Origin: Moorena bouillonii PNG
Lineage (GTDB): Bacteria; Cyanobacteriota; Cyanobacteriia; Cyanobacteriales; Coleofasciculaceae
NCBI RefSeq assembly: GCF_001942495.1
Contig: NZ_MKZS01000001.1
Location: 8,165,885-8,201,308 of the forward strand
Length of the DNA: 35,424 nucleotides
Reading direction: 5' to 3'
Shown: positions 1 to 35,424 of the stretch, piece by piece
Layout: each line of letters starts with the position of its first letter
How positions within the stretch are numbered: the stretch's first letter is position 1
The notes under the pieces: model-generated
What the model saw: the letters and a program-made list of their open reading frames with translations, nothing else
Told to the model about the DNA's origin: nothing
Databases searched by the model: none
Position numbers and translations under genes: made by a program

Positions 1-45
1 GCTATCCATTAGGCAAAAGTAGTCGAAACGGTGATAGAGACTAGG
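1..45 (+). repeat. Left terminal inverted repeat of the IS4-type element
   Basis: It begins GCTATCCATTAGGCAAAAGT and is matched in inverted orientation by 1986-2030, with one mismatch at position 30. It starts at the window edge, so the repeat could extend further left. Confidence 0.85.
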
Positions 46-112
46 ATTTAGGCAAGGATTGGGAGAGGAGTGGTGAGAGCCATTATTAAACTAACAGGGA
101 TTTCCCAAGACT

Positions 113-220
113 GCGGTCGCAAAATCACAAACGCGATCGCAAAATCACAAACGCGATCGCAAAATCACAAACGCGATCGCAAAATCACAAACGCGATCGC
201 AAAATCACAAACGCGATCGC
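113..220 (+). repeat. 20-bp tandem array built on the HIP1 octamer
   Basis: Five tandem 20-mers (121-220), each AAAATCACAAAC followed by GCGATCGC, are preceded by a degenerate first octamer (GCGGTCGC, 113-120). HIP1 (GCGATCGC) is the highly iterated palindrome of cyanobacterial genomes. The copies are identical with no variable spacers, so this is a simple tandem expansion and not a CRISPR array. Confidence 0.85.
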
Positions 221-254
221 CTACGGCAGCAGCTTGCGCTGATCGCACTTAAGT

Positions 255-544
255 AGGGCTTGCTGCACAAGTATGGAAACTATACCAGACAGGGCTTTCA
301 ATCATTTTTACCCTGAAAAAGTGCCAGGATTTTGAGCCCATCGATACAAAAACCTGGCACCATCGTAGGGGAACACTTGGTTATATTCGGAATGTGAGGG
401 AAAAATAAGCATATTTTTCAAGAGCTAGTTTCAGATCCGCAAATTTCCCCAAAGACTTGTGCAGCAAGCGATAGTGAACTCTTAACTTATTACTTATTAC
501 TTATTACTTATTACCCGAATCAATAGACTTATTCAGCAAGCCCT
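255..544. mobile_element. 290-bp MITE nested in the IS leader
   Basis: The ends read AGGGCTTGCTG on the left and its exact inverse CAGCAAGCCCT on the right, with partial similarity continuing inward. The element is flanked on both sides by AAGT (251-254 and 545-548), which fits a 4-bp target duplication. It has no coding capacity. An internal copy of the terminal motif lies at about 455-469 (TTGTGCAGCAAGC), and four TTATTAC heptamers lie at 487-514. It would need a transposase supplied in trans. Confidence 0.6.
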
Positions 545-642
545 AAGTAGGAGCACCCTCACGGGAGTGGACAGGGAGGCATTGGTTATGAGAGTATCAG
601 AGGAAAAAGTCAATCAGGAGATGAAGAAGAACAAATGAAGGA

Positions 643-1962
643 TTGGATCAGCCAGGAAATAAATCCGAAATTTTTCAGGACATACGTCATGCCAAAAGAT
701 TGAGAAAGACACTTGTGGTCTTAAGCGAGCATCCAGGAGAAACAGTACCAAAAGCGAGTGGTAATGCGAGCAACAGCCAAAGTATTTACAGATTTTGGTC
801 AAATGAGAAAGTGACAAGAACACAAATATTGGCTTCACACAAGGAAGGCGTAGTGAGGAGATGTGTGGAAGCAGGAGTAGTGCTGGCAATACAGGACACG
901 ACCGACTTGGAGTATACGACACATGAAGCCACAAAAGGTTTGGGATATATAAATCAGACCCTTCAACAAGGAATTAAAGTTCATAGCTGTATAGCGGTCA
1001 GTGCCAAAGGAAAACCATTAGGACTGCTACATCAACAGAGTTGGACCAGAAAGCACAGGAGTGGTTTGAAAAAAGAACGCAAGAAAAAAGCGATTCAAGA
1101 AAAAGAAAGTTATCGATGGTTAGAGACAGTTAAGGGAGCTGAAGAAGGACTAGCGGAAAAAGCCAAGCTCATACATGTTGCAGATCGTGAGGCTGATATC
1201 TTCGAGTTATTCGCCCAAAAGCGTTCTGCTAATAGCGAATTACTGATTCGAGGAGAGTATAATCGCAGGGTTAAAGAGGAGATGGGATATCTGTTACCGA
1301 TGATTGAACAAAGACCAATTTTAGGTACAATGACCATCAACTTAGAGCGTAATCCCAAACGTCCAGCTCGTCAGGCATCATTACAAATCCGAGGGATAAG
1401 AGTCACTTTGGAAGTGCCTCAACATCATCCCAAACCCCACAATCTCCATCCAGTGGAAATCAACGTACTACTGGTAGAAGAAACTGAGAAACCGGCTGAT
1501 GGTAGTCAACCCATTCGTTGGTTGTTGCTCACAACTCTACCAATTGACGACTTCCAAAAAGCTTGGCAATGCGTGCAGTGGTATAGTTATCGATGGCTCA
1601 TCGAACGCTTTCACTTTACCCTTAAAAGTGGCTGTGGTATGGAAAAACTTCAACTTCAAACTAGAGAGCGTTTACTCAAAGCACTGGCTACTTATAACAT
1701 TGTTGCTTGGCGATTAATGTGGTTAACTTATCAAGCTCGACTTAATCCCGATGCTTCTTGCCAAGTAGTTTTCTCTCCACAGGAATGGAAGCTCAAGCGA
1801 CTTCAATTTCAACCCAAAAACCGCTCGAAAAAACCTCCTACTCTTCGCCAAGCTCTGATGAGCGATTGCACGTTTGGGTGGATTTTTGGCCCGTACCGGA
1901 GATGGCGAACCTGGCTTGAAAACTCTCTGGCGAGGGCTTTCTACCTTTTACCATTTGTTTGA
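643..1962 (+). CDS. IS4-family DDE transposase, Tn5-like, probably frameshifted near its N-terminus
   Basis: This encodes a cut-and-paste transposase that acts on the ends of the surrounding element. The DDE residues are visible: D85 (AIQDTTD), D181 (HVADREAD) and E321 within the diagnostic Y-(2)-R-(3)-E-(6)-K signature (Y314, R317, E321, K328). The open frame begins only at a TTG. A better N-terminus, MKDWISQE, starts at ATG 635 in another frame and would join this frame if one base were restored near 668-675, close to an A/T homopolymer run. Tn5-like transposases normally begin with this W..QE segment followed by the FQDIRHAKRL-type motif, so I infer a one-base deletion that may inactivate this copy. 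Otherwise the protein appears full length (439 residues). Confidence 0.85.
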   Translation: MDQPGNKSEIFQDIRHAKRLRKTLVVLSEHPGETVPKASGNASNSQSIYRFWSNEKVTRTQILASHKEGVVRRCVEAGVVLAIQDTTDLEYTTHEATKGLGYINQTLQQGIKVHSCIAVSAKGKPLGLLHQQSWTRKHRSGLKKERKKKAIQEKESYRWLETVKGAEEGLAEKAKLIHVADREADIFELFAQKRSANSELLIRGEYNRRVKEEMGYLLPMIEQRPILGTMTINLERNPKRPARQASLQIRGIRVTLEVPQHHPKPHNLHPVEINVLLVEETEKPADGSQPIRWLLLTTLPIDDFQKAWQCVQWYSYRWLIERFHFTLKSGCGMEKLQLQTRERLLKALATYNIVAWRLMWLTYQARLNPDASCQVVFSPQEWKLKRLQFQPKNRSKKPPTLRQALMSDCTFGWIFGPYRRWRTWLENSLARAFYLLPFV

Positions 1963-1985
1963 AGGTTCACAACTTGCTTCTACGT

Positions 1986-2030
1986 CCTAGTCTCTATCAC
2001 TGTTTCGACTACTTTTGCCTAATGGATAGC
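1986..2030 (-). repeat. Right terminal inverted repeat of the IS4-type element
   Basis: This is the inverse of bases 1-45 with one mismatch. It lies 23 bp past the transposase stop codon. Confidence 0.85.
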
Positions 2031-2032
2031 TT

Positions 2033-2070
2033 AAAAAAGGGGGGAGCCATAGTCAAAGTCCCCCTTTTTT
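2033..2070. terminator. Bidirectional hairpin terminator candidate
   Basis: AAAAAAGGGGG (2033-2043) pairs perfectly with CCCCCTTTTTT (2060-2070) around a 16-base loop. It gives a GC stem followed by a T-run in either direction. It lies 3' of the minus-strand hlyD-like gene and just outside the IS. A further GGGGGATTTAGGGGGATC run follows, a common interspersed motif in this kind of genome. Confidence 0.55.
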
Positions 2071-2186
2071 AAGGGGGATTTAGGGGGATCTCCGAGTTTG
2101 AAGACACACCCTAGGGGTGGGTTCCTTTTGCCTGTTGCCTGTTGCCTTTTTCGGCAATTCGTGTGTTTACAACCCAGATACAAATG

Positions 2187-3767
2187 CTAAAGTCCTATTC
2201 CCCCCTTCTGCAATTGCTTAAACGGATCAAGAATCAAATCAATAATCCGACGCCGTCTAACAATTACTTCAGCAGATGCAGTATCCCCCGGACGCAAAGG
2301 AATACACTTATTCCCTGAGTCAATGCAGTCTTTTTTCAGGGCAATGTTTAAGCTATACACCGCTATCCTGCCCTGAGGCGTATCCACCTCCTCTGTAGTG
2401 GGAGAAATGCTGGTAATTTCCCCGGCTAGCACCCCATAATCTTGATAGGGATAAGCATCAAACTTCAACTTTACGGGTAGCCCAGTTTTCAAGGAACCAC
2501 TTTCCTGTGTTGTCATCTGGGCCTTGAGACTTAAGGAAGAATTCTCTGGGGCAATTTCTGCCACCATCATTCCTGACTGCACCACTGAACCGGCACCAGG
2601 AATCGGGAAATCAAATATTGTCCCATTTACCGGAGATTTGATCACCCGTTGAGACAACTGAAACCTTAACCCCTCTATCTGACTATTATTCTGAGCAATA
2701 TCAGCCTCAAGTCTAGAAATTTCTGCCTCCATATTTTTAAAATTCTCCTCAGAGCGAAGTATAGCCAATTTCCCGGCTTCGACTAAACCCTGATAACTTT
2801 TCTGTTGCTCCCGTATACGCAATTGCGCCTGTTCAATCTCTGATTCGGTTTGGCGCAAGGTGCGCTCATAAGTACTTTCTCGCTCTGTTAACCGTAACTT
2901 CGCTTGCTCAAGGTCTGATCGGGTTTGTTGATACAACCGTTGCCGATCTTGAGCCATATCTTCCCGGTCTACCAACTGAATTTCCGAAACAATCCCCTCA
3001 TTAAATGCATCTCTAAACCGTGCCACCTCCCGCTTGGCATTTTCCATGCGATTTTCCATTAAATTATAAGCCAGTTGACTATGATCTAGCAATTGCTTGG
3101 CCTGATTTAACTGAGCTAATTGTTCTGTTTTTTGTAAATTATAAGATTTCTTAAGGGCTGCTAATGTTTGTCGCACTTGTTCAACCTGGGCCAACTTCTC
3201 CAACTGCTGGGCTTGATTTTGTTGCTCCTGAGTTTGAAGGGCGATCGCTAACTGATTTTTCATCAGTTTTAACTGATTAAGCTGATTTTGTTGACCTTCC
3301 AATCGCTTTTGGGACTGCTGGAGCTCAGTCTGGACTAAGTCCGATTCTAGTTCAACTAAATTCTGACCAGTTTTTACTGATTCTCCTTCCTTGACATAAA
3401 GTTTAGCTACAGTTCCCATCACAGAGGAATCTAACCGAATCGTCTTATCTTGGGGTTCTAGTCGTCCCCTAGCACTTCCAGTTTCATCGATTTTAAAAAA
3501 CATTGTCCAAGGAACAAGGACACTAATAAATATTACCAATAAATACAACAATCCTCTAGTCCAAGCTTGGGGGAGACTATCGAGAAGTTCTTTGGTAGCA
3601 AAAGACCAATCCTCCCTGGAGTCATCTTTCTTCAAAACCTCTAGCTTAGGAGATATTTTCTGCTTAATCTGTTTAGCATTCTGGAGTTGAGGAGACATTA
3701 AATCCTGTTCAATCTGTTTAGCATCCTGGAGTTGAGTCGCAGTTCTTCCATTCGATGAATTAGTCAT
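2187..3767 (-). CDS. HlyD-family membrane fusion protein (NHLP/bacteriocin-type secretion adaptor)
   Basis: This is the periplasmic adaptor that would link the adjacent C39 ABC transporter to an outer-membrane channel for type I secretion. The 526-residue protein has a cytoplasmic N-terminal tail with two near-identical segments (around QLQDAKQIEQ and QLQNAKQIKQ). One membrane segment follows at roughly 77-97 (LLYLLVIFISVLVPW), then a biotinyl-lipoyl-like half (GTVAKLYVKEGESVKTGQ), a long Q/E/K-rich coiled coil at roughly 140-370, the second lipoyl half (VIKSPVNGTIFDFPIPGAG) and a beta-barrel domain. It is transcribed after the transporter, across a 314-bp gap filled with low-complexity repeats. 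The family call is secure. The specific cargo is inferred. Confidence 0.9.
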   Translation of the reverse strand: MTNSSNGRTATQLQDAKQIEQDLMSPQLQNAKQIKQKISPKLEVLKKDDSREDWSFATKELLDSLPQAWTRGLLYLLVIFISVLVPWTMFFKIDETGSARGRLEPQDKTIRLDSSVMGTVAKLYVKEGESVKTGQNLVELESDLVQTELQQSQKRLEGQQNQLNQLKLMKNQLAIALQTQEQQNQAQQLEKLAQVEQVRQTLAALKKSYNLQKTEQLAQLNQAKQLLDHSQLAYNLMENRMENAKREVARFRDAFNEGIVSEIQLVDREDMAQDRQRLYQQTRSDLEQAKLRLTERESTYERTLRQTESEIEQAQLRIREQQKSYQGLVEAGKLAILRSEENFKNMEAEISRLEADIAQNNSQIEGLRFQLSQRVIKSPVNGTIFDFPIPGAGSVVQSGMMVAEIAPENSSLSLKAQMTTQESGSLKTGLPVKLKFDAYPYQDYGVLAGEITSISPTTEEVDTPQGRIAVYSLNIALKKDCIDSGNKCIPLRPGDTASAEVIVRRRRIIDLILDPFKQLQKGGIGL

Positions 3768-3831
3768 TTGTTCTTTATTATTTGTAATTTTTTATATAGC
3801 AAAAGCAACAGGGAACAGGAAACAGGGAACA

Positions 3832-3894
3832 GGGAGTCGGGAGTCGGGAGTCGGGAGTCGGGAGTCGGGAGTCGGGAGTCGGGAGTCGGGAGTC
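3832..3894. repeat. STRR: nine tandem GGGAGTC heptamers
   Basis: Nine exact copies of a 7-mer lie in the hlyD-transporter gap. Short tandemly repeated repetitive (STRR) heptamers are known from filamentous cyanobacteria. The open frame that runs through here is only a product of the repeat. Confidence 0.9.
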
Positions 3895-3917
3895 AGGAAA
3901 ATCACAACCGTTGCTAA

Positions 3918-4075
3918 TCTAACTCTCCATCTCCCCATCTCCCCACACCTCCCAAACTTCCCACACTTCCCGATCTCCCCATCTCCCCACACTCCCCCAT
4001 CTCCCGATCTCCCCATCTCCCCATCTCCCGATCTCCCCATCTCCCCATCTCCCCACACTTCCCACACTCTCGACA
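3918..4075. repeat. Low-complexity CTCCCCAT/CTCCCGAT tandem tract
   Basis: Degenerate octamer-like repeats (CTCCCCAT, CTCCCGAT, ACACTTCC) fill the rest of the gap between the transporter and hlyD genes. A similar G-rich tract on the opposite strand occurs at 7970-8060. Confidence 0.85.
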
Positions 4076-4081
4076 CAGGGA

Positions 4082-6859
4082 TTACTGGGTTACCGTGACC
4101 TGTTGTTGGTTTAGGTAATAGAAATGTCCGCGCTTTTCCATCAATTCCCGATAAGTTCCACTCTCAATTAATATTCCTCTATCCATCACTAAAATTAAAT
4201 CGGCATTGCGAATTGTTGATAAGCGATGAGCAATTACTAATGTCGTCCGTCCCTTTAAAATTGTATTTAAGTTTCGCTGAATAATTCGTTCTGATTCTGG
4301 ATCTAAATGAGAGGTAGCTTCATCTAAAACCAACAATTTGGGATTGCCCATCAGTGCTCGTGCGATCGCAATCCGTTGTCGTTGTCCCCCGGACAACATT
4401 CCTCCCCCTTCCCCGATCTGAGTGTCATAGCCCATAGGCAAGTCTTGAATAAACTCATGGGCTCCTGCTAATTGGGCCGCTTTCATCACGTGCTCTAAAT
4501 CAGCGGAAGGATGACAGAGGCTAATATTTTCCTGAATGGTTCCCCCAAATAGGAAGGTATCTTGGTCTACCACTCCCATTTGCGATCGCAAGGACTGTGT
4601 CGTTATCGACGTAATATCCAATCCATCAATCAACACCTTACCATCGGTAGGGGGATAAAACCCCAACACCAACTTAGAAATCGTCGTTTTTCCGGAACCA
4701 CTGCGTCCCACTAGGGCTACCATTTGCCCAGGCTTGACCTCAAAACTGAGATTTTCCAGCACATTGGTATCACTGTCATCGTGATAGCGAAAGGTGACAT
4801 TATCAAACCGAATATGACCCTGGAGTTGACCTAAGGTTGCCTTCTCCTGCTGCTGTAAATCCTCCTCCGGTTCGGCATCCAGGACATCATTAATCCGTTC
4901 CACAGAAATTAACACCTCCTGCAGCTTATTCCATACCACCGTCAGGCGTTGGAACGGAGAGGTAAATTTCCCTAGCACCATATTAAAGGCTACCAACTGT
5001 CCAATGGTTAACTGGTCGTTAATCACCAGCGACGCCCCAAACCATAGCAAACCGGTACTTGTCACCGCTTCGAGGGTACCACTCACCATTTGCAGCTGAG
5101 TATTAAACACATGTCCAGAAAACCCAATCTTGATGGATTTATTCAGCAACTCCTCCCAATGCCACCGCACCGTCTGTTCTACCGCCGAGGCTTTCACGGT
5201 TCTTACTCCAGACAGAGCTTCAATCAAATAACTATTCTGCTTAGTACTGGCATAGAAAATTTCCCGAGAAATCCGTCGTAAAAACGGTGCGGTCACCAAT
5301 GCCAAGATCGAAAACGGTGGTACAATCACTAGCGCTAGCACTGCCATCTGCCAGTTGTAGGAAAACATCATGCCCCCATAGATAAAGACAGTGAGCAAAT
5401 CCAGCAGAATCGACAAGGTCTCACCGGTCATGAACTGCTCAATCTTGCGGTTTTCCTGCACCCGTGATACGATGTCTCCTACATAACGAGATTCAAAGTA
5501 ACTCAAGGGCAATCGGAAGGTATGGCGAATAAACCCCACTATCAGCGCCAAATCAATCCTTTTGGCCGTGTGAACCAGCAGATACTGCCGCAACCCTGTC
5601 ATTGCCACCCGGAAGAAGCTAAACAACAGTAATCCCAGTACTACTGTTGTTAAGGTTACCTGTGAGCGCTGCACCACCACCCGGTCTAGAATCAACTGGG
5701 TAAAGATAGGCGTAACCAATCCAAACAGCTGGAGAAATATTGACGCTATCAAGATTTCCACCAACATCAGCCAATGAGGCTTAATTAACTCAAAAAACTG
5801 CCAGATAGATGTAGAGGACGCCTTAGTATCCTTAAACTTTAGGGTTGGTTCCAGTAGCAGGGCATAACCGCTCCAATCCTGATTAAACTCGCGATGGGTG
5901 AGGGTGCGTTGCTCAAGAGCTGGGTCACATACCACCACATGGGTTTTAGTAATCTCATAGACAACAATAAAATGTTTCCCCTCCCAGTGAACAATTGCTG
6001 GTAACTTCTGCTTCGCCAACTCATCGAAACTAGCTTGCACCGGACGAGTGGAAAAGCCAACACTTTCCGCAGCAAAGCACAGTCCTCGCAGGGATGCTCC
6101 ATCCCGGTTGACATTGGCCAACTTCCGCAAGCGATTTAAACTAAACTGCTTGCCCCAGTAGCGAGACACCATCACCAAACAGGCTGCACCACAATCGCTA
6201 GCACTCTGTTGAGCATAAAATGGATAGCGCCTACTCACCCGTTGAAACCAATGTCCAACACGCTGAGCGGGATGGGGAAAGAAAGCTTTCTTGATTTTTT
6301 TCTGGGACTTGGTTTTTTGAGGGGATCCAGAGGTGAAGGGAGTGGCGGAGTGAGCTGAGGTAGGATTTTGCGTTCCCGTAGCGGCTCTTTCAGAGGATCG
6401 CATTTGGCACTGGGAGTCTCGCAATCGTGCTGTATTCCACAAATGGTCTCGGATTTGGGGATAGCGATCCATCAGAGCCAACACCACATCCGCTGGTAAA
6501 AAGCACAGCTTCAAATTCACTGAAGCTCTAGCCAAATAGGGCTCCAAGTCAACTTCTGGGAACAAGGTCAATTCGCCAAAAGACTCCTCAGTTTCCAAGG
6601 TAGTGATTAATTCACCTGCCCCATCTAGTAGTCTCACCTTACCAGCGATAATGATATAGATCCCAGCATTACTATTAGCATTACTATTGGCATTACTATT
6701 GGCATTACTAGTTCCTGCGTGCCAAAACTTGCCCACCTTAGGCTCTTTGAATTGACATCGTTTTAGGACGCGCTGGAATTCTGATGGAGACAGAGAATAT
6801 CCCAGAGTCTTGCTCAATTGTTGAGGAGAAATTATTGGAGCAGATGAACTTTTAACCAT
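4082..6859 (-). CDS. C39 peptidase-containing ABC transporter with N-terminal cNMP-binding-like domain
   Basis: This is an inner-membrane exporter that would cleave leader peptides, usually after a Gly-Gly type site, and pump out the product with the HlyD partner. Domains in order: cyclic-nucleotide-binding-like domain (about 20-150); linker; C39 peptidase (about 213-340) with the catalytic triad visible as C223 (SDCGAAC), H296 (GKHFIVV) and D312 (CDPA); transmembrane domain (about 355-650); ATPase with Walker A GRSGSGKT (717-724), signature LSGGQRQR (821-828), Walker B LLVLDE (841-846) and H877. All catalytic motifs are intact. A Ser-Asn-Ala-Asn tetrapeptide repeat (about 51-65) interrupts the cNMP domain. 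Its start codon overlaps the stop of the upstream HTH gene, so the two are translationally coupled. This architecture is common for cyanobacterial NHLP/Nif11-leader RiPP export. Confidence 0.93.
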   Translation of the reverse strand: MVKSSSAPIISPQQLSKTLGYSLSPSEFQRVLKRCQFKEPKVGKFWHAGTSNANSNANSNANSNAGIYIIIAGKVRLLDGAGELITTLETEESFGELTLFPEVDLEPYLARASVNLKLCFLPADVVLALMDRYPQIRDHLWNTARLRDSQCQMRSSERAATGTQNPTSAHSATPFTSGSPQKTKSQKKIKKAFFPHPAQRVGHWFQRVSRRYPFYAQQSASDCGAACLVMVSRYWGKQFSLNRLRKLANVNRDGASLRGLCFAAESVGFSTRPVQASFDELAKQKLPAIVHWEGKHFIVVYEITKTHVVVCDPALEQRTLTHREFNQDWSGYALLLEPTLKFKDTKASSTSIWQFFELIKPHWLMLVEILIASIFLQLFGLVTPIFTQLILDRVVVQRSQVTLTTVVLGLLLFSFFRVAMTGLRQYLLVHTAKRIDLALIVGFIRHTFRLPLSYFESRYVGDIVSRVQENRKIEQFMTGETLSILLDLLTVFIYGGMMFSYNWQMAVLALVIVPPFSILALVTAPFLRRISREIFYASTKQNSYLIEALSGVRTVKASAVEQTVRWHWEELLNKSIKIGFSGHVFNTQLQMVSGTLEAVTSTGLLWFGASLVINDQLTIGQLVAFNMVLGKFTSPFQRLTVVWNKLQEVLISVERINDVLDAEPEEDLQQQEKATLGQLQGHIRFDNVTFRYHDDSDTNVLENLSFEVKPGQMVALVGRSGSGKTTISKLVLGFYPPTDGKVLIDGLDITSITTQSLRSQMGVVDQDTFLFGGTIQENISLCHPSADLEHVMKAAQLAGAHEFIQDLPMGYDTQIGEGGGMLSGGQRQRIAIARALMGNPKLLVLDEATSHLDPESERIIQRNLNTILKGRTTLVIAHRLSTIRNADLILVMDRGILIESGTYRELMEKRGHFYYLNQQQVTVTQ

Positions 6860-7496
6860 TGGTACTCAGGGTTATCCTATTTGTGTAAGAGAGCATAATC
6901 GGTGAAGAATCAGGTAGAACAGCCGATTGCAAGTCATGAATCATAATGCTAACCCCACTCATCCCATTCTCAGTCGTCTTTGACTGAGCCTTACTGGATT
7001 TTCTCGGTCGAGTGGACAATCCCATCTCTTTGAGCAACCGATTCACATGGCGAGGGGTAATTTCAACCCCCAATTCCTTAGCCAAATGCTTACTCAACCA
7101 ATGAGCTGTCCAGCGCCGAAATGAATAGCCACAGTCCCTAGGACTCTGTTTTACCAGTTCCTGTAACCGTTCAAGATATTGCTCATTAACCGCCTTAGGG
7201 CGACCAATGGGATTATCCTGCCAATTGAGTGCTTGACCAGTCCGAGCCATCAGGATCCAATGCCTAGCTGTCGCTGGGCAACAGCCTAAGGCTTGGCGAA
7301 TTTCAGCTTGAGATTTCCCCTGATCCGCCAGCAGCATAATTTGAATACGCTGACGGTATTTTTCTGATATATCCAATTCCAAACTTTTTTGCAGAAGTTT
7401 TTGTTGAAATGGGGTTAAATATCTCCCTGTAGTACTACCTGCACCCTTTTGGTCAGCTCGTAATTTATCTCGTAATTGATGTCCTAAGATAGCCAT
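6852..7496 (-). CDS. Helix-turn-helix protein of IS630-like transposase ancestry, first gene of the exporter operon
   Basis: This 214-residue protein resembles only the DNA-binding half of an IS630-type transposase. It has a homeodomain-like HTH at about 26-80 (GKSQAEIRQALGCCPATARHWI) and a second winged-helix-like segment at about 95-155 (SFRRWTAHWLSKHLAKELGVEI, then HVNRLLKEMGL). There is no DDE catalytic domain. The C-terminus is short and low in similarity, and the stop overlaps the exporter start (ACCAATGGTTAA). The tight coupling and lack of any transposon ends suggest a domesticated regulator of the operon, though a stable transposase fragment is the alternative. Its function is inferred only. 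Confidence 0.7.
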   Translation of the reverse strand: MAILGHQLRDKLRADQKGAGSTTGRYLTPFQQKLLQKSLELDISEKYRQRIQIMLLADQGKSQAEIRQALGCCPATARHWILMARTGQALNWQDNPIGRPKAVNEQYLERLQELVKQSPRDCGYSFRRWTAHWLSKHLAKELGVEITPRHVNRLLKEMGLSTRPRKSSKAQSKTTENGMSGVSIMIHDLQSAVLPDSSPIMLSYTNRITLSTNG

Positions 7497-8145
7497 AACT
7501 AATGGGTCTGTTGATTATCGCTTCATCCTCAAGTTGACTCGGTCATAGTTTGCCACTTAAAGCTTATATTTTTGATTGGCAAACTAAATTAATTGATAAT
7601 TTAACCTGTGTTAATTGCTTTGGTTGCGGGTTATTTTGCTAAGTAATTAGTCTACATGATTAGTTTAAAATTAGTCTACATATTTTTTTTTATAACTGCT
7701 AAACTTTATGAACAATTCATGAATTTATAGGAACTATTTTGATGACAGTTAGATAGGCTACTTGGATCTACAAATAACAGAAAAAACCGCTATTTTTATA
7801 TAAAAATCATGTTAATCTTGAGGAAGATTCTGTGAAGTTAAACTGAAAACTGCTCAAAATCAACGGATAATATTATTTTTTTTTAATAAACCTCAGCCAT
7901 TTGTATTAAAACCATCAGCTAAATTACTGAAAATAGTGATGTATCCCGGGCGCGGGGGTGTGGGTCTAGAGGGGGGAGTGTGGGAAGTGTGGGAAGTGTG
8001 GGGAGATAGGAAAGTGTGGGCAGATGGGGCAGTGGGCAGTGGGCAGATGGGGGAGAGGGGCATTGTAAATTACCCCAAAACTGAGTTTTATTAAGTTTTG
8101 TATACTAATTAAGGTAGAAGCGAAGGTAGAAGCGATCGCATAATC
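7497..8145. other. AT-rich intergenic region between divergent operons
   Basis: This 649-bp divergent intergenic region must contain the promoters of the exporter operon (leftward) and the lipoprotein operon (rightward). It is very AT-rich to about 7930, then carries a G-rich degenerate tract (GGGAAGTGTGGG, about 7970-8060) and one HIP1 octamer just before the rightward gene. I see no convincing conserved operator or RNA gene. Confidence 0.6.
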
Positions 8146-8988
8146 ATGATCAAAAAGGTGCAAATATGGGTAAATATAATGGTTATAGCTGTAATTTGCC
8201 TCTCAGGCTGTAGTGATGGTAAACCAAAGAGCGAGACTAAGCCTACAGCAGGGAATGGCAAGCTGCAATTTCGGGCTAACGGTGAAGACTTTGTCCGACA
8301 GGGCTTTGTTTCCAAAGACAGTTGGCAAATATCTTTCGATCGGGTTTACATCAACCTAGCGGACATGACAGCTTACCAAACTAAGCCTCCCTTTAACCCC
8401 GATACAGAAAAGGAAATCTCAGTCCAAGAGAAAATTATCCTCCCCAATCCCAAAACCATCGATTTAGCGGAAGGGGGAGAGGATGCCGAGCCAATTCTGA
8501 TTGCTGAGATAGCTGATGCACCAACTGGTCATTACAATGCTCTTTCCTGGAAAATGGTCAAAGCCAAGATTGGTCCAGCAATGGGTCAAACCTTGGTGAT
8601 GGGTGGTAAAGCCAGTAAGCAGGGACAAACCATTGATTTTGTGATCAAACTCGACCAAGAGATTGAATACCGCTGTGGTGAATTCGTCGGTGATCAGCGC
8701 AAAGGGATTCTAGCTAAGGATGGGGAAGCGGACATAGAAGCTACCTTCCACTTCGATCACATTTTTGGCGATAGTGATGTGACCGCCAATGACCCCCTCA
8801 ACACTGGTGCGATCGGATTTGAGCCATTCGCTGGACTCGCTAAGGACGGCAAACTAGAGGTGACAATGGCTCAGCTTCAATCAGCACTCCCAGCTGGAAC
8901 CTATCAGCAGCTTACTCAAGAGATTCTTCCTAACCTAGGTCATGTGGGTGAAGGTCACTGTACATCCATGCCAATTTCCAGGTCATGA
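8146..8988 (+). CDS. Lipoprotein, DUF4382-like, upstream of a metal-uptake-type operon
   Basis: This 280-residue protein has a lipoprotein signal peptide with lipobox LSGC (acylated Cys at about residue 22), so it would be anchored to a membrane on the periplasmic side. The body looks like a DUF4382-type beta-rich domain (QISFDRVYINLADM, then ADAPTGHYNALSWKM). Possible metal-ligating residues cluster late: HFDHIFGDSD and HVGEGHC. It is co-directional with the two metal-transport-like genes that follow after 247 bp, so a periplasmic metal-handling role is an inference from context. I am unsure of the exact family. Confidence 0.65.
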   Translation: MIKKVQIWVNIMVIAVICLSGCSDGKPKSETKPTAGNGKLQFRANGEDFVRQGFVSKDSWQISFDRVYINLADMTAYQTKPPFNPDTEKEISVQEKIILPNPKTIDLAEGGEDAEPILIAEIADAPTGHYNALSWKMVKAKIGPAMGQTLVMGGKASKQGQTIDFVIKLDQEIEYRCGEFVGDQRKGILAKDGEADIEATFHFDHIFGDSDVTANDPLNTGAIGFEPFAGLAKDGKLEVTMAQLQSALPAGTYQQLTQEILPNLGHVGEGHCTSMPISRS

Positions 8989-9235
8989 GGTACCCAACAC
9001 CCTTACTCCAAACCCCGGAGTCTTATCACCTAGAGTCCTTATCAAGACAAGGAAAAATCGAGAGGTAGTGCTATAAAAATCAAACCTGATCAGCTCTGAC
9101 CCATCTAATTTGCATGACTCTTGAAGAGTGGGAGAGTGGAAGAGTGGGAGAGGGTCACAGAGATTGACGACTTTTCCGGAAAGTAAAAAATATGTCAATT
9201 AAATCCAGTCAACACTCAACAGTCAAGAATTAAGG

Positions 9236-9730
9236 ATGAAGTGGAAAGGTTTGATGCTACTGAGCCTGGTTTCTGTCTTGAGTTGGTCAGTTAATGCTGA
9301 GGCTCACGGCACTAAGCTTGAATCTAAAACTATCCAGGCCATTGAGATTAATGCTAAATACGACACTGGTAAACCGATGTCTAATGCCCAAGTAACCATT
9401 TATGCTCCCAATAATCCTACCACTCCTTGGCAGACAGGGACTAGTGACACCAACGGCAGGTTTATCTTTGCTCCCGATTACGCTCAGCAGGGAAATTGGA
9501 CAATTCAGGTGCGCCAAGCTGGTCACGGTGGCATGATTACTCTTACTCTTGGTGAAGAGAATTCTGCTGTAGCGGGTCAGTCATCAGCAGCGGGTAACTA
9601 CCTAATGAGCTCATCAACCAGTCCTACTTACACCCCTGTTCAGAGAATGCTCATGGCAGCTGCTGGTGTCTGGGGATTTGTGGGTACAGCACTCTTTTTC
9701 TTAGGGAGGAAAACTAATGCACATTCCTGA
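9236..9730 (+). CDS. NikL-like periplasmic protein with C-terminal membrane anchor
   Basis: This 164-residue protein has a cleavable signal peptide (after ..SWSVNAEA). Mature sequence begins near AHG, where an N-terminal His could ligand a metal. A carboxypeptidase-regulatory/Ig-like domain follows (GKPMSNAQVTIYAPN, TDTNGRFIFAPD type), then one transmembrane helix near the C-terminus (VWGFVGTALFFLG). NikL/CbiL-type accessory subunits of nickel/cobalt ECF transporters have this design. The next gene, a CbiM homologue, overlaps its 3' end by 14 bp. Function as an auxiliary metal-transport subunit is inferred from context and layout. Confidence 0.7.
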   Translation: MKWKGLMLLSLVSVLSWSVNAEAHGTKLESKTIQAIEINAKYDTGKPMSNAQVTIYAPNNPTTPWQTGTSDTNGRFIFAPDYAQQGNWTIQVRQAGHGGMITLTLGEENSAVAGQSSAAGNYLMSSSTSPTYTPVQRMLMAAAGVWGFVGTALFFLGRKTNAHS

Positions 9731-10394
9731 TGGTATTCTCCCTGCTTCTGTCTGTCTTGCTGGTTATGCAGCTACTGGTGGACTCACTTGGTATGCCCTA
9801 CGTCGAATTGATCAACATCAAAACCCCCAGGAGGCAATTCCCAGAGCGTCCTTACTGACCGCTGCCTTTTTTGTGGCATCCTCAATCCACCTCCCCATCC
9901 CACCAGCGAGTGTCCATTTCGTTCTTAATGGCTTGTTAGGGGCAATTTTAGGTTATTATGCCATTCCTGCCATTCTGATTGGTTTGTTCTTTCAAGCAGT
10001 TATGTTCCAGCATGGTGGACTCTCCACCCTCGGGATAAATGCAGCCATGATGGGAATATCAGCAATCTTGGCGTATCACCTGTTCCAATTGCGGCGGGTG
10101 TTTGGTAAAGGCAATCGAATTGTTACTGCTATCTTCAGCTTCTTGGCAGGTGCTGCTGGCTTGGGAGTGGCGACGCTAATATTCTTCGTCCTAGTCATTA
10201 CCAATATTCCTGCTACTATTAATGTGGCAACAGAACGGACAGCAATTTACGGGCTAATGGTTGCCCATATCCCCCTGATGGTGATCGAGGGGTCGTTTTC
10301 AGCGGCAGTCGTGTTATTTTTGCAGCGAGTTCAACCAGAATTGCTAGGGGAATCGGGAAGGGGAAGCAAATACGATATCAAAACTCAAAAATGA
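9717..10394 (+). CDS. cbiM: CbiM/NikM-type substrate-binding membrane subunit of a cobalt/nickel ECF transporter
   Basis: This is the membrane S-component that captures Co2+ or Ni2+. The N-terminus MHIPDGILP is the hallmark of CbiM/NikM, where the amino group and His2 bind the metal, so the start codon is certain. An AGGGAGG ribosome site sits 9 bases upstream. The 225 residues carry about six to seven hydrophobic segments, including PIPPASVHFVLNGLLGAILG. The usual CbiQ (T) and CbiO (ATPase) genes are not adjacent: the next gene is psaK on the opposite strand. The module could work as a solitary S-component or recruit energizing subunits encoded elsewhere. Confidence 0.92.
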   Translation: MHIPDGILPASVCLAGYAATGGLTWYALRRIDQHQNPQEAIPRASLLTAAFFVASSIHLPIPPASVHFVLNGLLGAILGYYAIPAILIGLFFQAVMFQHGGLSTLGINAAMMGISAILAYHLFQLRRVFGKGNRIVTAIFSFLAGAAGLGVATLIFFVLVITNIPATINVATERTAIYGLMVAHIPLMVIEGSFSAAVVLFLQRVQPELLGESGRGSKYDIKTQK

Positions 10395-10469
10395 TTTTCG
10401 ACTAATTAGGGCTTCTCCCACTGCCCCCTCTCCCCTCTCTTCCCCTGGAGCCAAGTTCTTTTTCAGACC

Positions 10470-10760
10470 TTACAAAACACCACTAGTGGCTAGACCTAAG
10501 ATGACACCAGCGCCTAGGATGTGACCCAGGCTAGTAGTTGCCAACAGTTCAGGGATGCCAAAATTGGCAAACAGTCCAGAGGCACCGGGTAAAGCTGGGC
10601 CTTGACCGGGGTTTTTGATGGCAAAGCGACCAACAGTAATCGCAAACAGATTACACAAAATCATTACTATCCCCACTGTGGGACTCCACTCTGGGGTCAC
10701 CGGAACAGAGGTTTCCACAGCAGCTAACAAAATTGAGTTAATCAATGTAGTTTCTCCCAT
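10470..10760 (-). CDS. psaK: Photosystem I reaction centre subunit PsaK
   Basis: PsaK is a small two-helix thylakoid subunit at the periphery of photosystem I, involved in antenna coupling and trimer edge contacts. The sequence shows two hydrophobic segments (TVGIVMILCNLFAITVGRFAI and LLATTSLGHILGAGVILGL) separated by a Gly/Pro-rich loop (KNPGQGPALPG), the typical PsaK layout. I chose the ATG at 10760 (MGETTLINS, 96 residues). A TTG seven codons upstream (10781) is possible but weaker. It converges with cbiM from the other strand. Confidence 0.93.
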   Translation of the reverse strand: MGETTLINSILLAAVETSVPVTPEWSPTVGIVMILCNLFAITVGRFAIKNPGQGPALPGASGLFANFGIPELLATTSLGHILGAGVILGLATSGVL

Positions 10761-10914
10761 ATTTGATAAATTGATCAGCAATCAAAGCAATCATAAGAAT
10801 TTTCGGGGAGAAAAATCTCAACTTGTTTTAAGAATTTACATTTGGAGATTTCAGAGTGATCACAGCCTCAGAATTTATGGAAATTCCCACAAGCCAAAAC
10901 CCCGCGTTTTTAAA

Positions 10915-11454
10915 CCACCGGATGTAGGCTCGCTGCGACTTTAGTCGCCTAGACACAATTTTGCCAAAAAAGGTTGACAATACATGCGCGCTAGAGTATT
11001 AGTTAGATATGGGTACAGGCTGCAAATCCGTTCGCGTAGCGTCGCCTTTGGCGATGGCGCAACCGGGAGAGAGACCCGCCACTGCTTGACCTTAAAGAAG
11101 AAATGCCCGGAGGGTAGGGAAAATCCTCCTTAAAAACCCAATCATCAACTAACAATTGGTGTGTGAACCCAGCAAGATCACATTTTGAGAAAAGAACGGT
11201 ACGGCGGGGCACGCCGAAACCAGGTGAAACAGGGAAGCAACGGACTTCATAAGGCACTTCTCAAAAAGTAACCGAACGCTTAAGGAGACTAGCCCGCTGG
11301 GTCTTTCGTAAACTGAACTAGGATCTTGGTTTTGACGGGATTTCGGTTTAGGTATTGCCGCAAGGATACGTTCGCGAAGCGTCGCCTACGGCGAAAGGTT
11401 TAAGGCCGGTCGTAGATCTAAGAATCCCCGTCTTTTTAAAGCGGGGAGTGTCAA
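10915..11454 (+). mobile_element. Non-autonomous IS200/IS605-like element without a transposase gene
   Basis: The left end has a small palindrome GCGACTTTAGTCGC (10935-10948). The right end has the hairpin CCCCG...CGGGG (11426-11446) followed by AGTGTCAA (to 11454), the usual look of cyanobacterial IS605-type right ends. No TnpA, TnpB or IscB frame lies between them. Instead there is a long segment with extensive internal base pairing (separate entry) and two copies of a TTCGCG(T/A)AGCGTCGCC interspersed motif (11029 and 11370 areas). Exact termini and insertion motif are estimates. Confidence 0.5.
11166..11302 (+). ncRNA. Highly structured RNA segment, omega-RNA-like candidate
   Basis: Three nested helices are visible directly. 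ACCCAGC (11166-11172) pairs with GCTGGGT (11296-11302). TTTTGAGAA (11182-11190) pairs with TTCTCAAAA (11258-11266). GGCG-GGGCA-CGCC forms a hairpin at 11202-11214. Perfect nested pairing over 137 bases, inside an element with IS605-like ends, suggests the guide-type omega RNA that accompanies TnpB or IscB (HEARO). I cannot tell which class, and the transcript probably extends further 5' and 3'. No tRNA or known riboswitch fits. Confidence 0.45.
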
Positions 11455-11489
11455 GCAAATTTTGGTAAATTGTATAGAGTACCTATATC

Positions 11490-11831
11490 TTGAGCAGTTT
11501 TCCAGTGACTCAATCTGACCAGAGTCAGCCAGTAAAAGCAAAGCAGATGGCTGTATGGGGAATCTTTAGTTCAACCTTCCTAACCATCTTTCTAGCGGAG
11601 ATGGGAGACAAGACCCAATTGGCCACACTACTAATCACTGCCGAATCCCAGTCTCCATGGATTGTGTTTGTTGGTGCTGCCGCAGCACTGATATCTACTA
11701 GTTTGCTAGGTGTACTGATTGGTCATTGGCTCGCTAAGCGCTTCTCCCCTGAGATGATGGATACTGCTGCCGGAACACTTTTACTGTTTATATCAGTTAT
11801 GCTTCTTTGGGACGCAATCAAACTGAATTAG
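11490..11831 (+). CDS. TMEM165/GDT1-family cation transporter, half-size subunit A
   Basis: GDT1-type proteins move Mn2+ and/or Ca2+ out of the cytosol. Full-length members contain two copies of a three-helix unit, each with an E-x-G-D-K/R-S/T motif. This 113-residue gene encodes one unit with the motif EMGDKTQ and three hydrophobic segments. The following gene encodes the other, so the pair probably forms a heterodimer in a cyanobacterial membrane. The start is TTG (11490), giving a soluble N-tail; an in-frame ATG at 11547 is the alternative. The gap to the partner is 21 bp. Confidence 0.87.
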   Translation: MSSFPVTQSDQSQPVKAKQMAVWGIFSSTFLTIFLAEMGDKTQLATLLITAESQSPWIVFVGAAAALISTSLLGVLIGHWLAKRFSPEMMDTAAGTLLLFISVMLLWDAIKLN

Positions 11832-11852
11832 TTATGAATTAGTGATTAGAAG

Positions 11853-12140
11853 ATGGATTGGCAATTACTAGGACTAAGTTTCCTAACTGTATTTTTAGCT
11901 GAAATTGGAGACAAAAGCCAATTGGCTGCGATCGCACTCAGTGGTAGTCTCAATTCCCCCCGTACTGTGTTTTTGGGAACTATAGCGGCACTGATACTGG
12001 CTAGCTTTCTGGGTGTAGTAGCTGGGGGAGGGGTGGCTCATCTGTTGCCTACTCGTCTACTAAAAGCGATCGCAGCCATTGGCTTTGCTTTGATGGCATT
12101 ACGGCTATTGTGGCCTTCAGAAGGAACGGTGGAGGATTGA
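11853..12140 (+). CDS. TMEM165/GDT1-family cation transporter, half-size subunit B
   Basis: This 95-residue partner of the preceding gene has the motif EIGDKSQ in the first helix and two further hydrophobic helices. The two half-genes correspond to the two internal repeats of fused eukaryotic and bacterial GDT1 proteins. The likely role is Mn2+ homeostasis, which matters for photosystem II. The family call is strong and the heteromer is an inference from adjacency and complementarity. Confidence 0.88.
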   Translation: MDWQLLGLSFLTVFLAEIGDKSQLAAIALSGSLNSPRTVFLGTIAALILASFLGVVAGGGVAHLLPTRLLKAIAAIGFALMALRLLWPSEGTVED

Positions 12141-12236
12141 TCCCCCACCACCCTACCTCCCTTTCACCCCATTAACCTGACAATAATGTCCACGAGAATG
12201 AATCAGTCCTGGGGTTAGGGGGAGTATGGTAGCAGG

Positions 12237-12752
12237 TTACGAACAGACCAATCTACGATTGTCTTGATAGCACCAACTAAGTAGTGTAGTCCCTGCCATT
12301 AACTTGATTGCTTCTAGGAGCCAGTAGCCTTCATGCATTTGCACCATTCCTGGTGGCATGCCACTCACTGGCTCTAGAAGATTCAGTTGTAGAGCCATGG
12401 CGCTCATCTGGGGTGTCATGATGTAGGTATAAATAATTGCGATCCCTACCATGAGCAGGGATAATAAAATAGACCAGCGTCTGACGTAATGATAAAGATT
12501 AGAATTACCACGCAGGACTAGGAGGCTGGCTAATATTAAAGCGCCACACAAAAGCTCAACACGATTAAATGTCCAGAAGATTGAATAGCCAGCTGTAGCA
12601 AAACTAGCCTGACTCATCATGCCAGCTGTAGACATGCATGGCATGATCACAAAGTCTATAACCAAACTGCTACTGAGCCAAAACCCTAAAGCAAACATGG
12701 CAATGGTTCGCCAGCGGCTTTGCTGTGAATCCACGCCAAAAACAGCGTTCAT
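12237..12752 (-). CDS. Four-helix membrane protein, DUF4149-like
   Basis: This 171-residue integral membrane protein of unknown role has hydrophobic segments at about 17-38, 60-80, 92-112 and 143-162. Loops contain conserved-looking polar residues (FWTFNRVELLCG, QMHEGYWLLEAIKL). The overall layout resembles DUF4149/TMEM205-like proteins. It is monocistronic, between the GDT1 pair (convergent) and the acyltransferase gene. No function can be assigned. Confidence 0.65.
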   Translation of the reverse strand: MNAVFGVDSQQSRWRTIAMFALGFWLSSSLVIDFVIMPCMSTAGMMSQASFATAGYSIFWTFNRVELLCGALILASLLVLRGNSNLYHYVRRWSILLSLLMVGIAIIYTYIMTPQMSAMALQLNLLEPVSGMPPGMVQMHEGYWLLEAIKLMAGTTLLSWCYQDNRRLVCS

Positions 12753-12874
12753 AAAATTTCCTCTACTTTCTATCCTGCTCTTAGCTTAACCAATGGTTTT
12801 TACAAAAAGTGTGAAGTATTTTTGCAAAAAAAAGTATTTTTGCAAACAAATTTTAACTTAATTGTCAGGTAAAC

Positions 12875-12893
12875 ATATGCGCGTAGCGCATAT
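12875..12893. terminator. Short perfect palindrome 3' of the acyltransferase gene
   Basis: ATATGCGC-GTA-GCGCATAT is a stem of 8 bp with a 3-base loop, three bases beyond the stop of the minus-strand acyltransferase gene. The core GCGTAGCG also occurs at about 11031 and 21415, so this is an interspersed palindromic repeat that may double as a transcription stop. There is no strong T-run. Confidence 0.4.
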
Positions 12894-12895
12894 AT

Positions 12896-14083
12896 TTACG
12901 ATAAATTTTCTTGAACTGTCTGTTGTAGTTGTTGGGTTAACATCTCCACTGTTCCTGCTCGGTTTTGTCTGTAGGACTCAAAATGCTCTTTGATGTTTAT
13001 GGGGTCTCCAATGCGGACCATCGCTTTGCGGTGTCCTTTCACCAAAGGTCGATCAAACTTAAACACTTCCCGCTCTAGTCGAGTCAGGGTATCCAAAAAA
13101 CGCTCTGGGGTAGGGGAAGCCGCAACATAACCATCGTAAATTGCATCGAAATTCAGCAGGCGGATAGTAGCTTGGTAAATTGATTCATAAGTGGTTTCAT
13201 CAAACTGTTCTAACTCTTGAGCACGGGATTTTAAGACTGACTGAATTTTATACACTCGTTCTCGGCTTGGTGTCATGGTTGCCGGTGTTAGCTCTAGCTT
13301 CTGTTCACACTCACTCAACAGATGAGTTTTGAGCTTGTTAATCCTTTGGTTCCAATCCATCTGAGTGGTTTGGTCTAGATTAAGGTCGTATTCAGTCTCC
13401 AAGCGAAGAATGACTTGCTCAGCCACACCCCGTAAACGCCCATAGAAGTTTGGTGCGATCGCATTAATGTTCAACGCCTTCTCTAGACGGGACAGGGTCT
13501 GATCAATCACTGGCTTCATGGAATCAGTGTAGTGGTACTTCAGACTTACGGGTACTAAATAGAGATTAGGAACAGGTTCACCCTGTTTGACCATTTGGTT
13601 CATTGCCTGTAGAGGCAGTTGAATCGCTCCCGTTCGGAAGGGCATAACCGTATCATTTTGATAAGAGCAGCCGCCTTCGGGGAAAATCACCAAATCACAA
13701 CTCGGTTGCTTCAGTAACGTTAGGGTTTGGGCAATGCTGGCGCGATCGCCTAAACCCCGTCTAATCGAGTATGCTCCGATCAGGGGCAGAAATTTTTTGT
13801 TCCATCCCCGGAAACTCTCGTAAGCCACAACATAGTGAAAGAGTTGCCCTAACCTAGTTGATAACAGAAACAGAACTATCCCATCATCAAGGGTAGGATG
13901 ATTCGGGAGATAAAGCACCCGTTCCTCTTCCAACCGAGCCAGTTTCTCTAGGTCCGTAGACTCAACCACTAACTTCAGTTGATAAAAATTATCGGCGATC
14001 AGATCAGAAAAGCCTTGACAGAGGCGGGTTAATAGGGGATTGAGCCTAGGTGGATAGAATTGAGGGCTTGACAAAACAGACAT
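12896..14083 (-). CDS. PlsC-like 1-acyl-glycerol-3-phosphate acyltransferase family protein
   Basis: This protein has a PlsC-type acyltransferase domain with the H-x4-D catalytic motif visible as NHPTLDD (H62, D67) and the FPEGG motif at about 134-138, used for acceptor binding. At 395 residues it is longer than a minimal PlsC. The extra C-terminal half (about 240-395) is mostly helical and ends in a segment with KAMVRIGDPINI. It lacks an obvious transmembrane anchor. The substrate is uncertain: phospholipid or another lyso-lipid or glycolipid. The gene is monocistronic, with a HIP1 octamer inside the coding region. Confidence 0.85.
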   Translation of the reverse strand: MSVLSSPQFYPPRLNPLLTRLCQGFSDLIADNFYQLKLVVESTDLEKLARLEEERVLYLPNHPTLDDGIVLFLLSTRLGQLFHYVVAYESFRGWNKKFLPLIGAYSIRRGLGDRASIAQTLTLLKQPSCDLVIFPEGGCSYQNDTVMPFRTGAIQLPLQAMNQMVKQGEPVPNLYLVPVSLKYHYTDSMKPVIDQTLSRLEKALNINAIAPNFYGRLRGVAEQVILRLETEYDLNLDQTTQMDWNQRINKLKTHLLSECEQKLELTPATMTPSRERVYKIQSVLKSRAQELEQFDETTYESIYQATIRLLNFDAIYDGYVAASPTPERFLDTLTRLEREVFKFDRPLVKGHRKAMVRIGDPINIKEHFESYRQNRAGTVEMLTQQLQQTVQENLS

Positions 14084-14194
14084 AGCATGTATCCCAAGAG
14101 TAGATCACAAGATCACGGAGATGGAGAGATAATAAATACTAGTTTGACTTTAAATACTTGATTGTGCCATTGTGCATTGTGGATTGTGCATTGT

Positions 14195-14206
14195 TTGACA
14201 CTCCCC
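14195..14206 (-). repeat. Possible relic of an IS605-type right end
   Basis: TTGACACTCCCC is the inverse of the right-end motif GGGGAGTGTCAA seen at about 11443-11454. It stands alone in the acyltransferase/DUF2808 intergenic region, next to ATTGTGCATTGTGG repeats, with no other element parts visible. Confidence 0.3.
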
Positions 14207-14334
14207 ACCTTTGCTCCCTTCGGGATTTTCCTCACTACAGATAGATGCCATAGTTATACGGGATCAATTATGCTTTGCCTACTAAGCTTTCACCTTAGAA
14301 TTATCTAATAACAAGAATCATCAGTAGTGTCAAC

Positions 14335-15000
14335 ATGTTAGATGGTGAAATCAAACAAAAGACGGCGTCATATACGGTCACCTCATGGTTGCTCCCAGCT
14401 CTAAAGATATTGGGCTTTCGTGGGTTCCTTCTTTTTTCCGTAAAATTTATCAAAATCACTATAGCCTTAGTCTTATCCTTAGTAATTTTGGATACTCCCT
14501 CAACCCCAGCCGTTCAGTTAGCCGATGGCAGAGTTTCATTTGAGAAATCTCCTAGGTTGTTGGATGCAGTAACTACGTTTAATCAAGCTGATGTGCGAGG
14601 AGGAACATACTATTTCACCGTGGACTTACCAGGGGATATTGGTGAACCACTCCAAAGATTAACCATTAATCAGCGTCAAGGAGGATATAAGATTCGATTC
14701 TATCCCGAGAAATCCTCAGCATTTGAAGGAACCTACCAAGACCGGGGTCAGCCGTTATCTCTGGGAAGCGTAACAAAAGACGACTCAAGCAAAACAATTT
14801 CAGTTACCTTCGATCCACCAGTAAACCCAGGAAAAACCATTACCGTTGGGCTTCGTCCTGTTCGCAACCCACGATGGGGTGGTGTATATCTGTTTGGAGT
14901 TACAGCTTTCCCCCCTGGAGAGAACCCCTACGGTTTATATTTAGGTGTTGGACGTTTACAGTTCTACTCTCCAGCGGGAGACAGGCTCAATTTTAGATAA
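14335..15000 (+). CDS. DUF2808-family exported protein
   Basis: This 221-residue protein has an unusually long N-terminal region before the hydrophobic signal/anchor (about 40-57, IKITIALVLSLVILDT). The predicted secreted part begins AVQLADGRVSFEKSPRLL. The remainder is a beta-rich DUF2808 domain (GGTYYFTVDLPGDIGEPLQR, TVGLRPVRNPRWGGVYLFG, PYGLYLGVGRLQFY). DUF2808 proteins are common in cyanobacteria, are exported and have no established function. An internal ATG nearer the signal peptide may be the true start. Confidence 0.82.
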   Translation: MLDGEIKQKTASYTVTSWLLPALKILGFRGFLLFSVKFIKITIALVLSLVILDTPSTPAVQLADGRVSFEKSPRLLDAVTTFNQADVRGGTYYFTVDLPGDIGEPLQRLTINQRQGGYKIRFYPEKSSAFEGTYQDRGQPLSLGSVTKDDSSKTISVTFDPPVNPGKTITVGLRPVRNPRWGGVYLFGVTAFPPGENPYGLYLGVGRLQFYSPAGDRLNFR

Positions 15001-15032
15001 TATCTTAGGAAAATTGCTGGCATGTTAATTGT

Positions 15033-15117
15033 TATACCAAAGGGAACAGCGGATCTGGGAACAGGGAGTAGGAAAAAGGGAACAAAAATTCTCACAATTC
15101 CTACACGGATTGGTATA
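15033..15117. repeat. 85-bp small inverted-repeat element
   Basis: TATACCAA (15033-15040) and TTGGTATA (15110-15117) bracket a GGGAACAGGGAG-type low-complexity core ending in AAAATTCTCACA. The same core ending recurs at about 28950-28964, pointing to a dispersed repeat family. It has no coding capacity. Confidence 0.4.
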
Positions 15118-15232
15118 GTGAATTGGTAATTTTAAATGTTTAATGATTAAGTGACACTTAACAATTTAAAATTAACACAATCAAGCATTTTAAAAGTAAT
15201 TAACTAAACTTGATTTAACCTTTTGCCTGATT

Positions 15233-16030
15233 ATGGGACAAACCATTATTCAAGTAGACGCTTTCACCAGTAAACCCTTTACAGGAAATCCTGCTGCTAT
15301 CTGTGTTTTACCAACTGCTCAAGATGACAGCTGGATGCAAAACCTAGCGCAAGAGATGAATTTATCGGAAACCGCATTTATAGTCAAGCAAGACGATGGT
15401 TTCAATTTGCGTTGGTTTACACCGACAGTGGAAGTCCCCTTATGCGGTCACGCCACCCTAGCTAGTGCTCATGTTCTCTGGTCAGAGGGACATGTGTCTC
15501 CTGATCAAACGATTCGGTTCTACACCAAGAGTGGATTGCTGATCGCTCAGCGCCAGGGTGAGTGGATTCAACTCGATTTCCCGGTGAATCCCTCAGAAGT
15601 TATCAGTACTCCAGAACAACTCAGCCAAACCTTGGGTATACCCATCAAGTGGGTTGGCAAAAATTCCCTAGGCTATTTGGTCGAGGTCGAGTCGGAAGAG
15701 TTGGTCAAGCAGATGCAGCCAAATTTCCAACTGATGAAAACCTTACCTCTGTCTGCGGTAATTGTGACTAGTTGGGCTGACAGTGATTCAGAATACGACT
15801 TTGTTTCCCGATTCTTTGCCCCCAGATTGGGAATTGATGAAGACCCAGTTACAGGTTCTGCCCATTGTTGTCTCGCTCCCTTCTGGCGCGAACGTAATAG
15901 TAAAGATCAGTTCTTAGCCTACCAAGCCTCCTCTCGGGGTGGTGTAGTAAAAGTTAACTATACCGGTAGCGGACGCGTTTTTCTGAGTGGACAAGCAGTT
16001 ACTATCCTGCGCTCAGAATTGCTAATCTGA
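15233..16030 (+). CDS. PhzF-family isomerase-like protein
   Basis: This 265-residue protein has the two-domain diaminopimelate-epimerase fold of the PhzF family. Visible motifs are QVDAFTSKPFTGNPAAICVLP at the N-terminus, NLSETAF carrying the catalytic-type Glu (about residue 45), CGHATLASAHVL, and DPVTGSAHCCLAP near the C-terminus. Length is normal. PhzF itself isomerizes a phenazine precursor, but most homologues outside phenazine clusters have unknown substrates, and nothing nearby makes phenazine. It is monocistronic. Confidence 0.9.
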   Translation: MGQTIIQVDAFTSKPFTGNPAAICVLPTAQDDSWMQNLAQEMNLSETAFIVKQDDGFNLRWFTPTVEVPLCGHATLASAHVLWSEGHVSPDQTIRFYTKSGLLIAQRQGEWIQLDFPVNPSEVISTPEQLSQTLGIPIKWVGKNSLGYLVEVESEELVKQMQPNFQLMKTLPLSAVIVTSWADSDSEYDFVSRFFAPRLGIDEDPVTGSAHCCLAPFWRERNSKDQFLAYQASSRGGVVKVNYTGSGRVFLSGQAVTILRSELLI

Positions 16031-16039
16031 ATTTTTGAA

Positions 16040-16212
16040 TTAAGAATGTAGAATTAAGAATTAAAAATGTAGAATGTAGAATGCACAATTAAGAATGTAG
16101 AATTATAAATTCGGCCTTCTACATTCGGCCTTCTACATTCTGCATTCTGACAGACAACCTTGGCCAAAAGGCCACACTACGCGAACAACCTTAAACCTTA
16201 AACCTTAAACCC
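16040..16212. repeat. Dispersed microrepeats between phzF-like and pyrD genes
   Basis: The stretch contains overlapping degenerate repeats: AAGAATGTAGAATT units, the inverse CGGCCTTCTACATT units (two copies), and AAACCTT heptamers (about 16188-16210). The TAGAATGTAGAAT and ATTCTACATTC blocks could fold back on each other and act as the transcription stop for both converging genes. Confidence 0.6.
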
Positions 16213-16228
16213 TTCAACCACACCACCT

Positions 16229-17452
16229 TCAACCAGACCCAGAACCCACTGCCTCAGAAATTGAACTCATGCTTCTTTCCTCCAACTTCTGCAACACCCC
16301 TTGCAGAATCTGCCTTACCATCCATGGACCGTTATAAATCCAACCCGTGTACACCTGAATTAGACTAGCACCTGCAGTAATCTTCTCCCAAGCATCCTCC
16401 GCCGTAAAAATGCCTCCAACCCCTATAATCGGTAAATTTCCTTGAGTTTCCTGCCAGATAAACCGAATTACATCTGTAGAACGTTGACGCAAAGGAGCTC
16501 CACTAATCCCCCCAGCTTCTTCCGTTACCGGTTTGCCCGTTGCCGCAATCTGTTGTGTTTTCAGCAGATCCCGACGGATAGTAGTGTTAGTGGCAATAAT
16601 CCCAGCTAATCCATAGGTTTGCGCAAGCTTAAGGACATCTGCGATCGCATTCCACTCTAAATCCGGGGCAATCTTAACCAGAATCGGCTTTTGGGAAACA
16701 TTTTCCTGTTGCAGAGCATCTAAGATCAGACTAAGTTGGCTGGCATCCTGAAGCGATCGCAAACCTGGTGTATTCGGTGAACTCACATTCACCACAAAGT
16801 AATCCCCCAATTCCCTCAACAGCCCAAAACTCGACCGATAGTCATCTGCTGCCTCTGCTAGGGGTGTTACTTTAGATTTACCTAGATTAATGCCAATCGG
16901 AATAGTTAAACCTGAAGCTTGGATCCGGTTTTCTCTTCCGGTAGGTTGTTCGTCCTTGGCTTTCTCTTCCGGTAAGTTCTTTTCTAAACCTGCAACCCTT
17001 AACCTGTTAACCTTCAACTGTTCTAATCGAGCCGCCATTGCTGTAGCTCCGAGATTATTAAATCCCATCCGATTCAGAGCAGCTTTGTCCTCTACCAAGC
17101 GAAATAAACGAGGACGAGGATTTCCCGATTGACCATGAAAGGTTACAGTACCCAGTTCAGCAAAGCCAAACCCTAAGCTTCCCCAAATTCCAGCAGCCAC
17201 ACCATCTTTATCAAATCCTGCTGCTAAACCCATAGGGTTGGGGAAGTTTACTCCCCAGAGGGTTTGTTCGAGGCGAGCATCATTTAGGCAAAACCTTTGC
17301 TGTAATTGACCCTGAAGCCAGTGACCTAGAGTGGAATACTGATTCGATGACAGCCAGCTCAATAGCGCTAGAGTTCTATTGTGTAACCATTCTGGATCTG
17401 TCTTCAACCCAGAAAAGAGAATTGGACGAATGGTAGATTGGTAAATATCCAT
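16229..17452 (-). CDS. pyrD: Class 2 (quinone-dependent) dihydroorotate dehydrogenase
   Basis: The enzyme oxidizes dihydroorotate to orotate in de novo pyrimidine synthesis, passing electrons through FMN to membrane quinone. Class 2 features are visible: the N-terminal membrane-associating helices (about 1-50), [10 protein letters not shown], the catalytic-Ser region [14 protein letters not shown] (about 222-235), IATNTT, and the FMN phosphate site GVGGI near the C-terminus. At 407 residues it is longer than usual. An insertion at about 148-181, rich in K/E/R, lies between two conserved blocks; its DNA has the AACCTTAACCTG-like composition of the local dispersed repeats. The gene is monocistronic. 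Confidence 0.94.
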
Positions 17453-17717
17453 AATACTGAGTGAGTCAGTAGGTCAGTGGGTCAGTAGATCAGCGAGTCA
17501 GTAGATCAGTGCTGAACAAAATACTCCACCATCTGGCTAGTTGTTATTAACAACTGTGGATTTACTTCAATTTTTAATTTACCCATTCAAACGTCATACT
17601 TTGATTGATTCTTTGATTAATTAGTTGCGTTATGACCAAACCCTAAAAAAAGGGCGTTGTTTGGGTAACTTAAAATGACATTTTTATCACTGAGTTACAA
17701 TCAGTTTTTGCAACTCT
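17453..17717. other. Upstream region of pyrD
   Basis: Octamer-like repeats of the GTCAGTAG/GATCAGCG kind occupy about 17460-17512, directly upstream of pyrD. The rest is AT-rich with no recognised site. The pyrD promoter must be here. Confidence 0.5.
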
Positions 17718-17787
17718 TACTCCCTACTCCCTACTCCCTACTCCCTACTCCCTACTCCCTACTCCCTACTCCCTACTCCCTACTCCC
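17718..17787. repeat. STRR: ten tandem TACTCCC heptamers
   Basis: Ten exact copies overlap the last codons of the Fur-family gene, whose TAG stop lies within the repeat on the minus strand. Confidence 0.92.
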
Positions 17788-18253
17788 TCAAACCACCCGA
17801 CGGGGAGTTAGGTGATCCCTCCTGACGGTAACCATAAAAATCAATCCGATATTCCGTAATCTTTACACCAGTTTGTGCCTCAATTTGCTTGAGCAAGTCT
17901 TCCGGTAGTTCTACATAAACATCAAGAATCTGGTTTGTATCCAGGCAATTGACATGGCTATGAGTATCGCTGATATTGCCGTACAACCGTCCATCCGAGC
18001 GCTCAATACATTCAATAATACCTTGACTGGATAGGGCATCTAAATTCTGGTAAACAGAAGTATGACCAATAACTTTACCTTGTTGATTCAATCGGTCATA
18101 AATGTCTCGCGCTGACAGATGGTCTTTAGCTTCCCATAACAGTTCTAGAATAAAGCGACGTTGACGACTCAGACGCATACCCAGGGTCTGACACTTGTCG
18201 ATTGCATCTTCTAGTGAACGAATTGGTTTAGCAGCTGCCGCTTCTTGTTGCAT
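17780..18253 (-). CDS. Fur-family transcriptional regulator, FurC/PerR-like
   Basis: This 157-residue protein has a winged-helix DNA-binding domain (about 20-95; MRLSRQRRFILELLWEAKDHLSARDIYDRL, then TSVYQNLDALSSQGII) and a C-terminal dimerization/metal domain (DTHSHVNCLDTNQI). The CxxC zinc pairs of typical Fur are absent. The sequence resembles cyanobacterial FurC, the peroxide-sensing PerR-like paralogue, more than iron-sensing FurA or Zur. The last dozen residues (GSPNSPSGGLRE) look like a non-conserved extension running into a TACTCCC repeat that supplies the stop codon. Predicted role: metal-dependent repression of oxidative-stress genes. Confidence 0.85.
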   Translation of the reverse strand: MQQEAAAAKPIRSLEDAIDKCQTLGMRLSRQRRFILELLWEAKDHLSARDIYDRLNQQGKVIGHTSVYQNLDALSSQGIIECIERSDGRLYGNISDTHSHVNCLDTNQILDVYVELPEDLLKQIEAQTGVKITEYRIDFYGYRQEGSPNSPSGGLRE

Positions 18254-18798
18254 GACATGAGTTGATGAGTTTAACGAAAAGGAATCCCTTTAAATTTATT
18301 TATAGCTCAGGCAGTTATTCACTTAAGCCAGGACAAGGCTATCGTGTGATCGGAAGCAACGGGAAAGGGTAAACGGGGAATACTTTCTGTTCTCAACTTC
18401 CCTGTTCTCAAGTTTTTCCTTGACCTTGAATGCCCCTGTTTAAATTAATTTTCAGTTAAATTTGGTAGCCCTAAGCCTTATATCCTATATTTTACTACAA
18501 AATCCTGAACTACCCCACCCTACCATCTAGATGTGCTCTGCTTAGCCATCGGACAAGATCCAGGTGTCTTGACTAAGCCATTGCTCTTCACAGCAGTTAC
18601 TGCAGCAATGCAACTGAGCTATAACGGAAGTATATCACCTTTACAAAAACTTTGGAAAAAAATCTGGAATTCTTCAGGGTCAATGGGTAGTTGACTGTAT
18701 TGCTCAGAAACACTCACATCAACCTGATTCTGAAACAAAAGCCAAGACAAACTCCTCTCTATCGAGCAAATTATAAAACATCATCAGAAATTAGCAGA
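18254..18798. other. Intergenic region upstream of the subtilase gene
   Basis: This is the divergent promoter region of the Fur-family gene and the subtilase. The first 230 bp contain a GGGAAAGGG/GGGGAA-type fragment of the dispersed repeats. No tRNA, riboswitch or clear operator is visible. If translation of the subtilase starts at TTG 18691, the last 108 bp would be coding. Confidence 0.4.
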
Positions 18799-21108
18799 AT
18801 GGAAAACATAGAAAGTCACGAACCAATGGTTCCAGGTATGACCAATGGTGGAGCAGCTACCAATGGCATGTCATTAGGAGAAATGGCTGATGACCAGATG
18901 TCATCCTTTGACATGAATGCTGTATCATTTCAAGGCAATATACCCACAGCAGTGCCAATGAGTTCATCTGTTCCAGATAGTCCTATGGAGAACGTGCTGG
19001 TAGAAATGCGAGCACCTAAGGGTCAAGGGGCTAACTTCTTTCACATGGCAGGAAGTTTCACGGTTCCTAGCTTCCAAATCGATTATGACTACGAGCCAGT
19101 ATCGATGGAGCCTGAGACACCGGAACTGGCCATGCAGCTCCAAGCATCTAATCAAGAGGTGATCGTTGTCAAGGGCAAAGTTGCTCAAAACCAAATTGCC
19201 GCCCTCGAAGCCCAACCTAATGTCATCAAAGTCTGGCAAGACACCGCGATCGAACCCTTCAGCACTACCACCCTACAGCAAGAGTATCCCATGGTAGAAC
19301 CGATGGCAGGGTTTGGTAGCTGTCCTATCGGTTCTTGTGACTGTAGCCCTGGGGCTGCTAAGGGAACTATGGCGGACGTAGCCAAATATCTTGGGGTTGA
19401 TCAAATTCACGCTGCTGGTTATAAAGGTCAAGGCATTGTTGTCGGTGTCGTTGATGGGGGAATTACAGCAGCTGGTCGTCCTGTTCGTCCCGGAGAACCC
19501 TCCAAGCGAATTCGCAATGTCATTGGTGGCTACCACCGCACAGTAGAATGGGGGACTCAAGCTCGCAGCTGGGGGGAACATGGCAATATGTGCGCTACAG
19601 ACGTGTTGGGTATGGCTCCAGAAGCCAAGCTCTATGACTTTCCCCTAGTAGGGAATGCTATCTCTAACGCCCTGGCTGCATTCAATTGGGCAATCAAGCA
19701 GTATAAAATTGACGGCACACCCCACATTCTCACCAATAGCTGGGGAATTTACCAGGAACAGTGGGATAAGACTTATGCCAGAAACCCAAACCATCCCTTC
19801 ACCCGTAAAGTTGTCGAAGCGATCAATCAAGGGATTCTAGTTCTGTTTGCCGCTGGTAACTGTGGTGGAACCTGTCCTGATGGTCGTTGTGCCTCAGATG
19901 TCGGTCCTGGTAAAAGTATCTGGGGCGCGAATGGTCATCCCCTAGTGATGACAGTGGGCGCAGTTAACAAAAATGAACAGTTTGTTGGCTATAGCAGCCA
20001 AGGACCAGCGGCTTTGTCCCCTAAAAAGCCAGACTTCTGTTCCATCACCCACTTCCGGGGTTACTTCCCCTCTGATAGCGGTACCTCGGCTGCCACACCA
20101 ATTGCTGCTGGAGTAGTAGCCTTGCTCAAGCAAGCCAAGCCGAGCTTGACTCAGCAGGAAGTTAAGAAACTCCTGGAGAGTACTGCTAAAAATATTGGTT
20201 CTCAGGGATGGGATCAGCATTCCGGTGCTGGCATTATTCAGCCCAAGGTAGCCTTTGACAAAATCAAAACTCCCCCACCCCGCCCTCGCCCCAGTGAAGA
20301 TACCTGGAGTGACTGGGAAAATCTAGGCGGCTATGGCCTATATAGCCCAGCGGCTGCTTCCTGGGGACCTAATCGGATTGACACCTTTGTGATTGGTACT
20401 GACCACGCTATGTATCACAAGTGGTGGGATGGCTCCGCTTGGCGCGGCTGGGAAAACTTAGGGGGTTACATTATTTCTGCACCCGCAGCGGTTTCTTGGG
20501 GAAATAACCGCATTGACACCTTTGTGGTTGGTAGCAATAATGCCCTGTACCGCAAGTGGTGGGATGGCGACTCTTGGCGTGGTTGGGAAAATTTAGGCGG
20601 CTACTGCCTGTATGCTCCAGCGGCTGCTTCCTGGGGACCTAACCGCATTGACACCTTTTTGATTGGTACTGACCACGCCGTCTACCACAAATGGTGGGAT
20701 GGCTCGGCTTGGCGCGGCTGGGAAAACTTAGGAGGCTACTCTATTTCTGCACCCGCAGCACTGTCTTGGGGTCCAAACCATATCGCTATCTTTACCATTG
20801 GTCGCGATCGCGCTCTATACTACAAGACCTGGAATGGTTCCATTTGGAGTCCATGGGAAAAATTGGGAGGCTACTGTCAGTATGGTGTAGCCGCTGTCTC
20901 CAGGGGAGTCAACCAGCTCGATTGTTTCGTCATTGGATCCATGGGCAAGGTCTATTGCCGTTCCTGGGATGGTTCTGCCTGGAAAAATTGGAAAAACCTA
21001 GGTGGTTACAGCATTGCTGGGGTAGCAGCAGCATCTTGGGGAGCTGACCGCCTTGATGTTTTTGTCGCCGCTGGTGATCATGCTCTGCACCACAAGTGGA
21101 TGGGTTGA
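18799..21108 (+). CDS. Subtilase (S8) protease fused to six PLL-lectin-like propeller repeats
   Basis: This is a serine protease with a C-terminal carbohydrate-binding-like propeller. The ATG at 18799 (MENIESHE) is the likely start; an in-frame TTG at 18691 adds 36 residues. Counting from that TTG: an inhibitor-like prodomain (about 100-190), then a subtilase domain with D255 (VVDGGI), H297 (GEHGN), oxyanion N390 (AAGN) and S466 (GTSAA), all intact. A Cys-rich patch [11 protein letters not shown] precedes the catalytic domain. After a Pro-rich linker (PPPRPRP) come six ~45-residue repeats of the pattern [34 protein letters not shown], as in Photorhabdus PLL-type lectins. No classical signal peptide is obvious. 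It is not PatA/PatG-like in architecture. Substrate unknown. Confidence 0.88.
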
Positions 21109-21161
21109 TATCAAGATTACTAATTAAGGAAGTGAAGGTAAAGAATTAAAGACAAAGGGCA

Positions 21162-21205
21162 AAGGGCATCCCTGGAAAATGATATCACTTTCCAGGGATG
21201 CCCTT
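21162..21205 (+). terminator. Strong hairpin terminator after the subtilase gene
   Basis: AAGGGCATCCCTGGAAA (21162-21178) is perfectly complementary to 21189-21205 across a 10-base loop. It is followed by GTCATTTTTG. A 17-bp perfect stem plus a T-run makes this the clearest terminator in the cyanobacterial part of the window. Confidence 0.85.
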
Positions 21206-21529
21206 GTCATTTTTGTATGATTGCCCTTTTCCTTTCCTAATCAAACAGCATCAAACTTTCAGAATTCAGCCGTCAGCATTCAGCCGTCAGCCTAATGCTT
21301 AAAATAAACCTTAAACAGGAGAATTTAATAGTTCGAGATTTTATCCAATTGCCAGTCTGGATAAAAGTCTTTGGCCAAGGTCAATGGCCAATGGCTGAAA
21401 ACTGATAGCTGTTCGCGTAGCGTGCGCGTAGCGCATAAACTGATATCTGACAGCTGAATGCTTACTTTTTCAGTTACAATTTTTATGTAACTATTAACCA
21501 ATAATTATAAGTATTCAACCCAACTCGAT
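21206..21529. other. Intergenic region upstream of the 382-residue gene
   Basis: It contains two ATTCAGCCGTCAGC copies (about 21263-21291), a TTGGCCAAGGTCAATGGCCAATGG inverted motif and a GTTCGCGTAGCGTGCGCGTAGCGC interspersed palindromic repeat (about 21411-21435). An AT-rich stretch before the ATG probably holds the promoter. Confidence 0.5.
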
Positions 21530-22678
21530 ATGATGGAAAGCACAGACTTGATCAATCAAAACCCAAGGTCGCCGATTCTCGTAAAAATGCCTGGAGAAGA
21601 TGGGTCAACTGGGTCAACTATTGATCAAAGTATGCCCACAGAGGTAGCGATTGAGCATGGTGTGAATACCTTGGTTAATGACGTAGTGGATCAAGCCTTA
21701 GTGCAGGTTAAAAGTAACCAAGAACTGCAATTAGTGCGGGAAAAGGTTGCTACGGTGATGGGAGATACCCTTAAGGAAATAGCTGCTGAACACCCTCAAT
21801 GTCAAAGCCCACTGGCAACAGGTGTTAGCCCAATGAATAATAATAATACTAATACTAATAATAGTGCAGTTGAGTGTGGTATCAGTGGGGCAAAGCAAGT
21901 TCAAGAGCTAGGCTTTACTGAGTTTACTGCTGGGCTGATCAACAGTGCATTCGACGCTATCATGGGTGCAACTATCAAGCAGATGGAAGCCTATCGGGAA
22001 CTTGTAGCCAATCTCGCTAAAACTCTGGCTCAGTTCCAGGCTGAGAATGTCTCTGATGCCCAAATTACTGACCATCTTGTCCAACACTACCCTGATGGTC
22101 CCGGAGGTACAGTTGTGCGTCCCAACTATACCTTTAAAACTATCCCTGCTAACCCCAACACTGGTACTCAAGAAAAGCCAGCCAATCACCTCTTAAGGGA
22201 AGTAGCTCAAGCTCTAGAAGCTGAAACCATTAATCTTACAAATCCTCTGACACTTACCATCCAAGAGAATCAGGAGAGATTCTTCACTAGCCAAGTCCAA
22301 GAGATTCGCTCGAAAATTGGTGAGTTACTAGCGACTAATATGATAGAGCATCTGCGGGCAATAGCACGGGAAGGAATGGCACGGATTGTAGTAACTGATG
22401 GGGAAATTGTCTCGAAGCTCACCTTCAATGTGACTGCTACTGAAGAACAAACAACAGGAAAAAACCAGTATCAGTATCAAGAAACCAACCCTTACATCAG
22501 AGGTCGTGCGGTAGCAGGATCGGGTAACGTTTCTGCTGGTGCTAGTCACAATAAACTCACCGTTAAGCCAGTGAATGAGAGTTCATTCGATGCAGTGACT
22601 ATGAGTACAGACATCATTGGTCAGGTTAAGATTCGCTTTAAGACTGAAACATTTCCACCAGTGGACAGGAATAGATAA
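21530..22678 (+). CDS. Hypothetical protein, 382 residues, not recognised
   Basis: I do not recognise this family. It has no signal peptide or membrane segment. The N-terminal ~190 residues are mostly helical and contain a low-complexity NNNNTNTNNS tract (about 103-112) encoded by AAT repeats. The middle (about 220-295) is helical with long amphipathic runs (FTSQVQEIRSKIGELLATNMIEHLRAIAREGMARIV). The last ~85 residues appear beta-rich (KLTFNVTATEE, AVTMSTDIIGQVKIRFKTE). It follows the subtilase gene after a strong terminator, so it is probably a separate transcript. The start could be either of two adjacent ATG codons. Confidence 0.7.
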   Translation: MMESTDLINQNPRSPILVKMPGEDGSTGSTIDQSMPTEVAIEHGVNTLVNDVVDQALVQVKSNQELQLVREKVATVMGDTLKEIAAEHPQCQSPLATGVSPMNNNNTNTNNSAVECGISGAKQVQELGFTEFTAGLINSAFDAIMGATIKQMEAYRELVANLAKTLAQFQAENVSDAQITDHLVQHYPDGPGGTVVRPNYTFKTIPANPNTGTQEKPANHLLREVAQALEAETINLTNPLTLTIQENQERFFTSQVQEIRSKIGELLATNMIEHLRAIAREGMARIVVTDGEIVSKLTFNVTATEEQTTGKNQYQYQETNPYIRGRAVAGSGNVSAGASHNKLTVKPVNESSFDAVTMSTDIIGQVKIRFKTETFPPVDRNR

Positions 22679-23073
22679 TATCGAGTTCGGTTGACTACTC
22701 ATCAGTCTTGGATGTTCATTAATTAACAATTAACAATTATCCTTCTTTTCCGAATTTTTGCCTTGATTCGGAGATAATCGGTCATGGTTTACCGAATATG
22801 CTGATTATACCTACTTCCACTCAAGCACAGAATTTTGTACGCTTCACCACACTCCTTTTTACCTTTTGATTGACTTTATTTTCAAATTACTCATAATTCT
22901 CTCCAAAGTCACTGATAAGTTAATATAGCAGTTCTCAATCGGGTGAGGTACTTTCGTTATTGGTTAAGGAAGAAAATTTAGATGTACCTCACGCTTACTA
23001 GGAAACGCTATACATCACTATCTCAAGATTAAGCAGATCTCAGTAGAATTGCTGTATTGATAGATAACTAACA
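22679..23073. other. Intergenic region with a possible small MITE (about 22925-23056)
   Basis: GTGAGGTAC (22944-22952) and GTACCTCAC (22985-22993) form a perfect 9-bp inverted pair. They are bracketed by an imperfect terminal pair, ATATAGCAGTTCT near 22925 and AGAATTGCTGTAT near 23046. That layout suggests a ~130-bp inverted-repeat element. The rest is AT-rich with nothing identifiable. Confidence 0.35.
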
Positions 23074-23316
23074 ATGTTTAAACTATTTCGGTGTCATCAA
23101 GCCCAAACCTCCCCTAGCCAAACCCTTAACCGTTGGCAAGGAGAAGCTACTGTTAAAGTTGCCATACAACCCAATCAAAGCGGACGTGTACACTTCCGAG
23201 CCAGCTACTGGAATGCTAAATGTCCACAAGCCATCACTCTCAACCCTGGGGATATTGTTGAAGTAACTGGGATTGATAACATTACCCTGATTGTAGAACC
23301 TAGTTCTTTGAATTAA
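23074..23316 (+). CDS. NfeD-like OB-fold protein, short
   Basis: This 80-residue protein resembles the isolated C-terminal soluble OB-fold domain of NfeD proteins (RWQGEATVKV, SGRVHFRASYWNAKCP, LNPGDIVEVTGIDNITLIVEP). NfeD domains usually partner with stomatin/SPFH membrane proteins or NfeD-type proteases, but no such gene is adjacent. It has no membrane segment. Stand-alone NfeD-like proteins occur in cyanobacteria. The role is unknown. Confidence 0.7.
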   Translation: MFKLFRCHQAQTSPSQTLNRWQGEATVKVAIQPNQSGRVHFRASYWNAKCPQAITLNPGDIVEVTGIDNITLIVEPSSLN

Positions 23317-23770
23317 ATCAGTGTATCAATACCGTAGAGTGTACTATTTCTAAAGTTTGCAAATCCCTTTCAAAACTTGGAGTATAACCATGGCGCGATC
23401 GCTTTCAAACAAGTTTAAAATCGGCATATATTGATAAGTTTGGGGATTACCCTGATGGATATAAACAAACTGATAAACCAGACCATTAGTGGCTAATCCC
23501 CAAACAAATTCTTGATGCTCTAGGCTGTTGAAAGCATAAGTCAGTAATTGCGGTAAACCTGTAGACATCTCCAATAATCTGTAATCAAGTCACAGCAATC
23601 AAACTAAGGGGGTCAATAACTGATTCAAAATTTAGCCATAGGAACCATTTCATCAGGTTTTGGAGTCTCATTATCCAAATTTGGAGTAAAATTATGAGTC
23701 ATTACAATGTCAATTACTTGACCACATTCAGCCGATTCTATTATTTTTAAAATTAGAGAGCCAATGTCTT

Positions 23771-23817
23771 GATGCAGTCGCTCATGGGGGAAACCCCCAA
23801 GACCGCGCTGCATCGCT
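23771..23817. repeat. 47-bp palindromic element inserted in the IS5 transposase
   Basis: The outer arms are GATGCAG (23771-23777) and CTGCATC (23808-23814). The inner hairpin TGGGGG-AAA-CCCCCA lies at 23785-23799. TCTT flanks both sides (23767-23770, 23818-23821), suggesting a target duplication. Its insertion gives the transposase the abrupt tail SDAARSWGFPP. Confidence 0.6.
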
Positions 23818-24693
23818 TCTTAATCTTACTAAGCCACAAACAGTTAATATTACCGATTCATAACGCTTTTTAGTTAAACGAAATCTTTCTTGAATAATTT
23901 TAACTATTTTCACTCTTCTGATCAAATGCTCTACGAAAATTCGCGATTTTGATAAAAGTTTATTATCGGCTTTCTGTGAATCAGTTAATTCTCCATTTTT
24001 AGGTTTCTTAGACGGAGTAGTTATTTGCGCTTCTCCTACATAAGCTTTATCTCCACTAAAAAATTGGTGTTCATCAAATTTATTTAAAGTTTGGCGACAT
24101 ATTTTAAGGTCACTCATTGGCCCTGGTTTTCCCACAACTACATCAAGAATTTCTTGTCCTTTTGGTAAAACCACAAACTGACTTTTAAAAGTATGTCTTT
24201 TTTGTTTACCTGAATAATAGTTCTTTTGGGTTTGGTAGTCTAAAGGTCTCTCGATGACTTGCTCTGAACTATCTACTATCAATTCATAGTTGGTTAATTC
24301 TTCCTTAATCTGTTCTACTTCTTCCGGGAACTTTTTTACTTGTTCTAACCGACTTGGTGGTAAGGCTTCTTGAAATATTTTTTGCCAATAATTAAATAAG
24401 TTATGAGCCGTTGACTCGCTTACTTTAAAAAGCAAACCTAAAAGTTGAAAACTTAAGTTATGCCTCAGATAAACTAACATCAAAATTATTTGTTCTTCCT
24501 CAGATAATTTGGGATGATTACCACCTCCTGCTTTAATAAGTCTAATTTTAGTTTTTTCATTCTCTTGTTGTTTTTCTTTAGCTATAAGCTTTCCTTGCTC
24601 TATCAGTTTTATTAATTGCTCATAATTAATTCCTAATAACCTTTTTGTTTGTTTAGGGTGTTTTTGAATATATTCCCAAGTAGAATTGCTCAT
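23782..24693 (-). CDS. IS5-family DDE transposase with displaced C-terminus
   Basis: This 303-residue transposase has an N-terminal helical/HTH region (about 60-105; FQLLGLLFKVSESTAHNLFNYW) and a DDE_4-type catalytic core with D141 (LIVDSSEQ), D215 (FSGDKAYVG) and E255 (IFVEHLIRR). All three acidic residues are present. After VCGLVRLR the frame runs into a ~50-bp palindromic insert and stops. Downstream, in a shifted frame, sequence reading IGSLILKIIESAECGQV looks like the original continuation. The protein therefore probably lost its native C-terminal residues. Activity is uncertain because the catalytic core is complete. Confidence 0.85.
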   Translation of the reverse strand: MSNSTWEYIQKHPKQTKRLLGINYEQLIKLIEQGKLIAKEKQQENEKTKIRLIKAGGGNHPKLSEEEQIILMLVYLRHNLSFQLLGLLFKVSESTAHNLFNYWQKIFQEALPPSRLEQVKKFPEEVEQIKEELTNYELIVDSSEQVIERPLDYQTQKNYYSGKQKRHTFKSQFVVLPKGQEILDVVVGKPGPMSDLKICRQTLNKFDEHQFFSGDKAYVGEAQITTPSKKPKNGELTDSQKADNKLLSKSRIFVEHLIRRVKIVKIIQERFRLTKKRYESVILTVCGLVRLRSDAARSWGFPP

Positions 24694-25286
24694 TTTTCCA
24701 GATTATCTATGACTAATTCCTTCCATTATACTCTATTTTTAGAATTTTAAGGTATTATGGAGATGTCTTGTTGATACGTCAACGTCACTATTTTTGCTCT
24801 CCACTACCAAAATCCACAACGGGATAGCTTGTTGCCCTTGTCTGTTGACAGCAACAATATCGAAGCGCCCAGTGATGTAAGTATCCTCATCTTCGATGTA
24901 GATTCGGGCAATTTCTTCCTCAACATTGAGCTTAATGGGAGGGCGATGAAAACCTGCTAAACGTAACAAGGGCGCAACTGATACCAGGCGTACTTGTCCT
25001 TCGGAAACCTTACCTTCGAGCCAATAGTTCCTAAATTCATCCTGAATGTTAACAAGTTCCTCTTGTTCAGTTTCAGTAAGGGGTTCAAGGGTAAGTAGTG
25101 GTGCAAATAAGCCGTTGTACAGGGGTTTAATCCCTAGCAAATGGTGAACATCCTTCAGGGAGAGTTTACGGGCTTGTAAGGTTGTCATTTTTGATTGTTT
25201 ATGCCGTATAAGCTGATCAATAAAGCGGGTATCGCCATTTTTATGATAAGCTTTAATCTAACAAGTTTAAAATGACTAATAACTCT

Positions 25287-26432
25287 TCACCCCAAACCAT
25301 AAAAACGCATAGGATTATCCCACAGGATCTTTTGCACTATCTTCTGAGATAGCTTGTCCTGAAGTCCTACCATTTCTTCAATAATCTTGGGATTGTGGTC
25401 TATGTGAGGGTAGTCAGAACCAAAGATCAAGTTATCAGAACCGATGTACTTGATAATATCAGCTAGATAAGGCTCATCTGGCTCAATGGCAATGAAGCAC
25501 TGGCGACGGAAATACTCTGAAGGCTTCATCTTTACATGGTCTTTCACCTCCCAGGCCAGTTGATCGTACTCTTCATCTAGCCGCCACAGCCAGTAGGGAA
25601 GCCAACCGCAACCGGACTCAAGAAACGCTACTCTGAGATTGGGGTGACGCTCTAATACTCCCCCTTCGATCAGTGCCAACATTGCCATCATCTGTTCCAT
25701 GGGATGAGAGCAAGCATGCATGGCAAAACGGGTATTAAATCGATCTGATCCAGTGGTCGGTAATCGAGCATGGCTACCCTCATGAATGCCAACTGCTATG
25801 CCCAGCCTCTCACACTCCGTCCAAAATGCCTCATAGGCCGGGTCACTGAGCAGTCGTCCTTTAACCGGATTTGGCCGGACAAAGACAGCTTTCCAGCCAA
25901 ACTCTGCGATCCGATGTAATTCCGACACCATGTTGCTGGGGTCGTGTAGACTAATCGCTCCTACTCCTTTCAATAGTTGCGGGTCATAGCTGCAAAAGTC
26001 TCGTAACCAATTGTTGTAGGCACGGGTGAGTGCTGCTGCCAGTGGCGGATCCATAGTATCGATCGCCAACATCCACAATCCTGTAGTTGGATACAGAAAG
26101 GAAATATCCACACCCATCTGCTTCATGGCCTTGACCTGAGATTCTGGGCCAGAGCCTAGGTTTTTATTATAGGTAGCCTTGTTCCGGATTGCTACCTTAA
26201 TTCCTTCAGCCCAGACAGCATCGGATATCTTATTATAAATTGTCTCACCTTCCACTCTCATATACTTAGTTGGAGGGGAAAAGATATCAATTTTCACAAC
26301 CCCATCCTTTTGGGAGGGTTGATCTCGATAGGGTGCATGATTTTTAAATGCAGGTTCCAGGTACTTCTCCCACATATCTATCGGTTCATTCACATGGCCA
26401 TCGGCATCAATAATTTGATAGTCTTTCAGCAT
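25287..26432 (-). CDS. Metal-dependent amidohydrolase (Amidohydrolase_2/ACMSD-like) of the RiPP locus
   Basis: This 381-residue TIM-barrel protein has the N-terminal metal motif DADGHVNEP (D-x-D/G-H type), later candidate ligands in GIHEGSHARL and AMHACSHPMEQMMAM, and the C-terminal metal Asp in GSDYPHIDHNPK. The family (PF04909) includes decarboxylases such as ACMSD as well as hydrolases. It is the third gene after the RiPP precursor and YcaO gene on the same strand, 119 bp after YcaO with a TTAATTC repeat between. A tailoring role, such as follower or amide hydrolysis or C-terminal decarboxylation, is an inference. PurAH/BotAH-type amidohydrolases in bottromycin clusters are a precedent for pairing with YcaO. 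Confidence 0.85.
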   Translation of the reverse strand: MLKDYQIIDADGHVNEPIDMWEKYLEPAFKNHAPYRDQPSQKDGVVKIDIFSPPTKYMRVEGETIYNKISDAVWAEGIKVAIRNKATYNKNLGSGPESQVKAMKQMGVDISFLYPTTGLWMLAIDTMDPPLAAALTRAYNNWLRDFCSYDPQLLKGVGAISLHDPSNMVSELHRIAEFGWKAVFVRPNPVKGRLLSDPAYEAFWTECERLGIAVGIHEGSHARLPTTGSDRFNTRFAMHACSHPMEQMMAMLALIEGGVLERHPNLRVAFLESGCGWLPYWLWRLDEEYDQLAWEVKDHVKMKPSEYFRRQCFIAIEPDEPYLADIIKYIGSDNLIFGSDYPHIDHNPKIIEEMVGLQDKLSQKIVQKILWDNPMRFYGLG

Positions 26433-26462
26433 TGTTTTTCTATTGAAGGTTGTCTGTCAGAA

Positions 26463-26518
26463 TTAATTCTTAATTCTTAATTCTTAATTCTTAATTCTTA
26501 ATTCTTAATTCTTAATTC
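26463..26518. repeat. STRR: eight tandem TTAATTC heptamers
   Basis: Eight exact copies fill most of the gap between the YcaO and amidohydrolase genes. Confidence 0.92.
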
Positions 26519-26551
26519 AAAAAGGTTAGATGTTGGGAAACTTGTTGCTGA

Positions 26552-28825
26552 TCAGAAGAAAATCGGAAATGGGTTGAGTTGGTTTTCGTTGAGGGATTGT
26601 GGTAACTGACCCATCTGTACTGGCACATCATAAAGTCTTCCGGGAGCCCACCGTTTCCAAAAGTGTCGCAGACCAGGGACAATCACTTTGACAACATTGA
26701 GTCCAATATCGGGACGGGTTTGATCTAGAACCAGGGTTTCCATACTTTGCTTGGCAGCAATGTCTACACAGGTTTGAACATCGTCTCGCAGATCATCGCT
26801 GCTCAGTTGAGAATAATCGCTGTAGAGTTTTGGAGTAGTGTTTTCATCCGGTATCAGATACGGCTGATTCTCTAAGGTAGCCATTCGCCACCAGTCTATA
26901 GCTAACTCATCGGAGTAGTTGTATTTGGTGCTGCCATCGGGAGCTATGGATATAACCGCTGGAAGCATCTGGTTTAATTCCGTTAGCGATCGCATAATCC
27001 CAATTTTGGGGTCGAAATGAGCACCGAAAGCAAAAATGATATCTTCCACAGGTTGATCAATCCTCCTGGAAAGAGCAGCAAAGGCCGGAATCCCTAAATC
27101 GCTAGTGAGATCGAGTACCCAAAGTTCACGGTTGAGGGAATGGTAATACTCCTTAAGAGCTGTAAAATAGGGTTGGTTAAAACTGTCTAAATCCACAGCT
27201 GGTCGTTTGAGGCGGTTATACCACCACAGCGCTACACTATCTCGCTCTACCAACTCCATGAATCCTTGTAGGATTGCTTCTTCTTTGGTGTTGCCAGCAG
27301 CAGTACCATTGGAGTCTGCCCAACAATCTGGTTTAGAGGGTTTTGGGTAGCCGTAATAGCAGTAAGCTGTGGGTAAATACTTAAATGTTTTGTCAGTCAA
27401 AGACCAAATCGGTGTCCACTCAATCTCTCGTTCGGGATCAAAGGGTTCTGGAACCTTTTGAAAAAAGCTCGGACAGCTTTGATTCCAGTCCTGGCGGGTT
27501 TGGTATTGGCGATCGCTAAACAGCATACAAGCATTGGGGTGAATAGCCACATCCGCCATACTCTTGTAGCTACCTTTGCGTCGAATTTCGTCTCCCTGAA
27601 ACACACCAGAATATCTCTCAATCGCTTCCCCAAGGGCGCTGGCTTTTGCCTGAGCGTCAGTCTGTCCTTTGCCAGCACTTCTGCCACGCAAGTGTTTCCG
27701 CAAGAAGTATAAACTATCGAACATGCTGGCAAAATTATGTCCAGCTATATAGGTAGGGGTCAAATCGCTTTTTAACTTAGAAACTTTACTAATTCCTCTA
27801 ACTGCTCCGATTATCGGACTAATGTGGTGTTCGTATTGCTTAAGGGTTTTTTCTGGTGAAACACAACGGTGTCCACCATCAGCTGTAAAGGTTTTCTTCC
27901 GGCTTTCTAATAAAACTGGCAAGGGGTCTCTATCTCCTAGATAGCTTGAGTCGCCACAAGCAGGACATTGAGGACGCTTGACCAGAGTGTGATTTTTGGT
28001 TTCTAAGGATATGGTGTCAAAGGTGACCAGAGTCCCTTTGAGGGATGGATGGTCTCCCTGAACAATCCATTTGGCGATTTCAGTAGCCGCTAGATTCAGT
28101 CCAGTGTCTAGAGTAGACGGTAGTAAAGAGCGAGAAGTTGGGAAAGCCGTCGATATACTATTAGGTTGGCGATGTTTGCGCAGAAAATCTTCCACGGGGC
28201 GATTGGCTCGCAGCCGTTGGGCTAGACATTCCCAACACCCAGTTTTTCCAGGATCGAAAATCGGACCAATCCAAATCATTTTGCCCACTGGCTTGACCAG
28301 CATCCACGGACGCTGGGACTGTAAAGCCTTTTGATTGAACTCATCAAGACCGACTTGGAGATAGTCATCGGTTAATACAACAGCAATGTCTCCCTCCTCA
28401 GCCATCTGAATATTGAGTGATTCCAGGATCGCGATCAAGGGTTGGGTTGGAACTGTGCCAAAGGAAGTTACTGAAACCTTAGTAGATTGCAAGCGGCTGG
28501 TGGCTGTCGTGTGATCAACATTCAGAAAATTCCAGAAAGCTGCTACCTCTGATGGCATATCTGAGGCCATCGGGTTATCGTTTTCCACGATATAGCCTTT
28601 CTTTTCCATCAGCATCAAAGCATAGTAAATCTCAGCCGTGGAGGCTTGGCCTTGCAGCAGGTTAACCATGTCTTCCACGGAATGCTCGCCATCAATTAAA
28701 GGAGCTAATTGTTCATAAAGATCACCATTGAGAACAAAATACTCTGACTCGGACAGCAGAAAGACACCAACCGATTCCACATCTTCGATATGAAAGCAAG
28801 GTTTAAATTTAGGTTTGTTCAGCAT
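26552..28825 (-). CDS. Fused RiPP cyclodehydratase: RRE + E1-like + YcaO (TOMM azoline synthase)
   Basis: This enzyme would use ATP to convert Cys/Ser/Thr of a precursor peptide into azolines. Three regions are visible in 757 residues. A PqqD-like RiPP recognition element lies at about 10-85 (GVFLLSESEYFVLNGDLYEQL, HSVEDMVNLL). An E1/ThiF-like partner domain at about 115-300 has a tetra-Cys zinc site (C197, C200, C287, C290). A YcaO domain from about 315 has ATP-site motifs SALGEAIERYSG (397-408) and EAILQGFMELVERDS (516-530). The C-terminus NPFPIFF resembles the Pro-rich tail of azoline-forming YcaOs but is short. Oxidation to azoles would need a dehydrogenase, which is not seen nearby. The substrate is probably the NHLP peptide encoded at 29534-29860. 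Confidence 0.93.
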   Translation of the reverse strand: MLNKPKFKPCFHIEDVESVGVFLLSESEYFVLNGDLYEQLAPLIDGEHSVEDMVNLLQGQASTAEIYYALMLMEKKGYIVENDNPMASDMPSEVAAFWNFLNVDHTTATSRLQSTKVSVTSFGTVPTQPLIAILESLNIQMAEEGDIAVVLTDDYLQVGLDEFNQKALQSQRPWMLVKPVGKMIWIGPIFDPGKTGCWECLAQRLRANRPVEDFLRKHRQPNSISTAFPTSRSLLPSTLDTGLNLAATEIAKWIVQGDHPSLKGTLVTFDTISLETKNHTLVKRPQCPACGDSSYLGDRDPLPVLLESRKKTFTADGGHRCVSPEKTLKQYEHHISPIIGAVRGISKVSKLKSDLTPTYIAGHNFASMFDSLYFLRKHLRGRSAGKGQTDAQAKASALGEAIERYSGVFQGDEIRRKGSYKSMADVAIHPNACMLFSDRQYQTRQDWNQSCPSFFQKVPEPFDPEREIEWTPIWSLTDKTFKYLPTAYCYYGYPKPSKPDCWADSNGTAAGNTKEEAILQGFMELVERDSVALWWYNRLKRPAVDLDSFNQPYFTALKEYYHSLNRELWVLDLTSDLGIPAFAALSRRIDQPVEDIIFAFGAHFDPKIGIMRSLTELNQMLPAVISIAPDGSTKYNYSDELAIDWWRMATLENQPYLIPDENTTPKLYSDYSQLSSDDLRDDVQTCVDIAAKQSMETLVLDQTRPDIGLNVVKVIVPGLRHFWKRWAPGRLYDVPVQMGQLPQSLNENQLNPFPIFF

Positions 28826-28881
28826 GGTTAGTTTTTCTCTTTTCTCTAGGGAGGCATACTATCGCAAAGGCAACAGGGAAC

Positions 28882-28937
28882 AGGGAATAGGGAATAGGGA
28901 ATAGGGAATAGGGAATAGGGAATAGGGAATAGGGAAT
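28882..28937. repeat. STRR: eight tandem AGGGAAT heptamers
   Basis: Eight exact copies lie just upstream of the YcaO gene, within a GGAACAGGGAA-type dispersed repeat that ends in AAAATTCTCACAG. Confidence 0.92.
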
Positions 28938-29099
28938 AGGGCACAGGGAAGAAAAATTCTCACAGCAGCCTTAACTATGGCAGCATCATCAGCGGGCTAA
29001 CCTTTGACAATAAATCAATAGCCCTGTAATATAGTAATTAGTTGATAAAATTTACCGGACTTGCTAAATTTTAAGGCTGCTATAATTTAAGCAAGACAT

Positions 29100-29455
29100 G
29101 GTAAACTAGAAGTCTAGGGCTTAGCTTAAGATGACTAGCCCGGTTTGATCGAGTCGGTTTGATGAAGTGGAATTGATTGAGTAGGTGTACCGATACTCAA
29201 TCTGAGCCAACTAAGACTTATCCAAATAAGGGACTAAGCAACGGGCAGGTATAAAACGCCCGTTACCAGTCCAGATTGGCGGTAGCTAACCCCCCCGTCA
29301 GAGGTAAAGCCGGTTAGAGATAAAAATTGATAGGTTTGTATCTGGTTGCTCTATTAGGGTAATCGCTGACCATGGCCTGGTTTAATCAGGCTTAATAAAG
29401 CGTTTACCCGATAGGGCTTTCCTATCCTAAAGTCGATGGCGACTTTATGTTTTTG
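29100..29455 (+). ncRNA. Structured intergenic RNA region ending in a terminator-like hairpin
   Basis: Several perfect hairpins occur in series: ATTGAGTA/TACTCAAT (29176-29183 with 29194-29201), CTTAT/ATAAG near 29217-29230, AACGGGC/GCCCGTT (29240-29246 with 29258-29264), and a CTAAC/GTTAG pair spanning about 29287-29316. A final hairpin TAAAGTCG/CGACTTTA (29428-29447) is followed by TGTTTTT, a plus-strand terminator signature. I see no protein-coding potential. It may be a plus-strand RNA, a relic of an IS605/TnpB-type omega RNA, or structure in the minus-strand operon transcript between precursor and YcaO. The class is unidentified. Confidence 0.4.
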
Positions 29456-29533
29456 TTCAGACTGTTTGTTCAGACTGTTTGTTCAGACCTCTTCGGGGTA
29501 GTCATCTACTTTTCCCTAAAGCCACTAGGGATT

Positions 29534-29860
29534 TTAGCAGCACCCAGGAACGGCGGAGTCATCGATTACCGTCTCTTCGAACCAACTACTAATCTGTGCA
29601 TCTGTGAGGTCGCTGGGCTTAGCAGGGAGATTGATTTCATAGATCATTGCCCCGCCATCAGCGGTTGTAAGGGCTGGAGCCCCAGTAGAGCCCTGATTCA
29701 CCACCACGTTCACGAAATCTTCTACCACTAGTCCAGCTTCCCGAAGAATGTCCGCAGGAGCACTGACAAAGCGCTTACGGAATTCATCGTCGAGCCAGGC
29801 TTTGGCGACAAGTTGGGAAACAGTGGTTTCTAGGGTTTTCCAATTTTCGCTCAATTTCAT
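29534..29860 (-). CDS. NHLP-leader (nitrile hydratase-like) RiPP precursor peptide ending in Gly-Cys-Cys
   Basis: This small precursor (108 residues) starts at ATG 29860, with GGAG 8 bases upstream. The longer frame to 29950 lacks support. Residues 1-60 match the nitrile-hydratase-alpha-like leader (SENWKTLETTVSQLVAKAWLDDEFRKRFVSAPADILREAGL split across two helices). Then comes the INLPAKPSDLTDAQI segment (about 76-90) that in NHLP leaders normally precedes a Gly-Gly cleavage site. Here no GG follows it; the only GG is earlier at 69-70. The tail VIDDSAVPGCC ends in two Cys (107-108), natural substrates for heterocyclization by the YcaO enzyme encoded next. A first-gene position in a minus-strand operon is likely. 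Confidence 0.88.
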   Translation of the reverse strand: MKLSENWKTLETTVSQLVAKAWLDDEFRKRFVSAPADILREAGLVVEDFVNVVVNQGSTGAPALTTADGGAMIYEINLPAKPSDLTDAQISSWFEETVIDDSAVPGCC

Positions 29861-29956
29861 GTTGATTCTCCGGTACAAATTATCCTGTACAAACTGTATT
29901 CTTGGAGTCTTTTGAATGAAGTTTTTATCAACTCGTTTTATCAACTTCAAGAATAC
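29861..29956 (-). promoter_or_regulatory. Upstream region of the RiPP precursor with inverted and direct repeats
   Basis: GTATTCTTG (29896-29904) and CAAGAATAC (29948-29956) are a perfect 9-bp inverted pair. Between them TTTTATCAAC occurs twice, 13 bp apart (29923-29932, 29936-29945), and GTACAAA occurs twice just before the start codon. These could be operator sites or a 5' UTR stem. No -35/-10 is clear. Confidence 0.4.
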
Positions 29957-30183
29957 ACAAGTAGTTCTAACAAACCCTAAAAATTAGTCCGCCGTAGTAA
30001 TGGGGTAAGTAATTATACAGATAGTTAAGCAAGACAACTAGGAATTTGATCAGGGATATCATGGTTGACCCAAGACAAATCAAACCTACCGAAACCATGG
30101 TTAAATCTTGATTATGCCTAGGCAAGGTGCCCGTTTCACTACACCAAGTAAGGGAGATTAGGAGTAACTGATCCTTAGGGTGA
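29957..30183. other. Boundary region between cyanobacterial-type and GC-richer DNA
   Basis: Non-coding sequence of AT-rich style, containing two CCATGGTT-type fragments (about 30062 and 30097). The open frame of the flippase fragment begins right after a TGA at 30181-30183, so the junction lies at or near 30184-30211. No IS end, att-like repeat or tRNA marks it. Confidence 0.45.
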
Positions 30184-30789
30184 GATGTCGGTTATTTTAC
30201 CTATGAATTTGTGACAACCCTGCTGGGCCTCGGCGCGTTCGCCCTCATTGCCAATATGGATGCGCTGGTTGTGAAGCGGCTCTTTGATCCGGATGTTGCC
30301 GGCAATTACGGACCAGTTGTCACCCTGGGCAAGATAAATCTCTTTGTTCCCTTGGCGATGGGTTTGGTGCTATTTCCCAAGGTGACACAACGCCAGGCAT
30401 TAGGCCAGAATCCTCAGCCAATTCTCTTCCTATCTCTGGCCGTCACGATCCTGCCCGGGCTCATCGTCACCGCGCTCTACTTCTTATATCCGGGTCTCAT
30501 TGTGGAAACGATTTTCACGGACAGCTACCGCAATCCAGGACAGCTACTCGGGCTAGTGGGATTAGCAACCACGCTCTTTGCCGGCGTCAACATCTGGCTA
30601 AACTACGCGCTCTCTCTGGACAGAGCAACATTCGTTTATGTCCTGCTCGGGCTTGTGATACTCATGTTTCTTGGCATGGTCATCACCGGCTCCGCCCTCA
30701 TCAACATCGGCTGGACCATGGTCGCCACCGGCCTCCTTGCCAACCTCGCCGGCCTCATCCTCCTCGCCCCCATAAGACCAACCAGCTAG
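30184..30789 (+). pseudogene. 5'-truncated polysaccharide flippase (Wzx/MATE-like), C-terminal part only
   Basis: The frame is open from 30184, and the first plausible start is GTG 30211 (192 residues). It encodes six or so hydrophobic segments, with NMDALVVKRLFDPDVAGNYGPVVTLGK matching the region where the second half of a Wzx/oligosaccharide flippase begins. A complete protein would have roughly 200 more residues upstream, and none are present. The GC-rich codon use (CTC, GCC, ATC) differs sharply from the DNA just upstream. The truncation coincides with the composition change, so the break is due either to transfer/recombination or to assembly. Confidence 0.75.
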
Positions 30790-31004
30790 CCCCTCTCAAT
30801 TACTTACTTCTGCCAGCGAACGACAGTCAGCCCTCAGTTCAGGCATTGGCCGAGTTGGCATAGCTCGAAATCCAAGTTGAAATTGTTGGATCGAGCAGCA
30901 GTTAGCAAGCCAACAAGTAGGATTAGACCCGGGACCATCCCAGTCAGTCATATCATCATAATCGAACCAATAAGCTACTGGCCTTGCAGCAACTCAATTT
31001 TGTT

Positions 31005-33350
31005 TCAGAGAGACGCCAACGACCGGTCGAGCGCATCAACGAAAATCTCAGCGTGCTCTGGCCGGAAAACCAGTGGCGGTCGAATCTTTAGGACATTGCC
31101 ACCTACACCCGATTTTCCAACCAAAACGCCATTCTCCACGAGCAGATCCAATAGGCGTACCGTCTCTTCGGTAGCTGGCGCCCGACTCTCACGGTCCTTG
31201 ACCAGCTCAGCCCCGACCAACATACCGCGCTGGCGAACATCACCCAATATCTCGTACTTATCCATGAGCGCCGATATCCCCTCGCCCATTAACTTGCCCG
31301 TTACACCGGCATTTTCGATTAAACCTTCATTTTCGATCACGTCGAGCACAGCGTTACCGGCGGCACAGGCGACAGGGTTGCCACCGAAGGTACTAAACAG
31401 CCCTTTCGCGGTCATAAAGGCGTTCAAAATCTCCGGTCGCGTAATGACGACTCCAAGCGGGAAGCCATTGCCCACTGGTTTACCCAAAGTCACGATATCC
31501 GGCACGATCCCTTGCGCCTGATGTCCCCAGAGGTGCGTCCCGGAACGACCAAACCCAGCTTGTACCTCATCGGCAATAATCAGAGCACCGGCAGCCCGTG
31601 CCTTCTCGGTCACTTTCTGTAGGTAACCGGCCGGTACCCCCGGAATGCCATTGCTCACAAAAGAGCTATCGATCATGAAAGCGGCCGGCTCAAGCCCTTT
31701 TGCCCGCATATCTTCAATGGCCCGGTCCGAGTCAGCAGCATAGAGTGACGCTACATCGGGTGCGTCATAACCGTAAGGTCCCGTATACGGATCAGGTGAT
31801 ACAAATGCTTCCATGTGGGGCGCCAAGATGGCCCCAGAGCGTCCCGGGGAGAAGTCTGCGATGTCACCGGTGATACCGTGATAAGCCCCTTCGACGATGA
31901 GGCCGCCGGACCGGCCGGTAAAATGCCGCGCAAAGCGCCACGCCACATCATTCGCCTCGCTACCTGAGTTGACAAAGGTGCAAACGGCCAGATTGTCCCC
32001 CATCGTACTCGTCAACCGCTCTGCATAATCCAGGATGATTTCGTAAAGATAACGAGTGTTCGTGTTGAGGGCCGCCATCTGTCGCGACACAGCCCTAACG
32101 ACGTGGGGGTGACAATGACCAACCGAAACGACATTGTTGTATGCGTCTAGATAACGCTTACCGCTAGGGCTAAAAAGCCATGGGCCCTGCCCCCGCTCAA
32201 CATGAATCGGATTTGCATAGAAAAGGCGCAAGCTGGGGTCCAGAACACCATGCCGACGACCAATAAGTTGGGAGCGTTCGTCAGAAAGCGATTCACTTAC
32301 ATAACTCGGGAAGCGGCATACTTTACGGATACGGCGGCTTACTTCATCGCGACCTAGTCGACGCAATTCAACCATTGCGTGCCAATATTTGGCCTCATCA
32401 TCCGTATGGAAACCTTCCTGTTCGGGCGTTTCTGCCCGACGCCAGGCAATGATGACAGAGGTGGCTGCCAGACGAGTCAACGTCAAATCATAAATCAGGT
32501 CGATTTCCGCTTCTTCTAAAGGCATTACCTCATCAAAACCAGCCGCCATATTGGCCATGACGTCAACGGCGGCATCCGCGTCCAACCCACCCACGTCGTT
32601 AGCGATTGCCAGTTCAACAATGAGCGGCGCAAACACCATATCGCCGAAATCCAACAGGCCGGTGATCGTATCCGGGTCGGCTGGATCGATGAGGCAATTG
32701 CGCCCGTGGCCATCAGCATGAACGACCTGATGACGAAGCGTACGCATCTTCGGTAGCACGACGTCCCGGTGGTGCTCGAGAATTGCCCGAATATGTTCAC
32801 GCACCTCAGGATCAGGGACATGGTCGACATGGGGTAAATAAGCTGTGGAGCGGGTCAAATCCCAGGGATGCTCATTCCGGGCGGCGGGATGGAAGAAGCC
32901 ACGTAGAGCCAAATCTAGTCGAGCAAGGTAGCGTCCTAGGCTACGCCGTTGAGCCATCGAGCGAGGTACGCTTCCGGCGATATCTCCAGGTACGTAACTC
33001 AGCACCCGCATGATATGGCTCGTTCCATCCGGCCCCTCCATCATCGTGAATGGCTCGCCCCCATTTGTCAGAATCACGCGGGGCACAGACAGCTCCGGAT
33101 CTTGCTCTTCCAGGTAACGTAACGCCGCGGTCTGATACTCAATCACCTCGATCGATTCAGCCGAATTCGATATCTTGAAAACCACTTTATCCCCAGACTC
33201 GCTCTCTATGCGAAAATTCTGATCCCGTTCGCTATAAAGGGGGGCAAAGGTGCCTTCCAAACCATAGTGGGTTAGGGCTAGCTGCTTGGCAAACGCTTCA
33301 GGGAATTGGGGTTGGTTGCGATCAAGGAATTTTAGGGTGTTTTGACTCAT
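31005..33350 (-). CDS. Kinase-phospholyase fusion: APH-type kinase plus class III PLP aminotransferase-fold enzyme
   Basis: The N-terminal ~330 residues are a choline/aminoglycoside-kinase-like domain with catalytic HADGHGRN (H211, D213, N218) and DFGD (D234). The C-terminal ~430 residues are a class III aminotransferase fold with NSGSEAND (PLP phosphate site, 461-468), D594 (DEVQAGFGRSG) and PLP-lysine K624 (TLGKPVGNGFP). Fused proteins of this design are the bacterial counterparts of human hydroxylysine kinase and the AGXT2L1/AGXT2L2 phospho-lyases. The likely job is to phosphorylate an amino alcohol such as hydroxylysine or ethanolamine and then eliminate phosphate and ammonia. The substrate is not determined by sequence. 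A strong GGAGGAG site lies 8 bases upstream. Base composition is unlike the cyanobacterial part. Confidence 0.88.
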   Translation of the reverse strand: MSQNTLKFLDRNQPQFPEAFAKQLALTHYGLEGTFAPLYSERDQNFRIESESGDKVVFKISNSAESIEVIEYQTAALRYLEEQDPELSVPRVILTNGGEPFTMMEGPDGTSHIMRVLSYVPGDIAGSVPRSMAQRRSLGRYLARLDLALRGFFHPAARNEHPWDLTRSTAYLPHVDHVPDPEVREHIRAILEHHRDVVLPKMRTLRHQVVHADGHGRNCLIDPADPDTITGLLDFGDMVFAPLIVELAIANDVGGLDADAAVDVMANMAAGFDEVMPLEEAEIDLIYDLTLTRLAATSVIIAWRRAETPEQEGFHTDDEAKYWHAMVELRRLGRDEVSRRIRKVCRFPSYVSESLSDERSQLIGRRHGVLDPSLRLFYANPIHVERGQGPWLFSPSGKRYLDAYNNVVSVGHCHPHVVRAVSRQMAALNTNTRYLYEIILDYAERLTSTMGDNLAVCTFVNSGSEANDVAWRFARHFTGRSGGLIVEGAYHGITGDIADFSPGRSGAILAPHMEAFVSPDPYTGPYGYDAPDVASLYAADSDRAIEDMRAKGLEPAAFMIDSSFVSNGIPGVPAGYLQKVTEKARAAGALIIADEVQAGFGRSGTHLWGHQAQGIVPDIVTLGKPVGNGFPLGVVITRPEILNAFMTAKGLFSTFGGNPVACAAGNAVLDVIENEGLIENAGVTGKLMGEGISALMDKYEILGDVRQRGMLVGAELVKDRESRAPATEETVRLLDLLVENGVLVGKSGVGGNVLKIRPPLVFRPEHAEIFVDALDRSLASL

Positions 33351-33405
33351 CGGGTTTTCTCCTCCGGGGATTTTACTTGCCCCCCACCCGATTTAGCCAA
33401 TCAAA

Positions 33406-33435
33406 ACCCGTCGGGTCGGGGTAGACCCGTCGGGT
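33406..33435. repeat. Two copies of ACCCGTCGGGT upstream of the kinase-phospholyase
   Basis: The near-palindromic 11-mer occurs at 33406-33416 and 33425-33435, 19 bp apart. It could be a pair of operator half-sites or a dispersed repeat. It is located in the leader of the minus-strand gene. Confidence 0.4.
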
Positions 33436-33494
33436 TGGTAGGAACCCCTCACCGCGACAAAAGTAAATCATCTCTCATTGACAGTTAGTAACCC

Positions 33495-33534
33495 TTGTGA
33501 TAATCTTCACAATGCATTGTGAACTATATCACAA
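33495..33534. promoter_or_regulatory. 40-bp nested dyad operator candidate
   Basis: The outer arms TTGTGATA (33495-33502) and TATCACAA (33527-33534) and the inner perfect palindrome CACAATGCATTGTG (33508-33521) share exactly the same centre (33514.5). The dyad sits in the intergenic region between the divergent kinase-phospholyase and DUF1992 genes. Such symmetry fits cooperative binding of a dimeric or tetrameric regulator (GntR- or MarR-like half-sites). No regulator gene lies in the window. Confidence 0.65.
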
Positions 33535-33641
33535 TCAACGTTTCCAATGATTGATGAGGGCACGCCCGCCCAGGCCCACCCAGGGCTGCTTGTTACGCCG
33601 CCGTTGCACCCACTCAGCTGTGGCAAAGGAATAAGTTACCC

Positions 33642-34058
33642 ATGAACATTGATGAACATATTCAGCAAGCTCAAAAACAAGGTGCATTCGATAACCTGCC
33701 CGGCCAAGGTCAACCAATTAAGTTGGCTACCAACGCTTTCGCCGGTGACGAAGCACTCGCGTTTGATATTCTCAAGCAAGCTGGTTTTACACCCAGCTGG
33801 GTTGATGAGCGCAAAGAGATTGAGGCAGACATTGAGCGCACAATGAAAGCTGTCAATCGCTCCTGGCAACTGGTTGAAGGCAATTATCGCCGTGACCAAC
33901 GCTGGCTCAAGGCGGAAAAAACCTTCCGCGAGAGCATCCTCCGTGTTAACCAAAACATCCGAACCTACAATTTAAAGACGCCGCCTGGCATACCTCATCT
34001 CGTTGAAATCAACGTCGAGCGAGAGCTGGTTAAGATGCGTCGCCTAAGTGGCATCTAA
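33642..34058 (+). CDS. DUF1992 (DnaJ-homologue-domain) protein
   Basis: This 138-residue protein begins MNIDEHIQQAQKQGAFDNLPGQGQPIKL, the hallmark FdNLpGkGkPL motif of DUF1992. The rest is helical, with charged amphipathic segments. In longer relatives the domain is attached to a J-domain; here it stands alone. The molecular function is unknown. It is followed 12 bp later by a strong terminator and is divergent from the kinase-phospholyase gene across a symmetric operator candidate. Confidence 0.9.
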   Translation: MNIDEHIQQAQKQGAFDNLPGQGQPIKLATNAFAGDEALAFDILKQAGFTPSWVDERKEIEADIERTMKAVNRSWQLVEGNYRRDQRWLKAEKTFRESILRVNQNIRTYNLKTPPGIPHLVEINVERELVKMRRLSGI

Positions 34059-34070
34059 AGAATATAGTAG

Positions 34071-34102
34071 AGACCCTGGCCTACCCCGCCAGGGTCTTTT
34101 TT
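34071..34102 (+). terminator. Rho-independent terminator of the DUF1992 gene
   Basis: AGACCCTGGC (34071-34080) pairs perfectly with GCCAGGGTCT (34088-34097) around a 7-base loop. The hairpin runs into TTTTTT. It starts 12 bp after the stop codon. Confidence 0.92.
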
Positions 34103-34158
34103 GTTATTCAGGCTAGTCTAGAGGTTTTTTATCGATACCGGCCGGTCTTCACACCCTA

Positions 34159-34173
34159 CCGGAACGGTTCCGG
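34159..34173 (+). promoter_or_regulatory. Hairpin just before the ABC exporter start codon
   Basis: CCGGAAC-G-GTTCCGG is a perfect 7-bp stem with a 1-base spacer, ending two bases before the ATG at 34176. It occupies the place of a ribosome site, so it may reduce initiation there or indicate that translation begins elsewhere. Confidence 0.35.
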
Positions 34174-34175
34174 GA

Positions 34176-35424
34176 ATGTCCGCGCACAACAGCCAACCTG
34201 ACCTCACGCTCCTGCGCCATTATCTCAGCCCGCAATGGCGACGTGTGGGCCTCCTCGGTTGCCTGCTACTCATCACCATCGCTCTACAACTTTATGCACC
34301 CATAATCCTCGGTCAATTTATCGATGACGCGCGGGCCGGAGCACCGTTAAACGGACTCTACCTGATGGCCCTTGGCTTCATCGGCCTAATCGCGGTGGCT
34401 CAACTATTTTCGGTGATGACCAGCTATCAGGCAGAGATAGTAGGTTGGACAGCCACCAACGCCTTGCGCTCTGACCTGACCCGGCACATCCTCAATCTTG
34501 ATCTAAGATTCCATAATCGCTATACCGCTGGCGAGCTTATCGAGAGAGTAGACGGTGATGTCGGCACCTTACATCAATTTTTCGCTCTCTTAGTTGTACG
34601 GATTATTGGCAATGCTTTGTTATTGATTGGATTGTTGATTGTTCTGTTCTGGCAAGACAGCTTAATCGGATTAGGTGTCCTGGCGTTTGTCATTGTGATC
34701 GCGATCATCTTTTATCGCATTCGGCATTTGGCGGTTGAGGCGATAATCAAGGACCGACAGGCGACAGCTGATTTGGGTGGTTTCTGGGAAGAGCATCTGT
34801 TGGCAACGGAGGATTTGCGGAGCAATGGGGCCGTTGACTATGTCCTCAATCAGCAAGGCCCCCTTCATTGGCAGGTTTTGCAAGCGACACGAAAGGCCCG
34901 TTTTCTGGGCTGGAGCATGCATGGGAGTTACATCGCGCTCCATATCTTTGGCTATGCGCTAATCTTTGTTTTGGGTGGCTATCTTTATCTGCAGGGAGAC
35001 GTGACGCTAGGCACGGTCTATCTCGTTTTTCATTACCTGGGCTTGGTGGTCGTCAATTTGCGGGCGTTTGTGCGGGAGCTGGACACCTTGCAAAGGGCCA
35101 GGGCGAGTTTGTCGCGGATACGCGGACTGTTACGTGAAAAGAGCTTGCTAGGCACCAGAGATGAAACCGGGTATGCTGCCATTTCCCCAGCTTATCTCCA
35201 GTTTACCGATGTCGCTTTTGCCTATGGGGAACAACCTGTTTTGCAGGGGGTGACGTTTGGGCTGCAGAAAGGGGAGCGGATGGCGCTGTTGGGGCGGACG
35301 GGGAGTGGTAAGAGCACGATTGCCCGGCTGCTTTTCCGCTTTTACGATCCGCAGGTAGGTCAGATTCGTCTGGGTGGTGAGCCATTGCAAGGTTTGCCTT
35401 TATCGGGTTTGCGGCGGCGTATTG
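34176..35424 (+). CDS. ABC transporter, exporter type with fused membrane and ATPase domains; truncated by window end
   Basis: The frame is open from ATG 34176 to the end of the window (416 codons seen). An N-terminal type IV ABC membrane domain has about six hydrophobic segments, starting WRRVGLLGCLLLITIALQLY. It includes the coupling-helix region LDLRFHNRYTAGELIERVDGDV, where such exporters typically read F.....GEL.sRl..Dv. The ATPase domain begins near FTDVAFAYGEQPVLQGV. Walker A LLGRTGSGKST (about 371-381) and the LFRFYDP segment follow. The signature and Walker B motifs lie outside. Substrate unknown: drug, lipid or peptide exporters share this design. It follows a terminator, so it is transcribed separately. 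Confidence 0.88.
   Translation, partial: MSAHNSQPDLTLLRHYLSPQWRRVGLLGCLLLITIALQLYAPIILGQFIDDARAGAPLNGLYLMALGFIGLIAVAQLFSVMTSYQAEIVGWTATNALRSDLTRHILNLDLRFHNRYTAGELIERVDGDVGTLHQFFALLVVRIIGNALLLIGLLIVLFWQDSLIGLGVLAFVIVIAIIFYRIRHLAVEAIIKDRQATADLGGFWEEHLLATEDLRSNGAVDYVLNQQGPLHWQVLQATRKARFLGWSMHGSYIALHIFGYALIFVLGGYLYLQGDVTLGTVYLVFHYLGLVVVNLRAFVRELDTLQRARASLSRIRGLLREKSLLGTRDETGYAAISPAYLQFTDVAFAYGEQPVLQGVTFGLQKGERMALLGRTGSGKSTIARLLFRFYDPQVGQIRLGGEPLQGLPLSGLRRRI

Follow-up and report, generated by a model that had tools for sequence, protein, structure and literature searches.

What does a protein of the PF04909 (Amidohydrolase_2) family do beside a YcaO cyclodehydratase and an NHLP-type precursor whose presumed core is confined to its last few residues? 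This question is raised by a locus of Moorena bouillonii PNG contained in a contiguous stretch of 35,424 nucleotides, the whole of which was analyzed and is hereafter called the window.

Organization of the Locus

The initial annotation had described three minus-strand genes, and their open reading frames were confirmed. The first encodes an NHLP-type precursor of 108 residues (29534..29860), with GGAGA ahead of its ATG, a folded leader spanning approximately residues 1–95 and the tail FEETVIDDSAVPGCC, which closes with VPGCC and hence with the GCC reported previously. The codons of the final Gly-Cys-Cys (29537..29545, minus strand) constitute the proposed modification site, as suggested by the enrichment of Cys, Ser, and Thr in related precursors. 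The second gene (26552..28825) encodes an RRE-E1-YcaO fusion cyclodehydratase of 757 residues, assigned from domain matches, solved relatives (LynD, MusD, and TruD), and phylogeny; its winged helix occupies residues 7–80, the TIGR03882 region 172–342, and the YcaO domain 384–720, and it scores above both TOMM cut-offs (279.5 bits for TIGR03604, cut-off 219.25; 172.7 for TIGR03882, cut-off 36.9). The third (25287..26432) encodes a PF04909 protein of 381 residues, for which the family match and the metal ligands suggest a dinuclear oxygenase, putatively an oxidative decarboxylase. In agreement with the initial annotation, the window yielded no flavin dehydrogenase of the SagB type; one is present in L009, L011, and L012.

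Both gaps inside the cassette (26463–26518 and 28880–28945) carry short tandem repeats, recognized by eye, composed of TTAATTC-like and GGGAATA-like units, and an Rfam search of the window returned zero matches at gathering scores. Outside the cassette, a 1.7-kb stretch (23566..25270) is absent from this place in Moorena G386, according to a blastn comparison of locus L128 with the window, and comprises the open reading frames 23782–24693, transposase-like by eye, and 24739–25188.

Conservation and Distribution of the Cassette

Searches with a threshold of E 1e-60 retrieved an ortholog of the PF04909 protein (at least 59%) in 19 of the 386 cyanobacterial genomes searched, the remaining matches at that threshold reaching only 35–40%. 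A YcaO gene was located up to 2 kb from this ortholog in 15 of the 19 genomes and up to 11.1 kb from it, on the same strand, in 18; the nineteenth (G235) has a truncated PF04909 gene and its YcaO gene on a separate contig. The PF04909 gene was contained in 11 of the 20 named loci that had been fetched by YcaO, one of these being on a contig of a Parabeggiatoa metagenome-assembled genome (MAG; L013). The trio also occurs in five further named loci (L009–L013) and in three further Moorena sources, namely L007, L008 (same contig as L078), and L128, whose precursors end in GSC, GTC, and ACC, respectively. The cassette PF04909 gene was present in three of the four Moorena genomes searched, G387 yielding no PF04909 match at E 1e-5, and in G386 a Nostoc-type cassette (L126) is present in addition to the first.

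In a phylogeny of 55 YcaO proteins, 30 of the 31 linked rows grouped in a single clade of 35 (98/95), the lone linked row outside it being L079, on a long branch. The three genes are, in sum, a conserved cassette. By the terms of the initial annotation, its reading would fail if YcaO and amidohydrolase homologs never accompanied NHLP precursors; the opposite was found, as the trio recurs across loci, and its proposal of a coherent RiPP-type locus with a tiny C-terminal core is upheld. Adjoining the divergent cassette of L079 (12536–15115) are two short NHLP-like proteins and a Dyp-type peroxidase gene, and a related pair was seen in L017.

The PF04909 Protein Is Closest to Dinuclear Oxygenases

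The window PF04909 protein was closest to dinuclear oxygenases, for example PtmU3 and AibH2. Its ligands, judged against the AibH2 residues described in PMC7782822, are D11, H13, H217, E272, D340, and H343, plus D345, and all 30 distinct full-length proteins of the cassette examined keep the six dinuclear ligands (D-x-H, H, E, D-x-x-H). The extra Asp, which stands in place of PtmU3 Glu313 (D345 in the window), was found in 29 of these 30, as in the LynB7/BarH type, with L018 exhibiting a His at this position. The spacing between ligands (H to E, 55; E to D, 68) equals that of LynB7 (197-252-320), and the 361-residue members of the cassette family have ligand residue numbers identical to those of LynB7. 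The corresponding structure model was of moderate confidence (pLDDT 68.9, low at approximately 220–241 and 342–347). Two PF04909 proteins encoded away from YcaO genes (L114 and L115) conserve the same ligands, and thus the motif marks the oxygenase type and not the decarboxylation reaction. Sequence comparison places the cassette protein in the dinuclear oxygenase branch of PF04909, its likeness to LynB7/BarH being one of ligand numbers and not of alignment.

These observations bear on the initial annotation of the Amidohydrolase_2 protein as a hydrolytic trimmer. The analogy with bottromycin would have it act on the tail by hydrolysis or by non-oxidative, Zn-dependent decarboxylation. We regard this reading as very unlikely, given that the oxygenases outscore such enzymes (PtmU3 at 3.8e-42; best decarboxylase at 1.1e-18), that all six dinuclear ligands are retained, and that other PF04909 enzymes are described as mononuclear or cofactor-free (PMC7782822, PMC10811679). 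Hydrolytic trimming and Zn decarboxylation are accordingly not preferred, and LynB7, the best functional analog of the cassette protein, reportedly shares just 14% identity with the bottromycin enzyme PurAH (PMC10127204).

Precursor Family and C-Terminal Tails

The window precursor matched TIGR03793 with an E value of 1.9e-9 and 37.3 bits, under the curated cut-off of 50.9. The profile of the precursor family matched nitrile hydratase alpha at 2.4e-14 and, at 2.3e-9, the proteusin MprE7 (8tb1), and the structure model of the precursor likewise retrieved 8tb1 and nitrile hydratases as first matches. In the window precursor, no GG leader/core boundary separates the L(X)4I helix from the tail. 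A SQLIAKTW-like helix pattern was present in 29 of 37 listed precursors.

Tail composition was assessed by masking the last 12 residues of every open reading frame and searching with profiles built from 11 precursors already known, which resulted in 39 leader-profile matches with 34 distinct tails, including those of L099/L100 and L101, where no oxygenase lies within the fetched flanks. Cys, Ser, or Thr occupied positions 1–7 from the end in 31, 30, 24, 6, 4, 1, and 8 of these 34 tails. The unmasked list, in which some rows were chosen by tail pattern, gave 33, 30, 22, and 5 of 36 at positions 1–4 (background 0.136), the masked set being the control to trust. Three tails have another final residue, namely SCL (L088), TFF (L024), and GCL (L014), the first two of which occur with the oxygenase. 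NHLP-like precursors ending in ACCCCCPCCTCT were also observed near YcaO and SagB genes, with no oxygenase, in L099 (1614–1976) and L100 (3856–4218).

The precursors of Nostoc-type cassettes measure approximately 350 residues and end in PYPY[IL]PLS or a slight variant of it, to which a further one to three residues are added; L083, L084, and L092 possess two genes of this type each, and a Pfam search with two of these proteins produced no match. When the profiles of long and short precursors were compared, the leader end alone was aligned (25 columns, probability 48%, E 1.8e-4). The short forms come next among the matches of the long-form profile (E 0.017–1.5), and in the masked-tail searches largely separate match sets were recovered by the short, middle, and long profiles. 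The long and short precursors may be homologous, with modest support beyond the leader-end alignment from the short-form matches and the SQLIAKTW-like helix.

The tails also help to weigh an alternative in which the dinuclear oxygenase would hydroxylate the precursor elsewhere, for example at the conserved Pro or at a beta-carbon, leaving the carboxylate in place. PtmU3 and AibH2 are indeed hydroxylases (PMC10401708, PMC7782822), the ligands are silent on the reaction, the long precursors hold the conserved PYPY[IL]PLS segment, and the SCL and TFF tails adjoin the oxygenase. Such a role would nevertheless leave unexplained an enrichment of Cys, Ser, and Thr limited to the last three residues, and the ligand numbering is that of LynB7, so that we consider it unlikely, if less so than hydrolysis or Zn-dependent decarboxylation.

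Proposed Chemistry and Known Counterparts

The reading that we moderately favor is that the YcaO fusion produces a C-terminal azoline-4-carboxylic acid, that the oxygenase converts it into an azole with loss of CO2, and that the resulting tail probably takes part in a kinase-linked signaling circuit. We infer the individual catalytic steps and their order as follows. The RRE of the fusion would bind the first helix and the L(X)4I motif of the folded NHLP leader, and the YcaO domain would then cyclodehydrate the C-terminal Cys, or its Ser or Thr counterpart in relatives, with one or both preceding residues probably cyclized as well. The PF04909 protein, as a LynB7-type dinuclear non-heme metal oxygenase, would direct O2 attack to carbon 5 of the ring, and CO2 loss would leave the protein ending in a thiazole or oxazole that bears no carboxyl group. 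The cyclized residue would have to be the last one, because the enzyme needs a free carboxylate on the azoline. For a single C-terminal Cys, the expected mass change, worked by hand, is −64.016 Da (−18.011 and −46.005), each further azoline contributing −18.011 Da. The suggestion in the initial annotation that the product might be decarboxylated was a good guess; its suggestion that the product may stay an azoline for want of a flavin dehydrogenase is doubtful, because a LynB7-type enzyme aromatizes the ring by itself.

LynB7, an enzyme from Moorena, is described as converting thiazoline-4-carboxylate into thiazole by oxidative decarboxylation (PMC10127204). LynB7 and BarH (lyngbyapeptin B and barbamide), as described there, have the PF04909 fold and the ligand set in common with the cassette protein, and a C-terminal Cys-derived thiazoline acid would fit as substrate in the cassette. 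Ser/Thr-derived rings are not among the LynB7 substrates consulted. LynB7 acts on an NRPS product, whereas the cassette enzyme adjoins YcaO and an NHLP precursor. The MprE-MprC-MprD system (PMC12455567) and nostatin A (PMC11583998), as described, share with the cassette the NHLP leader, the RRE-YcaO protein, and the helix and L(X)4L contacts. The cassette differs from them in having no GG boundary, a core made up of about the last three residues, an oxygenase replacing the flavin dehydrogenase, some precursors of approximately 350 residues, and a linked kinase. Bottromycin likewise acquires a terminal thiazole via oxidative decarboxylation of a thiazoline, reportedly through the P450 BtmJ after follower removal (PMC5103208), whereas in the cassette the Cys is already the last residue and a PF04909 oxygenase is proposed.

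Linkage to a Giant Kinase

In 17 of 18 measurable genomes, the PF04909 gene was located up to 7 kb from a giant kinase with a Pkinase-AAA_16-GAF architecture, followed by AAA_35 (L085) or a histidine kinase (HisKA-HATPase at the C-terminus in Moorena), against 0.42 expected by random placement, and 0 of 200,000 simulated runs rose above 5. This statistic considers at most 33 kinase candidates per genome, with counts that can be low, is uncorrected for genome relatedness, and omits G360, whose kinase is on another contig. Kinases at least 59% alike to that of L085 were found in at least 16 of the 386 genomes, with two candidates scored in each; 13 of these 16 have the PF04909 ortholog, and G091, G237, and G320 have a related YcaO. 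No kinase of this kind was seen within the fetched flanks of loci outside the YcaO clade, except in L079, which has both kinase and oxygenase, and L016, L097, and L098 exhibit precursor and kinase with no oxygenase within theirs.

In Moorena G386, precursor and kinase are divergent, with the kinase starting at a distance of 1.6 kb, an arrangement also seen in L009–L012. The kinase of the window genome lies beyond the window (G000:C1:8219738-8224924). By blastn, homology with G386 breaks off at window position 30200 and is regained 23.6 kb farther along, immediately ahead of the kinase; this interruption leads us to read the 23.6-kb stretch, whose left part is 30201..35424, outside the cassette, as an insertion. 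An APH kinase-aminotransferase fusion (31005–33350) is encoded inside it. Elsewhere in the same genome, L113 (G000:C1:2832000-2851900) contains a short YcaO relative, of RRE-E1 only, at a distance of 5.6 kb from the second full-length member of this kinase family. The kinase linkage, the stretch separating the kinase, and the long precursors of related cassettes were all absent from the initial annotation.

The tie between kinase and peptide is one of linkage, and it hints at a signaling role: because the giant Ser/Thr-AAA-GAF kinase is co-inherited, we infer that the modified tail is probably part of a signaling circuit, acting as the signal or being the product under regulation. In a more specific version, which we offer tentatively and hold to be rather doubtful, the modified NHLP protein would be neither cleaved nor exported but remain inside the cell, and the kinase would read its carboxyl-free C-terminal azole, made only where O2, metal, and ATP are sufficient, as a signaling end-mark, the precursors having grown to approximately 350 residues in Nostoc-type cyanobacteria.

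An ordinary secreted natural product (TOMM), with the kinase as a mere cluster regulator, rivals this signaling role and leaves the chemistry untouched. The Burkholderia NHLP-type TOMM clusters share an NHLP-type precursor, a fused cyclodehydratase, and a large Ser/Thr kinase (PMC2887384, Fig. 2 legend), whose AAA region is related to that of the cassette kinases. The family model TIGR03903 ("TOMM system kinase/cyclase fusion") aligns with the Moorena kinase in its AAA part at 116 bits, below the cut-off of 705.75. The cassette kinases, unlike those of Burkholderia, end in GAF and a histidine kinase or AAA_35 and stay far under that cut-off. The window also encodes an HlyD-type adaptor and a cNMP-binding C39-peptidase ABC exporter (2187–6859), type I secretion-like, 18.4 kb from the cassette. 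Against secretion stand the missing GG site at the leader end and the restriction of exporter matches above 500 residues, among the fetched loci besides the window and within their limited flanks, to the oxygenase-free L023, L101, and L103. We give this secreted-product reading a substantial chance, somewhat short of even. The window exporter itself finds no support as a cassette component, owing to its distance and to the absence of the oxygenase from the other fetched loci with long matches.

A subtilase fused to a beta-propeller-lectin-like part (18691–21108) and, beside it, a protein of no known family (21530–22678) adjoin the cassette in L007, L008/L078, and L128 and were not found in the other loci. 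The subtilase is a candidate leader protease, cassette-adjacent in Moorena loci only.

Implications

Searches of the open-access literature yielded no paper describing this cassette, the involvement of a PF04909 oxygenase in any YcaO pathway, or the cyanobacterial kinase linkage. If the proposed chemistry is true, a tailoring reaction of NRPS pathways, the PF04909-dependent oxidative decarboxylation of a terminal thiazoline, enters ribosomal peptide biosynthesis, with −64.016 Da as the precise mass to seek. It also cautions against taking an "Amidohydrolase_2" gene adjoining YcaO for a hydrolase. Finally, the linkage of one kinase family to the cassette across cyanobacteria and one Parabeggiatoa MAG contig would provide a handle on the cellular role of these peptides.
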